Below are positions 1 through 64,000 of a stretch of 64,000 nt of DNA, piece by piece; the stretch's first letter is position 1, and each line of letters begins with the position of its first letter. A model generated the notes under the pieces. That model did not search any database. It had not been told where the DNA came from and was given only the letters and a program-made list of their open reading frames with translations. A program made the position numbers and the translations under genes. Source of the DNA: Bradyrhizobium sp. CCGB12 (GTDB lineage Bacteria; Pseudomonadota; Alphaproteobacteria; Rhizobiales; Xanthobacteraceae); assembly GCF_024199845.1 (NCBI RefSeq), contig NZ_JANADO010000001.1:5456001-5520000 (forward strand), given 5' to 3'.

Positions 1-1
1 C

Positions 2-244
2 ACGGCGATTCCGCATGCACGCCGGCTGGAGGTCTCCCGCAACCGCAAGACCGACCAGCTCGGCAACGACGTCGACGTTGTCGTCTATGGCGAGTTCGAC
101 AGCGAGGCGGAACTCACAGCCTACAAGGAGCACGCTCTCTACCAGGAATCGATCAGGCGTGTGCGACCGCTGCGAGAACTGCGGTTCGCGGCCGACTACG
201 ATGTGTCGGCTGAGCGGTTCATCTCCGGGTCAGAAACCGGCTAG
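2..244 (+). CDS. Dabb-type (stress-responsive A/B barrel) protein, 3' end only
   Basis: An open frame runs from base 2 to the TAG at 242-244 and gives about 80 residues with coding character and no start inside the window. It contains the stretch DVDVVVYGEFDSEAEL followed by AYKEHALYQ, which resembles the C-terminal half of small dimeric Dabb (alpha/beta barrel) proteins. The end RELRFAADYDV also fits that fold. No catalytic residue can be assigned and the function is unknown. It lies on the same strand as pabB, about 130 bases upstream, with no visible link. The family call rests on pattern only. Confidence 0.6.
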   Translation, partial: TAIPHARRLEVSRNRKTDQLGNDVDVVVYGEFDSEAELTAYKEHALYQESIRRVRPLRELRFAADYDVSAERFISGSETG

Positions 245-373
245 TTACCCAGCGCTCCGGGCGTATTAGCCTGACAAACCATCTCAAGAGTCCGGGTCTA
301 GAAAAAACATCGCTTCTGCTAGGGTAAGATCCCTAAGTCTTTGCACTCTAACCGGCCGGAGAGCGACAGCCAG

Positions 374-1768
374 ATGCAGGTCCGTGAGCTGCCATGGATC
401 GATCCTGTCACGGCGATGCTCCGTCTCGCGCATCGACCTCACCTCACGTTTCTCGACAGCGCCGCAAGGCATGAGTCGCTGGGACGCTATTCATATCTGG
501 CTTGCGACCCCTTCAGCACCTATATGGTCATGGACGGACAGGCGAGTTGGGACGGAAGAGCGATAAAGGGCGATCCATGGGAAATGCTCCGCGCCCTTCT
601 CGCGAAGTATCCCCAGGAGCATCGCCCTGGTCTTCCGCCCTTCCAGTGCGGCGCGGCTGGCTTCCTTGCCTATGATCTGAACCGGACGTTGGAGCGATTG
701 CCAGCGCCGGCATTTCCCGGTCAGCGCTTGCCCCAATCCATCCTGCATTTTTATGACGTGATCCTCGCCCATGATCATCGTGACGACAGATGCTGGATCG
801 TTTCTACGGGATGGCCGGAGCAGGATCCCGTATCCCGTAGGGCCCGTGCCGGCCGTCGCGCCGATGAGTTTGCCGCACATCTTGCCGGGCCAGGGCGGCT
901 GTGGAACGGCTTTCCCGGTACGTTGGGAGAATGGCGCTCGAACTTTAGCCGAGAGGGGTACATTGCGGCAGTACAGCGCGTCATCGACTTGATCTTTGCT
1001 GGAGACATCTTCCAAGCCAACGTTGCGCAGCGCTTCAGTGCCCGGCTGCCGACCTCATTCGATCCGCTGGGCTTCTACTGCCGGCTGCGGTCATTGAACC
1101 CCGCCCCCTTTGCGGCCCTCCTTCGTTACGGCAAGCTGGCTATTGCATCGAGCTCGCCAGAGCGATTCCTGAAGCTTGACGGACGACAAGTTGAAACGCG
1201 CCCCATCAAGGGCACGATGGCTCGCTCCGCTGACCCCGGGGAGGACCGGCGCCGTGCTGAAATCCTTGTTGCGTCTGAGAAGGATCGCGCTGAGAACACC
1301 ATGATCGTCGACCTTCTGCGTAATGATCTGTCTCGCGTGTGCACTGCGCATTCGGTGGAGGTCCCAACGCTCTGCCAACTCGAATCCTATGCCTCGGTGC
1401 ACCACCTCGTGTCGGCCGTCTCGGGTGAACTTGCAGCAGACCAAGACGCCGTTAGCCTGTTGCGCGCTTGCTTTCCCGGCGGCTCCATTACCGGGGCACC
1501 GAAGGTGCGAGCAATGGAAATTATCTCGGAAATTGAGCGTGTGGCGCGCGAGGTCTATTGCGGGGCGATCGGCTTTATCGGCTTTGACGGTCATATGGAC
1601 ACGAACATCGCGATCCGCACCGTCACGATCAGCGACGACTTGGCCGTGTTTTATGCGGGTGGCGGTGTGACGGCGATGTCGAACCCAGAGGCAGAATACG
1701 AGGAGACACTCGCCAAGGCACAGCGAATATTTGATGCATTCCGGGCCGAAACATCCGGTTCGCCATGA
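374..1768 (+). CDS. pabB: Aminodeoxychorismate synthase component I (PabB-like)
   Basis: A chorismate-binding enzyme of 464 residues that would aminate chorismate to 4-amino-4-deoxychorismate for folate synthesis, using ammonia from the following PabA. The ATG at 374 is preferred because MQVRELPW matches a PabB-type start and a GGAGAG lies upstream; the frame opens earlier without a better start. The C-terminal chorismate-binding domain covers about residues 190-460. It has PIKGT near residue 277, whose lysine (K279) is typical of PabB where TrpE has PIAGT, then DLLRNDLSRVC, PGGSITGAPK and the Y(C)GAIGF motif. Its stop overlaps pabA by 4 bases (ATGA), so the two are translationally coupled. 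An anthranilate synthase role is less likely because of the lysine. No pabC is seen nearby. Confidence 0.85.
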   Translation: MQVRELPWIDPVTAMLRLAHRPHLTFLDSAARHESLGRYSYLACDPFSTYMVMDGQASWDGRAIKGDPWEMLRALLAKYPQEHRPGLPPFQCGAAGFLAYDLNRTLERLPAPAFPGQRLPQSILHFYDVILAHDHRDDRCWIVSTGWPEQDPVSRRARAGRRADEFAAHLAGPGRLWNGFPGTLGEWRSNFSREGYIAAVQRVIDLIFAGDIFQANVAQRFSARLPTSFDPLGFYCRLRSLNPAPFAALLRYGKLAIASSSPERFLKLDGRQVETRPIKGTMARSADPGEDRRRAEILVASEKDRAENTMIVDLLRNDLSRVCTAHSVEVPTLCQLESYASVHHLVSAVSGELAADQDAVSLLRACFPGGSITGAPKVRAMEIISEIERVAREVYCGAIGFIGFDGHMDTNIAIRTVTISDDLAVFYAGGGVTAMSNPEAEYEETLAKAQRIFDAFRAETSGSP

Positions 1769-2349
1769 TTGCGATCATCGACAATTACGATTCCTTCGTC
1801 TTCAACATCGCCCGGCATTTCAAGGCGCTTGGAGAACCAACCGAGGTCGTTCGCAACGATGTGGTCAGCATCGGTGATCTTGTTGCGCTCAAGCCGCGGG
1901 CAATCGTCATCTCCCCCGGTCCCTGTACGCCAAGTGAGGCCGGAATATCTACCGCCGTCATACGCGAGCTTACGGGGCACGTCCCAATTCTCGGCATCTG
2001 CCTTGGACACCAGTGCATCGGGAGCGTTTTCGGCGGACGTGTCGTGCGCGCACATCGTCCCATGCACGGGCGTGCCTCGCATATAGCACATGACGGCCGT
2101 GGGCTCTTTACGGAACTGCCGTCCCCACTCTGCGTCGGCCGCTACCATTCTCTTGTTGTTGAGTTCGGCGAGGTTTGCTCGCAGCATCTCATGGTGACAG
2201 CCCGTTCGGAGGATGGCGAGGTCATGGCCCTTGCACATCGTTATCAACCAACTTATGGGCTGCAGTTTCACCCCGAATCAATACTTACCCAGCGAGGACA
2301 CGTGCTGCTCTCTAACTTCTTACGGCTCGCACAGACTTGCTGCCCATGA
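1765..2349 (+). CDS. pabA: Glutamine amidotransferase subunit (PabA/TrpG type)
   Basis: A class I glutamine amidotransferase of 194 residues that would hydrolyse glutamine and pass ammonia to PabB. The N-terminus IAIIDNYDSFVFNI, the oxyanion region ISPGPCTPSEAG, the nucleophile elbow GICLGHQ (Cys about residue 78) and the late YGLQFHPES (His and Glu of the triad) are all present. Length and spacing are normal for the family, so it looks intact. The ATG overlaps the pabB stop by 4 bases. From this subunit alone PabA cannot be told from TrpG; the neighbour's PIKGT lysine decides for PabA. Confidence 0.88.
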   Translation: MIAIIDNYDSFVFNIARHFKALGEPTEVVRNDVVSIGDLVALKPRAIVISPGPCTPSEAGISTAVIRELTGHVPILGICLGHQCIGSVFGGRVVRAHRPMHGRASHIAHDGRGLFTELPSPLCVGRYHSLVVEFGEVCSQHLMVTARSEDGEVMALAHRYQPTYGLQFHPESILTQRGHVLLSNFLRLAQTCCP

Positions 2350-2963
2350 GATACGGAGATCGTTGCCAAGATCCGGAAACTAAACTTTGCGGGAGCGGAT
2401 CGTGAGTGTCAAAGCCAGGTTACATGAGCGATCTACATAGAGGGGCTGGTCTGATCGATCCTCAGTCTTCGAGGCTGCCGGCGATCATGCTATTGGGCGC
2501 TTAAGTTTCAAAGGTCGGAATGTCATGAAAGGCATCTCGAGCGAACGCTTCGCCTAGGCCTGCCCACGCTCACGGCCGGCCGGCCGATCGGGTGAAGTGC
2601 GATCTCCGCGCGTCGGCGGAGATGTTCTCCGGCGGCCGGGCAAGCGCGTCCGCCGTTGCGGGGCCAGGCGGCACGGCGCAAGGGCCATCACCATGTCCAA
2701 GGCGGAACCGGTGGATGCTGTTCGCCTGCTCCCCGACCATGCCAGGCGCCCCCATCCTCCGTAGCGGGCCTGCCGGGGGCCATGACTGCCGTGGCAGTCC
2801 CGAGCCATAGAGGCGATCTCGGGCTTGAGGGCGGAGCCGCATTCTCGTCTCCTCACCGAGCACGTCCTGGAAGGCCTGATGTAATCACCGCGATCCTCGC
2901 TACTGGATCGATATGGATTTTCAACGAGCCATGCCCGACAGGAAGGAGGGCTTCATCATTGGA
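2350..2963. other. Intergenic, no gene supported
   Basis: About 610 bases follow pabA with no credible gene. Bases 2560-2870 are visibly more GC-rich than their surroundings and are open in several frames on both strands, but none has a recognisable motif or a ribosome binding site. It may be debris of a mobile element from a GC-rich background. Confidence 0.4.
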
Positions 2964-3485
2964 TTACTGGCGGTTCGCCTCCGGCTCGGAGAGCAGCGGC
3001 GCGCCCCCGACTGAAACCGGACCTTCCGGTTTAGATGGGCGACTGGCTCTTGTCGTCGGCTTCGAAGCGGCATTGGCTGCTGGCGGACGTGGATCCGCAG
3101 GAGGAGGCGCAGCAGTGGTTGGGCTCTGCAGAGATTCAGTTCTTGAAGTCAGGATTGCGATTTGCTCCGACATCCGCTGCAAATCGGCTTGCTGCGCACT
3201 GATGTTTCGATTGAGGGCTGCAATCTCCTCGCTTGCCTCCCGTTGCCCCACCCGAATCTCCGAAAGGAGCGCTTTGTCTTCAGATGACAACGCCGCCATC
3301 GGGAGGATTTCAGGTGCCGCTGACGCCTCCAAGAATCTGTCGATATGAGGCCAGTAAAAGGCTCCACCAACGCCTAGACCGGTGAAGACGACGACAAGTC
3401 CAAAAGCCCACGCAAGGCGTCCTGATGACTTGCGCAAGACGGGAGGCAACTCCGAGCCGCGAGCTTGATCGATCACATCCATCAT
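2964..3485 (-). CDS. Membrane-anchored coiled-coil protein, conserved-looking hypothetical
   Basis: A protein of 173 residues with a short cytoplasmic N-terminus, one membrane span (about residues 28-47, AFGLVVVFTGLGVGG) and an alpha-helical stretch rich in E, Q, L and I (about 70-120, with SEEIAALNRN and MSEQIAIL) that has heptad character. A Pro/Ala/Lys-rich tail ends in VSVGGAPLL. The two ATGs at the start follow AAGGG; the second may be the real one. I recall similar proteins from rhizobial symbiosis islands but have no function for it. The layout suggests a scaffold or spacer anchored in the inner membrane. Codon use looks real, and the opposite-strand frame over it lacks motifs. Confidence 0.6.
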   Translation of the reverse strand: MMDVIDQARGSELPPVLRKSSGRLAWAFGLVVVFTGLGVGGAFYWPHIDRFLEASAAPEILPMAALSSEDKALLSEIRVGQREASEEIAALNRNISAQQADLQRMSEQIAILTSRTESLQSPTTAAPPPADPRPPAANAASKPTTRASRPSKPEGPVSVGGAPLLSEPEANRQ

Positions 3486-5211
3486 CCCTTGTTCTGCACC
3501 TCGACCTACAATGGCTCTCGTTGGCGCGATAGTCGATGAGGGTCAAGACTTTCAGTGAGCCACCCGCACGAAACGAATGGGTCATGCGCCGAAGATGTCG
3601 GGAAGATCACGCCGGCCTCAGCGTCGATGTATCTAGCCTCACGAACCGACGTTTTTCCGCGCCAACCGGCCACTCCGCGCAGTAACGCTGCACAGGAAAA
3701 GCGCGATACGATTGCGACGCTCCAAGGTCGCTCGCGATGGAGGGGCGCTCCTGCGCGCCGGCGGCGATCTGCGAGGTCGCGCTTTAAGATGGAAATTAGC
3801 ACACTCGCAGAAGGCAGGCTCAGCTGATTAACTCTGTGCCCTGAATCGTGGCTTATCAGCTGATCGATCCAGAGATGACGCGTTGCGATCTCCATAAACC
3901 GGCATTGTGCAAGAGTCTGACCGCGAGGCTTTTGACCAGGATGAGGAGCCAGGATTCGTGACCACTCATGCGGAACTTACCAATGCGTGGGGCCTCATCG
4001 CGAGATTGACATCGCAATCGGACCACGTCTTGCCGCCGCAGGAACATCATTCGCACAGAGAGGCGCAACGATCGATTCGATGGCGACTGATCGTGTACGC
4101 CCGGCAACCACAATGGTCGAAACGCGATACGCTGACCTGATAAACGCCCGAACTGGATAAGGATCAGAGGTGATTAATCGCGCAGTCGGATGCGCCGCAC
4201 GATTCCTGCTGCAGTCTGGGCAGGAGTGCATTTTTCAAGCGCGAGCACCCGACTGTTCGCAGTCTTGCCGGGAAACAAAGGCGATATTGAAGTTTGGGAC
4301 CTCAGTGCGAGGTTTACATACCCGTTAACCTGCGTCAAAGCGACGGCATGCTCCCGGTGACGCCTAGAGCGAACGGATCACCTGCCAGCCGCTTCATATT
4401 TGCGATCGGAGGAAGTGTTCGGGAATGCGTGGACTTCTGATCCTCTTTGTAGCGTTTACGATTATGTTGGCAGCACGCGGCCGACATCAAGATGGCTTTG
4501 TGCCCCGGCTGACCGCGTCCATGCCACCAGTCAACCTTCCCTAGTCTTTTCACGTCATGAATTCGATAGCCAGGTCGATCGAGCTTACTCTGTCCAACAA
4601 GGGAATCGAGACATTTTGGCGAGGCGAGCTAGTCTTCTGGACGACGCTTGACTTTGGAACGTGCCGTCCAGCCGCAATTGCGGATCCTCTCGGTCTATGA
4701 TTCTCGGGAATAGTCGCCTCTTGAAGTTCTGGGTGGCGGCTGTCGCCCCCGGGGATTCGTTATCTCGCTCAAACAGAGCTTCGCAAGCCGAGATGCGCAC
4801 CCGTTGAGCGATGATGGCGTTGCCGGTCGCAGCGGGAGGTCCCAAACCTTGATGATGTACGAAACGACTCACTTCGCAGGCAAGGTCAGTTAGCCCCGCG
4901 CGCATCTGGCAGCCTCTTGTCAGGGACTACCGCGCATCCAGAACTTGTCTATGCCTGACAACTTACAAATGTCTCGTCGCTTTCGAAACAACAAGGTACG
5001 AGAGGCCGCGAGTCTTCAAGCCTGGGCAGCGTAATGATCGCTCCCGGCTCTCTCGAGTAGCTATGTGAGAGGCAAAGTACGACTGAAGCCTTGAGAACAT
5101 CGCTATGCTATTCGGCCGAGCTAGCGGCCGATCCGGTGATCGCCTCGCGCGGATTCTCTGATCCTTGAGCGTGACTACTCAATGAACCCACCCAAGAGGC
5201 GCTTTCGCAGC
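3486..5211. other. Long intergenic stretch, mostly empty
   Basis: About 1.7 kb contains only short frames without motifs on either strand. Two things stand out. One is a possible 39-residue peptide gene at 4425-4544. The other is the sigma-54 promoter at the right-hand end. A weak minus-strand sigma-54-like match (CGGTCAGACTCTTGCA, about 3907-3922) has correct GG/GC spacing but a poor -24 element. Confidence 0.4.
4425..4544 (+). CDS. Possible 39-residue peptide with hydrophobic N-terminus
   Basis: A short frame begins ATG-Arg-Gly-Leu-Leu-Ile-Leu-Phe-Val-Ala, has one hydrophobic segment of about 14 residues, and ends in a Pro-rich tail (MPPVNLP). A strong GGAGGAAG lies about 11 bases before the ATG. 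The shape is that of a small secreted or membrane peptide. Length alone allows chance, and no homologue is recognised. Confidence 0.25.
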   Translation: MRGLLILFVAFTIMLAARGRHQDGFVPRLTASMPPVNLP

Positions 5212-5227
5212 TGGCACGAAGATTGCT
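5212..5227 (+). promoter_or_regulatory. Sigma-54 (-24/-12) promoter, near-perfect
   Basis: The sequence TGGCACGAAGATTGCT matches the RpoN consensus TGGCAC-N5-TTGCT with GG at 5213-5214 and GC at 5225-5226, exactly 10 bases apart. Transcription would start near 5238 and run into the short frame at 5260 and then the dioxygenase at 5606. No perfect NifA site (TGT-N10-ACA) was found upstream. TGT-N9-ACA at 4946-4960 and TGT-N10-GTA at 5064-5079 are imperfect candidates. Confidence 0.8.
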
Positions 5228-5259
5228 CGACGTTTGCTAGTCAAAATGAGGGGCCTCCT

Positions 5260-5370
5260 ATGAAGACAGTGCGATGCCTGCATCAGCATGCATCAACCGT
5301 CCACACCTTCTTGAATGATCGCAATTGCATTACAATCACTGAGGCCCTTCGCAAAGGCAAACACCGCTAG
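5260..5370 (+). CDS. Possible leader peptide or small protein, 36 residues
   Basis: This is the first substantial frame after the sigma-54 start site, about 20 bases downstream of it. It starts MKTVRCLHQH and ends EALRKGKHR, a basic, His-containing peptide. A purine-rich GAGGGG sits about 7 bases before the ATG. It shows no signal sequence and no known motif. It may be a real small protein or simply part of the leader of the dioxygenase transcript. Confidence 0.3.
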   Translation: MKTVRCLHQHASTVHTFLNDRNCITITEALRKGKHR

Positions 5371-5605
5371 GCATCTTACGAAACCCTTCCAGGGCACGAA
5401 TCGATACGATTCTTCACAAGAGGACAGACGCCCTTCAAGCGACATCTCATCGGAGATTTCCCGGATAAGCAGCGATCTGCGCAGCCTATTTGTCTTGTTC
5501 AGGGAGACCAGTTGCCCGAGTGCTGCGCATTTTTAGTCTCCTTTGTCGCCTGTCGCGGGGGACTGAGTTGATCGGTGAAGAACCGCATAATTTGGAGGAT
5601 GCCGC

Positions 5606-6526
5606 ATGAGCGAAACGACTTTGGTTGGCGATGGCATTCCGGATAACGCCGTCGCCAAACGCGCAGCTCGCATCGGCGCTGAAATCAGAAAAATCAAACT
5701 CTCGGGCGATTTACCGGACCAGTCGATCGCAGCAATCAATCGATTGCTGCTTGAGCATAAGGCGATCTTCTTCCGTGATCAGTTTCATCTCGATGACGCC
5801 GAGCAGGAGCGCTTTGCCGCGCGCTTGGGACAGCTTGTTCCGCATCCAACGCTCGCTACGACCGGGGCAATGACGTCGCTTCTCGAGCTCGATTCTTCCC
5901 GCGGCGGTGGCCGGGCCGATGTGTGGCACGCAGATGGAACGTTCCTTGATGCTTATCCTAAAATTCTGGTGCTTCGGGCTGTTGTGATTCCACAATTCGG
6001 CGGCGATACGATCTGGTCAAATACCGCAGCCGCTTATCTCGACCTGCCGACGCCGCTGCAGCGGCTTGCCGAACAGCTACGGGCAGTCCACAGCAACGCC
6101 TTCGATTATGCTGGAATGGCTCGCGTTCGTGCAGTCGATAAGAAGCATTTTGACGAGGTCTTCACCAAAACGATCTTTGAGACCGAGCATCCAGTCGTGC
6201 GAGTTCATCCCGAAACCGGCGAGCGTGCACTGATGCTCGGCTGTTTGGTGCAGCGCTTCGTCGATATTCCGAAATTCGATGGCCAGAAGCTGTTCGATTT
6301 ATTTCAATCCCACATCATCGCGCCTGAAAATACCGTCCGCTGGAGCTGGAAGGAAGGTGATGTTGCGATCTGGGACAACCGCGCAACACATCACTATGCC
6401 GTAAATGATTACGGGGACCAGCATCGCATCGTTCGTCGCGCCACGATCCAGGGGGACGTGCCCGTCGGTGTCGACGGGCGCTGCAGTGTAAAGAGCCTGG
6501 AGATCAACAAGCAGCTGCCCCATTGA
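5606..6526 (+). CDS. TauD/TfdA-family alpha-ketoglutarate dioxygenase
   Basis: A protein of 306 residues in the taurine/alkylsulfatase dioxygenase family: iron(II) and 2-oxoglutarate enzymes that hydroxylate a side chain, often releasing sulfite or sulfate. The iron ligands are visible as WHADGT (H108, D110) and a distal His (H262 or H263 in THHYAVNDYG). HRIVRR supplies the Arg that binds 2-oxoglutarate. The start at 5606 follows GGAGG with good spacing; an ATG at 5600 is too close to it. The gene lies about 370 bases downstream of a near-consensus sigma-54 promoter with no other sizeable gene between, so expression under NifA or another RpoN activator is likely. The substrate is unknown. It could serve sulfur supply for sulfated Nod factors or tailor a secondary metabolite. 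Confidence 0.85.
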   Translation: MSETTLVGDGIPDNAVAKRAARIGAEIRKIKLSGDLPDQSIAAINRLLLEHKAIFFRDQFHLDDAEQERFAARLGQLVPHPTLATTGAMTSLLELDSSRGGGRADVWHADGTFLDAYPKILVLRAVVIPQFGGDTIWSNTAAAYLDLPTPLQRLAEQLRAVHSNAFDYAGMARVRAVDKKHFDEVFTKTIFETEHPVVRVHPETGERALMLGCLVQRFVDIPKFDGQKLFDLFQSHIIAPENTVRWSWKEGDVAIWDNRATHHYAVNDYGDQHRIVRRATIQGDVPVGVDGRCSVKSLEINKQLPH

Positions 6527-7493
6527 AGTTGCCTGGCGCGCCCCTTTCCCGAGTTTCGTTCGAACGTCCCATTGATGGTTGTCCGGCGGAGTTGTCGCAC
6601 GTGTCCCTATTTAAGATTCCGTGTCGAAAGGCGGAGGCCCCCTTCGGTGATTGGGCCTACATCACTTGCACGCAGCCCCCGCGCGAACTTGAAGCATAGA
6701 GCCGCGCAGGCCGACATTCAGTGAGTGAAACCGCAGCTGGTAACAAGCTTTGCCCGATATTCGTCTCTCTTGTGTCTGATAATTCCAAGCTGCGCGTTGC
6801 TGCCCTCCAATCGCAGCACTAGGGGCAAGTCCGCGTAAGGTGTTTGCGTCCCTGCCGGCGATTGGCGCAAACGGGCACATCTCCTGTGTTCTCCAGCCAC
6901 AAGGAAGCCGACTATCGACAATCGGAAGCGGCAGACACCGATGTAGCGCCTGAATTCCACGTTAGTGCGCAGCCGTTTTCGACTAAATTCACTACAGCGT
7001 TTGTGCGAGGCTAGGGTTGACAGGCCTGACTAAGCTCCAGCGTGCAGTCCCTGATTACGCGTAGGGCCGGAGAGAGCTCGCTTGAGAATCGCCATGGAGT
7101 CCTGAGTGCAATCCTCGGAGATGGCCCACGCCAGCTGGGCTTCAAGATTGAAGCTGGTAGCGTAGGGTTCAACAAAACCATCGGTCCAACATTAGGTAGA
7201 TTGCGAAGCCTCGAGCCATGTCAATGTGCCGCTAACGCGTCATCGAGGAAGAGAGGCTGACTGCGTCCTCTCCCAGTTTTGCCCTGACTGTACTCTGATG
7301 GGCGCCAACGCCACAAACATATAAAACAACATACAAGGCGGGCGAAGCGGAGCTCTTCCTCTACGTGAACGAGGCGGTGATCGCGCCTGCTATGTGTCTA
7401 CGACAGCTTCTACCGATAATGGGAGCCGGACCAAAGTGACAGTCCGCCTTCTGTGATCATCCAGATGCACCGCATCCGAACGGCCGATCGCGG
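6527..7493. other. Intergenic between dioxygenase and rtx operon, no gene supported
   Basis: Nearly 970 bases separate two convergent transcription units. Only short frames without motifs or ribosome binding sites were seen, and no clear rho-independent terminator for either side. It is probably decayed sequence. Confidence 0.4.
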
Positions 7494-8834
7494 CTAAATG
7501 ACCTCAAAGTACCGCTCTCGTTCACAGTCGGACACTCGATGTTGAACAGCATCCCACTCCCACCGCCGGGAGCGGGAAAACGCTTCAACAAACCTGTCGC
7601 CGAAAACGTCAATCGCTTCTTGAGACTGCGCAAACCGGGATGTGGCCTCAGCCAAGTTCTGAGGAAGCGGCTCATAGGCAGCGTGTCTTTCTTCGCTTGC
7701 ATCACCAGCAATTGGAGTTGCCAACACAGCATTCTCTTCAACGCCCAGAATACCGGAGCCGATGGCACCGGCGAGCGCGAGATAGGGGTTTATATCTGCG
7801 CCGCTCAATCTGTATTCAAGACGGTGCGCGGACTCGTTGCCCGGAATGACCCGTACTGCACAAGAGCGATTATCAACTCCCCAACTCGGACAGGTTGGAG
7901 CCCAAAAGCCGGGCAGCAGCCTCTTATAGCTATTCACGTTGGGCGCAGCGAGGACACAAAAGTCGTTCATGTATTTCAGCTGTCCGCCGACGAATTGGTT
8001 CATAGTTCCCGAGATGTTGCGGCTCGCCTTGCCGTCGTAGAATGCATTCTGACCATTCGACGACATTGAAATGTGAATATGTCCCGACTGTCCTGGCCAA
8101 TTCTCCGAAACCTTGGCCATAAACGTTGCCATCATGCCCCGAGTCTGAGCCCAGGATTTCACAATCGATTTGAGTAAGACTGCCCGATCCGCAGCCTCGA
8201 GGGCATCGCAATGACGAAGCGAAGCCTCAATCGCGCCAGGGCCGGTTTCAAAGTGGAGCCCGCTGAGGGGTAGTCTAGCATCATCACAAAAGGCCAAAAT
8301 CTCGTCGAACAGCTCATTGCTGGCGAGGGTGCGCGCTACTGAGTAGCCGAATGGGCCTCGCGTTAGGGGGACCCATTGATCATATGGTTTCTTATGAATT
8401 GTCTCCGCGCTCTCATTAAACAGCGTGAACTCAAACTCGAATCCAGCAGTGCAACTGTATCCGTGGTCAGCAGCTCTGCGTAAAACCTTCCGCAAAACAC
8501 CACGTGGGCAGATGCTCTCATGCGCACCTGCAAACTCCGCGAGGTAAAGAAAACGGTCATGGCAAGTAGGTACCGCGCGCGCGGTGGCCGACAAAACACG
8601 CAGATCGGCGTCTCCGAATACTGAAGGCAGCTCTTGCGCAGAATTGGCTTGTATCACTCGGTCCGAGCAATCCCACGCCAGCACGGCTTCGGAGAACTTG
8701 ATTATCCTGTCACCAGCCGAGACATCGTCGGACAGAACAAGCTTGCCTCGAAGAACACCATCAAAGTCGCATACGCCAATCAAGGCCTTACGCGACTCAT
8801 GCAAGGGACCCACCTGTCGTTCGCTTGCCATCAA
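7494..8834 (-). CDS. rtxG: Glutamine synthetase-family ligase of the rhizobitoxine operon (RtxG by position)
   Basis: A protein of 446 residues in the glutamine synthetase family of gamma-glutamyl ligases (like PuuA), not housekeeping GlnA. Visible motifs are GFEFEF (metal-binding acidic residues, about 130), FETGPGAIE, GHIHISMS (metal-ligand His) and NSYKRLLPGFWAP with NRSCAVRV (ATP and glutamate region). It would join glutamate through its gamma-carboxyl to an amine, probably a rhizobitoxine intermediate such as serinol or an amino acid. Its ATG overlaps the stop of the preceding gene by 4 bases (ATGA). It is the last gene of the operon. The symbol follows the published rtxACDEFG order of B. 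elkanii; the biochemical role is inference. Confidence 0.75.
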   Translation of the reverse strand: MMASERQVGPLHESRKALIGVCDFDGVLRGKLVLSDDVSAGDRIIKFSEAVLAWDCSDRVIQANSAQELPSVFGDADLRVLSATARAVPTCHDRFLYLAEFAGAHESICPRGVLRKVLRRAADHGYSCTAGFEFEFTLFNESAETIHKKPYDQWVPLTRGPFGYSVARTLASNELFDEILAFCDDARLPLSGLHFETGPGAIEASLRHCDALEAADRAVLLKSIVKSWAQTRGMMATFMAKVSENWPGQSGHIHISMSSNGQNAFYDGKASRNISGTMNQFVGGQLKYMNDFCVLAAPNVNSYKRLLPGFWAPTCPSWGVDNRSCAVRVIPGNESAHRLEYRLSGADINPYLALAGAIGSGILGVEENAVLATPIAGDASEERHAAYEPLPQNLAEATSRFAQSQEAIDVFGDRFVEAFSRSRRWEWDAVQHRVSDCERERYFEVI

Positions 8835-10117
8835 CTCTGACCCTGCGCCCTCAACTCGAACACCTGGTCCATACGCATTGCTCTCAGCTTGCGATAGTCG
8901 TTATCAAGCTCAGTCAAGTCATTGCTCACGAGATACACGATTCCCGGAGTAGATGCTAAGTCGGTCGTCCGGACCAGGTTTTGACCTATCGGAACAAATG
9001 CTATCGCATCGGCGAAGCTGGGCAGCTTGCGGATTGATTCGAGTCCGGGATAGCCGTTGACAACACCATCCATATCGGAGACGAGTGAGACGCACAGTGC
9101 GTGAGCCTTCCGCCTGTAAGGGCCGCGTCGCCTCATATACTCAGTGAAGCCGATGGGATCTGCGTAGCGCCACGCCGTCGATGTTATATGATTGTGGCCC
9201 AAAGCCATGGTCCGGGCTTTTGCGGACATTGTCCCTTGAAGCCGCGCTCCACAGTCCACCAGAACCGGCCCCATGCGATCTACGATGATCTCGGCATGAG
9301 CAGGTCCGTTGACGATCTCAAGCGCCTTTAATGCCTGCACCAAATAGTCCGACAGCTCTTGAACAACCGGCTCCTCGCCTTCCAGCAGCTGCTCAAGCGA
9401 GCAGACGGATGCCGCGCCCTTGACGAGAACAGTGTCATAAGTCCACACCTCCGTGATGAACGTTTCGCCATCGATCGATACAGCGTTCACGGTGTACTGT
9501 TGACCGTTTATCTTCTCTTGGCCAAGTGCAAAGCGATTCATCACTCCGAGGCAATTTGTTTTCCCGACAATAGCATTCACAGCCCTGCGAACATCAGCAT
9601 CGGTCGAGCAAAAGAACACGTCCTCCGTACCAGCGCTGTTCAAGGGCTTTATCACGATTTCGTCGAAGCGCTGTTGACGCATCCAGGTTGTGACGTTTTC
9701 GGCGTTGTCGGATACAACTTGTCTGATCGATCGCACCCCTGCAGACGTCAACGCGTCAGACAAGCGTGACTTGTCGCGCCTTGCAGCTGACAACGCGGTC
9801 CCATTCGAAGGCAGCCCGATCCGTTCGGATAACGAATCGGCAAGCTCAACTCCTGATTCGCATCCGGCTATGATGAATTCCAGCTCTCTACCTCGAAGGG
9901 CCTCCAGATGAAACTGCACGACCTCCTCGTCACTCATGCGCTCGCCCGGCCTAAGGACTTCATCATAGACGTCGGCGTTGAAGTGCGACTGAAAGATTGG
10001 CGGAATCTGCGCACTCGACATCGCGTGCACAGTCTTTATTCCATAACCTTTGAACTCTTCCGGGAGGTATCGGCCTGTTGAGTATGCGTCGACTATGACA
10101 CAAACACGTTCCTTCAT
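8831..10117 (-). CDS. rtxF: ATP-grasp ligase of the rhizobitoxine operon (RtxF by position)
   Basis: A protein of 428 residues with ATP-grasp layout: an N-terminal Rossmann-like part (VCVIVDAYSTGRYLPEEFKGYG), a central ATP-binding region around residues 110-300 with EIVIKPLNSAGTEDV (phosphate and adenine contacts) and NGPAHAEIIVDRMGPVLVDCGAR (Mg-binding acidic region), and a C-terminal part. Such enzymes activate a carboxylate as acyl phosphate and couple it to an amine. The overlaps with both neighbours are 4 bases (ATGA), so translation is coupled. In the operon it could join the serinol-derived and amino acid halves or attach a temporary group. The substrate is unknown. The symbol comes from gene order only. 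Confidence 0.7.
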   Translation of the reverse strand: MKERVCVIVDAYSTGRYLPEEFKGYGIKTVHAMSSAQIPPIFQSHFNADVYDEVLRPGERMSDEEVVQFHLEALRGRELEFIIAGCESGVELADSLSERIGLPSNGTALSAARRDKSRLSDALTSAGVRSIRQVVSDNAENVTTWMRQQRFDEIVIKPLNSAGTEDVFFCSTDADVRRAVNAIVGKTNCLGVMNRFALGQEKINGQQYTVNAVSIDGETFITEVWTYDTVLVKGAASVCSLEQLLEGEEPVVQELSDYLVQALKALEIVNGPAHAEIIVDRMGPVLVDCGARLQGTMSAKARTMALGHNHITSTAWRYADPIGFTEYMRRRGPYRRKAHALCVSLVSDMDGVVNGYPGLESIRKLPSFADAIAFVPIGQNLVRTTDLASTPGIVYLVSNDLTELDNDYRKLRAMRMDQVFELRAQGQS

Positions 10118-11166
10118 GCGGATCTCCGGTACTGGAAGTAGAGGTTACCCACGGCGATAGCCGAAATGAGAACATTTCCCACGAGCGTATAAAATGACGG
10201 CACGATGCGAGAATCGAAGTACTGGAACAGAAACGTAATGATAGGTGCCGTGGACAAGACCATGTTGACGGTGAATGGCTCTACGCGGCGAATGCCCTCT
10301 TGCACCAGGAGCAAGGGAACAACGATCGTTGAAAGGGCAATCATGACGATTGCAAGCCAATGCTGTGAGAGTTCTTGTAAGATACTGGAATGATCGCTCA
10401 ATCCCAGCAACAAGAGGATTGCTCCGTAGAAACGATGAGCCAGTACTTGTCGGCTAGATAATCCACGATCAAACAGCAGTTTCACGAGGATACTGGTCAG
10501 CGAAAGCGACAGCCCAGCTACGATTGCCAGGAAGATCCCAAGGGATGATCGTGGGCCCCATTCGATTCCAGCGTTGCCGCTGGCCGCGATCCAGACCATG
10601 TAACTACCGACAGCCGCAATCAGAACGCTCGCGACGACATCTGATTTGGGGAGACGTCCCTGCCCCCTGATCAGTGCATTCAACCATGCTGTTGCAGTGG
10701 GTCCTAATGCCACCATGAACGTGACGACGATAGCGGGCTCGGCATATTTCAGTCCGACAAACAAGCCGATCCAGCTTATCGCGGTGACACAATTGAGCGA
10801 CACAAAGGCAAGACTCGATGACTTCCCCACTCTCACTGCAACGCCTTCGCGGTGAGCCAAGACGTTGAATGTCACGCTTACAATAGCAAAGGATAGCAGG
10901 AGAGTGATCCATACATTTGCTTGCTGGAAATACGCTGCTGCATAGACGTCACCTGCGGCGCTAACGAGAACATAGAGCGCAACAAGGAGCACTCCTGCAG
11001 CGAATTGCCCGCTCGGCCTGTGCAAAGGCTGCAGAACTGCGCGAAACCAGAACCGTGATGTCGCGGACGTTTTAGATGGATCTCGCTCTTTCGATCCTAA
11101 AGGGTCCCTTTTCGATTGGAGTTTCACAAGCGGCCTCTGCCACTTTCTGAGCGGTACGTGACGCAC
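10114..11166 (-). CDS. rtxE: DMT/EamA-type membrane permease of the rhizobitoxine operon (RtxE by position)
   Basis: A protein of 350 residues with a basic N-terminus of about 50 residues followed by about ten hydrophobic segments arranged as two related halves, the pattern of drug/metabolite (EamA) transporters. Segments such as FAAGVLLVALYVLVSAAG, ITLLLSFAIVSVTFNVL and TIVVPLLLVQEG are clear. It probably exports rhizobitoxine or a precursor across the inner membrane. It overlaps the upstream amidotransferase gene by 43 bases and the ATP-grasp gene by 4. The start may lie further in, because the N-terminal basic extension falls inside the overlap. The transport role is inferred from family and position. 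Confidence 0.7.
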   Translation of the reverse strand: MRHVPLRKWQRPLVKLQSKRDPLGSKERDPSKTSATSRFWFRAVLQPLHRPSGQFAAGVLLVALYVLVSAAGDVYAAAYFQQANVWITLLLSFAIVSVTFNVLAHREGVAVRVGKSSSLAFVSLNCVTAISWIGLFVGLKYAEPAIVVTFMVALGPTATAWLNALIRGQGRLPKSDVVASVLIAAVGSYMVWIAASGNAGIEWGPRSSLGIFLAIVAGLSLSLTSILVKLLFDRGLSSRQVLAHRFYGAILLLLGLSDHSSILQELSQHWLAIVMIALSTIVVPLLLVQEGIRRVEPFTVNMVLSTAPIITFLFQYFDSRIVPSFYTLVGNVLISAIAVGNLYFQYRRSA

Positions 11167-11981
11167 GCCGCTCCAAATGCGCTGAAAAGCTGCTTGCTCA
11201 GGGGATCAGTTTCGACGTGCCATTCGGGGTGCCACTGCACCCCAATCTGCAGCGTCGGCCCGCCTGTTACCGAGGCCGCCTCGATCAGACCGTCGGACGC
11301 CCAGGCTTCAGGCTTTAGCGCAGCCGCAAGCCTTTCTATGCCCTGATTATGCAAGGAGTTAACGTGTGCTTCGGCCGCGCCAGCGATAGGAAGGAGAACG
11401 CCGTCCGGACAAAATTTCACGGTGTGCGCTGTATCGTACTGGCGATCCCTCGGCAAACCGGCCTTCTCAGCATGCATTTGTCCGCTTTGCAGCCCCCATT
11501 CGGACAGGGATGGGTAAAGTGTGCCGCCAAAATAGACGTTAAGCTCCTGAAGGCCGCGGCAAATGCCCAGTATCGGCATCCCAAGGGCAACGGCCTTCTC
11601 AATGGCTGCCGCCGACAGTCTGTCACGAGGACGATCTCTCACGCCAGCTTGAATGTCGTGCTGACTTGTCGCCCTCAGCCTGCCCGAAGCGGACGAGGTG
11701 AGGATGACTGGATCAATATTCGATTCATCCCCCGTCAACATCAAACCGTCGAGCCTGTTCATGATCGTCAGATCATTGTCGAGTTCGGCATCCTCAGCAT
11801 CGATTGTCGGCAATATCGCGCAAGCCACGCCCGCATAGCGGACGAGAGCTTGGACGTATTTGCGCCGCAACCAGTCCCGGTGCACGCCATCTGCCAAAAG
11901 ACGGTTTGAGGTTACGCCCACCACGGCTCGTGCTTCTGTCCGTTGCGATATCAAGCCGACCGCTCCTTCGCATCGCGACAC
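11124..11981 (-). CDS. rtxD: Class I glutamine amidotransferase-like hydrolase, PuuD type (RtxD by position)
   Basis: A protein of 285 residues in the gamma-glutamyl hydrolase branch of class I amidotransferases (PuuD). The fold is marked by VGVTSNRLL at the start, the oxyanion region DGLMLTGDESNIDP, the nucleophile elbow LGICRGLQELNVYFGG (Cys about residue 150) and QIGVQWHPEW (His-Glu). PuuD removes a gamma-glutamyl group from an amide. With the PuuA-like ligase in the same operon this suggests that a rhizobitoxine intermediate is gamma-glutamylated and later released. It overlaps the desaturase gene by 31 bases. The symbol is by published gene order. Confidence 0.75.
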   Translation of the reverse strand: MSRCEGAVGLISQRTEARAVVGVTSNRLLADGVHRDWLRRKYVQALVRYAGVACAILPTIDAEDAELDNDLTIMNRLDGLMLTGDESNIDPVILTSSASGRLRATSQHDIQAGVRDRPRDRLSAAAIEKAVALGMPILGICRGLQELNVYFGGTLYPSLSEWGLQSGQMHAEKAGLPRDRQYDTAHTVKFCPDGVLLPIAGAAEAHVNSLHNQGIERLAAALKPEAWASDGLIEAASVTGGPTLQIGVQWHPEWHVETDPLSKQLFSAFGAACVTYRSESGRGRL

Positions 11982-13006
11982 GCCAGAGACTGTTGATACA
12001 AGCGCCGATTTCGGTCCATCAACTGGGCAATGACGCTAGGTTGACCTTGAGGTCCCTTGACGAAGAGCCCTCCCCACGTTGCGGCAACACTTGCGTAGTG
12101 AGGATCCTGCATTCGAATTTTCTGAGCTTTGTGCAAGAGCCAGAAAGGAATACCGGGGGATAGGTGGTGCTCAAGGTGGTATTCGTCCAAATTCTGACCC
12201 AAAATGGCGCGCTCGATAAAATTTCCCTTTCTATTCCGGGTCAGGTAGACATTCTTTGTCTCGGTCTCGCACATTGGTGAGTGCTCGGCGAGCTCGATGA
12301 ACCAGCCGAGAACCTGAAACGTTGTGAGGTAGGGCACGATCCAAAACAGGACGACGATGTGGAGCAGTCCAACGAGATATGCCCCACCGAGTATGAGTAT
12401 CCAGAAGAGATAAAAGCCATATTTGTCGACGAGGATCCCCGACCGGCTCTGGTCCTCGACACTTATCGAGAACCGATTGGTCCATAGGTACTTCAGATAC
12501 ACGACTGTCGCGCCGCCCAATATCGGCTTCCAGATCATGTTGAAAGCGTACTGCTTAGGGGGCAGGACATCGTAAACGCCGCTGGACAGGAAGAATTTCA
12601 AGTCGGGATCCTTCTCCGGATCGCCGAGATATGGGTGATGCAGATATACGTGTGAAATGCGGTAGGCCCAGTGGCGCTGGAACAAGGGATATGCCGCGAA
12701 CAAGATGCCCAGGATGTAGTTCCAGGTCGTATTCTTCGCGAGCGTGCGGTGCGCGGCATCGTGAGCGATCGTCGTCAATCCGCGCTGGTAGGCCCCAATC
12801 AAGAGAACTGCGATTGGATAGAGCCAATAGGAGACATGGACCGTCGTAAGGACGCAAGCTGCGATCACAGCGTAGTCTTTCACGATGTAAACGGCCCCCG
12901 TGATGTTATCAGGTCTCAGCGCGGAGAGCTGCTGGTTGATCTCGCGATCAAATTGAACCGGCTCAAAACGCGACGACCTCAGTTTCCAAGCATCTGCCTG
13001 TTTCAT
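11951..13006 (-). CDS. rtxC: Dihydrorhizobitoxine desaturase (RtxC)
   Basis: A membrane di-iron desaturase of 351 residues that introduces the double bond converting dihydrorhizobitoxine to rhizobitoxine. The three histidine boxes of fatty-acid-desaturase-like enzymes are visible: HDAAHRTL (about residue 85), HVYLHHPY (about 120) and EYHLEHHLS (about 275). Hydrophobic segments lie between them (VIAACVLTTVHVSYWLYPIAVLLI and others). Its position directly after rtxA, with a 32-base gap and a good AGGAAGGGG before the ATG, matches the B. elkanii operon. A true lipid desaturase is the alternative, but the context makes RtxC much more likely. Confidence 0.9.
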   Translation of the reverse strand: MKQADAWKLRSSRFEPVQFDREINQQLSALRPDNITGAVYIVKDYAVIAACVLTTVHVSYWLYPIAVLLIGAYQRGLTTIAHDAAHRTLAKNTTWNYILGILFAAYPLFQRHWAYRISHVYLHHPYLGDPEKDPDLKFFLSSGVYDVLPPKQYAFNMIWKPILGGATVVYLKYLWTNRFSISVEDQSRSGILVDKYGFYLFWILILGGAYLVGLLHIVVLFWIVPYLTTFQVLGWFIELAEHSPMCETETKNVYLTRNRKGNFIERAILGQNLDEYHLEHHLSPGIPFWLLHKAQKIRMQDPHYASVAATWGGLFVKGPQGQPSVIAQLMDRNRRLYQQSLACRDAKERSA

Positions 13007-13038
13007 GAGAACCCCTTCCTGGATCGGCTTTCAGGTTG

Positions 13039-15537
13039 TCAGATTGCGGAAAGCGCCTTTTCCAAGTCCTTGATGATGTCGGTAATATCTTCGATGCCGA
13101 CGCAAAGCCGGATGGAGCCGCCGAATATGCCGGCAGCCTCGCGCTTTTCCCGCGGGACAGTGGTGTGGGTCGTAGAGACAGGATGGGTTACTAGCGTGCG
13201 GGCATCCCCCACATTCGATACGTGATACATCAAGCTGACGTTCTGGATGAACTTGCGGCCGGCTTGCTCGTTCTCCACCTCAAACATGATCATCGCTCCA
13301 TGCCCGTACCCGCTATCGAGCGTCTGATCGATGATTTCCCGGTCAGCTCCTTCAAACAAGCTCGGGTAGTAGACCCGACGCACTTTTGGATGTTCATTCA
13401 GAAAGTTGGCTACAATTCTGGCGTTCTCGCAGTGCTCCTTCATGCGAAGATGCAGGGTTTCCAATCCTTGAATGAGCTGGAAGCTTGCAAATGGCGAAAT
13501 GGCCGCGCCAGTATCGCGCAACCAAGTCATGCGCGCCTTGAGAAGAAACTCGCTCTTTCCGAGGTCATCGACCTCCACCAACGCATTGCGCCAGATGATT
13601 CCGCCGTGCGCATCGTCCGGACCGTTGAACAGCGGAAAGCGAGACCTTCCCCGATAGTCGAACTCACAATTGTCGACGATCAGTCCGCCGAGCGTCGTCC
13701 CATGACCGCAAATGTACTTCGTGGCAGAGTACGTCGTAATCGCAGCGCCGAGAGCTGACGGCCGGCATACCAGGGGGGTTGTCGTATTGTCCACGACCAG
13801 GGGGACGCCGTGCCTTCTGCCGATCTCCGCTAGCTGTCGTACAGGAAGCGGAATCAGACAGGGATTCGAGATCACCTCCCCGAACAGACATATTGTCCGA
13901 TCGTCAATGGCACGTTCGAAGGTCTCGGGGTCTCGAGGGTCGGCCGTCCTTACGCTGATCCCAAGACGCTTCAAGGTGTTGTGGAGCAGATTCCATGTAT
14001 TTCCGTATAGATACGGAGAAGCGACGACGTTATCTCCCACCTCACCGCTTGATAAGTTTACGATCGCGAGAAACGTCGCCGCTTGGCCCGATGCAACAGC
14101 CAGCGAGTCGCTTCCCATGTCGACGGCGGCATACCTTTTTTCCAGTGCGCGGGTCGTCGGATTGATGATCCTGGTATAGGTGAAACCATCAGCCTTTACG
14201 TTGTAGACGTCAGCAATATGGTTCAAATCGCCATCGAGCTCATAGGCCGTGCTCTGATAGATCGGCACTGCCACAGCTTTCGTCGCCGGATCACGGCGGT
14301 ATCCTGCGTGGAGAGCAGCAGTTTCGGTTGAATATGGAAGCTGCGCGATGGCTGCCGTTGGGCCCGAGATCTCTGCGCTGCTGTCGCGAGTCTCCTGGGC
14401 TGACGCTTGCCCCACAGACCTAGGCCGACCGGACCGGAAGTAAGTGCGAAAGGCACAGCCCAACCGCTCGATCCAATCGTATCGAATCTCGCCAATACAG
14501 CCGATCCTAAAACTGCGGGTAGGAAGGTGCAGCTTAGAGTAGATGTAGAGATTATGGGCTGCCAGATGGCGGTATAGCCCATCAAACGCCACCTGGTCAG
14601 AGATTCCAGCTGGAGCGGTGAACGCCACGCAAACCGGCGACTGCAGGTGCTCCGCAAGCAATGGGGGCACCACCCCTTCCAGCTCTCGGATGATGCTGTC
14701 CTTTATCTTCTCATACCTGCTGCGCCTGGCATCAGTGCCTTCGATGCTCAGGATCTCCAATGCCTTTGTAACTGCCTGAACGATGTGTGTTGGAGGGGTT
14801 GATCGCCATTCACCTGTGCGTTCAAGCGACCGCCATTGATCTCTGACGTCGAGAACAAACGATCGTGGCTCTTGGAGAGCATTCTCAAGGAGCTCGCGGG
14901 AGGCAATGACAAAAGCCAATCCCGGTGGACCTTCGATGCACTTGTTGCTCGACGTAACAATGACGTCTGGTCCGCCACGACTCAGATCGATGTTGACGCC
15001 GCCGAAAGAACTCATCGCGTCAACGATAGTCTTCACGCCACGTCGCCTAGTCACTTCCATGATCGGCTCGAGCGGATTCACAATTCCGGTCGTCGTCTCG
15101 CAATGGACGACGCATACGTGCGTGATACCTGACTCTCGGCTCAAGCGCTCGGCGATTTCCTCAGGGTCCAAGGGATCGGTGGCTCGCTTGATAAGCTTCA
15201 CCGCCTCGACGCCCCATAGCCGAAGAATTTTGAGAATGCGCTCTCCATAAATGCCGTTTATGCAAACGAGCGGCCGATCGGCCCGGGTGAGGAAGGAAGA
15301 GAGAGCGGCCTCCATTCCAAAGGAGCCGCCCCCCTGGATAGGAACGACCGAATAGCCTTCCGCATTGCCCGACACATTGAGCATAAGCCGCCTCATGCGC
15401 GCGGTCACTTCCTTGAACTCGCAATCGCGCGATGCAAGGTCGAGCTGCATCTCGGCCTTCACTGCCGGTGATAACGACATTGGGCCAGGCGTCAGCAAAG
15501 AACGTTCTCTCGTCACACCATCCCCTTTATGTTGCAC
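13039..15537 (-). CDS. rtxA: Rhizobitoxine biosynthesis bifunctional PLP enzyme (RtxA)
   Basis: A two-domain fusion of 832 residues. Residues 1-375 form a class V aminotransferase: LLTPGPMSLSPAV at the start and a PLP-lysine region TSSNKCIEGPPGL. The amino-transfer half is reported to make serinol from dihydroxyacetone phosphate. Residues 400-832 form a Cys/Met-metabolism enzyme like O-acetylhomoserine sulfhydrylase: HAGYRRDPATKAV and the PLP lysine in TYSATKYICGHGTT. This half would join serinol to the homoserine skeleton. Such a fusion is the hallmark of RtxA in B. elkanii. Both PLP sites look intact. A GTG start at 15516 behind AGGGG is an alternative. The long leader holds a MerR-type promoter at 15976-16006. 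Confidence 0.93.
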   Translation of the reverse strand: MQHKGDGVTRERSLLTPGPMSLSPAVKAEMQLDLASRDCEFKEVTARMRRLMLNVSGNAEGYSVVPIQGGGSFGMEAALSSFLTRADRPLVCINGIYGERILKILRLWGVEAVKLIKRATDPLDPEEIAERLSRESGITHVCVVHCETTTGIVNPLEPIMEVTRRRGVKTIVDAMSSFGGVNIDLSRGGPDVIVTSSNKCIEGPPGLAFVIASRELLENALQEPRSFVLDVRDQWRSLERTGEWRSTPPTHIVQAVTKALEILSIEGTDARRSRYEKIKDSIIRELEGVVPPLLAEHLQSPVCVAFTAPAGISDQVAFDGLYRHLAAHNLYIYSKLHLPTRSFRIGCIGEIRYDWIERLGCAFRTYFRSGRPRSVGQASAQETRDSSAEISGPTAAIAQLPYSTETAALHAGYRRDPATKAVAVPIYQSTAYELDGDLNHIADVYNVKADGFTYTRIINPTTRALEKRYAAVDMGSDSLAVASGQAATFLAIVNLSSGEVGDNVVASPYLYGNTWNLLHNTLKRLGISVRTADPRDPETFERAIDDRTICLFGEVISNPCLIPLPVRQLAEIGRRHGVPLVVDNTTTPLVCRPSALGAAITTYSATKYICGHGTTLGGLIVDNCEFDYRGRSRFPLFNGPDDAHGGIIWRNALVEVDDLGKSEFLLKARMTWLRDTGAAISPFASFQLIQGLETLHLRMKEHCENARIVANFLNEHPKVRRVYYPSLFEGADREIIDQTLDSGYGHGAMIMFEVENEQAGRKFIQNVSLMYHVSNVGDARTLVTHPVSTTHTTVPREKREAAGIFGGSIRLCVGIEDITDIIKDLEKALSAI

Positions 15538-17391
15538 TCATTAAGATTCGGCAGACGCACACGATGTGTTTCGCCTGACGTTGGCCAAGCACCGGTAAAC
15601 GGCACGCTCGAGCCTCTCGCCGATTCAGACCTGTCTCCGTAGCGCGCACCTAAGTCATTCAGCTCTCGGAGGACTTGGCCCAATCGCATTGGCGCTCGCA
15701 CCGTTGCAGCGGCGCATCAGTCTCTTTTCGCATGAGATGCGGGTCGAGGGTCAGCACTCGCGTCGTCGGCAGTCCGCCAGTCTGCTTACGTGTAATCAAC
15801 CATCCACAGTGAGAAGGGCGTCTGTCGGACGCGCATTGATAGCGCCCCAGACACATCCAACTTCACGATAGTCGCTGATGACCGGAGTCATGGCGCTTGC
15901 GCCTCGGACGTTCGCACTCTTTGTCACTCGTTTGGAAGGCTTCTAGTGCCGAAGCCCGTCACCTCCTATTTTGATATCTTACAACTTGACGTAAGGTTCG
16001 ATTCAACCCTCTCAGATCGCTAGCCGAGATATTTTTTTCGGACAACGCAGCTGTGTCGCATTTAATTCGGGGCGGCTTCCGTCTGTGTACGATTTCCAAG
16101 ATGACTGTCATGAAACTCCAAAGGTAAGACGACCCCAAGCGTCTAGAGGACAAATGACATCGGGCCTCTGAAGAGAAAGCTTGTGGCGGAATGCGATCGA
16201 CGAGCGGGCTTAGCGGCTACCCGAGCGGTGCAGCGCGACTTTGCTGTGTACGGAAGCTGCCAAACAAGCCCGCGGCTGGCGAACCTGCCTTCGATGAACA
16301 CGCCGTAGACAATGGCGCCGGCAATTCTTAAAGGATCGCTGTGATGGCCTGCTTGACGACCCGCCCTGTCCGGCCTTGCACCATCGACGACGATCAGGCT
16401 GCCCGGCGGACAACGAACGACGCTAGCCGACGCGAAACACTGCTCGGTCCGCTCGACGGAAAGCGGTTCTTCCACCATGATATACCGAATGTGGGCGCCG
16501 TTCGACTTGCAGCCGCACCGTAGCATTCAAGGCGTCGAGCGAACCGCTGTTTATCGATTGGATACGCGCTATCGGCGGCCCTACTATCCAGCCAAACCTA
16601 GCACTTGTGATCGGTATCGATGAGAAACGTCAGGTTCGGCACGATCGCGAGCAGCCCATCTGCCCGATGGTGCCCGGCATACGAGAATTTCATCTGCGGC
16701 ATGCTCTCGCTCTGCCGCGCCAAAGGCTACAGGCGCTACCGACATTTGAGCTCTTGAAGCTTCCGAATAGTCGACCCCAGCTTCTGAACGCCTGGACATC
16801 CCCATCGCCAATGATACCGGCGCCACGCACGAATCAGCTTGAAAGCGTGGCTCGCCTATCGGCCACATCACCGCGTCCATCTCACGCTGAACAATCCGCA
16901 GTCCCAATCTGGTTTCGCGCGAAACGGTTCTGCAACGAGGCCCCAAGCGGGCTTATATGGCTAACTGTAGATTCGGGTCGCGCGTTTCGGAACGACCGGA
17001 TCTCATGAGTCTGCGCGCTGTGGCGACGGATGGCACCTCTGAGCCGTTCCGCTCGCGGCTGGCTCCCTTGCAGCACATGCTGGTCGCATCTGGCTTCCGT
17101 TTGGAAGGGTTTGCTGCGCGTCGCACATGAAACCCCGCGTTGTCTTTCCTTCCCGAAGCGGCTTGGATCTGGCTCACGTCGCCTGATTGAACGGAGGCGT
17201 GACAATTCAGCGCGAGAGAGATTCGGCGGCAATCCCGCATCGGCACTGTTGGCGGCGCGTCGCACTGCCAGCCGTCATGTTGGCTGCCCTGTATCGACCC
17301 CAGAGACTTCAATGCGCCCCTGCTCCGCTAAGCGTCTGCCGATCGCCTTTCACTGGAACGCAGCTGCAATGAGGCATGGGAGAAGGGCACG
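15538..17391. other. Long intergenic stretch upstream of rtxA
   Basis: About 1.85 kb. Besides the promoter at 15976-16006 it holds a 31-residue minus-strand frame at 15796-15891 (begins MTPVISDYREVG, weak GAGG upstream, unknown). Bases 16143-17312 contain several open frames on both strands, none with a recognisable motif. Gene debris is the likely explanation. Confidence 0.4.
15976..16006 (-). promoter_or_regulatory. MerR-type promoter upstream of rtxA (copy A)
   Basis: Read on the minus strand: TTGAAT at -35, exactly 19 bases, TAAGAT at -10. The 19-base spacer with ACCTTACGTCA at its centre is the over-long spacing that MerR-family activators correct. It faces rtxA, about 430 bases away, and could serve the whole rtx operon. 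It is one of six related sites in the window. Confidence 0.5.
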
Positions 17392-19272
17392 CTAGTGATC
17401 GCCAACGACCCCGCGCGCCACCAAGAGATCGAGAACCGTATCCGCTAGCTGCTCGGGCTCTTGTCCCACAGTCCTGAGTTGCAGTTCAGGCCTTATCGGC
17501 CTTTCGTATGGCGCATCGATTCCGGTGAAGCCCTTGATCCCACCGGAATTCACCTTGGAATATAGACCCTTGGGATCCCGCCGGGCGCATTCTTCGAGTG
17601 GCGTGTCGACAAACACTTCGATGAACTCCCCCTCATCAAACAGATTGCGTATCAGGTCGCGTTCAGCCCTGTAGGGCGCGATGAACGAGCAAATTACGAT
17701 CAACCCGCTGTCCGCCATCAACTTGGCGACCTCGCCGACACGCCGAATATTTTCAGCGCGGTCGGCCTCGGAGAAACCAAGATCCCGATTTAGTCCGTGC
17801 CGGAGGTTATCTCCGTCCAACATCATGGTGTGGCACGACATTGCAAACAGCTTTTGATCGACGATGTTGGCAATGGTTGATTTGCCCGCGCCAGACAGCC
17901 CGGTGAACCAGATGACGCAAGGCCTCTGGTTCTTGAGTGCGGCACGTTGCCTTTTATCTACCAACAGCGATTGCAAAGCGATGTTGGTCGTCCGCCGCAG
18001 CCCAAAGGCGATCATGCCGGCTCCGACCGTGCGATTCGTATAGGGATCGATAACGATAAGTGATCCCGTCTTCGGATTGATATCGAAAGGATCGAACGCC
18101 ACGGGCAGTGCGGTCGCCACGTTGCAAAAACCGATCTCGTTTAGATTAAGCCTTCTCGCCGCCACGTGCTTACGTGTGTTGACGTCGATCCGGTGCTCGA
18201 TTGCGGTGATGCTGCCGGTTTTGGTCTGTGATCCAACACGCAGGATATAATTGCGGCCGGGAACGAGTGGGTCCTTGTCCATCCAGATTAGATGGGCGGT
18301 GAACTGGGTGGCGACCTTCGGACGCTCGTTCGGGCGCGCCAGAAGATCGCCGCGACTGATGTCGATCTCGTCCTCCAAGGTGATGGTGACAGCATCGCCA
18401 GCCTCGGCGCTGGGAAGATCAGCCTTTTGGGTCACGATCCGCTTGATTCGTGTAGTTTGCCCGGAGGCCGCGACAACGATCTCCTCGCCTGCCGAGATGC
18501 TTCCAGAAGCCACAGAGCCGGCATAACCGCGGAAATCCTGGTTGGGCCGGTTCACCCACTGGACCGGAAAACGGAACGCAGTAGCCGCGTCGGGTCGGAT
18601 ATCGATGTTGTTCAAATGGTCGAGCAGGCAAGGACCAGTATACCACCCGGTATGATCTGAACGGCTGACAAGATTGTCGCCGTAACGGGCGGAGATCGGG
18701 ATCGGAACGATAGAGGCGAAGCCGAGACCGGCCGCAAAGGTCAAATATTGGTCAACTGTCTGATCAAAACTCTTCTTCTGGTAATCGACGAGATCGATCT
18801 TGTTCACAGCTAGCACGACATGACGAATGCCCAGCAGGGAACAGATGAAGGAGTGGCGCTTGGTTTGGACCAGCACGCCCTTTCGAGCATCGATCAGGAT
18901 GATGGCGAGCTCGGCCTTCGAGGCACCAGTTGCCATGTTACGAGTGTATTGCTCGTGGCCGGGAGTGTCGGCCACAATGAACGAGCGTCGCCCGGTGCTA
19001 AAGAACCGGTAGGCCACATCGATCGTGATACCCTGTTCTCGTTCAGCTTCAAGCCCATCGACGAGCAGCGCGAAATCAATGTCGGTGCCCGTGGTGCCGT
19101 GTCTAGCGCTGTCCCGTTCCAGCGTCGTGAGCTGATCTTCGCAGATCATCTTGCTGTCATGCAACAGCCGGCCGATCAGTGTCGACTTCCCGTCATCCAC
19201 GGAGCCGCAGGTGATGAATCGCATCTGGTCCTTTGTTCCGGCCCCAACCAGATTCGTCGCTATGAAAGTCAT
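17392..19272 (-). CDS. nodQ: NodQ/CysNC: sulfate adenylyltransferase large subunit fused to APS kinase
   Basis: A protein of 626 residues. Residues 1 to about 420 are the GTP-dependent CysN part: SVDDGKSTLIGRLL (P-loop), DTPGHEQYTRNM (G3) and NKIDLVD (G4), followed by translation-factor-like beta barrels. Residues about 440-626 are APS kinase: WFTGLSGAGKSTIAN (Walker A), then DGDNLRHGLN and CSFIAPYRAERD. With NodP it converts sulfate and ATP to APS and then PAPS, the sulfate donor for Nod factor sulfotransferases. Its ATG overlaps the nodP stop by one base (TAATG). NodQ and a housekeeping CysNC look alike; the NoeE-like gene next door and the island setting favour NodQ. Confidence 0.88.
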   Translation of the reverse strand: MTFIATNLVGAGTKDQMRFITCGSVDDGKSTLIGRLLHDSKMICEDQLTTLERDSARHGTTGTDIDFALLVDGLEAEREQGITIDVAYRFFSTGRRSFIVADTPGHEQYTRNMATGASKAELAIILIDARKGVLVQTKRHSFICSLLGIRHVVLAVNKIDLVDYQKKSFDQTVDQYLTFAAGLGFASIVPIPISARYGDNLVSRSDHTGWYTGPCLLDHLNNIDIRPDAATAFRFPVQWVNRPNQDFRGYAGSVASGSISAGEEIVVAASGQTTRIKRIVTQKADLPSAEAGDAVTITLEDEIDISRGDLLARPNERPKVATQFTAHLIWMDKDPLVPGRNYILRVGSQTKTGSITAIEHRIDVNTRKHVAARRLNLNEIGFCNVATALPVAFDPFDINPKTGSLIVIDPYTNRTVGAGMIAFGLRRTTNIALQSLLVDKRQRAALKNQRPCVIWFTGLSGAGKSTIANIVDQKLFAMSCHTMMLDGDNLRHGLNRDLGFSEADRAENIRRVGEVAKLMADSGLIVICSFIAPYRAERDLIRNLFDEGEFIEVFVDTPLEECARRDPKGLYSKVNSGGIKGFTGIDAPYERPIRPELQLRTVGQEPEQLADTVLDLLVARGVVGDH

Positions 19273-20171
19273 TAAAAGTAACCTTCTCGCTTTTTCTTCT
19301 CCATCGAAGCGGCTTCATCGGTATCAATCAAGCGTCCTTGGCGCTCAGATACCGTCGCATTCCGCATTTCCTCTACGACTTCCTGGATCGTGGTCGCGTT
19401 GGAATCGATGGCTCCGCTCAGAGGATAGCATCCCAGAGTGCGGAAGCGGACCATCCTCATCTGAGGTGTTTCATTGGGCTCAAGCGGAAATCTTTCGTCG
19501 TCCACCATGATCGTTGCGCCGCTTCGTCGTACGACGGGTCTTTGTTTTGCAAAGTACAGAGGCACAACCGGGATCTGCTCGATCATGGCGTATTCCCAGA
19601 TGTCGAGCTCGGTCCAATTCGACATTGCGAACACACGCATAGTTTCGCCCTGCCGAATTCGGGTGTTGAAAAGATTCCAAAGCTCCGGCCGCTGGTTACG
19701 GGGATCCCAGGCATGCCCGGTCGAACGAAGGGAGAAGATCCGTTCTTTCGCGCGACTCTTTTCCTCGTCACGTCGCGCTCCGCCGAAGGCCGCATCAAAC
19801 TGATGGAAATCGAGCGCTTGCTTCAGGGCGTCTGTCTTCATCACTTGAGTGTGAAGTGTTGCCCCCGAATCGACCGGGTTCACCCCCCGTTCGATGCCTT
19901 CGTTATTCACGTGCACGATCAGCTCCACGCCAAGCCGCTTGGCCGTCTGATCCCGAAATGCGATCATCTCGCGAAACTTCCAGGTTGTGTCCACGTGCAG
20001 CAATGGGAACGGCAACCTAGCGGGAAAGAAGGCCTTGATTGCAATGTGAAGCATAACGCTCGAGTCTTTTCCGATCGAATAGAGCATGACCGGCTTATTG
20101 AACTCGGCGACTACTTCTCGCATGATTTCGATTGATTCAGCTTCGAGGCGGCGCAGATGTATCGGCAGCAT
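19272..20171 (-). CDS. nodP: NodP/CysD: sulfate adenylyltransferase small subunit
   Basis: A protein of 299 residues in the PP-loop ATP pyrophosphatase family. The motif [12 protein letters not shown] (about residues 31-42) is the pyrophosphate-binding loop. [22 protein letters not shown] and [11 protein letters not shown] are typical CysD blocks, and the C-terminus [10 protein letters not shown]...KKKREGYF is complete. It forms the heterodimer that makes APS with NodQ. The gene ends where nodQ begins (one-base overlap). It is preceded by 235 bases that separate it from the sulfotransferase gene, on the same strand, so all three may form one unit. Confidence 0.9.
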
Positions 20172-20406
20172 AAGTTCTTTCCGATGAAGGCTCTCTATCG
20201 ACTAAGGGTGCCGCCTTGATTCGGCCGGTTACCAGGCGGCTGAATAGCGTTTCCGTCGGCGCAAACGTGCGGCGAGCAGCAATGCACAGAGTCATATGCC
20301 ACTCGAAGGCTGGTCGCGCAGCTAGGCTCGAAAGCTTCTGCTACCCTGATTCTGTTCAATAGCAGACTAGTACAGTGAGAGCAGGGCTTTTGCTCCACAC
20401 TGCAAG

Positions 20407-21675
20407 TCATGGCACGCCATCGTTGAGAGCGACCTCAAGCCGCGCGATCTCTTTTCGCAGCGTCTCAATAACGGCATCGCGATCACGCATAGCGTCCAGC
20501 TGCGCGGCACGATCATCCTCCGAGGCCAACAGCGCTTGGCTCAATAGAGCCCGCGTTGCCAATGGCACACCGTCCTCAGTTTCGGACCCGGACAAATGTT
20601 GCGCCTCCGCATTTTTCGGGAGCTCAGAGCTGCGGTAAGAGCTCTCAGTCGGCTGGCGGACACTATGGGTTGGTGCCGCAGCGCTGGATGAGTCCAGGCG
20701 CGTTGCTCCTCCGTCAGAGCAGCGCAAATTCCACCAAATTTCAAAGATCCGACGATAAAGTTCGGTTACCTCTCGCCCTTTGTCCACAACTCCAGCTTGC
20801 TGTGCCTGTCGTAGTTCTTGCTCATATCCGAGCTCCACCAACAGATCGGCGCCGATTAGATCGGTAACTGTTTGCATCTCTTCGATGCTCAGTTGTTTTT
20901 GCCAGGTTTGGACAGAGCGTTCATCAACCGCCTGTCTATCCAGGATCTTCCGATCTCCGAAGCTACTTGATTGAAGATACTCGGTTTCCTCAGTCGTGGC
21001 TGGCGCGGAGATTGTTGGATCACAACCGAGGCCGGCGATCACGCGGCAGACTTCCGCCTCGGGTTGCGCGACAAGGCGCTCGTACTGCACTAGCTGGGTG
21101 TGCGGTCGAGCCCGGTGCGCTGCAAGTTTAGGAAGACCCAGGACCAGATCAGCAAGCGCAGATGCAATGCTGTCGGGTAAACGGATCAGGAGATCGGCGA
21201 GAGACGATATGCTGATGGAATAGGAGGGTTCTGCTTGGAGAGGGATCCCCCACGTCGATTTCAGGGAGGCGGCAATAGCATAGGGATTGCGCATCAGAAG
21301 GATGTGTGGTGCCTTTGGATAGAGAGTTTCCAGAAACTCAAGTACCATCCAATAGCGCGGCGTCTTATCTATGACGATACGCTTGCGCGCCGCTGCCAAG
21401 TATTGGCCGTACGCCGCATTGGCAAAAGCGCGGCTGACGATCGTACGATCTATACGAGCCAAGAATTCAGAGGTCGCGGTCTTGATCATTGATGCGCCTG
21501 CCGGGTGACGGTGGTCTACCCTGCCCAATTCGTTTAGTGCCAGCATCAGCCAGGGCTCAGGGGGAGCTGTGATATCCGGATGTTGCTGCAGCAAATGGGC
21601 GAGGAGTGTCGTCCCGGAGCGCGGAAGGCCGAGGAGAAAGCATACTGCGGGCGAATGATTAGTAATGTCGACCAT
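20407..21675 (-). CDS. noeE: PAPS-dependent sulfotransferase, NoeE-like (Nod factor fucose sulfation)
   Basis: A protein of 422 residues. The 5'-phosphosulfate loop is FLLGLPRSGTTLLAHLL at residues 13-29. The 3'-phosphate region is LLMRNPYAIAASLKS (about 128-142). KTPRYW and EYLQSSSFG are further sulfotransferase-like blocks. The C-terminal 110 residues are low in motifs and end in a helical, charged segment. A length near 420, rather than about 250 as in NodH, and the presence of nodZ (fucose) favour NoeE, the fucose 3-O-sulfotransferase known from Sinorhizobium fredii NGR234. A strong AGGAGG precedes the ATG. The gene sits directly before nodPQ, which supply PAPS. The exact substrate is inference; NodH or a lipid/glycan sulfotransferase remains possible. 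Confidence 0.65.
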   Translation of the reverse strand: MVDITNHSPAVCFLLGLPRSGTTLLAHLLQQHPDITAPPEPWLMLALNELGRVDHRHPAGASMIKTATSEFLARIDRTIVSRAFANAAYGQYLAAARKRIVIDKTPRYWMVLEFLETLYPKAPHILLMRNPYAIAASLKSTWGIPLQAEPSYSISISSLADLLIRLPDSIASALADLVLGLPKLAAHRARPHTQLVQYERLVAQPEAEVCRVIAGLGCDPTISAPATTEETEYLQSSSFGDRKILDRQAVDERSVQTWQKQLSIEEMQTVTDLIGADLLVELGYEQELRQAQQAGVVDKGREVTELYRRIFEIWWNLRCSDGGATRLDSSSAAAPTHSVRQPTESSYRSSELPKNAEAQHLSGSETEDGVPLATRALLSQALLASEDDRAAQLDAMRDRDAVIETLRKEIARLEVALNDGVP

Positions 21676-23464
21676 GTGTCCTCCTAAGCGTGCACAAGCT
21701 GAGCGGCCATCGGCGTCGTCGTCGCTCGAACAAAGTAACGGCAGCGCTGCGGTTCTATCAGCATTGACCCCTTGCGCAGCATCTTGTGGGAAGGATGTCG
21801 CTTGCTCATCGTCTAAGACCTATCGAATTCGATCCATATGACAGGATCCGGAGCTTTTAACACTCCAATTGGCCCCCCGCGGCCCCTAGCAGACGTGAGA
21901 CAAAGTCGAAGGTGAGCTCAATCGTACGAAGATAAACAGCTGATATGGGAAGGGTTGAAAAGACTATACTAACGTTTATCGCCAGGCGAGGCACTTATCG
22001 CGTCTGGGGCGCAGCTCTTTGTCAAATTTCTAAGTTGTATCCACAGTGGAGAGCCAAGAGCTTCGCACCCATGCCTGATGCCGAATACTTATTCCGGTCG
22101 AACGGCAGGTCACGTCTCGATGCCATGAAGCGGAACAGGCTCATTGGCGGTCTGCGCATGCCCGGCCGGTCAACAGTCCAACGCGATGCGCTCAGCGCGT
22201 GTGCCCTCACCTTCCGTGCCGGCAATGATATGCGGTGATTGACCGTAGCTGGAAGAAACGTGATGTGGTCTCGCTCAGCTTTGCGCTGGACCTGCGCCAC
22301 CCTCGTAGAAGTCTCGTCGTCGTGCTCGGCTGGGCTAAGGAGGCGGAAGCCAAAGCTGGAATGGACCGGCCAATCCGCCTTGGGCTTAAAACTTTGCGCC
22401 CTTTTGCCGAGAGTTTCCCATCGCTCCCCTTTCGAGCAGAGGGCATCATTCGCACGCGGCGAAGCGCAGTTTACTTCAAGCGCTACGCCCAAGCTGGCAG
22501 CAGAAGGAAGTCGCCTCCAATGCCGAGCAGGAGGCGCTGAAAGAACATTGCCGCGTTTTGATGCGGGCATACAGCTCGGCGAAGGCCGAGGGCGAACTTG
22601 GCCCGACATTCGGCTTTCTCGTCGCCGTGACCTAAGCGCTGAGACGTGGCGCTCGCTCAACTTGGCAAGCTCGAGCACACCCTGTCGCATTTTTGCGGCA
22701 CCATTCAGATGGGCGTAGCTTGGCAGAACAGCGCTTGCGATGCCAAGCCCCACTATCTCTCCGTCAAGTACGACCTCCGAGTTGCCGCTGCGATCTTCGC
22801 GCCTCTGATCGAGGTAGCAATCCAAGAAGGTTTTCAGCCGATTTATTCCGAGGCCGAATCCGCACGGGCGGCGCGACGGCAACTCAAGGGGAGCCGCTTT
22901 CCGCTTGTGGGCGCTACCCGGCGCGATCGTATGAAGGGGGCTATTGTGAGAGGAAATACGCTGCTGTCGATTTGCTCCAGCGCCAGTCCGCCGCAATGCG
23001 GGCAGAGGCATTCTGGCGCGAACCTAGCGGATCGGGTGCGAGGGCTAGCGGATCATCGATCCAAGAAGGGCAACCCCAATCTCGGCGCAGAATGCCCAAA
23101 CCGCTCGCTCGCGCCAGGGCGACTCACCTGATCATTCGAAACTACGCCAGACCGGCACTGCTTTACCATTCGCTTTGAGATCATGGTTGCAAGGCAAGGC
23201 GGAAAGAGTTCGAATTGGAAAGCGATATTGGGTCGAGAGACAGAGCTCACTGAGAATAGCGTCGGGCACTCGGCCGCAAGCTCGCGAGGTGATCTGGCCC
23301 GGAGCGGACTACAGCATCGCGGTGAGTCAGGATTTTCCTCCTACAAGCACTTGTTCCCCAACAAATCAGTCCTATCTCAGGTGCGCCAAGATTGGCACTC
23401 ACTGGCTCCGATTGCTAACAATCGGGAAATCCTCAATTTGTGTAAATGCTTAGGAGAGATCTGC
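21676..23464. other. Long intergenic stretch upstream of noeE and groES, gene debris
   Basis: About 1.8 kb between divergent units. Bases 22450-22635 on the plus strand read as a helical fragment ending KEHCRVLMRAYSSAKAEG..., with no start, and look like a gene 3' end. Other frames overlap on both strands and carry no motif. A canonical -24/-12 promoter for groES was looked for and not found; TTGGCAC at 23392 and TGGCTC...TTGCT at 23403-23416 have the wrong spacing. Confidence 0.4.
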
Positions 23465-25514
<2,050 letters not shown>

Positions 25515-25532
25515 CCAGCTATCTCAAAATGG

Positions 25533-25564
25533 GACCCCGGCAGCAAATGCCGGGGTCTTCTCTT
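25533..25564 (+). terminator. Rho-independent terminator of groESL
   Basis: A ten-base perfect stem GACCCCGGCA / TGCCGGGGTC with the five-base loop GCAAA is followed by TTCTCTT. It begins 18 bases after the groEL stop. Confidence 0.85.
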
Positions 25565-26043
25565 CGGCGCAGAGCTCTTGTCCACATCGCGGTTCTGGTG
25601 CGCTAGTGCTCCCGGATATGACGATCAGCAGCTGCCGTGGCGCTGGAACCTCGGATCAACCCGAGCGCCCTAAGAGATCCCGGGCTTGCGGTCGTGGAAC
25701 AAGCAGCATCGCAGGCAATGCGAATCTCACTGGAATGATTACGAACTGAGCGTATCCAGGCGCAATGAGAACCGCCAAGCGAAAATGTCGCATCGTCCTA
25801 TCGCCTCTGCGCAATCGGCAACCGTACGCGGAGCCGGCTAACAGCACTATTGGCCAGAGGTTGGACGGCGCTAGGAGCAAAGCAAGCCAGCGATCGTCCG
25901 CCAACTGCAGAATCACCATCTGCACCGGCGCTTACTGACCGAGCTAAACGGATGCGCATGTACTGGGTGGTGGTCTTTCGTGAAAACGATCCTCATCTCT
26001 TCTATTTGAGCCGATCTGTTGCACGGTCGACAATCAGAAGAGC
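25565..26043. other. Intergenic, no gene supported
   Basis: About 480 bases. A minus-strand frame at 25656-25925 has hydrophobic stretches (LWPIVLLAG) that could be the remnant of a membrane protein, but start, ribosome binding site and recognisable family are missing. Confidence 0.35.
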
Positions 26044-26391
26044 TCAATCGAGCCGGAAGCGCTTTCGCCCAAGCGCTACGATTTCCCGGTCGGTCGAGGG
26101 ATGGCTTGTCTCAAGGCGGATGGTGAGGTCGCGCCTGTTCGTTCTCAGAAAGTGCGTCAGCTTGGTCTTTTCGGTCTCCGGTCCGACGATCAGCAGATCG
26201 GTACAGCTACTCAGGGCGCTACCTACCCTGACGAGAAAAGTTGAATCGTCATTCACGCCGGAAGCTCCAATCGTACACACTTTATGAGCGCGCACGGTCG
26301 CGGCGCCAACGCCTGTTAGTCCTATGAAGAATATCTTGGCGATAGGGTTCTCGATCCACACTACCGCGTGCGATTGAATCTGCTCTGCCAT
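26044..26391 (-). CDS. Small conserved hypothetical protein with a translation-factor-like fold pattern
   Basis: A protein of 115 residues starting MAEQIQSHAVVWIENPIAKIF; the ATG at 26391 is preferred because GAGGGG lies 7 bases upstream. It ends DREIVALGRKRFRLD. The alternation of short strands and helices and the segment SSCTDLLIVGPETEKTKLTHFLR recall bacterial eRF1/Pelota-like C-terminal domains found in many rhizobia. That similarity is from memory and not proven. No catalytic residue is known. It lies downstream of groEL on the opposite strand and is monocistronic. It could act in ribosome rescue or stress, but no function should be assumed. Confidence 0.65.
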   Translation of the reverse strand: MAEQIQSHAVVWIENPIAKIFFIGLTGVGAATVRAHKVCTIGASGVNDDSTFLVRVGSALSSCTDLLIVGPETEKTKLTHFLRTNRRDLTIRLETSHPSTDREIVALGRKRFRLD

Positions 26392-26895
26392 TTTCTTTCC
26401 CCTCAATGGGAGCGCAAGGCGCACGCATTCTTTGCGGCTGATGATGCGGAACACGGCTCCTACAAGCAGCCGTATTCGGAACCAGCGTTGGTGGATCGGC
26501 GGGAGATCGCGTTTACCCTCAGAGCCTTGCTGCTGGGAAAGCGCCAGCTTCATGCCTCAGGCTGCGTCTTCACCACTGAAGGCTAGCCGATTTCCGCTCC
26601 ATGTCGTCCCGAATCCCGCGAAAGCTCCTTTGAGGAGAGCTCTTGCCGCCGTCAGAGCTCACGCGGACTTGCGAATAACTGGATGGAGTCATAGAGCGCA
26701 AGTTAGCCCGAGATGGGGCTATCACTGCGAAAATGAAATCGCGATAATCTGCCGTTACGTGAACCTCGCTCGCTTCAAGTTTCGTCATTCTTTAGGGTAC
26801 AAGCAGGACCGCTCCGTGATCTGCCCCGCTCAAACGCGCTGATGCTGACAGGCCACCAGCTGCGCGGCCTGAACGAACTGCCCCGCCGACATTAC
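26392..26895. other. Intergenic, no gene supported
   Basis: About 500 bases upstream of the small conserved gene. Overlapping short frames were seen on both strands, none with motifs. No sigma-54 promoter was found facing the minus-strand gene. Confidence 0.4.
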
Positions 26896-29016
26896 TCAAT
26901 CCACAAGCCTCTTGGATGCATAAGTGTATTCGAGTGCCAGCCGGCGAGCCTGTTCCAAGAGATTGGCGCCCGCGCTGTGTCCGCCCTCGAAATTCTCAAA
27001 GTAGAAATACGGCTGGCCGAGGGCAGCAAGCCTGGCGGCTGCCTTGCGGCCGTGCGCCGGGTGCACGCGATCATCCTTTGTGGAGGTGAGAATGAAAGGT
27101 ACCGGGTAGTTTTTGCCCTGGGCCAGTTTCTGATAAGGCGAGTAGGCCTCCAGCCATCCGCGCTGCTCGGTCACGGCGGGATCACCATATTCACCGATGT
27201 AGGAGGCGCCCGCGCCCAACTTTGTAAACCGAAGCATGTCGAGCAGCGGCACCTCCACGATCGCAGCGTTGAAAAGGTCGGGTCGCTGAGTAATTGCGGT
27301 GCCTACCAGCAGACCTCCCTGGCTGCCGCCGATCACGCCCAACCGGCCCGGAGAGGTGATCTTCCGGCGAATCAGGTCCTCGGCAACAGCGATGAAATCA
27401 TCCCACGTCCGCTGCTTTGTTGCCCCCTGGGCGGCCTTGTGCCATCGCGGTCCAAACTCGCCGCCGCCGCGCAGGTTTGCAACAACATATGCATTGCCCT
27501 GCTCAAGCCAGAGGCGCCCCATCGCTCCGGCATACGATGGCAGGAGCGAAGCTTGAAACCCACCATAACCGGTGAGAAGGGTTGGGATCGGCTCCCCGAG
27601 CGTTGCGTTCTTTGGACGCACCAGAAAGTAGGGAATCCGAGTCCCATCGAGCGAAGCTGCCTCGAACTGCTCCACAACGTGGCTGGACGCGTTGAACCGA
27701 GGAGGTGTCGTCTTCAGAATCTCGAGACGTTTGGTTGCCGCGTCAAAGTGCCAGAGGGAAGTCGGCACGAGATAGCTGGAGACCGTGAACAGCACCTCGT
27801 CCGTTTCAGCGCGAGCGGCTGACAGGCTGACGTTTTTGTTGACAGAGAGCGGGATCGGCGCGGCCCGCCACGTTCCCTGGTCGTAGCTATAGGTGAAAGC
27901 CTTGCTTTGAACATTGTCAAGGATCGTTAGGATCAAAACGTTCTTGGTGACCGCGAGCCCGCTGAGCGCATGCCGAGCCTCGGGCTGGAAGACCACCGAC
28001 GGCGTCGCGCGCAGCGGATCCTGCTTCCACTCGGCCAGGTCATACGAGACAATCGATCCGGCAGCAAAGTCGGTGCTGCCGGACGGCGCCCAGTCTTCGT
28101 CGAGCGTCACTATCAGGCGGTCACTGGCGATGCCAACGATGTTCGCCCTTTTTGGCAAGTTAAGCTTGATCGGTCCGTCGGGCCCGAAGAGCACATACTC
28201 CTGCTCGAAGAAGCTGATGGCGCGCATGGCGCCGATCGCATGAATCTTGCCTTCACTGTCCCGCAGCACGAATGGCGCCGTCATCGCATCGTTCGGCTCC
28301 CCACGAAACACCTCGCGCGCTTGAACGAGCGGCTGAGCGCGCTTGAGCTCCTTCACGATGAAGGGATAGCCCCCCGGCGTCATGGTCCCTTCGCCCCAAT
28401 CTCGCGCAATGAGTATGGTGTCGCGGTCGACCCAGCTGACGCTCTGCTTTCCCTCCGGAAGATCGAACCCCGTTGGTACGAAGGCCTTGGCATACCGATC
28501 GAACTCGCGAATGAACACGGCGTCTTTTCCGCCGTCAGAAAGCTCCACGAGGCAGAGGCGCTCTTCGGGCGGCAGGCAGCTAACGCCCTTGAAGACCCAG
28601 TTCTTCTTCTCCGTGACGGCCAGCTCGTCAATGCTGAGAATAGTCTCCCAGTGTGGCTCCGGGCTGCGATAGCTGTTGAATGTGGTATGCCGCCAGATGC
28701 CTCGCACGTGGCTTTCGTCCTGCCAAAAATTGTCGAGCCCCTGCCGCTCCAACGAAACATACGGGATCCGGTCCTTGGCTTGAAGGATGCCCAGCGCCTC
28801 TTCATAGAATCGGTGATACCGGGGATCTGATTGGAGCGCTGCGAGCGTTTTATCGTTCTCGGCGCGCGCCCAAGCGAGTGCGCGTGGTCCGTCGATCTCC
28901 TCGAGCCAAAGGAACGGATCCTCCACCTCAGTGGTAGGGACCCGCTTCTGGGGCAACGCCGGAGCGCCCAAACATGCCATTGAGAGCAACGCGGCGGCGA
29001 GGAGTGACTGCTTCAT
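26896..29016 (-). CDS. Prolyl oligopeptidase family serine peptidase (S9A), exported
   Basis: A peptidase of 706 residues. The start at 29016 gives a signal peptide (MKQSLLAAALLSMACLGAPA) and has AGGA upstream; the frame opens earlier with no better start. The N-terminal part (about 30-430) has the beta-propeller character of the family, beginning VEDPFLWLEEIDGPRALAWAR. The catalytic domain has LTGYGGFQASL, the nucleophile elbow GVIGGSQGGLLVG, the Asp in STKDDRVHPAHGRK and the His in FEGGHSAGAN. It would cleave short Pro-containing peptides in the periplasm. No partner gene adjoins it. A symbiotic role, such as degrading host peptides, is possible but unproven. It looks intact. Confidence 0.88.
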   Translation of the reverse strand: MKQSLLAAALLSMACLGAPALPQKRVPTTEVEDPFLWLEEIDGPRALAWARAENDKTLAALQSDPRYHRFYEEALGILQAKDRIPYVSLERQGLDNFWQDESHVRGIWRHTTFNSYRSPEPHWETILSIDELAVTEKKNWVFKGVSCLPPEERLCLVELSDGGKDAVFIREFDRYAKAFVPTGFDLPEGKQSVSWVDRDTILIARDWGEGTMTPGGYPFIVKELKRAQPLVQAREVFRGEPNDAMTAPFVLRDSEGKIHAIGAMRAISFFEQEYVLFGPDGPIKLNLPKRANIVGIASDRLIVTLDEDWAPSGSTDFAAGSIVSYDLAEWKQDPLRATPSVVFQPEARHALSGLAVTKNVLILTILDNVQSKAFTYSYDQGTWRAAPIPLSVNKNVSLSAARAETDEVLFTVSSYLVPTSLWHFDAATKRLEILKTTPPRFNASSHVVEQFEAASLDGTRIPYFLVRPKNATLGEPIPTLLTGYGGFQASLLPSYAGAMGRLWLEQGNAYVVANLRGGGEFGPRWHKAAQGATKQRTWDDFIAVAEDLIRRKITSPGRLGVIGGSQGGLLVGTAITQRPDLFNAAIVEVPLLDMLRFTKLGAGASYIGEYGDPAVTEQRGWLEAYSPYQKLAQGKNYPVPFILTSTKDDRVHPAHGRKAAARLAALGQPYFYFENFEGGHSAGANLLEQARRLALEYTYASKRLVD

Positions 29017-29171
29017 AGAACGTATCCTGAACTGCTTGAGCGGTGCGGCTGGCGCAATTTGAAGCTGGCCAGAGCGAACGGACAATGTGCATTCGGTCAC
29101 GACAACAGATGCGCGCCGGACCGTGCCCGGCCGCATCGAAGCAAGCGGCGTGCCGTAAGAGATTTGAAGGT

Positions 29172-29200
29172 CCCCCGTAGCTCAGCTGTAGCAGGTCGGC
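29172..29200 (+). other. tRNA 5'-half-like remnant
   Basis: The run CCCCCGTAGCTCAGCTG is what a tRNA acceptor strand followed by a D-arm looks like, and TAGCAGG follows. No anticodon arm, T-arm or matching 3' acceptor strand was found downstream, so it is not a functional tRNA. Islands often integrate at tRNA genes and leave such pieces, but a chance match cannot be excluded. Confidence 0.3.
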
Positions 29201-29765
29201 TTAGACCTGACACTGCGGTGTTGGCTCCGACAGTATTGTCGCAAGTTCTACGCTTCTGCCGAACTTGGCAACGTTTGTCCGCTCTGTTTTACAAATTCGC
29301 CCGTGATTGCGCCAAATGGACTCTCGGCTTGTCCCAGTTGAACGGCTCATATTCAGAAACAGCCATCCATACAGTCGCAAACATTTCCGGGTAAAAGCTC
29401 GCACTCCGCCGGCTCAATGATCATTTCGTGCAATCTCGCGGGTGCATTCTCTCTCCCGCATCAGGGCCAACGTGCTTTAGCTATTCACCAGGAGCGGAGC
29501 CCTATTGTGGGCTCGCTATTCACTGACCTTGGCGGATGATGCGGCGTGCCTAGGCCAGATTGGTCTTGCCCCGGGGGCCTCTCGCGCCGCGACAGTGGTC
29601 GTGAGGTCCTGCTCGTCAAGGGAATCGGCGGAATACATTCTGGCTATCCAACTTCGTTCCGCACTCGGCAGAAACTGCGCTGCGAATATGCCGCCAAATA
29701 CTGCATTGGAGAGAGGCTACCGGTGTCCTGGCATACGGCGCAAGACCCGAATGGGAACAAAGCGC

Positions 29766-29796
29766 TTGAACCTGACGCTGCGTCAGGACGTAGTCT
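29766..29796 (+). promoter_or_regulatory. MerR-type promoter (copy F) facing the carbonic anhydrase gene
   Basis: TTGAAC, 19 bases, TAGTCT. The spacer contains the perfect dyad CTGACG-CTG-CGTCAG. It reads toward the carbonic anhydrase start about 220 bases downstream. The -10 element is the weakest of the six sites. Confidence 0.45.
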
Positions 29797-30015
29797 GAAA
29801 TTCGTGATGAAGGTCGCGGCCACCCTTCAGATTCTGATCGGAGCCGTTTCGGAACCACGCTCGATGAGAGTGCTACTGGTCCGAGGGCGAGCGCTTCGAT
29901 CACTTACCTGTGTCACTCGGTTGGCGCAGCGCAATTTTGTTAGTCGCTGGTTCTGCAGCGAGGCGGAGCCCGAAGGTCACGCAACGCGCTTGCGAAGCGC
30001 GCTGAGAGGAAATAC

Positions 30016-30753
30016 ATGTGCGAAGACTGCCTCCCCTTCCTGCGTCGTCCGACGGCGCCATCCCGCCGTTCTCTAATGCTGTTCGCTGCTTCGGCGGCGG
30101 GCATACTGCTTGGCGGCAAGATTGCGAGCGCGGCGGACCCAACAGCGCCGCCCAAACCATGCAACTTGCTCTCGCCAAAGGCTGCGCTGAAGCGACTAAT
30201 GGAAGGCAATACGCGCTATGTTCGAGGCGTGGCGCGTGGCGGCGACTTCAGGCACGAACGCAAAGCTCTGGTCGGCGGTCAAAATCCATATGCGGCAGTC
30301 CTAACCTGCGCCGATTCACGAATTGTCCCTGAGTATGTTTTCAATAGCGGGCTTGGCGATCTGTTCGTTTGCCGCGTGGCTGGCAATTGCGCCAACGATG
30401 AGACCATCGCCAGCATGGAATATGCGGTGCACGTGCTGAAGACGCCGCTAATCCTGGTCCTCGGCCATGATCGCTGCGGCGCCATCGGTGCCGCCATCGA
30501 ATCCTTAGAGGATGACACTATTCTGCCCGGGCACATTCCATCGCTCGTTGCTGCACTTGCGCCCGCGGTAAAGGCTTCTTCGCAGGAGAGCGGGGATGCA
30601 CTCGCCAATGCGATCCGGCAAAATGTGGCTGAGAACGTCTATAAGCTCATGTCAGCAGCCCCGCTTCTGAAGATGGCAATCGAACAGAACAGGCTGAAGG
30701 TGGTCGGGGGTCTTTATCGGCTCGAGACCGGCAGAGTCGATCTGCTGAGCTGA
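30016..30753 (+). CDS. Beta-class carbonic anhydrase with Tat-type signal peptide
   Basis: A protein of 245 residues that would interconvert carbon dioxide and bicarbonate. The zinc ligands are visible as CADSR (Cys and the Asp-Arg pair, about residue 97) and LGHDRCGAI (His and Cys, about 155). The N-terminus has SRRSLMLFAASAAGILLGG, a twin-arginine motif followed by a hydrophobic stretch and an Ala-rich cleavage region, so the enzyme should be exported folded. The start at 30016 with GAGAGGAA ahead keeps the RR pair; a later ATG would lose it. A periplasmic beta-carbonic anhydrase could help carbon dioxide and pH balance at the bacteroid surface. A MerR-type promoter lies upstream. Confidence 0.9.
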   Translation: MCEDCLPFLRRPTAPSRRSLMLFAASAAGILLGGKIASAADPTAPPKPCNLLSPKAALKRLMEGNTRYVRGVARGGDFRHERKALVGGQNPYAAVLTCADSRIVPEYVFNSGLGDLFVCRVAGNCANDETIASMEYAVHVLKTPLILVLGHDRCGAIGAAIESLEDDTILPGHIPSLVAALAPAVKASSQESGDALANAIRQNVAENVYKLMSAAPLLKMAIEQNRLKVVGGLYRLETGRVDLLS

Positions 30754-31250
30754 CGGTCGTGCAAGTCGAGCCGCCGCAGGTGGCCAAGATATCGAGCCAA
30801 CTGAAATCAATGTATAGCGCAGCGTCCATTGGATTGACCTGACAAATCGCTTTAGACGAGAATGTTACGAAGGGCTGGCCGCTTCCTAGAGCACGGGCCA
30901 GCCAGTCGTCAGCGCGGCACGACCGTTCTCGTGATGTACCATCCAGATGAGCAGAGCTCGTCATGCCCCTCACGACAATTCTTCAATCGGAGACCTTGCC
31001 GGTAAGTCGCCTGTTCGCTCGGACCATCTGATGCCGTTCTTGGCCAAAAGGGCCCTGTCTCGCTCAAGATCGCCGAATATACCTGGCATTGGTATAGCAA
31101 ACGAGAAGGTTCGATATAGTGTGAAGGTTCATGTCGACTAAGCAAACCGCGCGAGCTTCCAGAACAGATTAGCTAGGAAGTTACAGACGATCTTGGCGAC
31201 TCTGAGCGCCAGTACGTTTAGTAATTTTGTGCAGCCGCTCGCGAAAGGCC

Positions 31251-31281
31251 TTGAATCACACGTAACGTCACATTGTACAAT
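31251..31281 (+). promoter_or_regulatory. MerR-type promoter (copy E)
   Basis: TTGAAT, 19 bases (with CACACGTAACGTCAC in it), TACAAT. Both hexamers are close to consensus. It faces the short frame at 31318-31449. Confidence 0.5.
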
Positions 31282-31317
31282 CTTGAACGAAGTCGCGAAC
31301 ATCGAGGAGAGCGGGCT

Positions 31318-31449
31318 ATGCGAAGCGAGATGGCGTTGGACGGAACTCGAAAGCATATGACGCAAAAACTGAAAATCCTCAGCGAAGCATGCCATGCCCT
31401 GACGCTAAGGAGTAGTCTGCGCGGCGCCAGACACGCGAGCGAATACTGA
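31318..31449 (+). CDS. Possible small protein, 43 residues, behind promoter E
   Basis: ATG at 31318 follows GAGGAGAG with about 8 bases spacing and lies about 37 bases after the -10 element. The peptide begins MRSEMALDGTRKHM and is basic with no signal sequence or motif. Its support is purely positional. Confidence 0.3.
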   Translation: MRSEMALDGTRKHMTQKLKILSEACHALTLRSSLRGARHASEY

Positions 31450-31657
31450 CCAAGTTGCCCGCCTTGTCGCGTGTGCCGATTGCGAAGGCTATTCTCGTCT
31501 TCAGCAGCGATGGAGGCGATACCAAATTTAAGTCGAATGTCGATTTGGCATTAGAATTTGCGGCACCTCCTGACCGCAAATAAGCCGTTGGCAGCCCTCT
31601 CTTTGCCGACGCTTGGTGCGATGTGTAGCAGCATCGCTCCGTTCCAGACTGACTTTA

Positions 31658-31691
31658 GCCCGGCCTCAGAAAATGAGGCCGGGCCTTTTTT
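31658..31691 (+). terminator. Strong rho-independent terminator without an obvious gene
   Basis: A perfect 11-base stem GCCCGGCCTCA / TGAGGCCGGGC closes a GAAAA loop and is followed by C and six T residues. No intact plus-strand gene ends before it, so it probably marks a lost gene or an unannotated RNA starting near promoter E. Confidence 0.85.
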
Positions 31692-32122
31692 GCTTACTGG
31701 CGGTACGATGCTTCCTATGTCGACGCCGCAACTGCTCTCCAGGTTGGGCTTACAGCGGCGAGTTCGCGAAAGGGTCGCTCCGCTTCGTTGGCTTACGGCG
31801 CCGCAAAAGACTCCCGCAAGAGTTAAAGGACGCAGCTGAGCAGCCCGGCTATTGCCAGCTTGGCTGTACCACCCATCCCTTCGCCCTCAGCAGTAAACCG
31901 CCAGGGGAGCGCATCATCGAACCTCTGTCGGAGCAGTCTAGCAAGCCCGCGCAAGGGCTATCACCATGGCTGGAGCGGGTCGTCATTGTTCCGCGCAACG
32001 TTTCACTAGCACGATAAAGCCGCCATCAGAGAAGGCAGCCTCAAGCAAGTTTCAGCCCTTCTGTCACGCCTCGAGACGTTAGAGGACGAAACTTCTGCAC
32101 CAATTCAGAGATGGAATTTCGC

Positions 32123-32770
32123 TCAAAAACGCTTATTCTTGAGCAAGACGTCGCCCTCAACTTCGCGTGGATAGTGAGTCGCCACTTCGAAGAGAGGTAA
32201 TAGATCGAGAATGGCTCGCAAGGACAACTGCCCTTCGTAGAGCTCCCGGTCGCTGTATTCCGTGTAGAGGAAGCGCGTGTTGCTCAACGTCTGCGTCCCT
32301 CCAGCGATGACATCAGACTCGGCTCCTTGCACATCCATCCAGATCAAATCAATATTGTGCAGCCCGGCTTCGCTGCACCAGTCGTCCAGCCTTCGCGTTT
32401 CAACTGAGATGGGGTTGTCGAAGCGGACCCAATCATATTCAGTGAGATGGTTTTTGGGTCGGCGAATTGAGCCAGAGAGGTCCCATTCTTTTGCATCTCC
32501 TTCTCCATTACTTGGATGGAAATCCACCTTCCCATTTCGATGGCTGACCGCGATTTCGAAGAGATTGACCTTGTCGAGATACGGACCCATGTTCTTCTTG
32601 AATCGAGCGCTCGCTCGGGGATCCGGCTCAAAGCAGTATAGTTGGGCGCCTGAACACAGTTCGAGAAACTGTTTCGCGTCCGTTCCATCGTTGCAACCGA
32701 TGTCCAGGATAACCGGATTTGGCTTCTGAAGCAGCGAAAGGATATGCTGATGTTCGTCGACTTTTTCCAT
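32123..32770 (-). CDS. FkbM-family methyltransferase, possible NoeI
   Basis: A SAM-dependent methyltransferase of 215 residues. Motif I is VILDIGCNDGTDAKQFLEL (about 20-38). LYCFEPDPRAS (about 44) and DLIWMDVQGAESDVI (about 140) are typical FkbM blocks. The family methylates hydroxyl groups of sugars and polyketides. In rhizobia NoeI is an FkbM-like enzyme that 2-O-methylates the fucose of Nod factors. As nodZ and a NoeE-like gene are in this window, a NoeI role is plausible, but similarity to other FkbM enzymes would look the same to the eye. A 14-base direct repeat lies upstream (32841-32873). It is monocistronic. Confidence 0.75.
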   Translation of the reverse strand: MEKVDEHQHILSLLQKPNPVILDIGCNDGTDAKQFLELCSGAQLYCFEPDPRASARFKKNMGPYLDKVNLFEIAVSHRNGKVDFHPSNGEGDAKEWDLSGSIRRPKNHLTEYDWVRFDNPISVETRRLDDWCSEAGLHNIDLIWMDVQGAESDVIAGGTQTLSNTRFLYTEYSDRELYEGQLSLRAILDLLPLFEVATHYPREVEGDVLLKNKRF

Positions 32771-32840
32771 TGGCGCGGTGATCCACTGAAGCTTCCCTCT
32801 TCTAAAGCGGAATCACACGCGATGCGCCACGATGCAACGC

Positions 32841-32873
32841 ATATCAACGTATATAGTCTATATCAACGTATAT
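32841..32873. repeat. Two 14-base direct repeats upstream of the FkbM gene
   Basis: ATATCAACGTATAT occurs at 32841-32854 and again at 32860-32873, a 19-base period that places both on nearly the same DNA face. They lie 70-100 bases before the start of the minus-strand methyltransferase gene, where an operator is expected. Confidence 0.55.
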
Positions 32874-33431
32874 GATCGCAATGTCGGCCTGACAGCCCAG
32901 CATGGTCCTTGTAGCTACGTCACCTGTTTTCGAGAAGCCAAGGTCGAGTTGCGCGCTGGCGATTTATCTATCGTGACATCAAGTCATTGACAGCACCGAT
33001 TTCACGCGCCGGACAACCGCATTGACCAGAAGGCCTGTGCTCAGTACGACAAAGGCCATCATAACCTGCCCACCGGCGCGGATGCCGCGCAAGAAGGCGA
33101 TTTGTTCCTACGGCCGCGCGGCGTTATCGACGATACCCGCCAGCGCGCAACTCAAATGGTCGATCCACCCCATCTATCCCGATCAAGGTCAATCACCGGC
33201 ATGCTGAAGCCGCAGCTCGACAGGCATGATGTGTCAGTGGCGCGTGAACGTGAGGCCAGCCCAACCGCGGCCAATGCAATGCCACAATTGCAAGGCGACG
33301 TGCCGACTAATCGGCGACATCGAGCCAATCGACGCCTGCCTGTACTTCCATCAAAAGCGTTTGCTTTGCGTATGGATTGGCGGAGGTGTTACGCGAAGCA
33401 GAATTGCGCACTGGATTATCTCTCCAGCACA
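32874..33431. other. Intergenic, no gene supported
   Basis: About 560 bases with overlapping short frames on both strands and no motifs. Confidence 0.35.
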
Positions 33432-33851
33432 TCACGATCGCGCCTGCATCTGTGCAAGCAAGATAGCTGCCTCGGAAGGTCCCAACCCAACGATGCCTAC
33501 GAAGCCGGGTGGCGGCATCGGAATATCCCGATTAATGGGCTTCCAAAGATGCAGGCAGTACCGACTGTTATTCACGTATTGCGAATGGGGCGGATGCAGC
33601 TGCATCACACATTCCTCTTCGTCCCAAAACAGGTCCTTAACGAAACACATCTCGTCCCAATTTGGACAACGCCGTGGCGTCGAGACGGAGACATGCTCCC
33701 AGCCTGGGCGGACCAGTGCGGTGATGTTGAGCTTACAGCCACAGGGCCCTTGCACAAGAAAATGGCCACAAGGACCTGATCCAGGAGCACTCGCAAGTCG
33801 GCCAGATCGTATGCGCCCCGTCTCAAGCTTTTCTATGATCTGCGATCGCAC
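33432..33851 (-). CDS. Small conserved hypothetical protein, phage-like (DUF7694-type motif)
   Basis: A protein of 139 residues starting with GTG at 33851, chosen because AAAGGAG lies about 6 bases upstream. The middle reads PNWDEMCFVKDLFWDEEE, then QLHPPHSQYVNN and YCLHLWKP, a pattern I associate with small phage or plasmid proteins now called DUF7694. The last 30 residues are hydrophobic and Gly/Pro-rich (MPPPGFVGIVGLGP). Codon use supports a real gene. The function is unknown. It is probably left from a prophage or conjugative element, and no other phage gene is seen beside it. Confidence 0.6.
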   Translation of the reverse strand: MRSQIIEKLETGRIRSGRLASAPGSGPCGHFLVQGPCGCKLNITALVRPGWEHVSVSTPRRCPNWDEMCFVKDLFWDEEECVMQLHPPHSQYVNNSRYCLHLWKPINRDIPMPPPGFVGIVGLGPSEAAILLAQMQARS

Positions 33852-35119
33852 ACTCGCTCCTTTGGTCGGCGCATATCGTTGAATCCCGCATAGATGACGT
33901 TATTCGCCATCTTACCAAGAGGCTCCGGCTGCGCCTCAGCCCCAAACTCAGGCACTATCGCCCGGGATACCGACGCATCTTAAACCACCAGCTAAGAGTG
34001 GTTGATGTCGATCATCACCCACTCCAATGACGTCTATCGAACTCTGATGGCTTCTCTCCACATTCCACGAAGCCTCTCATCGTCACACCGAGACGGTGCT
34101 TGCACGTTTGCGCCACATCGCCTGCTGTCAGGTGCCAGTTGCTGCACGACAGCGTGAGCTTGATGGGGCTTTTGTCATACAATGAGCGTGACCGACGAGC
34201 GCCTACCGGTTCAGTAGTAGAGAGAGACGCTACATTATGTCGCTAACCATCCCTGGTCCATTCAAGACCTGGCAACGTAATTGGTAGCAACGGAACTCCT
34301 ATCTGGTCCCCTCACCCAGTTTGGTCGCAAACACGATGATAGCTCATCGATCGTGCCTCCCAATGTAAGTTGGTCGTTCGAATGCCCTCGCTGCCCCCCC
34401 GAGCCTGAAACAGTGACAATAAGTCATCTGTGTGGCGCCACGAATATTTTACGCTTGGTGCCGACGAGCGCTTCCATCGTCTGTGCAGACAGTCACTAGC
34501 TCCTTGAAGATTTGCTCTGCCTTGACGCGAGACTTTCCAGGATAGGGAGGATCGCCTCAGCTTTAACTTCTTGTCCGACCGACTCGTCGCGACCCCGCGC
34601 AGTAACTCATGAGTCGCTCTGGAAACGCATCCCTCCAAGTTTATCGTCTCCGATCGCCAACCGTGTCCAGAGTAATGTGGCGCAAGATTGCGCGCAGATC
34701 AGTAGTAAAGCCGTTGGATTTCGGCACCGCGCTGCAGTGTGACAAGACCGCGCGTTGAGTATTCACAAGAAGTGTTTAACCGCAACTGATCGCTCTAATA
34801 GCCAACGCTCGGCCGGGTATAGCCGGCTGTTGATGCGTTCGCCCGGCCTCAGACTGTAACTTGCTTGGCATGCTCAAATTGAGCGCGGCTATATCTTTGA
34901 GGGGCAATACTGCAACTGGCCCGATTCTCGCAGGAGCGTCGACTAACCTGTCGAGTGTGATTGAGTTCGAACGTTGACTTATCCTGCAGCGATCGCCGAT
35001 GCACGACGCAAGCGTCACTTACCGATATATCCGAGGCGGCAGTGGCGATCTCTACGGCCCCACAACACGGTCCATTTCATTCTGGCGTGGAGCTCCCAAC
35101 TACAGGTGAACGACTGGCG
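33852..35119. other. Long intergenic stretch, no gene supported
   Basis: About 1.27 kb. Only short frames without ribosome binding sites or motifs were seen. Confidence 0.4.
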
Positions 35120-35374
35120 ATGACCCTTCAATTTCACCGAGCCGTCGAGCACCTGGAAGTATGGAGCGCAACTGGCCGTAGTTTCTCATTTGTGATCACC
35201 TATGCGACCCCGACCGGCCCCGGCTTTCACGGACGTTCCGGCTATGTGGCGTCGTGGCGACCGCTTGGCGATAGCCGTGGCGCCATAAAAATCGGTGGTT
35301 CGCCCTTCCGAACGTTCGCCACGGCTGAGGGGGCTTGCAATAGGATGCTCGAATACCTGACGGGGGACAACTGA
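35120..35374 (+). CDS. Small hypothetical protein, 84 residues
   Basis: The start at 35120 gives MTLQFHRAVEHLEVWSATG and an AGGTGA lies about 11 bases ahead; the frame opens further upstream but loses coding character. The protein alternates strand-forming stretches (SFSFVITYATP, GYVASWRP, IKIGGSPFRTF) with a final helix (AEGACNRMLEYL), so it is probably a compact alpha/beta domain. I recall similar rhizobial island proteins but no function. No neighbour forms an operon with it. Confidence 0.55.
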   Translation: MTLQFHRAVEHLEVWSATGRSFSFVITYATPTGPGFHGRSGYVASWRPLGDSRGAIKIGGSPFRTFATAEGACNRMLEYLTGDN

Positions 35375-35502
35375 TGTGATGCTGAACAAGTGCGCCGTGC
35401 TACGGAGCCTTGACCAAGAATGTCCTGCAGCCTTTGGCGCTCGAGGACACCTTCCTGGAATGTCTCACCAGCAGACTTCTCGCCCAGCCGCCATCAAGCT
35501 GC

Positions 35503-36120
35503 GAGAACATCCTTAAACATTGCCGCATTGCTTGAGCGCCTTTCGGCCGATAGCTCCCAGCGAATGAGGAGAAGCTAAGCCGTGCAGGCATACTTCTGTT
35601 TGAAAGGACGCCTTCTCGTGTCGGTGATGTCCGGCTTAGGACGTCTATGTCGATAACCCGACAATGGCGTAGCTAAATCACTCTGCCGGCCGGCTCAGAC
35701 GCCGCTTTTCTCAGCGCTGTGACGTTCTTCGCATGGCATGCCGATTGCCGATGATGACCGTAGCCGCCAATGCGACGCAGGTCTCGCTGGAGCCAACTCA
35801 GCAGCATATGTCGCCATGGCTCTTGATCAGTGTAGGAAGAACGCTGCCCCATGAGACAACCGACGCTCAAACGCAACACCGCCTATTGCAGATCACATGG
35901 CAATGATTCGCGACCGAGGAGGGTTTGGAACTACGGGCTGATTGCAGCGCTCCTTTTTAATGCGCTGCTCTGGGCTGGGATATGGCGGGCAGTCGCGATG
36001 CTCTTTCACTGAAATGCTCTTCAAAACTTGCAGCCCGGATGTCCGTGAAGCTGCCAAACTGCTAGCGGCCTCAAGGCCCGAGTTGGTCGACGCGCCGCTT
36101 TTCCGGATGCCAAGGCTTCA
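35503..36120 (+). repeat. Repeat unit copy 1 (leader plus small membrane protein), with a 239-base insert
   Basis: Bases 35503-35586 match the leader at 53807-53885 (minus strand), for example GCGAATGAGGAGAAGCTAA. Homology stops at 35587, resumes at 35826 with CAGTGTAGGAAGAACG, and continues to about 36120. The intervening 239 bases are absent from the other copy. Confidence 0.7.
35851..36012 (+). CDS. Small single-span membrane protein, copy 1 (53 residues)
   Basis: A frame of 53 codons begins MRQPTLKRNTAYCRSH. It has an Arg-rich middle and one membrane span (GLIAALLFNALLWAGIW) near the C-terminus, and ends VAMLFH. A paralogue of the same length lies at 53606-53767, with the span almost unchanged; several differences are at third positions. 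AGGAAGA lies upstream of the ATG in both copies. It looks like a tail-anchored small membrane protein of unknown function. A second frame through the same bases is also conserved between copies, so coding status needs testing. Confidence 0.45.
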   Translation: MRQPTLKRNTAYCRSHGNDSRPRRVWNYGLIAALLFNALLWAGIWRAVAMLFH

Positions 36121-37219
36121 CGCCTCTTGGAAGAAGGTGCGTACGTAGCCAGCAAACGGTCGATTAAGCGACTGGTTCACCATCCAATTCCGGTCGGAGG
36201 GCACAAACCGAGGGCGCGACCAGCTAGCGGCGGAAGTCTGATCACCGGTCAGTTCCGCGGTCGTGAGCCAGGGCGCCAACCTCGCCGTCGTCGGCGACCC
36301 GCTCGAGGCTCTGTCGGGAAGCTGCGGAGCACTAGAACTCTGGGCTTAGGTCTGGCTCGCGCCACTTCATGCACGCTACCAGTTTTGGGCGGCCGCACTA
36401 GCACGTCATACTCTTTGGCGAACTTGAACAGCCACTCTCGATCTTCGCTCCCAACAAAGATGCCATCAGTTCGCGTTGCTTCCGCACGGCCGCGCCAATG
36501 ATCGCGATTTACAACTTACTCTTTATGGCGCTGTGCATGCAACAAATGCGACGCCGGTGCTCCGTACCTTTACATAATCTGGTTTGCCGCAACGCGACTC
36601 CGTCCGAGATGCGCTCGGCGCAAACACTCTCCCTCGTAGTGATCGCAACATTCCGTCGCGTTCTGATCAAATGCTATGTGTACTTCGCGACGCTCTCGAT
36701 AGCATCACGGCTTTTCGACACGAGATCGCCACAACGCCCTGCCCCCAGTCCGACAGAGCGCGCCAGGCTTCATTGCCGTTCCGTCAAAGTGAGATGAAAT
36801 CGCCCAGCAGGCACATGCCGCCTCAGATTCGCGCCGGAACGCTCTTTTAAAAGGTCCTCCACGGCTTCGTCGGATAAGCCGCGTCGCGACGCCCCGAATT
36901 GATCGAGACTCCGAAGTCGAAGACCAGACGCCTCTGCCTGCGCACCCACTGTTTCCGATGACCACACTTCGCGACCATGATCTGGCGGTCGCCAGCAGCC
37001 AGCCGATGGCAAACGGTACCGGAGACGTGTGAAGCCCGCGCGCGCACAAATGGTCGGCAGATATTTACAATCCACTCGGGCGGACGTCACGAGGCTTGGC
37101 CATGCGTTGCGGCTCGGATCAGATGTCTCCCCATTTGGCGTGTGTCCAATCGGCCAGGAGGATGCGGCCGCGATGTTGAAGGGTTGACGAAACGATTGTT
37201 TTGCAGGAAGTTGATTCCG

Positions 37220-37392
37220 TCCGAGGTTCTCTGGGTCTCGCTTGATCCGGAGCTAAGAGGGAAGCCGGTGTGATGCCGGCGCTGCCCCCGCAACTGTAAG
37301 CGGCGAGCCGCTGTCCAATATTGTCACTGAGGCCGGTTGGCTTCGGGAAGGCCGGACAGCAGCGATGATCCGCGAGCCAGGAGACCTGCCCC
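37220..37392 (+). promoter_or_regulatory. Cobalamin (AdoCbl) riboswitch upstream of metE
   Basis: The core is unmistakable: GGGAAGCCGGTGTGATGCCGG near 37259, then GCTGCCCCCGCAACTGTAAGC, and the closing B12 box GAGCCAGGAGACCTGCC at 37374-37390. Downstream, CCACGGG...CCCGGTGG can pair and may be part of the expression platform. Such elements shut off B12-independent methionine synthase when cobalamin is plentiful. It lies about 120 bases before the metE start, on the same strand. Confidence 0.93.
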
Positions 37393-37510
37393 GGCAACGA
37401 TTTCGTCCACGGGCGGGGTGTCCCGGTGGTGCGTCAAGCAGTTGCCACTGCGGCGGCCTGTACCTGCGCGCATCCACCTTCGCCTCGCCTCCAAACATGG
37501 GGTTGAAGCG

Positions 37511-39835
37511 ATGTCCAACATTTCAGTTCGCGTTGCAACGCTGGGTATGCCGCGCATCGGTCCGCGCCGCGAACTCAAATTCGCGGTTGAGAGCTACTGG
37601 GCCGGTAAGTCAAGCGAAGCGCAGCTCTTGGAGGCTGCGGCCGGACTTCGTCTCGCCAACTGGGCCCGGCAAAAGTCGCTCGGCGCGACCGTCATTCCTT
37701 CGAACGACTTCTCGCTCTATGACCATGTGCTCGATACCAGCGTGATGGTCGGCGCGATTCCCGACGTTTACGGTTGGGTGGCAGGGCCGGTGTCACTCAA
37801 GACCTACTTCGCCATGGCGCGCGGCGCAGAAGAATATGCAGATCGTGGGCATGCCGATCATCGACACGGCGCGGCAGCGCAGGAAATGACAAAGTGGTTC
37901 GACACCAACTACCATTACATGGTCCCGGAACTTCGCAAGGACCAAACCTTCAAGCTTTCCTCGCGTAAGCCGATTGAGGAATACGAGGAGGCAAAGAGCC
38001 TTGGATACCAGACGCGCTCCGTGCTGGTTGGACCCGTCACCTTCCTGAAACTCGGCAAGAGCGCAGATCCAGCGTTCAATCCACTGTTGCTGCTGGACCA
38101 GCTTCTACCGGTCTATGTCGATGTCCTTCGTGAACTAGCCGCGCGAGGTGCGGAATGGGTTCAGCTCGACGAGCCCTGCCTAGTCCTTGACCTAGACGAA
38201 GCATCACGCGGCTCATTGCGGCGGGCATATACCCATTTCGCAAAGCAGGTACCCGGCCTCAAAATCATGCTGGCTACCTATTTCGGGAGCCTCGGCGACA
38301 ATCTCGATACAGCCTTGGCCTTGCCCGTGGCTGGCGTTCACGTCGACCTGGTTCGGGGCTCAGATCAGTTGAGCCTCATCGCCGCCATAGCCCGGAGCGA
38401 TCTCGTTCTCTCACTTGGAGTCATTGATGGGCGAAATGTCTGGCGCTCCAATCTGCCGGACTTGTTCAACAAGCTGGCGCCCACTATCGCAAAGCTGGGT
38501 CATGACCGCGTCGAGATCGCTCCTTCATGTTCGCTGCTTCATGTCCCAGTCGACCTGGAGCTCGAAAGCGATCTCGATTTCGATGTAAAGAGTTGGCTGT
38601 CGTTCTCGGTCCAGAAAATCAAGGAACTGGCCACATTGGGAAGTGCGCTCGCCGGCAATCATGCCCATGTATCTCGCCGCCTTGCGGCTTCCAAACGGGC
38701 GGCCGTGGCTCGCGAGAAGTCGTCTAAGATTCACAACGCCGATGTCACCCGACGTATGACGACGATTGGCCAAACAATGCGTCGCCGCGACAGGCCGTAC
38801 GCTGAGCGTGTCGAGCTTCAGCGCGCGCGATTCGCCTTCCCAGCGTACCCAACGACGACGATTGGATCATTCCCGCAGACTGCGGAGATTCGTCGTGCCC
38901 GTGCGTCCCACGCGCAGGGAACGTTGAGTGACGCGCAGTACGAGCAGTTTCTCAAAGCGGAAACGGCGCGTGCAGTGAGATGGCAGGACGACATAGGGCT
39001 CGATGTGCTCGTGCATGGCGAGTTCGAGCGAAATGACATGGTGCAGTATTTCGGTGAGAAGCTATCGGGCTTCGCCTTCACGAAACACGGCTGGGTTCAG
39101 TCCTATGGCTCACGCTACGTCCGTCCGCCGATTCTGTTTGGAGACGTCTCCCGTCCGAGGCCGATGACGGTCGACTGGTGGCGCTATGCGCAGTCGATGA
39201 CCGAGAAGCCGGTGAAGGCAATGTTAACTGGGCCGGTGACCATTCTGAACTGGTCGTTTGTTCGTGATGATATCCCCCGGAGCAAGGCTTGCGTACAGAT
39301 CGCGCTCGCGATCCGGGACGAGGTGGCCGACCTTCAGAACGCCGGAGCAAAAATCATTCAGATAGACGAGGCGGCGTTGCGTGAAGGATTGCCGCTGCGC
39401 AAGTCACAGTGGAAAAGCTATCTCGATTGGGCCGTAGACAGCTTTCGCATTTGCTCTTCAGTCGTTGCAGACGAAACGCAGATTCATACTCATATGTGTT
39501 ATTCCGAATTTAACGACATCATTGATGCTATCGCGGATATGGATGCCGACGTCATTTCGATCGAGACGTCGCGATCGAAGATGGAACTGCTGGACGCCTT
39601 CAGGAGCTACAAGTACCCAAATCAGATCGGTCCGGGCGTCTATGACATCCATTCGCCGCGCGTTCCTGATACGGCCGAGATGAAACACCTCCTGACGCTC
39701 GCGCGCCAACAGCTCTCCGACTCTCAACTATGGATTAATCCCGATTGCGGCCTGAAAACCCGAAAGTGGGAGGAAGTGCGTCCGGCCTTGGTTAACATGG
39801 TCGCAGCTGCCCGGGAGCTACGAGCGGCAACCTGA
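37511..39835 (+). CDS. metE: Cobalamin-independent methionine synthase MetE
   Basis: An enzyme of 774 residues that transfers the methyl group of 5-methyltetrahydropteroyl-triglutamate to homocysteine. The ATG at 37511 gives MSNISVRVATLGMPRIGPRRELK, the expected N-terminus. The N-terminal domain (1-400) is followed by the catalytic barrel, which has AYPTTTIGSFPQT. Zinc ligands appear as HMCYSEF and PDCGLKTRKW near the end, and the catalytic region includes QIDEAALREGLP. All are intact. It is controlled by the cobalamin riboswitch. It sits about 1.6 kb upstream of fixR. In an island that also carries rhizobitoxine genes, whose product blocks cystathionine beta-lyase, a spare methionine synthase may matter. 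Confidence 0.95.
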   Translation: MSNISVRVATLGMPRIGPRRELKFAVESYWAGKSSEAQLLEAAAGLRLANWARQKSLGATVIPSNDFSLYDHVLDTSVMVGAIPDVYGWVAGPVSLKTYFAMARGAEEYADRGHADHRHGAAAQEMTKWFDTNYHYMVPELRKDQTFKLSSRKPIEEYEEAKSLGYQTRSVLVGPVTFLKLGKSADPAFNPLLLLDQLLPVYVDVLRELAARGAEWVQLDEPCLVLDLDEASRGSLRRAYTHFAKQVPGLKIMLATYFGSLGDNLDTALALPVAGVHVDLVRGSDQLSLIAAIARSDLVLSLGVIDGRNVWRSNLPDLFNKLAPTIAKLGHDRVEIAPSCSLLHVPVDLELESDLDFDVKSWLSFSVQKIKELATLGSALAGNHAHVSRRLAASKRAAVAREKSSKIHNADVTRRMTTIGQTMRRRDRPYAERVELQRARFAFPAYPTTTIGSFPQTAEIRRARASHAQGTLSDAQYEQFLKAETARAVRWQDDIGLDVLVHGEFERNDMVQYFGEKLSGFAFTKHGWVQSYGSRYVRPPILFGDVSRPRPMTVDWWRYAQSMTEKPVKAMLTGPVTILNWSFVRDDIPRSKACVQIALAIRDEVADLQNAGAKIIQIDEAALREGLPLRKSQWKSYLDWAVDSFRICSSVVADETQIHTHMCYSEFNDIIDAIADMDADVISIETSRSKMELLDAFRSYKYPNQIGPGVYDIHSPRVPDTAEMKHLLTLARQQLSDSQLWINPDCGLKTRKWEEVRPALVNMVAAARELRAAT

Positions 39836-40246
39836 TCTCTGCGGATCGAACTTTACCCTTCCGTTCACGAGAAAAACCCGGCGCTTCGCGATCATTAGAC
39901 CGACTGAAAAGCACTACGCCTTCACGTGAACGGGATCTTGTCACGGGGCGGACATCGAGCTCCTTCCGCGGCGTGCGGTAGGACGGCGGTCGACGCTGGT
40001 CTCGCACTACAAATGCCGCGGCACACCAGAGGCGCGAACTCGGCGACGGCAATTCCTCGCTGGCGCCGATTTTGACGAACACGCGACGCTCGTCATTGAG
40101 GGTGACCGTCGGATCATAGCTAGCCGGCTGCGCATCACTGGCAACGATGCTCCCGCCTAGGGCCGATCGACATTCAGGATTCCCAATCGGTTGATAGCTG
40201 ATTCATAGAGCACCGTGATTCGACACGGTGCGGATGATGGAGGCGA
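39836..40246. other. Intergenic between metE and IS remnant
   Basis: About 410 bases with no gene. GCACCGTGATTCGACACGGTGC at 40209-40230 is an inverted repeat just upstream of the transposase remnant and may belong to the end of that element. Confidence 0.4.
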
Positions 40247-40879
40247 TATGAGCTGACCAAGGCGCAATGGGCGAGGATTTCGCCGCTTCTGCCTGGGGAA
40301 GCTGGCGATCGAGACGGTCAGCTGCGGAGAACCGTCCGTTCGTCAACGGATGTTTGTGGGTTTTGCGGTCGGGCGCCCACTGGTGCGACCTGCCGGAGCG
40401 GTACGGCAAGTGGAGAACGGTGCATCAGCGCTTCAACCGCTGGTGCCATGCTGGTGTCTGGGAGCGCGTGTTCTCTGCTCTGTCCCCCGGTCATGACAAC
40501 CAGTATCTGATGATCGACAGCACCATCGTTCGTGCCCATCAGCAGGCGACGAGCGGAAAAGGGGGCCAAAGATCGGGCGCTGGGGCGCTCCCGAGGCGGA
40601 CTGACCAAGATCCACATGCTGGCCGATGCGCTCGGCCATCCGCTGCGCTTCATCGTCACGGTTGGACAGGTTAATAACATCACCCAGGCGCCCGCACTGC
40701 TCGATGGCCAGAGCGGCGATGCCGTGCTCGCCGACAAAGACTATGACTGCAACGCCCTGCGCGCGACCATCGCGGAGAGCGGCGCCACGGCGGTGATCCC
40801 ATCAAGCCGCACCCGCAGGATCATCATTCCGCGCGACGCCGACGCCTACAAACAGCCCAACTGTTTGATTGCGTCATGA
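40247..40879 (+). pseudogene. IS5-family transposase remnant, frameshifted and truncated
   Basis: Three consecutive frames together read as an IS5/IS427-type transposase. About 40247-40312 encodes the start YELTKAQWARISPLLPG. About 40313-40560 encodes LWVLRSGAHWCDLPERYGKW and MIDSTIVRAHQQA (the first catalytic Asp in the DDE region). About 40556-40879 encodes KDRALGRSRGGLTKIH and DKDYD. The shift near 40560 could be the natural programmed one of this group, but the shift near 40312 is damage. The reading ends after RDADAYKQPN, before the final catalytic Glu region, so the element is dead. Ends and target duplications could not be recognised. Confidence 0.85.
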
Positions 40880-41342
40880 TGCATGATGCGCCAAGTGCCT
40901 ATGCTTGATCGGCCAGGCAGAACGGACATGGTGTCCAACGCAAATCGTAGATGAACCTAACGTACGAGGCGGGTTACGTCTGATTTGCGATCGTTCAAGC
41001 GCGGGCTGGGCTTCCCGGAAGGCGTTCTGAGAGTATTCTTGCAGCGTCAATGAGGCGCATCGCTGTGGATCGGCCTCAATTAGGCGGGGGCCAATTCGAT
41101 CAGGATCATGACGCGGCTCATCGTCTGTCCGCACGCCCAGAGTCTTCAGGATTCTATTAGCCGTTGCGGATCGTGTGAACCCTGAACAGGAGGCCGACCA
41201 CATGCGCAGGTCCTCTAATTGGCCTTGTAATGAACATGCGTTGTTGTCAGAAAGCATACGCGCAATGTTTGAAAGCTGCGAAACTGTCTCCGGACCTGCC
41301 GCTGGATCGCTCACCCCACTTGGACCGCCCGCTTCGTTGGTG
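40880..41342. other. Upstream region of fixR, no gene supported
   Basis: About 460 bases. A near-match to a NifA site, TGT-N10-ACG, lies at 41245-41260, about 100 bases before the -24 element. In B. diazoefficiens the same region binds RegR at about -66; no consensus was available to test this. Confidence 0.4.
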
Positions 41343-41358
41343 TGGCCCAAATCCTGCA
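41343..41358 (+). promoter_or_regulatory. Sigma-54 promoter of fixR-nifA
   Basis: TGGCCCAAATCCTGCA has GG at 41344-41345 and GC at 41356-41357 with the required 10 bases between. The start site would be near 41369, 28 bases before fixR. The known fixR-nifA operon of Bradyrhizobium has such a promoter overlapping a second, RegR-dependent one. Confidence 0.75.
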
Positions 41359-41396
41359 ACGGTTTCTCGGGCGAGGCGAGAGGATAGGAGGCGCGG

Positions 41397-42215
41397 TTGA
41401 GTCTTGATCTACTAAATGGCGATGCGGCGTCGGACGTGGACATCCCGCTTTCAGGCGTTGAAGCCGGTTCCCAGCGGGGAGAACGGAGGACGCTGTTGCT
41501 GACTGGGGCGACGCGTGGCATTGGTCACGCTACCGCAAAGCTGTTTTCGGAAGCTGGCTGGCGCATCATATCTTGCGCGCGCCAGCCATTTGATGACGAG
41601 CGGTGCCCATGGGACTCACGACCGGGCGACCATATCCAGGTGGATCTCAGTAACCATCGCATGCTGCCGCGTGCAATTGCCGAGGTGAAGAAGCGCCTCG
41701 CAGGTGGACCCTTACACGCATTAATCAACAATGCCGGCGTTTCGCCAAAAGGGCAGAATGGCGCGCGGTTGACGTCGTTGACGACGTCACTCGAAACCTG
41801 GATGAAGGTGTTTCACCTTAACATGGTGGCTCCGATCCTGCTTGCGCAGGGGTTTTTTGACGAGCTAAAAGCCGCATCAGGATCAATTGTCAATGTGACC
41901 TCAATCGCAGGCTCGAGGGTGCACCCGTTTGCTGGCAGTGCCTACGCGACTTCGAAGGCGGCGCTCGCCTGTCTGACACGTGAAATGGCGCATGATTACG
42001 CTCCGCATGGAATACGCGTGAACGCAATCGCGCCGGGAGAAATCAAGACGGACATGTTGTCACCAGAAACGGAAGCGCGTCTCTTGCCGAGCATCCCATT
42101 GAGCCGGTTGGGCAACACCGAAGAGGTCGCGAAGGTTCTCTTCTTCCTATGCTCGGATGCTGCGAGTTATGTCACGGGCACCGAGGTGCCGATCAACGGA
42201 GGCCAACATCTATAG
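41397..42215 (+). CDS. fixR: FixR, short-chain dehydrogenase/reductase
   Basis: An SDR protein of 272 residues encoded immediately before nifA. It starts with TTG at 41397 behind AGGAGG. The NAD(P) loop LLTGATRGIGHATAKLF (about 33-49), NNAGVS (about 112) and the catalytic YATSK (about 180) are present, and the end VTGTEVPINGGQHL is typical. FixR's substrate is unknown; its mutation has little effect on nitrogen fixation in B. diazoefficiens. Sequence and position match that FixR closely. The gene shares the sigma-54 promoter with nifA, which begins 176 bases downstream. Confidence 0.92.
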   Translation: MSLDLLNGDAASDVDIPLSGVEAGSQRGERRTLLLTGATRGIGHATAKLFSEAGWRIISCARQPFDDERCPWDSRPGDHIQVDLSNHRMLPRAIAEVKKRLAGGPLHALINNAGVSPKGQNGARLTSLTTSLETWMKVFHLNMVAPILLAQGFFDELKAASGSIVNVTSIAGSRVHPFAGSAYATSKAALACLTREMAHDYAPHGIRVNAIAPGEIKTDMLSPETEARLLPSIPLSRLGNTEEVAKVLFFLCSDAASYVTGTEVPINGGQHL

Positions 42216-42391
42216 TTGGTTATGACAATCCGCAGTTGGGGCCCTATCAACCTGACTCCTGTCTCACTCGCGTCAGGGCCCGGGTAACTCCGCCACAAGA
42301 ACAAGAAACGGTGCCGTAAGCGCCGTTATGCAATGAAAACCTGCTATTCTTCTATGTCATCTCGTCAATATGGCGCTTAGAGCGAGACGAC

Positions 42392-44215
42392 ATGCAACAC
42401 GAATCTCGTAAAACCGAACAAGGTGCCAGGGAGGGCGATCTTGACAAGGAAGACCTCCTTATGCTGCATGTTGTTTCCGCACGCGAAAGACTTCACTCGG
42501 AATCGGAGGCGGCCCCACGGGTGTTCATAGAGCCGTTGCGCGAGAGTGCGCTGACCGGCATCCTTGAAATTACGAAAGTAATTACGTCCCCATGCGACCT
42601 AGAGGTCACATTGGCGAACGTCGTCGACCTTCTGCAATCGTTTGTGCACATGCGACACGGCATCGTCTCGCTCTTCGACGATGATGGAATGCCGGACATT
42701 ACCGTCGGCCCCGGCTGGAGCGAGGGCAGTGACGAGCGTTACCGGATGCGTCTACCGCTCAAGGCAATTGACCAGATCGTGGCGACGGACAGCCCGCTCA
42801 TTGCCGAAAATGTAGCAATTGAGCCCGCCTTTACTGCCGCGGAAATGGATATGCTCGGCGCGTCGAATGATGTCGTAGTGTCGTTCATCGGCGTTCCCAT
42901 TCGCATTGATGCGAAAGTCGCTGGCACGCTAACTATCGATCGCGTCGTCGACCACAGGTCGAGTGTTCGACTCGATCATGACGTGCGGCTTCTGACCATG
43001 ATCGCCAATCTGATTGGCCAGACCATCAAGCTGCATCGCCTGTTGACGTTTGACCGCAACCGGCGGATGGCTGAGAAGGACACGCAGGAAAAGCAATCAG
43101 TCGAGCTCAAGCAGCCTGCGAGGGAGCGGAAGACAGTTCGGATCCCGGGGATCATTGGTGATAGCCCGCCATTGCGCGCCATGTTGGAGAAGATCGCTGT
43201 GGTCTCCAAATCGAACAGCTCAGTGTTGCTGCGCGGCGAATCAGGCACCGGCAAGGAGCTGGTTGCAAAAGCCATTCACGAGCTGTCATCACGCGCAAAG
43301 AGGCCCTTTATAAAGCTGAATTGCGCTGCGCTCTCCGAGACGGTTCTGGAATCGGAGTTGTTCGGTCATGAGAAGGGTGCCTTCACCGGCGCCTTCAGCT
43401 CGCGCAAGGGGCGCTTCGAACTGGCTGACAAAGGAACTCTCTTTCTCGATGAAATCGGAGAAATATCGCCCTCGTTTCAGGCGAAGTTGCTGCGCGTCTT
43501 GCAAGAACAGGAGTTCGAGCGTGTTGGTAGCAACCAAACAATCAAGGTCGACGTTCGTGTAATTGCCGCGACGAACAAGAACCTTGAAGACGCTGTGGCA
43601 CGAAATGAGTTCCGCGCCGACCTGTACTACCGCATTAGCGTGGTTCCCTTGCTGCTTCCGCCCTTGCGCGAAAGGCGGGATGATATTGCGCTGCTGGCTA
43701 CTCAGTTTCTTAGAAGTTTCAACAGCGAAAATGGCCGTTCGTTGGCTTTCGATCCGAGTGCGGTTGAGACCCTGATGAACTGTGAATTTCCCGGCAATGT
43801 GCGCGAGCTTGAAAACTGTGTCCAACGGACGGCAACGTTGGCGCCCGGACCGTCAATCGTCAAAAGTGATTTTGCGTGCTGGCAAGGTCAGTGCCTTTCC
43901 TCGAAGCTATGGAAGAGCAAGCCGCACGAGACAGGACTTCTGCGGGGGCTGGATGTACCGCTGCCTGTTAATCCCTCCACAGAGGCGACTGACGCTGCCG
44001 ATCCGGTGCCGCCCTACGGCGGCGCGCTGGCTCCGCTCACACCTGCCGGCGCAGCTCTCGCAGGTGGCCCGAGGATTGCCGATCGCGAGCGCGTCATTGC
44101 GGCAATGGAAAGGTCCGGCTGGGTACAGGCAAAGGCGGCGCGCCTGCTTGGATTGACGCCGCGTCAAATCGGGTACGCACTGAGAAAATACGGGATCGAG
44201 ATCAAGCGCTTCTAA
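42392..44215 (+). CDS. nifA: NifA, sigma-54-dependent activator of nitrogen fixation genes
   Basis: An activator of 607 residues. The N-terminal GAF domain covers about 50-215. The AAA+ domain covers about 255-490, with GESGTGKELVAKAIH (Walker A), EKGAFTGAFSSRKG (GAFTGA loop that contacts sigma-54), GTLFLDEIGE (Walker B) and FPGNVRELENC. The C-terminal helix-turn-helix ends AAMERSGWVQAKAARLLGLTPRQIGYAL. The oxygen-sensing cysteines of rhizobial NifA are all present with exact spacing: C464-X11-C476-X19-C496-X4-C501. The protein therefore should be inactive in air. It binds TGT-N10-ACA sites, one of which precedes fixA. It is cotranscribed with fixR. Confidence 0.97.
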   Translation: MQHESRKTEQGAREGDLDKEDLLMLHVVSARERLHSESEAAPRVFIEPLRESALTGILEITKVITSPCDLEVTLANVVDLLQSFVHMRHGIVSLFDDDGMPDITVGPGWSEGSDERYRMRLPLKAIDQIVATDSPLIAENVAIEPAFTAAEMDMLGASNDVVVSFIGVPIRIDAKVAGTLTIDRVVDHRSSVRLDHDVRLLTMIANLIGQTIKLHRLLTFDRNRRMAEKDTQEKQSVELKQPARERKTVRIPGIIGDSPPLRAMLEKIAVVSKSNSSVLLRGESGTGKELVAKAIHELSSRAKRPFIKLNCAALSETVLESELFGHEKGAFTGAFSSRKGRFELADKGTLFLDEIGEISPSFQAKLLRVLQEQEFERVGSNQTIKVDVRVIAATNKNLEDAVARNEFRADLYYRISVVPLLLPPLRERRDDIALLATQFLRSFNSENGRSLAFDPSAVETLMNCEFPGNVRELENCVQRTATLAPGPSIVKSDFACWQGQCLSSKLWKSKPHETGLLRGLDVPLPVNPSTEATDAADPVPPYGGALAPLTPAGAALAGGPRIADRERVIAAMERSGWVQAKAARLLGLTPRQIGYALRKYGIEIKRF

Positions 44216-44703
44216 AGCAGTATCGCTAAGAATCAGAACAGCAGGACGCCGATGCGTGTCACCGGCGTCGGCGTAGCTAATCGCGGATGCGCCTCGAACT
44301 ATGTCTATGGCCTGGCCAAGCTGGCACTCACCGGGAAGCGGACCGGCAAAACTTTGCAAGAACAGACGCCAGACATTGGGCTTCCGCCGAACCTGAATAC
44401 GATCGACTGCAATGCAGTCCGCCGGCTTCACTGTCATCATGATCGACGACAGTACATTGCCTTAACTTACCGCGGTCAATCACAGACCTGCTGCCGCAAG
44501 AGAGAGACAATAGCTGCCCTAAGAGAGATCGATTTGTTTTCGATGCTGCGAACGAGATCTAATGTAAATCGGCCGGTAGCAGGAGCATGGACTTTGCTAT
44601 CCTCGCTGCAGAAAATTCGATCCGCAGCCGGCAACCCAAGAAAAGCGTATCTGGTCTATACCATGCCGCTCTCAGGATCAGATCAACGACAACTCTAGCG
44701 CGC
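44216..44703. other. Intergenic between nifA and fixA, 5' part
   Basis: About 490 bases after nifA with no supported gene and no clear terminator. The fixA control region follows. Confidence 0.4.
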
Positions 44704-44719
44704 TGTCACACCCACGACA
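44704..44719 (+). promoter_or_regulatory. NifA upstream activator site of fixA
   Basis: A perfect TGT-N10-ACA (TGTCACACCCACGACA). It lies 98 bases before the -24 GG pair, the usual distance for DNA looping. A second near-match, TGT-N10-ACG, is at 44732-44747. Confidence 0.85.
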
Positions 44720-44816
44720 ATGTCGGAGTTCTGTCGCCTGCCAAACGTCAGGATAGCATCACCAACGCCGTACCCAGCCCTTGTACCGGTCGGGTGCCTT
44801 TAGAACGCTGACGCCA

Positions 44817-44832
44817 TGGTACGACACTTGCT
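44817..44832 (+). promoter_or_regulatory. Sigma-54 promoter of fixA
   Basis: TGGTACGACACTTGCT has GG at 44818-44819 and GC at 44830-44831 with 10 bases between. The start would be near 44843, about 28 bases before fixA. The element is 14/16 identical to the promoter at 49666-49681. Confidence 0.88.
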
Positions 44833-44870
44833 GATAGCTTTGCCAACCGTTGCACCACATGGAGAAGAAT

Positions 44871-45812
44871 ATGCACATCGTCGTCTGCATCAAACAGGTT
44901 CCTGACTCCGCACAGATTCGTGTGCATCCGGTGACCAACACCATCATGCGTCAGGGCGTGCCGACGATCATCAATCCATACGATCTCTTCGCGCTCGAGG
45001 CAGCGCTGGAGCTGCGCGACAAGTTTGGCGGCGAGATAACAGTGCTTACAATGGGACCAATGTCGGCCGAAGACTCCTTACGTAAGGCGCTTACATTTGG
45101 AGCCGACCGAGCCGTTTTGCTCACCGACCGCTACTTCGCAGGCTCCGATACACTGGCAACAACCTATGCGTTGGCAGCCGCGATCCGAAAAGTCGCCGAG
45201 GAATATGGGCCGCCAGATCTCATCTTTACCGGCAAGCAAACCATCGACGGTGACACAGCGCAGGTGGGACCGGGCATCGCAAAGCGGCTTGGCATTCTGC
45301 AACTGACCTACGTCGCAAAGATTAGAGCGCTAGACCTTACCGCGCGCACGCTTAAAGCGGAACGGCGGGCTGAAGGCGGCGTCCAGGTTCTGCTCACTAG
45401 ACTGCCGTGTCTTGTTACCATGCTCGAGGCCACCAACGAGATTCGCCGCGGCGGCATGGCGGATGCGCTGCGGGCCGCCCGCGCGCCAATCTTGAAATGG
45501 AACGCGCAGGACGCCGGCGTCGAGGATCTCTCCAAATGCGGTCTCAAAGGCTCACCGACAGTTGTCAAGCGGGTGTTCGCTCCCCCGGGGCGCACGGGGA
45601 GAGCGACGCTGGTGGAGGCTCCCGAGCAGCCGGCGCAAGCCTTGATCGAGGCGATTTTCGAGCATCAACCCAAGCTCGAAGCGGACCTTGCCGCACTGAT
45701 CCGCGAGGAATCTAGAGCGTTCTGCGATGAACTGGGCGGCCACAGCACCCGCATTTCAGGTCGAACGCGGGCCGCAGCCCAAGCAGGCGATGCCAGTGCA
45801 AGCACGACGTAA
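44871..45812 (+). CDS. fixA: FixA, electron-transfer flavoprotein beta subunit
   Basis: A protein of 313 residues of the ETF-beta family; FixA and FixB carry electrons in the FixABCX complex that bifurcates electrons from NADH to reduce ferredoxin or flavodoxin for nitrogenase. The ATG at 44871 is preferred over an upstream TTG because GGAGAA precedes it and MHIVVCIKQVPDSAQIRVHP is the family start. NPYDLFALEAAL, VLTMGPMSAEDSLRKALTFG and the signature region around GKQTIDGDTAQVGPGIA are clear. fixB, fixC and fixX are not downstream; in Bradyrhizobium fixA stands apart from fixBCX. A NifA site and sigma-54 promoter lie directly upstream. Confidence 0.95.
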   Translation: MHIVVCIKQVPDSAQIRVHPVTNTIMRQGVPTIINPYDLFALEAALELRDKFGGEITVLTMGPMSAEDSLRKALTFGADRAVLLTDRYFAGSDTLATTYALAAAIRKVAEEYGPPDLIFTGKQTIDGDTAQVGPGIAKRLGILQLTYVAKIRALDLTARTLKAERRAEGGVQVLLTRLPCLVTMLEATNEIRRGGMADALRAARAPILKWNAQDAGVEDLSKCGLKGSPTVVKRVFAPPGRTGRATLVEAPEQPAQALIEAIFEHQPKLEADLAALIREESRAFCDELGGHSTRISGRTRAAAQAGDASASTT

Positions 45813-46290
45813 ACGCCCTCGGGCCGTCAGCGCTCCTGAGTAGCGACATGACGTTAGGCTGTCGATGTACATCGACGGTCGCCGGTAAGAAGACGCCAAT
45901 TTGTCGGTCAAAGCGGGGGAAGACGCATTGTCCGAGCCCGTGTTACACGAAATCCCCGCCGGGCGGACCGTGGCGCTATGAACGACAGCGGAAGGCCTAT
46001 CCAGAGAAAGATCGATGTTTTCCTAAAGCATCATCGATTGAACCACGTAGTCAAGTCTCAGGTCAATTTGGAATTCGCACCGACAAAGCCAATTCCCGGG
46101 GCGCTTCGTGATCATCGAGCGCAACTCCATGTCCCGATATCGCGGTGGCACTCGAGTGACCGCAAGGTCCAATGATGTTGCCATGTGCAATCTGCGAGCC
46201 CGAGCGCCGAACCGGTAGTGCAGAAAAGACGGTGATGGTACCGCCATCCGCAGTTTCGCAGGCGGCGGGAAGACATGGACGGCACAGTTA
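45813..46290. other. Intergenic between convergent fixA and dehydrogenase genes
   Basis: About 480 bases. Short frames only; one plus-strand frame near 45850-46110 is Cys- and Lys-rich but lacks a family match. Confidence 0.4.
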
Positions 46291-46310
46291 AATCAAGGCC
46301 CTTTCGGGCC
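46291..46310 (-). terminator. Weak terminator-like hairpin after the dehydrogenase gene
   Basis: Read on the minus strand: GGCCC-GAAA-GGGCC followed by TTGATTT, seven bases after the stop. The stem is only five pairs but GC-only with a stable tetraloop. Confidence 0.45.
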
Positions 46311-46316
46311 ATTGGG

Positions 46317-47240
46317 CTAAGATCTATGTTCTTCGGATAGCGCGAGATGGGGCAACGTCAATTCACCTTTGCCTTCTGCAACAGAAGTGTGGAGCTTTTG
46401 CGCGGCGGCAGTCAGAACCGGGACCCTCAACGCCGTCTCGTTTGCCAATCGCACGCCGCAGTCGATATCCTTCCTGGCATTTGCAATCGATATCGCCAAA
46501 GCATTCCGCTTTTCGCCCAACAAAAAGGCTGCGAAATTTTGAAATATCCCGCTGTTGGTGGCACCGCGACTGACCAAACAGCGTAAGGTTGCAAGGTCAA
46601 CATCAATGGCTTCGGCAAACTGGCAAGCTTCGGCAGCCACTGCCGCAATGCCCATCGTCATGCTATTGTAGACAAGCTTGAGCTTATGGCCTTGCCCAAC
46701 ATCACCCACATGGACAATGTTCTCGCAAAATGCGGTAAGAACACGAGCAGCGGCGGCAAAGGTGTTTTCACTCGACCCAACGATGGCGTTGAGATGTCCT
46801 TCCTCTGCTTGTTCGGGGCTTCGTGTTACGGGAGCATCAACGAAGTGTAAGTCACGCTTTAGAGCCTGCTCTGCCAAAGCAAGTGTTGAAGCGGGATAGG
46901 ATGTTGTGCAGTCAAGTATCAAGCTCTGTCGAGCCAAATGTGCAAATAGCCCATGTTGCCCAAGGCAGACTGCCTCAACCTCGCAGCTTGAGGGCAGGGA
47001 TAAAACGACGGCACTTACATGCCGAGCCAATTCGGAAATTGCGGTGTGCTCGTAGGCACCCATGCCAATCAGGCGTTCCGCGCCAACACGGCTTTTGTTG
47101 GCTTTGATATGCAGCTCGGCGCCATGACGCAAAAGGCTGATTCCCATCCCCGTTCCCATGCGTCCTGCGCCGATCAAGCCAATTCTTTGTCGTGCCGTCC
47201 CTGGCGTTGCTGCTGATAAACGAGTCATACCATACGCCAT
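46317..47240 (-). CDS. Beta-hydroxyacid dehydrogenase (3-hydroxyisobutyrate dehydrogenase family)
   Basis: A protein of 307 residues. The N-terminal Rossmann domain has RIGLIGAGRMGTGMGISLL (dinucleotide loop, about 17-35). ILDCTTSYPAST is the region around the family's substrate motif. GDVGQGHKLKLVYNSMTMG (about 195-213) contains the catalytic Lys. The family oxidises beta-hydroxyacids or reduces the corresponding semialdehydes with NAD(P). It is the third gene of a minus-strand operon; its ATG overlaps the stop of the phosphatase gene (TAATG), so it is translationally coupled. The substrate is unknown and should relate to the PurF-like protein and phosphatase upstream. It appears intact. Confidence 0.82.
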   Translation of the reverse strand: MAYGMTRLSAATPGTARQRIGLIGAGRMGTGMGISLLRHGAELHIKANKSRVGAERLIGMGAYEHTAISELARHVSAVVLSLPSSCEVEAVCLGQHGLFAHLARQSLILDCTTSYPASTLALAEQALKRDLHFVDAPVTRSPEQAEEGHLNAIVGSSENTFAAAARVLTAFCENIVHVGDVGQGHKLKLVYNSMTMGIAAVAAEACQFAEAIDVDLATLRCLVSRGATNSGIFQNFAAFLLGEKRNALAISIANARKDIDCGVRLANETALRVPVLTAAAQKLHTSVAEGKGELTLPHLALSEEHRS

Positions 47241-47920
47241 TATGAGGCTTCAAAAAGACCGCGGTCCTGCAAAATGGTCATTAGTGTATGATGGTCCTCA
47301 ATGAGATAATCTGGTTGCGCCGCTTGCAAACGTGACGCGGACACACATCCGCCGGTAATGGCTATGCTGATCAAGCCAAGATCGCGTGCAATATCCGTTT
47401 CGACAGGCATGTCCCCGACGATGACAGTTGAGCTTGGGTTCAGATTGTATGCCTGCATATATCGACGAAGCCGCTCCCCTTTGCTCATGCTCTTGAATTG
47501 AGTAGCGCGGCTTTCAAATGCCAGCACTTCCGTGATGCAATCATCGATGCCATGTCTTCGTAATTGGTTGCGAAGGGGATCGAGGATATGGTTACTGACG
47601 ATAATGCTAGAAACGCCCTGTTCTCGTGCTGTTTCCAAAATGCATCGCGCGCCACCGCGCATAACGGCCTTGTCCGCCAAGGGTTCATAGGTGTCGTGAA
47701 ACATAGCACAATCATCTCGGTCGACAGTCTCGATATCCCTGTCCGACATTCCTAGGTTACGAAAGAACGCGGAAAGTGGGACGTCGAAGCTGTCGCGAAA
47801 CGTCTTTACATCGATAGCAGCGCGGCCGAGGCGGCCAAGTATGATGTTCGCGGTTTGCAGCAATGCGTCGGAGTCGTCGAGGAGTGTTCCATTCCAATCG
47901 AATACAAGAGCAGGTTTCAT
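47240..47920 (-). CDS. HAD-superfamily phosphatase (phosphoglycolate phosphatase-like)
   Basis: A protein of 226 residues. The start at 47920 (MKPALVFDWNGTLLDD) is favoured by GAGG 6 bases upstream; an ATG at 47935 would overlap the previous gene by 8 bases. Motif I is FDWNGTLLD (nucleophilic Asp, with Asn where the second Asp is usual), motif II is SSIIVSN, motif III includes a Lys near FKSMSKG, and motif IV is VIVGDMPVETD. An all-helical cap lies between. It would remove phosphate from a small sugar- or acid-phosphate. As the middle gene of the operon it may act on the product of the phosphoribosyltransferase-like protein. The specific substrate is unknown. Confidence 0.82.
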   Translation of the reverse strand: MKPALVFDWNGTLLDDSDALLQTANIILGRLGRAAIDVKTFRDSFDVPLSAFFRNLGMSDRDIETVDRDDCAMFHDTYEPLADKAVMRGGARCILETAREQGVSSIIVSNHILDPLRNQLRRHGIDDCITEVLAFESRATQFKSMSKGERLRRYMQAYNLNPSSTVIVGDMPVETDIARDLGLISIAITGGCVSASRLQAAQPDYLIEDHHTLMTILQDRGLFEAS

Positions 47921-47927
47921 CGTGGCC

Positions 47928-49517
47928 TCATTCACTAGACTTCTTTTCGAGCTGATCAGAAATGAACCTGCTCAAGTTTTCGTTTGCGCGCTTTTGCCCA
48001 GCAGGAGTCGGCATCTCGAACGTAAACGCAGATAGATCGATTCCATCATGTCCCTGCGGCAGCAATGTAAGGAAAGTTTGAAAGGGCAGATACGTGACAG
48101 TGGCAGCGTTGATCGATAGAGCTATTTTGCGCTGAATCACCTCTAGGGTTTGCGGCGCGATCCTATGAAAGCGCAAGCTTTCCTGCCGCATTTCGGTTGG
48201 TAGAGTTTTCCAGATGCGCCAGAACGCTAACTCATCTATGGTCTCTATACCCATACCGTAGTAATTCGGCGCAACGATTGGCGGCGAACCGATTGCCCAA
48301 TGCACAGCTTTGGCACCGGCGCCAAGGAGCATTTTCGTGATTGCCCGGCTTGTATCGCCACGAATGAGAGCTTCGTCGGCTACGATGATGTTTCTATTTC
48401 GCACGTTCCTTCCGTTGAGACGGTACTTTTGCGAAATAAGTGATTTGCGCTCACCAAGCACACCGATAAGCGTCCGCTGATGACAGCCTATCGCGACGAC
48501 TTCATCTCGTTCGACCAGGACAGCCTTCTGTTTGAGCAGAGATGAAAATAAGCCGTCAGCATATGGCGCCCCGGTACGCGGCATGGACGCTACGATTATC
48601 GGCGCGGAGCTTGTTTCGACTGGCAATTGCGGCCAGAGAACGCGCCCCAAGTTCAAGCCTATATTACGACGGGTTGTCAGATTAGATTGTCCACGTACCA
48701 TCGTTCTTGCGTTTGCCAAATAGAGCGTTTCGTAGGCGCAAAGCTTGGGACTATGGCGATCGCGGCCCACAAAGCGGTCAAGGCAATCACCCGTTCTGCC
48801 GTTCACATGCTTAATGTGACTTGGTCGGATTTCGTCGATTTGGCCTTTTAGTCCATAAAACGCACTGTTCTCCGAGGCAAAAAGTAGAAAGCCGTCCTCG
48901 GTTTGCATAAATTCCAAAGGTCGCAAACCACTGCGATTGCGGAAGGCGGTGAGATTTCCGAGGCCGTCCAGCATGAGTGCGCTGACAGCACCGTCAACGA
49001 GGCGGTCGATTTCTTGAAAGACTTTCTCGTAGTCAACAGGCAAAGCGTGCTGCCAGTAATCTCTCTGGCAAATGCGATCGGTCAGCCTGAGCAAGACCTC
49101 CGCATCCAACTTGCTGCTGAACGGATGACCTTCGGTGCGCAGCTCTTCCCTTAGTTCATCAGCGTTGACCAACGCCCCGTTCAAACAAACCGCCAAATGG
49201 CGCAATCCGGCCTTGTGATTGTCAAGCGGCTGCAAGTCAGCGTAGCTCTTTACTGTAAAAGATGGCGTACGAACGTGTGCAATCGCTACATTCGCTCTGA
49301 AACGCGCATCCTGCTCATCATGACCAATCCTTGCCAGTTTGCCTGGCGGCCGACATGACTTCGTATATTGAAAGCCTCCTTCATGCATAAACGCGGCAAC
49401 GCCGAACCCGGCCTGCCCTCGGTTCTCTAGCTTCGGCACCATGTGCTTGAGTTGATCATAAGCGGTCTTTTTTGAGCGGCTTGAAGGCAACACAAACGCG
49501 CCTGCAACACCGGACAT
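47928..49517 (-). CDS. PurF-like amidophosphoribosyltransferase homologue with Ser in place of the catalytic Cys
   Basis: A protein of 529 residues with the two domains of amidophosphoribosyltransferase. The N-terminal Ntn-amidotransferase domain (1 to about 240) keeps the fold: AIAHVRTPS, VCLNGALVNADELREEL and KLDAEVLLRL correspond to PurF blocks. But PurF starts Met-Cys-Gly-Ile and this starts Met-Ser-Gly-Val, so the nucleophile is Ser. The C-terminal phosphoribosyltransferase domain (about 260-470) keeps the PRPP loop as IIVADEALIRGDTS, matching VVLVDDSIVRGTTS. GGAGAC precedes the ATG. It is the first gene of the operon. It probably uses free ammonia or another nucleophile, or the Ser works. 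It is not the housekeeping PurF. Confidence 0.85.
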   Translation of the reverse strand: MSGVAGAFVLPSSRSKKTAYDQLKHMVPKLENRGQAGFGVAAFMHEGGFQYTKSCRPPGKLARIGHDEQDARFRANVAIAHVRTPSFTVKSYADLQPLDNHKAGLRHLAVCLNGALVNADELREELRTEGHPFSSKLDAEVLLRLTDRICQRDYWQHALPVDYEKVFQEIDRLVDGAVSALMLDGLGNLTAFRNRSGLRPLEFMQTEDGFLLFASENSAFYGLKGQIDEIRPSHIKHVNGRTGDCLDRFVGRDRHSPKLCAYETLYLANARTMVRGQSNLTTRRNIGLNLGRVLWPQLPVETSSAPIIVASMPRTGAPYADGLFSSLLKQKAVLVERDEVVAIGCHQRTLIGVLGERKSLISQKYRLNGRNVRNRNIIVADEALIRGDTSRAITKMLLGAGAKAVHWAIGSPPIVAPNYYGMGIETIDELAFWRIWKTLPTEMRQESLRFHRIAPQTLEVIQRKIALSINAATVTYLPFQTFLTLLPQGHDGIDLSAFTFEMPTPAGQKRANENLSRFISDQLEKKSSE

Positions 49518-49593
49518 ACTTTGTCTCCTAGACTATGAGTGATGCATGCGTCGGGTCTTATTGATTTCACCGCTGTTTGGTCGCAGACATCCA

Positions 49594-49609
49594 TGTGTCG
49601 AACTAGACA
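49594..49609. promoter_or_regulatory. NifA-type site in the leader of the PurF-like operon
   Basis: TGTGTCGAACTAGACA is a perfect TGT-N10-ACA and also contains the inner palindrome TGTC...GACA. It lies between the sigma-54 promoter and the gene, that is downstream of the start site, which is unusual though enhancers can act from either side. Confidence 0.5.
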
Positions 49610-49665
49610 CCGAGCGGAGGTAAGCCGCTCGGCCGGCGCGAAACGCATCGTCTTGCACCTCAACA

Positions 49666-49681
49666 AGCAAGGCTCGTACCA
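49666..49681 (-). promoter_or_regulatory. Sigma-54 promoter of the PurF-like operon
   Basis: On the minus strand TGGTACGAGCCTTGCT, with GG and GC exactly 10 bases apart. It differs from the fixA promoter at two of 16 positions. The start site would be near 49655, about 140 bases before the PurF-like gene. Confidence 0.78.
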
Positions 49682-51474
49682 AGGCCCTTATGGCGCGTTA
49701 TGCTTATCTGGACTAGCGAGCTCGGGCGACGGTGTGTGGTCGCAGGATTTTCGTCGCGATGGGCAGGTTTTGATACGTTACGCCCGTGACGTCCAGCCTG
49801 GAGCGCTGCAAGCGCTAACATAACTGCTGTGCTATTTGCGGCCGGTGCGAGCCAAGAACGGAAGAACAGCCTTGAGGACGTCTTTACGCGGAAATAGAGA
49901 GGCCAATGCTGAGCGCGACGTCAACTCCCGGCGGTCCGTTGTCGGAGCGCTAGTGGGCGAAAACGAAATTGACGGCGGCCGAAGACTACGGGCACTCGAG
50001 GCCTTGGCGAAGGAAAGCAGGTATAACAGATCACACTACAGCTAGATCGAGAGCGTCGGCTTCGGCACCGACAATCCGTGGCGGCCACTGATGTGCACCG
50101 ACTCCATGTCGGAGCCGACCATCGCGGTCAGGGCTTCTGGCGGCAAATATGGAATTCTGCCGGAACAGGACTCCAGGCGGCTCTCCACGGCCGTCGTCTC
50201 ACAAGTGCATGTAGCCGCGAACACTGTCCTTACGCCCAGGCTGCCCAACCATTCCACATACGACCATGCTCGAGCTCCTGTCTGGCCTCATGCGGCTATC
50301 CAGCATTCGACGATTGCCGCTGGTGGGACGTTTATGACGCCAGATATGCCAGCATCGTTCAGTGCGTCGACACAATCTCGCGAGCAAACGAACGGATCGA
50401 TCATCACCATCGCTAGGGAAACCTGCGCAGATGCGGTCTTATGAATATTGCGCAAGTTTCGCAAAAGGTGAGTCGTTCCAATCAATGACAGACAAGGTTG
50501 CCATCACGAGCATGGAGCCCGCCGGAAGGTTGTGCAATGAGGGCGCGTGGATTTCCAGGAAGGCGCCCTGGGGTTCGGCTGCTAGTTGAGTGCCGCGCCT
50601 ACCGAAAAATGTCGGCTTCACCGCCTCTACCCGATTATATCCAACCAGACGATGCCGGGTGTCGTCATGCTCAGCCTGCAGCCCGTTTGACCGGCATTCG
50701 GCTTCTGAGCTTCGATCAAGCCGGCACGATTGCCACGACGTGCCGTTTTTCAACTAACTGGCGTGAGGTACTCACGGTTGCCCTTCAAACGCGTTTCAGC
50801 GGAACGGAACGGCGGCTGTATCCGTATGAATCCACATTCCTTCTGGCGAGACACCTCGTCAAGCGCAGTCTCGTGCTCACTAGAGAGGAACCCAGGATTT
50901 GCAATCACGAGACTGCCGATCGTCACGCCACGGGGCGACAGGAGCGCGCATCAGTCTGTCAGTCGCCTCTCAGAATAAGGTGGCGAGCTGCCCGAAGTGA
51001 GCTTGCCGCCGCAAAGCTACGCGCAGAAGGAGGAAGTTTGAGGGTGACTGGCTATCACGACAATCAATTGAAGATTCAGCGACAGGGGGACGTGCCCTCC
51101 TGAGCAGAACAGGTCGCGGCCAGGAGCATGCTCTGGCAATGGGAGGCGCTCATGCGCGGACGCAGCGCTCAGCTATCTGTTGCTGAAATCGTCCCGCTCA
51201 CCTCGCGAACGTCTCGATGTTCAGGAGGTGGACGCAAAATCAGACATGAAGCTGGCATGACATGGATAAGGACTTACAAAGACCCAAAATTTCCGGATGC
51301 TGAACTCAGGAGCGGAAATCAATGCGATCCACCTGGAATATTGGCGATTGAAGGCAGGGCTTCTCCCAAGGTGAAAGCAGCAGCGGTTCATGTCGATCGA
51401 AGACAACCATTCACCCGGCGGCCTCCTCAACAAGATTGAATACTTGGCGTCTCAGCCGCGATCAGACATCCCCA
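49682..51474. other. Long intergenic stretch with gene debris
   Basis: About 1.8 kb. Only the remnant at 50042-50485 has recognisable coding character. Other frames overlap on both strands and show no motifs. Confidence 0.4.
50042..50485 (-). pseudogene. Broken coding region, possibly a TIM-barrel (PEP-hydrolase-like) protein
   Basis: One minus-strand frame reads VMIDPFVCSRDCVDALNDAG and ISGVINVPPAAIVE, meets a TGA near 50290, and continues in the same frame as EWLGSLGVRTVFAATCTCETT and on to a stop at 50042. The pattern recalls TIM-barrel proteins of the phosphoenolpyruvate hydrolase-like group. A further piece in another frame lies upstream (about 50490-50620). It looks like a decayed gene with at least one nonsense mutation and one frameshift. 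The family call is tentative. Confidence 0.35.
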
Positions 51475-51657
51475 TCATAAATGGTTGAGCGCCCGCCTTT
51501 TCGCAGCGAGAAGATGCTTATCGAGCGTTGCGTGAAGCGTATCCCGCAGATCTGGAGGGATCGAGCTGTCTGTGTCGATCACCACCCGAAATTTCCGAAT
51601 GATGTTTTCTATTTTTGCCACCGACGCGAGTGCTTCTTCCATTCGTGACGTAGTCAT
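51475..51657 (-). CDS. Small helical protein, 60 residues, unknown
   Basis: Begins MTTSRMEEALASVAKIENIIRK, ends LLAAKRRALNHL, and is mostly amphipathic helix with a central TDSSIPPDLRDTLHATL. GAGGAA precedes the ATG at good spacing. No family is recognised. It lies downstream of the trpD remnant on the same strand and could be read from the MerR-type promoter at 52165-52195. Confidence 0.45.
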   Translation of the reverse strand: MTTSRMEEALASVAKIENIIRKFRVVIDTDSSIPPDLRDTLHATLDKHLLAAKRRALNHL

Positions 51658-51697
51658 GGCCTATTCCTCGACGCGGAGCGAAAAGTATGTTGAGAGC

Positions 51698-52105
51698 CTA
51701 AGCTTCGGCCATCCTTTTGCCGACCATCTCGGGCGCCAAGACTCCCGCGGCGCCCGGTCCTGAGGAAACCGCGGCCACCTTGTTTGGCCACAGGCACGCC
51801 AGCCCCGGCTCCGATGGAGGAGGCATGCCGAAACGTTGAGCGAGCCGCACGCGTCTCGCGCTTGTGCCAACGATGTCAACGAGATCGGGTGGCTCACTGA
51901 GACGACCCCCACATCGCGCAGACCGCGCCAACGACTTCTTCGACGGTTTCGCCACGCACGCGCATCGTCATCGATAATCCCACCATCTGGAGGGCGCCCG
52001 GGCCGACGCTATACTGTCGAAGGCTGTCGCGGGTTCCTCGCGCGTCAGCTTGACCTCAGTGGCAGCTTTGCCAATGATCGATTGGAGGGCTATCAGTAGA
52101 TTCAC
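51698..52105 (-). pseudogene. trpD: Anthranilate phosphoribosyltransferase (trpD) remnant, N-terminal part
   Basis: Pieces in different frames line up with the start of TrpD. They are NLLIALQSIIGKAATEVKLT from a GTG at 52105, then LSMTMRVRGETVEEVVGAVC about 51910-51975, then DLVDIVGT (glycine-rich PRPP site, mutated) and VAAVSSGPGAAGVL near 51730-51780. At least two frameshifts separate them, and nothing matches beyond about residue 110. The gene is dead. A MerR-type promoter lies about 60 bases upstream of its start. Confidence 0.7.
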
Positions 52106-52164
52106 CGCTATCCGCTCGGCCCCTGTTAGTCGTGATGTCTGCGCGGCGCCAGCTTCACTTTGCG

Positions 52165-52195
52165 ATCTTACAACCTGACGCTACGTCAGATTCAA
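52165..52195 (-). promoter_or_regulatory. MerR-type promoter (copy B) upstream of the trpD remnant
   Basis: On the minus strand TTGAAT, 19 bases, TAAGAT. The spacer holds the perfect dyad CTGACG-TAG-CGTCAG, the most symmetrical of the six together with copy F. It faces the trpD remnant. Confidence 0.55.
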
Positions 52196-52771
52196 GGCCT
52201 CCATGGCATTCTCATGCCAAGAAGATGTCTCTGCTCGACTCAATTCAGCGGTTTTGACTGCAGTGCGTGCGTACAGTTTCCTCCAATCGGCCACTCCCAC
52301 TTCCGCTACATGCCGCACGGCGCCGATAGCTTCACTGTGCTCGCCGTGACGGGTTGCATGCCCTCTGTTGAGGAGTGTTGTCATCGATGATCGATAAAGC
52401 CCTTTGTTCATTGAGGCCAACTGCCGGAGTGTGCCAACCCACACGCAGGTAGATCATAGTCTAGAAGCTGTCGGCCACACAGACGGCCAGGGCTCGCGGA
52501 TGACTGATGGCAAACAAACAGACGAATACACCGCTTGCGCAATGCCTTGATGATGCAGGCGGCCATCTCACGCGCCTTGGCGATCGGGACTGTACCGAGA
52601 GGCACGCATCTGAAACAGATTGGTCTGCGAGCGGGGTTGGTTCGGCTGGCTCTCTATTGCTACACTCGTCCGTGCTTGCATGTGAGATCCGCAGGACGGC
52701 GGTCGTGCACCTCGGGTTACGAGAGGCACCATATGGGAGCCAATTGGGCGTGCATGGCGGTTCGCCATATC
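52196..52771. other. Intergenic, no gene supported
   Basis: About 575 bases with only motif-less frames on both strands. Confidence 0.35.
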
Positions 52772-53077
52772 TCACTTCGAGTTTGGTTTTGCTCTGGCAC
52801 CATCGCGAGCGGAGATCACGTAGCGACATTGATGACTCAAGCTCGCCTGCCTGGCTCTGAGACACGCTGTAATCGCAGCGGGATCCGGGATGTGGTTGCT
52901 ACACAGGCGAAACACGTCATTTATGCAAGCGTCCTTTTCCGCGTCGGTCGGCGGTTGATCTCCCGCAGCAGCCAGTTCGGGGCATAGAGATGCGGCTGCA
53001 ACGCTGACAGTAAAGACGGTTGCATAGCAGATCGTCTTGGATAGCAAATACCAGTGCATTGTTTGGGTGCGAGTCAC
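52772..53077 (-). CDS. Secreted four-cysteine small protein
   Basis: A protein of 101 residues. A GTG start at 53077 is chosen because AAGGGG lies 5-6 bases upstream; MHWYLL is an alternative internal start. The N-terminus (MHWYLLSKTICYATVFTVSVAAASLCPELAAAG, in part) is a signal peptide with an Ala-rich cleavage site. The mature part has four cysteines in the pattern C-X9-C-X12-C-X11-C around DACINDVFRLC, ITACLRARQA and LSHQC. Such Cys-rich periplasmic repeats occur in rhizobia; no function is known. A MerR-type promoter (copy C) faces it about 320 bases upstream. Confidence 0.65.
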   Translation of the reverse strand: MTRTQTMHWYLLSKTICYATVFTVSVAAASLCPELAAAGDQPPTDAEKDACINDVFRLCSNHIPDPAAITACLRARQASLSHQCRYVISARDGARAKPNSK

Positions 53078-53277
53078 GATATCCCCTTCAAGAGTACGTT
53101 GGCGGTAATTGGTGATCCTACGCAGGCGTGATCCAGCTTGTAGCCCAGAGAAGAAGGCTGAAACGTTCGAAGCCGTTAATGGCGGAGGCAAGCGCCTGTC
53201 TTGTACATGTGAAACAAAGGCTCCATTAGACGACAATCACAACTGGCGTAGCGAAATGTCGTCGTCCGAGTTTGCGC

Positions 53278-53466
53278 CTTCCTACACTGACACACCCCTG
53301 TTGGCTTCGCCTCACTCGCGTAGAGCTGTAGGTGAAAAGCGCCCAATTTTTTAGGAGTTTTCAGTGTCGGTGAGGCACCACTTTCGAGGAGGATCGTACA
53401 ATCTAACGTAACGTGCGCTTCAAGCCCTTTCGTAGTTCGATGTGTGAAGATGTCTGAACCTCTACA
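53278..53466 (-). repeat. Repeat unit, leader-only copy (with promoter C)
   Basis: About 189 bases that resemble 53778-53971. Shared stretches include CTTCCTACACTGA at the left end and ATCGTACAATCTAACG and TTCGATGTGTGAA at the right. This copy carries the promoter and leader but not the small membrane-protein gene; it leads instead toward the secreted four-Cys protein. Confidence 0.65.
53393..53423 (-). promoter_or_regulatory. MerR-type promoter (copy C)
   Basis: On the minus strand TTGAAG, 19 bases with ACGTTACGT, TACGAT. It faces the secreted four-Cys gene and lies in a duplicated leader. Confidence 0.5.
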
Positions 53467-53605
53467 GGGCATCTTTGGCCTACGGCACCGCTGCAGAAAA
53501 AGGAATGAAGCCCCGGCATGCGGAAGGGCGACGCCTCGACGGCCTCCGGCTGCCACGTTGACAGCTTCACGAACATGCAGGGATGCATGCTTTGACGAGT
53601 GCAAT

Positions 53606-53767
53606 TCAGTGAAAGAGCATCGCGACTGTCCACCATATTCCAGCCCAGAGCAGCGCATTGTATAGAAGCGCTGCAATCAGCCCGTTGTTGCAGACTCTCC
53701 GGGGCTGCGGAGCATTAACATGTGATCTGCGATAGGCAGTGTTGCATTCGAGCAACGATTGTCTCAT
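53606..53767 (-). CDS. Small single-span membrane protein, copy 2 (53 residues)
   Basis: A paralogue of the protein at 35851-36012 with the same length. It begins MRQSLLECNTAYRRSH and has the span GLIAALLYNALLWAGIW, ending VAMLFH. Differences to copy 1 in the span are mostly silent plus Phe/Tyr and near the end Arg/Trp and Ala/Thr. AGGAAGA lies upstream of the ATG, and a MerR-type promoter (copy D) about 130 bases further. The topology suggests a tail-anchored inner-membrane protein. The function is unknown. Confidence 0.5.
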   Translation of the reverse strand: MRQSLLECNTAYRRSHVNAPQPRRVCNNGLIAALLYNALLWAGIWWTVAMLFH

Positions 53768-53900
53768 GGCATTCGTTCTTCCTACACTGATGCACGTGTT
53801 AGCTTCTCCTCATTCGCCGAGAGCTCTGGGCAGAAAACCGCTCAACCAAAGCGACGACTTTGAGGACGTCTCAGAACCGCTGTAGGCACCAATTGCGACG

Positions 53901-53931
53901 ATCGTACAATCTAACGCTACGTGCGATTCAA
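53901..53931 (-). promoter_or_regulatory. MerR-type promoter (copy D) for the small membrane protein
   Basis: On the minus strand TTGAAT, 19 bases with CACGTAGCGTTAG, TACGAT. It is nearly identical to copy C and lies about 135 bases before the small gene at 53767. Confidence 0.5.
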
Positions 53932-54209
53932 GCCCTTCGGTTCGATGTGTGAATATGTCTTAACTTCTACATTGAGTTGCGCACCCATCCAGGCGCAACA
54001 CTCATCGACCACGTGATCACCACGCCCAACGCAGCCTCTCGAAGCCACTTCAATCGCAAACGACGTCCCCCGCCGTTTCCACTCTTGTGTGCCTCAGAGA
54101 CGTTCGACGTCTTGCAGTCGCCAGCGGACTGGCATCTGAATGGATGCCGTTAATCCCCGTAGCTAATAGCAGATGATGTTTCGATGAGATTGAGCAGCTC
54201 TCTGGGCGT

Positions 54210-55181
54210 TCATGACGTCACGAGCCGTTCAGACGACCCTTCAATCAAAATCAACCGCGATGGGTTATTCAAATCGAACTCCATAACCCGTGGCGCGACG
54301 AGGCGAGCATAGCGCGTGAAAGCGCTCGTCGGTGGAAACCGAATGACGGTATCGCATCGGCCGAGGAGATACATCTCAATCAGAGCAGAAAACCCGCCTT
54401 CGGCGCCAAGTTCTCCATTGTGTAAAGGTCCAGCATGAGGTGCTTGGAAATGCTTTGGGATAACGAAGAGATCGGGGAATACTCCAGATAGCTTTTCGAC
54501 AATCAGCGCGCTGTCCGTACACAAGAACACCTTTATCGGGCTTCTATGCGGTATCGCTTTCGCCTTATGGATGGCAGTACATACCTGCCGAAACGCCAAT
54601 TCTGGATCCGCCCAATAGGGCTTATGTCCCATGATATCTTCGCCGTTGCCGTGACGAACATGCACTCCGATTATGCTGTGTCCCTGAAAGTGCTCCTGGT
54701 AAATGGCATCAATTCGAGCCCGAATTTCGGGTTGGGGTCTGATCGTCCGAAATATCTGCCGTTCGGCATCCGGATCGCAGCGCCACATTAAGCAGGCGTC
54801 GCACACCACAGTGTTAGCGTCAACATCTTCCGGGCTTTGGAAGAGTCGATCCAGTTCGTCACGCTCTTGGAAAATCTGTTCATCTGGCCGATAAACGCAA
54901 TCTATCGGCGCCCTATTCCACCAGCGTGGGAAGAACGGCCCTGGAAATGATACCTGATTGATCTGGTCATCGCAAATGACTGGTACTCCGTCGATCGCTT
55001 GAATTGGCTCGAAGAACACTGGAAAGGCGTTAGTGAATGGTTGATCGATATAACATGAGCCACGCCAATCGATCGCCAACGTCCGCCCGGTCCGCTTTGC
55101 GTAATGCCAAGCTGATGCCAACGACCATAAGCAGTCACCGAATCCGGTTCGTCGTCGAGAAACCACGAACCGATCATTCAT
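54210..55181 (-). CDS. nodZ: NodZ, Nod factor alpha-1,6-fucosyltransferase
   Basis: An enzyme of 323 residues that transfers fucose from GDP-fucose to O-6 of the reducing-end GlcNAc of the Nod factor. The start MNDRFVVSRRRTGFGDCLWS at 55181 matches known NodZ length and N-terminus; the frame opens much earlier (to 55361), and 55199 is another possible start. Visible NodZ/FUT8-type motifs are GVHVRHGNGED (GDP-fucose binding, with the key Arg), FLCTDSA and the late RCDTVIRFPPTSAFTRYA. The end FDLNNPSRLILIEGS is normal. It lies downstream of nolO, separated by 283 bases, as in Bradyrhizobium nod clusters. Confidence 0.95.
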   Translation of the reverse strand: MNDRFVVSRRRTGFGDCLWSLASAWHYAKRTGRTLAIDWRGSCYIDQPFTNAFPVFFEPIQAIDGVPVICDDQINQVSFPGPFFPRWWNRAPIDCVYRPDEQIFQERDELDRLFQSPEDVDANTVVCDACLMWRCDPDAERQIFRTIRPQPEIRARIDAIYQEHFQGHSIIGVHVRHGNGEDIMGHKPYWADPELAFRQVCTAIHKAKAIPHRSPIKVFLCTDSALIVEKLSGVFPDLFVIPKHFQAPHAGPLHNGELGAEGGFSALIEMYLLGRCDTVIRFPPTSAFTRYARLVAPRVMEFDLNNPSRLILIEGSSERLVTS

Positions 55182-55464
55182 CGAGTCACTGACGAGCATT
55201 TTTGCGTTGCCTGTCTCAGTAAGAGGTTGGATAGGAGAACTTACTACAGAACGCCGATCTAAGGTGCCGCCCGATGGCAAACTGAGGATCCGGATCTGCG
55301 GAAGCTCGCGGTGAAAGAGCTTCATAGCTCCGTGCGCCTGGACGCATGAACCTCCGGACATTCACGCGCCGGATCAGGAAGTTGCCAACCCAACACTTGT
55401 GTCAGTGCGGCTGGCATCCTGATCGTTGCGCCGTCTCTCCTTTGCCGCGCCCGCCGGCGGGACT

Positions 55465-57540
55465 CTAGACAAAGTCTATATTGACGTTTTCCGGTTCTGC
55501 TGCGGGGTGCCCTGCACTGCCACCATTGGCCGTGCGGGTAGCGCGAGGCGGATGCAGCCGAACACAACGCTGCTCCCACAATCCCAACAATTCGTTCACA
55601 AGAGCTTCGTGTTTGGATCGGTCTAGAGTAATCGTATTGAGAAGCGCTCCAAGCACCGTCTCTCCCTCGATCTGCATCAGAAGATCGAACAAGCCATGCG
55701 AAATACGCACGCCGTCACGGTTCGAATGTCCCCTGCGGATCTCGCATGCAGTCTCCTGACGATCTTCTGCAGTAAAGGCGCGGACTCGATGAAGAGACGC
55801 ATAAGCGGGTAATGAAACGGTGAGCGCGGTCCAGTCGTCCAGCCCTGTAGTCCGCTTTTTGACGAGGAACGGCCCAACCACAAGTCCATCCAGATCGGTC
55901 GTCAAGAATGTGGTGATCGCGTCAGAAACGGAATCCACGATCGGCTCGGCATTGTTGTTGAACGACGTATTGAGCAGCACCGGAATGCCTGTCCGCTCTT
56001 TGAAGGCACTGATCACCTCCCAGTAAACCGGGTTTGATTTGCGCGACACGGTCTGCAGCCGAGCAGTACCATCGACATGCGTGATTGCGCCGAGCACACT
56101 ACGTTTGGAATCGCGCACGCGAACCACGAAATTCATGAATGGGAATTCGCGTTTGCCTTCTGGGAGCTCGAAAAATTCGTTCGCGTCCTCCTCCAGCACT
56201 GACGGCGCGAACGGCCGATAGCCCTCGCGCTTTTTTACCATCGCGTTGATCCGGCCCTTGTTTGAAGCCGGTCGAGGATCAGCAAGAATGCTGCGATTGC
56301 CAAGCGCACGTGGCCCGAACTCGGAACGCCCCTGGACCCAGCCGATCACAGCACCATCAGCCATCCAACCGGCTGCACTCGCTGCTATGTCATCATGACG
56401 TTCAACGTCGAGGTGCCCCGCCCATGCACTCAGCTCGCGCTCTACGGCTCGCTCGCTTCCGATGTCGGGGCCCCAATAGACATCTTGAAGTCGCTCAACT
56501 GGGGCCGGCATGCCCAAATCGCCGGACACCATTAAAGCCGCGCCTAATGCGCAGCCGGCGTCATGCGCAGCAGGTTGGACGAATATGTCTTCGAACAATC
56601 CGGAGTAGAGCAGCTTACCATTCACGGTGCAGTTGTGGGCTACCCCTCCAGCCAGGCACAAACGCTTCATTCCAGTCGTCTTCCGATAGTGCCGCAGGAT
56701 GTGAAACACGATCCGCTCTAGCGCTTCCTGCAAGGAAGCACTCACATCTCGATGCTGCTGTGTGAATGGCATTCCCTTTGTTCGAACCTGGATGCTGCGG
56801 AGCAACGTCGGCCCGATTCGATCTAGGTGAACACGATAGTCACCATTGTCCAAGAGTTCGTAGAACTGTTCGAAGAGCTCGCGAAAGGGTGCAGGGTCTC
56901 CGTAGGGAGCAAGTCCCATAATCTTATACTCGTCGAACAAATCATATCCGAGATATCGGATGGCCTCGAGATAAAATAGCCCTAAAGAGTTACGCTCCGG
57001 GAAACTTGCGAGTTCCGCCATTTCCGTGCCCGACCCTACAGCCAATACCCCCGAGAGAAAATCGCCACCGCCATCGACGGCAAAAATCAGACTTTGCTCG
57101 AAGCCTGACATCGCAAATGCGCTCGCGGCGTGCGCATGATGGTGGTGCACGAACGAGAGCCGAGATTCTTCGACCTCAGCGCCGAACTCCTGCGCCAGCA
57201 ACGTCCTCAGCAACAGTCTGGCATCCAATGGAATGGAGACATTCGGCTGAGACACGAGCAGCCGCTCCAGCATGGTATTGCAATAGCCCTCGGTAGCGTA
57301 GAACGCGATCCGATCGATGTCGTGGAGCTGCACTCCGGCAGTTGCAAGGCAGTATCGGATCGCGCTGCTTGGGAACTTGTTGGAGTGCTTGATCCGATTG
57401 AGGCGTTCCTCCTCGACGGCTGCTATGACGCGCCCGTCCCGGACAAGCACCGCAGCGCCGTCGTGCAGAAACGTCTTAGGCAGCTCCAGTGGATTTTCAT
57501 AGACCTTATCCAGCCCACCGCTCAATCCTAGACACAGCAT
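55465..57540 (-). CDS. nolO: NolO, Nod factor carbamoyltransferase
   Basis: A NodU/CmcH-family O-carbamoyltransferase of 691 residues. The ATG at 57540 gives MLCLGLSGGLDKVYENPLEL, the known NolO start, with GGAGAA just ahead. The N-terminal part has VAAVEEERLNRIKHSNKFP and FVHHHHAHAASAFAMSG (metal-binding His). The middle has LAGGVAHNCTVNGKLLYS and GRSEFGPRALGNRSILADPR, and the tail PVLLNTSFNNNAEPIVDS. It carbamoylates O-3 (or O-4) of the non-reducing residue, using carbamoyl phosphate. In B. diazoefficiens this region was first read as nolMNO; here it is one open gene. It is preceded by a 304-base gap from nodJ. An 11-codon frame with a strong AAGGAG starts near 57591. Confidence 0.9.
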   Translation of the reverse strand: MLCLGLSGGLDKVYENPLELPKTFLHDGAAVLVRDGRVIAAVEEERLNRIKHSNKFPSSAIRYCLATAGVQLHDIDRIAFYATEGYCNTMLERLLVSQPNVSIPLDARLLLRTLLAQEFGAEVEESRLSFVHHHHAHAASAFAMSGFEQSLIFAVDGGGDFLSGVLAVGSGTEMAELASFPERNSLGLFYLEAIRYLGYDLFDEYKIMGLAPYGDPAPFRELFEQFYELLDNGDYRVHLDRIGPTLLRSIQVRTKGMPFTQQHRDVSASLQEALERIVFHILRHYRKTTGMKRLCLAGGVAHNCTVNGKLLYSGLFEDIFVQPAAHDAGCALGAALMVSGDLGMPAPVERLQDVYWGPDIGSERAVERELSAWAGHLDVERHDDIAASAAGWMADGAVIGWVQGRSEFGPRALGNRSILADPRPASNKGRINAMVKKREGYRPFAPSVLEEDANEFFELPEGKREFPFMNFVVRVRDSKRSVLGAITHVDGTARLQTVSRKSNPVYWEVISAFKERTGIPVLLNTSFNNNAEPIVDSVSDAITTFLTTDLDGLVVGPFLVKKRTTGLDDWTALTVSLPAYASLHRVRAFTAEDRQETACEIRRGHSNRDGVRISHGLFDLLMQIEGETVLGALLNTITLDRSKHEALVNELLGLWEQRCVRLHPPRATRTANGGSAGHPAAEPENVNIDFV

Positions 57541-57844
57541 TTCGTTCTCCATTTCGTCATGACAGGACGACCCAAGTGCCATTCGAAGCCATACTTTTGC
57601 TCCTTCCTGAGAGCGCGGGTCGGATATTCAATTGAGATTATTTGAGGTCGGTCTGGATCGATGACATGCGATCAGCTAAAGTGGTGTTGGCACTTAAACG
57701 CGATAACTCGAATTGCGCCGCGCTACTGTTGCCTGACTTGGTCCTGCCGAGGACCGCCTCGAACCGATCGCCGGATGCCCCCTCGTGTCGAGCCGTTACC
57801 TTCGGGTATTGCATCATTTGTCTCTTGTTGTTCGTAATGATGCG
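57541..57844. other. Gap between nodJ and nolO
   Basis: 304 bases. It has an inverted repeat GATCG-N8-CGATC at 57656-57673 and a short frame (about 11 codons) with a good Shine-Dalgarno sequence leading into nolO. No full nod box (ATC-N9-GAT) was found; the repeat has N10 spacing. Confidence 0.4.
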
Positions 57845-58633
57845 TCAACGCATCAGACGTCGACGAAACAGTGCCGTCGACACAAAAAACGGCAATACCG
57901 CGTAAATGCAGAGCGCACCTATATGTACGCCGATGTCGAGCGTCGGGCGGCCGAGCATCGTTGGACGGATGAGGTCGACCGAATGAGCCAGCGGCAACAA
58001 GGCCGCCAAATGCTGAAATGAGCTCGGCATTTGGCTCACCGGGAAGACTGCGCCGCATAGAAACACCATGGGTGTGACAACAAGCATTTGGTAAAACACG
58101 AAATAGTCATACGTGGGCGCAAGCGATATGACGACCATTGCCAGGCTGGCGAAAGCGAGGCCAGTCAGAGCAATTATTGGCATCGCATAGAGAATGGACG
58201 TCCATGGCGCATAGCCCAGCACGGCGGCGACAACCCCGATCGCCGTCCCGGCCAAAACAGCCTTGCTGGCTGCCCAGACCAATTCACCTAGGATGATATC
58301 TCCCAACGTGAGCTGTGTGGACAGGATTGCTTCCCAGGTGCGCTTTGTTTCCATGCGGGCAAAAGCCGCGTACATGGTTTCAAAGGTCGCAGCCGTCATG
58401 GCGCTCGTTGCGACCATGCCGGCCGCCACAAACGAGATGTATGAAGTACCGTCAACGCGCCCGACGATGATCCCGAGACCGAACCCGAGGCCAAACATAT
58501 TGGTTATCGGATCGGCGAGATTGCCGAGAATCGATGCAAGCGCAATTTTCCTCCACGCCAAGAAATTGCGAAGCCACACCGCGATCCAGTTGTACGCATT
58601 GACGGGCATGGTCGCTGCATAACCCTCACCCAT
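57845..58633 (-). CDS. nodJ: NodJ, ABC-2 permease for Nod factor export
   Basis: A membrane protein of 262 residues with about six spans, including [15 protein letters not shown] and [19 protein letters not shown], the ABC-2 permease motif. It forms the channel of the NodIJ exporter that moves lipochitooligosaccharides across the inner membrane. The start lies three bases after the nodI stop, so the two are coupled. It ends with a short basic tail. It is complete. Confidence 0.95.
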
Positions 58634-58636
58634 CGC

Positions 58637-59551
58637 TCATTTCTCCATTTCGCGCCCGGTCAGTCGCAAAAAGACGTCCTCGAGATTTGGAGGGCGCTGC
58701 ATAAGGCGAAGGGCGGCGCGCCCGCGCAATTGCATGAGGACCTGCTCTGGTTCGGGCGTATAACAAAATACAGTCTCGCCGCTTATTTCCAGGTGCCGCG
58801 CAAAGGGCCTGATCAAAGCACACAGCTCCTGAGGATTGCCCCCGTAGATCTCGATTACGTTACAGCCAATCTGCTCTTCGATCAGCGCGTGAGGCTTGCC
58901 TTCGGCGATCTTGATTCCATTCTCAAGCACGCACAGCCGATCGCATAACCGCTCCGCCTCTTCCATGAAGTGCGTGGTCAAAAGAATCGTTTTTCCGCGC
59001 GCCAGCAGCAATCGCAGGCGCTCCCAGATCAAGTGCCGCGCGTGCGGATCGAGGCCAGTGGTCGGCTCGTCCATGACCAGGAGATCGGGATCGTTGATGA
59101 GGGCACGCGCCAGAGTCAGCCGCCGCTTCATCCCGCCCGACAGTTCGGAGACGCGGGTGCCCGCCTTGCTCTCGAGGCGAGCGAAATCAAGCAGTGACGG
59201 GATCATACTCTCGATCTTGCGCGCGCCCATTCCGAAGTATCGGCCGAAAACCAGCAGGTTCTCTCGGACGGTAAACTCGAGTTCGAGATTATCGAACTGC
59301 GGGACCACGCCGAGGCGCTTACGTGCCCAGCGAGCTCGAGTCGGCACAGGCTCACCAAGTACCCTTATCTCTCCTGCATCGGGCGACATCATGCCGAGAA
59401 TCATACGCGCGGTTGTGCTCTTGCCGGCGCCGTTCGGCCCCAGCAAGCCGAAGCACTCTCCACGAGCCACGGTGAACGACAGCTCGTTGACAACAAGCTT
59501 GCCACCAAACGACTTTCTTATGCCGGCAAGGTCGATTGCTGCGGTGGACAT
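58637..59551 (-). CDS. nodI: NodI, ABC transporter ATPase for Nod factor export
   Basis: An ATPase of 304 residues. Walker A is [16 protein letters not shown] (about 36-51), the Q-loop VPQFDNL, the signature [17 protein letters not shown] (about 135), Walker [15 protein letters not shown] and the H-loop [15 protein letters not shown]. It energises export with NodJ. The gene begins 7 bases after nodU and ends 3 bases before nodJ, in a tight operon. All motifs look intact. Confidence 0.97.
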
Positions 59552-59558
59552 GTCTATA

Positions 59559-61268
59559 CTAGGCTGGAAGAAGTTGTTCGGCCGACGATGGCTCCTTTAC
59601 GGCCGTTTTGGTCCAGAGCAGGCCGTCGCACCATACATGGTCAACGCGCGCCCAATGGCACGCTGCAGCGGCATCCGGGAAGAACCCGCGTCCGTGGTGG
59701 TTGGCGCTTGTATTGCACAGCAGTGGAATTCCCGTGATCCGTTCATACTCGACCAGGAGCTCGGCGACCTTGTGCTGAGACGTTCTGGGGATTGTCTGCA
59801 ATCGCGCAGAGCCGTCCAGATGGACAACAGCCGGTATTTTGTCTCGCCATTCCTCCCGTGTCTGGTGATCGAAGAGCATGTAAGGATCGGGCGTTCCAGG
59901 GCTGAAAATGGTCGGCGCTCGATCTTCCAAGCATATCGGTGCCACCGGTCGGAAGTGCTCGCGGCGTTTGATGTCGTTGAGAAGATCCTTCATCTCTGGC
60001 GACGTCGCGGCTGCAAGAATACTCCTGCCGCCCAACGCACGCGGACCGAGCTCAGCCCGTCCGGCCAGAAAGATGACGGGCTTGTTGCTGGCGAGAATCG
60101 CCGCAAGCTCGCGCAAACTGCATGGTTCGGCCCACCATTCTTTCGGGATCTCGCTATCTTGCAGGGGCGGACCGCTGTAGATGGACCACTCAAGCGGAAC
60201 GAATCCTTTCTCCGCCGCGATGGCGGAGCAAGCGGCACCAATCGCGGATCCGCTGTCGTTCGGAAAGGGCGGCACCCATACATGGTCGAACAAACCAGAC
60301 GCGCGTAGTGCGCTGTTCCATTTGATATTGAGGCCGCAACCGCCGGCTACACATAGGTTCCGCGCTCCCGGAAGCGAGGAATGCCGCAGCAGCACCAATG
60401 CGATTTCCTTGACGAGGAGTCGCTCCAGAAACACATGAAACGATGCGAGCACGTCTTCCGGCCGCTTGGAGTTCAGTCGCATCGCGCTCGCGTCAAAGAA
60501 GTCGTGCAAAGCGCGAAGCGACGAGTCCGCATTATAGATATCGGCGCGATAACGGCGAGCCTGCTCCGTATCTGCTGCGAAGCGCCTTTCATAGACCTCC
60601 TGAAACACTGCAACGATGTCTTCATCAACAGATCCGAGCGCGATGTAGGCCATCAGCTTGCCGGCCACGCCCAGGTCCCAACTGGTACGGTTGGCCTGCC
60701 GATAAGGTCCGAAATGGTGGCCGGCGGCAGCATAAGCGTGACCGACCATTGGAAATAAGCATTCAATGAACCGCACGCTTTGGCGTTCAACATAGTACAA
60801 TCGTGGAAAGATGGAGCCGTCCCATACCAGGCATAACGCGGGTTGCCCGGCGTGGGCGAAGGGGCTGGTGCAGTATGCCGATGCGACGTGTCCCGTGACG
60901 TGCGGATAGCTGCGATACGAGAACGCCTTACTGCCGAGAATCAGGCCAAAGCCCTCAACGGCATCGAGAAGACCCTCGGCACGGCGTTCAACATACGGGG
61001 CGCCTTTGAGAACGATAGGTACCATCCCGCTCAGAACCTGGAAATGCGACTCGACCTCTCCGTCCCAACCATCAATAACAAACTGATCAATATCCTGAGG
61101 ATCCAGACCATGCTCCGCCAGCGCGGCGACGATTGCATCGAGATTGTCGATGGCTTGGTACCGGGGATTATTGCCGCGCTTCTCCTGCTCGGTGCAGAAA
61201 ACAAGTCGCCCGTCATCGACAACAGCGATCGAACCGTCATGGGTTAGCTTGATACCGCAGATGCGCAT
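59559..61268 (-). CDS. nodU: NodU, 6-O-carbamoyltransferase
   Basis: An enzyme of 569 residues of the NodU/CmcH family. The ATG at 61268 ([20 protein letters not shown]) is preceded by AAGGAG; a longer reading starts further upstream without one. Motifs include [45 protein letters not shown] and the end [15 protein letters not shown]. It carbamoylates O-6 of the non-reducing end of the Nod factor. With NolO the strain has two carbamoyltransferases. It lies 26 bases downstream of nodS. Confidence 0.95.
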
Positions 61269-61294
61269 ACTTTCTCCTTGCCTATGGCGGAAAT

Positions 61295-61906
61295 TCAATT
61301 TCCTGACGATTGAACCGGTTTTCGGAAGAGAACGAGGAGGCACTCTTCGTCACCCGAGTCCGCCCGGCATTGCATGCGTTCGACCTCGGTCAACGCCTCT
61401 TTCAAGATGTCGATGGCTGTCTCAGCACCGGCAGGGTGTCCCCAGCGCCTGCATGTCTCATCAAGCGCCGATCCGAAAACCAGGCGCCCGTCTGGCGCTA
61501 GCATGTCGATGAGGTTCCGGATCGCCGCACGCAGTTCGGCCATATCCGCGAGGTAGTAGAGAACTTCCGTCACCACGATCAGATCGAACGGCTCCGCGGT
61601 CCAAAACCGTTGAATGTCCGCGACGATCCAGGTGATGTGCGACGCCCCATTCGTCCGTTGGTGGGCCCGATTTATCGCCCGCCGCATGACATCGACCACC
61701 ATGAGGCGTTGGCAATGGGGGGCGAGCCTTTCCGTGAACGTGCCGGCCGCGCATCCCACTTCGAGCGCATTCCGAATGGCCTCTTTGGAACGTGACATTC
61801 GGAGCATCTTGGCGTATCGCTCCTGTTCGAACGGATTACTGTCAAGGCGCCACGGGTCCCCGGCGGCCAACTCGCGCTCTAACAACTCGTACTTCTTGTC
61901 CGGCAT
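61295..61906 (-). CDS. nodS: NodS, Nod factor N-methyltransferase
   Basis: A SAM-dependent methyltransferase of 203 residues that methylates the free amino group of the deacetylated non-reducing end before NodA acts. SAM motif I is NALEVGCAAGTFTERLAPHC (about 45-64). Post-I is LMVVDVMRRAI and motif II is PFDLIVVTEVLYYLADM. The start MPDKKYELLERELAAGDPW matches known NodS. It begins 32 bases after nodC and precedes nodU, the usual nodSU pair. Confidence 0.96.
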   Translation of the reverse strand: MPDKKYELLERELAAGDPWRLDSNPFEQERYAKMLRMSRSKEAIRNALEVGCAAGTFTERLAPHCQRLMVVDVMRRAINRAHQRTNGASHITWIVADIQRFWTAEPFDLIVVTEVLYYLADMAELRAAIRNLIDMLAPDGRLVFGSALDETCRRWGHPAGAETAIDILKEALTEVERMQCRADSGDEECLLVLFRKPVQSSGN

Positions 61907-61938
61907 TGCTGTACGCAGCCTCTATTTGATGTATCCGC

Positions 61939-63297
61939 TCACTCGCCGCCGCATGCGCTGTCGGTCGCGGCCAGCCTCCCGGCCCTGCGCGAAAGATCGG
62001 CAGCGCGAACCGCCGGAGCAAAGTGCGCACCTTCTGCAGCGCTCCGCCGAACGCTCGGGTTCTTGACAGCAGCCTGTTCCTCTTCTGCAGCCGGTACGCT
62101 CGCGACCTTGCGCGATAGCCAATCGCTATTGCTCAACGTACACAGTGCATAAGCTTTCAAGGGCAGCAAAAGAGCAATGTTGATTGGTGTGTGCAACGAA
62201 AAGCCGATGAATCGCAGTTGGCGAGCACGAAACGCTGCAACACCGCAGCGAATGATGGTCATTGATGCGATCGTCACGATCGTCCACCACGGCACTGTGC
62301 CCGTTATAGCGAGCTGAGCGAACGCCATTATGGACGACAGGGCGAGAAGCAAGGGACCGATATTCTGTCCAACTACGTCGAGCGTCAGATAGCTATCAAG
62401 GTCTCGCAGCAGGCGCAGGCCGACGAAGGTGTCGCGGAAGGTGCTGCGCGCCCAACGCAATTGTTGACGCAAATAAGGGCCCATCTTGTCCGGGACCACT
62501 GTTGCCGCAATGGCGTCCGGGACGTACTCGGTTCGAAAGCCTGCCTTCAGCATGAGCATCGTAAGATGACGATCCTCACCGAAGTCACTCGGCTTACCGC
62601 GAAAGAACTGCGATTCGTATTGATCTAGCAGCAACAGAAGTGCAGACCTGCGATACATGGCGCACGGGCCGCAGCAACACATGACGGCGCCGAAGCGCGC
62701 CTGTGCCGCGCGTTCTTCATTGCAAGCCAACCAATATTCCATATCGATCAATCTGGTCAGCCAGGTGTCGTTTCGGTTGCTGGCAGTCAGTTGCCCCATG
62801 GCCGCCCCGACTTCCGGATTCTGCATCTTCAGCGCGAGCTTTGTGACCACGCCGGCGGCGAGCATCGTGTCGGAGTCGACGTTGAGCACCAGATCTCCGG
62901 TTGAGCGCCGTATTGCGGCTATCTGCGCCTTGCGCTTCCCAACGTTCTTGCCGAGCAGAATGAAGCTAAACCGAGCGTCGGTCGCGAAGATGGTGTGAAC
63001 GGGCTCCAGAAGGGCACGATTTGCCGAACCGTCATCGATCACATAGACCCGCAATTCACCACTGTAGTCCTGGGTAGAGATGGATTGTAGACAAGCCGCG
63101 AGCGTGTCCGGATCCTCGTTGAAACACGGGACGATGACATCCACGCTCGGAAGAGTGGCAGCAGTGTAGGTCGGCTCGCCCGATGGCGTCGGCGCATTCG
63201 GCGGTGTAGCATAGAGCGCCTGTAAGCTCTTGTAGACAGTCGAGAGCAGCGCATAACACGAGACGGCGACGGTGCTGGTGGTCGCAAGCAAATCCAT
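61939..63297 (-). CDS. nodC: NodC, N-acetylglucosaminyltransferase (chitooligosaccharide synthase)
   Basis: A processive GT2 enzyme of 452 residues. The ATG at 63297 gives MDLLATTSTVAVSCYALLS, the known start and first membrane span. The catalytic region has VDVIVPCFNEDPDTLAACL, VLNVDSDTML (DXD), DFGEDRHLTMLMLKAGF (catalytic Asp) and RQQLRWARSTF (QxxRW). Three C-terminal spans follow, then a basic tail. It polymerises UDP-GlcNAc to the tetra- or pentamer backbone at the inner membrane. It follows nodB by 12 bases. Confidence 0.97.
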   Translation of the reverse strand: MDLLATTSTVAVSCYALLSTVYKSLQALYATPPNAPTPSGEPTYTAATLPSVDVIVPCFNEDPDTLAACLQSISTQDYSGELRVYVIDDGSANRALLEPVHTIFATDARFSFILLGKNVGKRKAQIAAIRRSTGDLVLNVDSDTMLAAGVVTKLALKMQNPEVGAAMGQLTASNRNDTWLTRLIDMEYWLACNEERAAQARFGAVMCCCGPCAMYRRSALLLLLDQYESQFFRGKPSDFGEDRHLTMLMLKAGFRTEYVPDAIAATVVPDKMGPYLRQQLRWARSTFRDTFVGLRLLRDLDSYLTLDVVGQNIGPLLLALSSIMAFAQLAITGTVPWWTIVTIASMTIIRCGVAAFRARQLRFIGFSLHTPINIALLLPLKAYALCTLSNSDWLSRKVASVPAAEEEQAAVKNPSVRRSAAEGAHFAPAVRAADLSRRAGRLAATDSACGGE

Positions 63298-63309
63298 AGG
63301 AGCCAATTT

Positions 63310-63969
63310 TCAGTGAATTTGAGGAAGGGAAGAGATTGCGAAGCCCCGCTCTTGCAGTGCGGGAATCAGCTGTGAAAGCGCCCTGAGCGTCTGGTCGCGC
63401 AGACCAGCATTGGCGCTCTGTCCCAGCTCGCTAGGAGGACATCCGTCGTGCAAGAGCACGATTGCCCCCGGTCGGATGGAGGCCAGCACCGAGTTCACAA
63501 TCGCATCGACGCCAGGGCGCGACCAATCTCGTGGATCCACCGACCAGTGCACCATGCCAAGTCCGGCCATCGCGGCTGTCGCGAGCACCTCTTCGGTCCA
63601 CCGCCCGTAGGGGGCTCGCACGTGCCGCAGCGAGGCTTGCGGGCAGGCTGCACGAATGACATCGCTGGCTCCTAGTATTTCACTTTGCACTTCGGCCGGT
63701 TCGCAACTGGACAGGTCCGGATGGGTCATCGTGTGATTTCCGACCTCATGCCCGTCAGCGATCATCCGCCGTATTAGCGCCGGCTGCTGCGCCGCGTAGG
63801 CACCGATGACAAAAAACGTCGCCTGGATCTTACGTTCTGCCAGCAGGTCCAGGACATCTGGTGTGCAGAGTGGATTTGGACCGTCGTCAAACGTCAGATA
63901 AACACAGCGACTTCCGTCCGCTGCAGCGTACTCAGTACGCACCGATGGCTGGTTATCGGCATGCCTCAC
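63310..63969 (-). CDS. nodB: NodB, chitooligosaccharide N-deacetylase
   Basis: A polysaccharide deacetylase (CE4) of 219 residues. It starts with GTG at 63969, overlapping the nodA stop (GTGA). Motifs are VYLTFDDGPNPLCTPDV (metal-binding DD), GNHTMTHPDLSS (His pair), HVRAPYGRWTEEV and the late AIVLLHDGCPPSE. It removes the acetyl group from the non-reducing residue so that NodA can add the fatty acid. It is complete. Confidence 0.97.
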   Translation of the reverse strand: MRHADNQPSVRTEYAAADGSRCVYLTFDDGPNPLCTPDVLDLLAERKIQATFFVIGAYAAQQPALIRRMIADGHEVGNHTMTHPDLSSCEPAEVQSEILGASDVIRAACPQASLRHVRAPYGRWTEEVLATAAMAGLGMVHWSVDPRDWSRPGVDAIVNSVLASIRPGAIVLLHDGCPPSELGQSANAGLRDQTLRALSQLIPALQERGFAISSLPQIH

Positions 63970-64000
63970 AGCTCTGGCCCGTTCCGATCGATAGTCGCAC
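63966..64000 (-). CDS. nodA: NodA, N-acyltransferase, last codons only
   Basis: The final 35 bases on the minus strand read ATIDRNGPEL and a TGA at 63966-63968, the known C-terminus of NodA. The TGA overlaps the GTG of nodB, so the pair is translationally coupled. The rest, with the nod box, lies outside the window. Confidence 0.85.
   Translation of the reverse strand, partial: ATIDRNGPEL

Follow-up and report, generated by a model that had tools for sequence, protein, structure and literature searches.

A conserved PurF-like, HAD and dehydrogenase gene set behind a predicted nitrogen-fixation-type promoter in nodule-forming bacteria

PurF is a class-II glutamine amidotransferase in which individual residues have assigned roles, among them the nucleophilic cysteine and the asparagine of the oxyanion hole. 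Beta-lactam synthetase and carbapenam synthetase are relatives of this class that lost the cysteine and gained a new reaction, and their C-domain is AsnB-like, not a phosphoribosyltransferase (PRTase). Ribosylation in two steps is known from BtrL/BtrP of butirosin biosynthesis, and the rhizopine (mos) system of Sinorhizobium meliloti is a case of NifA-linked compound synthesis by bacteroids, carried out by enzymes that differ from those described here. The locus under study consists of three tightly packed minus-strand genes (46317-49517) in the window, the whole stretch of 64,000 nucleotides of Bradyrhizobium sp. CCGB12 DNA that was analysed. The setting is a symbiosis island with nifA and a fixA-like gene adjoining, and the trio lies downstream of a strong -24/-12 (sigma-54) element. 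The features are as follows.

49666..49681, minus strand: -24/-12 sigma-54 promoter element TGGTACGAGCCTTGCT, predicted transcript start at about 49655
49594..49609, unstranded: second TGT-N10-ACA site, 20 bp from the first, 3' of the promoter (putative)
49574..49589, unstranded: TGT-N10-ACA site 3' of the promoter, a putative relocated NifA site
47928..49517, minus strand: gene 1, PurF-derived protein of 529 aa, with a class-II glutaminase domain lacking the cysteine and a PurF-type PRTase domain
47240..47920, minus strand: gene 2, HAD-superfamily hydrolase with motif I DWNGT (DxN), start ATG
46317..47240, minus strand: gene 3, NAD(P) oxidoreductase of the beta-hydroxyacid dehydrogenase family, with a DAPVTRSP motif and Lys188 (Pfam PF03446 and PF14833 above cut-off)

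The stop codon of the PurF-like gene is separated from the HAD ATG by seven bases (47921-47927), and the HAD stop and the dehydrogenase ATG have one A in common (TAATG), so that the coordinates agree with the close packing reported in a preliminary description of this DNA. The HAD gene also has an in-frame GTG at 47935 besides its ATG start. The promoter element TGGTACGAGCCTTGCT (49681-49666, minus strand) differs from TGGTACGACACTTGCT on the fixA side (44817-44832, plus strand) at two positions, as had been described. In the whole genome the pattern TGGYACGN4TTGCW has 25 matches against five for the reversed control pattern, and 17 of the 25 fall within 5.44-5.97 Mb, a stretch including the window and nifH that was picked post hoc from the list of pattern matches. 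With one mismatch allowed, the window alone holds four matches (1.2 expected). A -24/-12 element, defined by a score of at least 10 of 12 within 400 bases before the PurF-like start, was found 5' of that start at 51 of 53 loci, window included, and on the opposite strand at one of 53. One of the two loci lacking it is from Mycobacteroides; the other is a truncated Paraburkholderia copy. A chance promoter is ruled out by the genome-wide excess together with this difference between strands, and comparison of orthologous loci showed the promoter to be retained where the flanks diverge.

Candidate NifA sites were sought in the same regions. TGT-N10-ACA with at most one mismatch occurs 60-140 bp upstream in 25 of 30 representative orthologues (4.8 expected), and exact copies at -140 to -60 in eight of the 30 (0.3 expected). 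The window strain and loci L004, L006 and L008 have no such upstream site even with one mismatch allowed; in the window strain both exact copies (49574 and 49594) are downstream of the promoter and none is upstream. Between 80 and 160 bases past the promoter the signal is weak, with exact sites in 3/30 (0.3 expected) and sites with at most one mismatch in 9/30 (4.8 expected). In the available portion of PMC8305402, Bphy_7471, a truncated P. phymatum homologue, shows a steep drop in expression in nifA-mutant bacteroids, with a log2 fold change of -5.75. The term amidotransferase was not found in the available portions of PMC3538637, PMC5979394 and PMC5748707, and to that extent the sigma-54 paper on P. 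phymatum lends none. A search of the genome with the NifL profile TIGR02938 returned matches below the cut-off only. Taken with the orthologue comparison, the published expression of the truncated relative, as far as that source is available, supports well the earlier proposal that NifA and RpoN serve this promoter; predicted control of the trio by both, with expression during symbiosis, is in this sense well supported, and for the window strain itself we infer NifA control.

Of 265 Bradyrhizobium genomes, 68 were classed as carrying the PurF-like clade. Every one of these has a strong nodA match, and all 24 nifH-positive genomes without one lack the clade; it is missing from 71 of the 139 genomes with strong nodA (only strong matches, 139 of 163, being counted). 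These 68 are drawn from 93 genomes with a match, leaving aside three with short fragments and 22 with canonical-PurF-like matches only, and in four of them (G025, G062, G191 and G193) the gene is apparently truncated or broken. The corresponding Fisher value, 2e-24, overstates independence because the genomes are related. Within the 265 Bradyrhizobium genomes the PurF-like family is limited to nodulators. A wider home for the PurF-like family was looked for and rejected, as the class-wide sample gave matches in two of 385 genomes, both of the window's genus, and the Mycobacteroides family sample in one of 201, the centre genome itself.

Across the 53 loci the trio is complete, intact and in order at 32, while gene 1 and the HAD gene are intact and adjacent at 48, including Mycobacteroides CBMA 271. 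The dehydrogenase gene is intact at 34 loci and not intact at 19, and on a quick tree it is absent or broken in several lineages. Identity of about 50% is retained between genera, and dN/dS ranges from 0.15 to 0.32 across 19 gene pairs from seven chosen pairs of loci, indicating purifying selection in these pairs of all three genes; truncated or fragmentary copies are also present. The possibility, raised in the preliminary description, that the trio occurs in the window strain alone and carries disabling mutations is ruled out. These comparisons describe a conserved two- or three-gene set behind a nitrogen-fixation-type switch in many nodule-forming bacteria, which has the look of an undescribed small-molecule pathway. 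No neighbouring family is common to more than 21 of the 53 loci (ORF clusters judged to overlap the trio in other frames being ignored), and neighbour genes were rejected as members of the system. The commonest are a LacI regulator, at 21 loci, and a CoA transferase, at 20; the 22 kb surrounding the window trio contains neither. A defence system was also rejected, the three proteins having no PADLOC match at E 0.01. Literature searches, judged mostly from listings, returned no description of the trio, and the preliminary description had likewise not recognised the combination as a known pathway.

The gene 1 protein keeps the whole-PurF fold, with Ntn and PRTase domains, and scores 147.3 bits against TIGR01134 (cut-off 350); Pfam assigned the window protein no PRTase domain. 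Housekeeping purF as the identity of gene 1 was discarded because a canonical PurF is encoded elsewhere in the genome (contig C1, 3239918-3241258; 501 bits with TIGR01134). At the glutaminase nucleophile position, none of the 57 family proteins of at least 500 aa has cysteine (Ser 49, Ala 3, Pro 1, Asp 1, gap 3), whereas the PurF comparison proteins, 19 taken from the 21 distant hits P0075-P0095, have it in 18 of 19, with one gap. Since the cysteine is gone throughout the clade, ordinary glutamine-PRPP amination is probably not carried out. At the site corresponding to the oxyanion-hole Asn, 46 of 57 proteins have Asp; the window protein has Asn there and still carries the aligned Arg83, Asn113 and Asp138. 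Loss of glutaminase activity stays a prediction, because serine (49/57) might act as nucleophile and these three residues are kept. R348, T349, K364, D381 and T389 are retained in 57/57, as are three fixed changes in the PRPP loop DEALIRGDTS (D382E, S383A and T388D). Compared with the paired acids and RGTTS of PurF, the loop keeps the first Asp and the T-S and has E in place of the second acidic D, and D in place of a T; given these fixed changes, the donor may not be PRPP.

Motif counts for genes 2 and 3 come from the 53 loci, window included, after loci with an internal stop or a too-short protein were left out (50 PurF-like, 51 HAD and 34 dehydrogenase proteins). HAD motif I is DWNGT in 51/51 and does not match the phosphatase DxDxT; its D, W, N and T are invariant in 21 alignment rows chosen from 119 hits. 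DxN is unusual in motif I of a HAD phosphatase, the second Asp belonging to the phosphatase motif. Motif II Ser/Thr, motif III Lys, an acidic motif IV and the fold are all present. Gene 3 carries DAPVTRSP in 34/34, and the window protein has both the glycine-rich NAD site and the catalytic Lys in GxGxxxKxxxN. Lys188 is found in 32/34, with Gln in L004 and L007, Asn192 in 34/34, and the catalytic Lys is invariant in 24 alignment rows. Most of these proteins resemble sulfolactaldehyde reductase, threonate dehydrogenase and other beta-hydroxyacid dehydrogenases in the Lys, and gene 3 shares their family and glycine motif, yet none of the NCBIfam equivalog profiles for threonate, sulfolactaldehyde and tartronate scored it above 121.4 bits, where the cut-off is 350. 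In an alignment, VTRSP of gene 3 falls opposite VGRTS of 6sm7.

The chemistry proposed earlier, PRPP-based amination or ribosylation followed by dephosphorylation and a redox step, needs revision on three points: the cysteine is gone in the clade, the HAD protein lacks the second Asp, and the dehydrogenase is absent or broken in several lineages. Starting from the observed gene order, conservation, selection, clade-fixed active-site changes and conserved promoter, we tentatively favour, at somewhat less than an even chance, a symbiosis-specific biosynthetic operon switched by NifA and sigma-54, in which a glutamine-independent phosphoribosyl-type transferase would be followed by a HAD enzyme and a dehydrogenase. 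NifA and sigma-54 would turn the operon on together with nitrogenase. Gene 1, a PurF predicted to have lost glutamine hydrolysis while keeping the PRTase fold, would most likely use PRPP to place a phosphoribosyl-type group on free ammonia, plentiful at sites of nitrogenase activity, or on some other small nucleophile. Gene 2 would then act on the sugar phosphate, and gene 3, where retained, would make a final redox change. We infer the donor (PRPP), the acceptor (ammonia), the sequence of steps and any function that the product has in nodules. Since the trio of Mycobacteroides lacks a sigma-54-like site, a connection with ammonia from nitrogenase does not hold generally.

Other readings give the same genes different roles. 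Gene 1 might use PRPP to phosphoribosylate a host or bacteroid molecule other than ammonia, the HAD enzyme removing the phosphate, in the manner of the two-step ribosylation known for some natural products, and gene 3 tailoring the aglycone or sugar. Such a cassette is a somewhat unlikely alternative, as no acceptor-making gene is widely common beside the operon, the HAD is of the DxN type, and the reading requires a PurF parent that uses ammonia to have switched nucleophile. It is unlikely that gene 1 is no longer a PRTase at all and handles another sugar phosphate, or serves as a binding or regulatory subunit beside a working HAD enzyme and dehydrogenase; the three substitutions fixed in the PRPP loop in 57/57 and the lack of a Pfam PRTase domain in the window protein speak for this reading. 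An old symbiosis-island set carried along behind a sigma-54 promoter, without genuine function in symbiosis, would fit the absence of the family from 71/139 strong-nodA genomes and the truncated or fragmentary copies; it is very unlikely, however, in view of purifying selection in the tested pairs of all three genes, the roughly 50% identity kept between genera, and a promoter retained despite diverging flanks.

If the favoured biosynthetic operon is real, roughly half of the Bradyrhizobium nodulators surveyed, together with some other rhizobia, would devote PRPP to a dedicated product under a nitrogenase-type switch, unnamed in the annotations seen, and the operon would be a new NifA target. 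Gene 1 would then be a natural case of PurF made into a glutamine-independent enzyme; it differs from PurF (TIGR01134) by the missing catalytic Cys, the altered PRPP loop and the sub-cut-off score. A more specific version, quite unlikely as it stands, is a bacteroid pathway in which the glutamine-freed PurF would put nitrogenase ammonia on activated ribose, and the DxN HAD and the dehydrogenase would yield a nodule-specific aminosugar or ribosylated signal, a rhizopine-like currency among bacteroid, plant and kin. The trio differs from rhizopine (mos) in that no partner genes are widely common beside it. With AlnA/AlnB of alnumycin biosynthesis it would share a two-step logic, phosphoribosyl-type attachment and then phosphate removal; AlnA is to our knowledge not a PurF relative, and the trio differs from this pair by its DxN HAD.

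The genome holding the window has 9.43 Mb, and the window is part of a symbiosis island. Judging from its named relatives, the genome belongs to Bradyrhizobium. It contains nifA (759.6 bits to TIGR01817), a fixA-like electron-transfer gene, nodI, nodJ and nodU, and a nodA match crosses its right edge. The gene positions, gene overlaps and promoter position reported for the three-gene cluster in the preliminary description were all exactly confirmed:

49666-49681, minus strand, sigma-54 (-24/-12) promoter element
47928-49517, minus strand, gene 1, PurF-like protein
47240-47920, minus strand, gene 2, HAD protein
46317-47240, minus strand, gene 3, dehydrogenase

Elsewhere in the window, the island stretch includes a complete gene for MetE, the B12-independent methionine synthase (37337-39835, plus strand; 1106 bits, above the TIGR01371 cut-off). 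A weak NodU relative (55465-57582, minus strand; 171.5 bits against a cut-off of 1000), perhaps a paralogous carbamoyltransferase, lies near the full NodU at 59559-61343. The gene run at 7494-15537 (minus strand) encodes a fused aminotransferase class V/Cys-Met PLP enzyme, a desaturase, a peptidase C26/class-I amidotransferase, an EamA transporter, one unassigned product and a glutamine-synthetase domain, a make-up that matches the rhizobitoxine (rtx) operon.

The pattern TGGYACGN4TTGCW occurs 25 times genome-wide, against five for the reversed control pattern, and 17 of these 25 matches fall inside about 0.52 Mb around the window and nifH. When the 400 bases 5' of the PurF-like start were scored in 53 loci (52 fetched loci and the window), 51 had a coding-strand site scoring at least 10 out of 12, and one had such a site on the opposite strand. 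The coding-strand site is missing from Mycobacteroides sp. CBMA 271 and from a truncated copy on a P. phymatum plasmid; insertion-sequence genes precede this copy by about 2 kb. Across loci the -24/-12 element is constant and its flanking bases are variable. A further exact -24/-12 match lies at 5212-5227 (plus strand), about 380 bases 5' of a TauD-family dioxygenase gene (5606-6526).

NifA-type sites (TGT-N10-ACA) were counted in 30 representatives, left from 51 after near-copy removal. Between -140 and -60 of the promoter, eight carry an exact site (0.3 expected) and 25 a site with at most one mismatch (4.8 expected); counts are at or below background in two bins further upstream and in the bins -60 to 0 and 16 to 80. 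In that stretch, no site with at most one mismatch was found in the window strain or in the fetched loci L004, L006 and L008, and the sole one of L001 lies at -64. The window strain, L004 and L007 each have two exact sites in the region from the promoter to the start codon, and L001-L003, L014 and L048 have one. The window's own subclade has its sites downstream of the promoter instead of upstream (window 49574-49609); these are possibly a moved enhancer. In a published nodule RNA-seq study of P. phymatum, BPHY_RS40825 (Bphy_7471), the truncated homologue at locus L049, has a log2FC of -5.75 in the nifA mutant (PMC8305402). Since neither HAD nor dehydrogenase was found within the 31 kb stretch of this locus, nor a matching promoter in the 400 bases preceding the copy, its nifA dependence is support, not proof, for the window operon. 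Beside this homologue (L049:15001-22364), the genes for a GHMP kinase and for a PLP enzyme are also strongly NifA-dependent in the published table (log2FC -8.24 and -6.85; PMC8305402).

The three genes are intact and in order in 32 of 53 loci. Intact copies number 50 for gene 1, 51 for HAD and 34 for the dehydrogenase, and in 48 loci gene 1 and HAD lie next to each other with both intact. An intact dehydrogenase is absent from 16 of the 50 rows having an intact gene 1, which needs at least four changes on the quick tree. L025 has a second gene 1 copy, broken and on the other strand, followed by intact HAD and dehydrogenase genes. Over 33 rows, the distance matrices of the three proteins are correlated with one another (0.92-0.97, values inflated by shared ancestry), and dN/dS is 0.15-0.32 (19 gene pairs). 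The trio also occurs in Mycobacteroides CBMA 271 with its gene order unchanged, among ORFs that, judged by eye, resemble unrelated housekeeping genes. Near the operon, a divergent LacI-type regulator (21/53 loci) and a CoA transferase (20/53), named by eye and from annotation, were also observed (e.g. L013:4247-6832); the 22 kb surrounding the trio of the window contain neither.

The PurF-like family was called in 68 of 265 Bradyrhizobium genomes, all 68 with a strong nodA match and 65 with nifH (E 1e-100). It was found in none of the 24 genomes among the 265 that have nifH without strong nodA, and 71 of the 139 strong-nodA genomes are without it. Relatives outside the genus occur in Mesorhizobium sp. 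B2-7-2, Rhizobium calliandrae, R. mongolense, Paraburkholderia and Mycobacteroides, and an even sample of the class (385 genomes) gave two matches, both in the window's genus. This patchy distribution suggests horizontal transfer. In the quick tree the family is split from three PurF rows with 100% SH-aLRT and long branches. A divergent PurF-like protein (P0066, 46% identity) and a dehydrogenase relative (P0134, 60%) each come from a metagenome contig of 10439 bases, seemingly the same one, a hint of trios in further organisms.

Taken together, the trio is very probably a NifA/sigma-54-linked, nodulation-associated operon, and this regulatory and evolutionary claim is strong. No description of it was found in the largely open-access literature searched, and earlier work may exist. 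The chemical scheme as written is offered tentatively, as somewhat less than an even prospect. The main reason for caution is that the active sites of both gene 1 and gene 2 carry fixed changes; these could point to a different donor or a different HAD chemistry. The favoured scheme would begin with a phosphoribosyl-type group transfer without glutamine by gene 1, followed by HAD action on a presumed sugar phosphate and, probably last, an optional redox step. Ammonia would be the simplest acceptor for gene 1, because the parent enzyme, PurF, uses ammonia, which is abundant in bacteroids.
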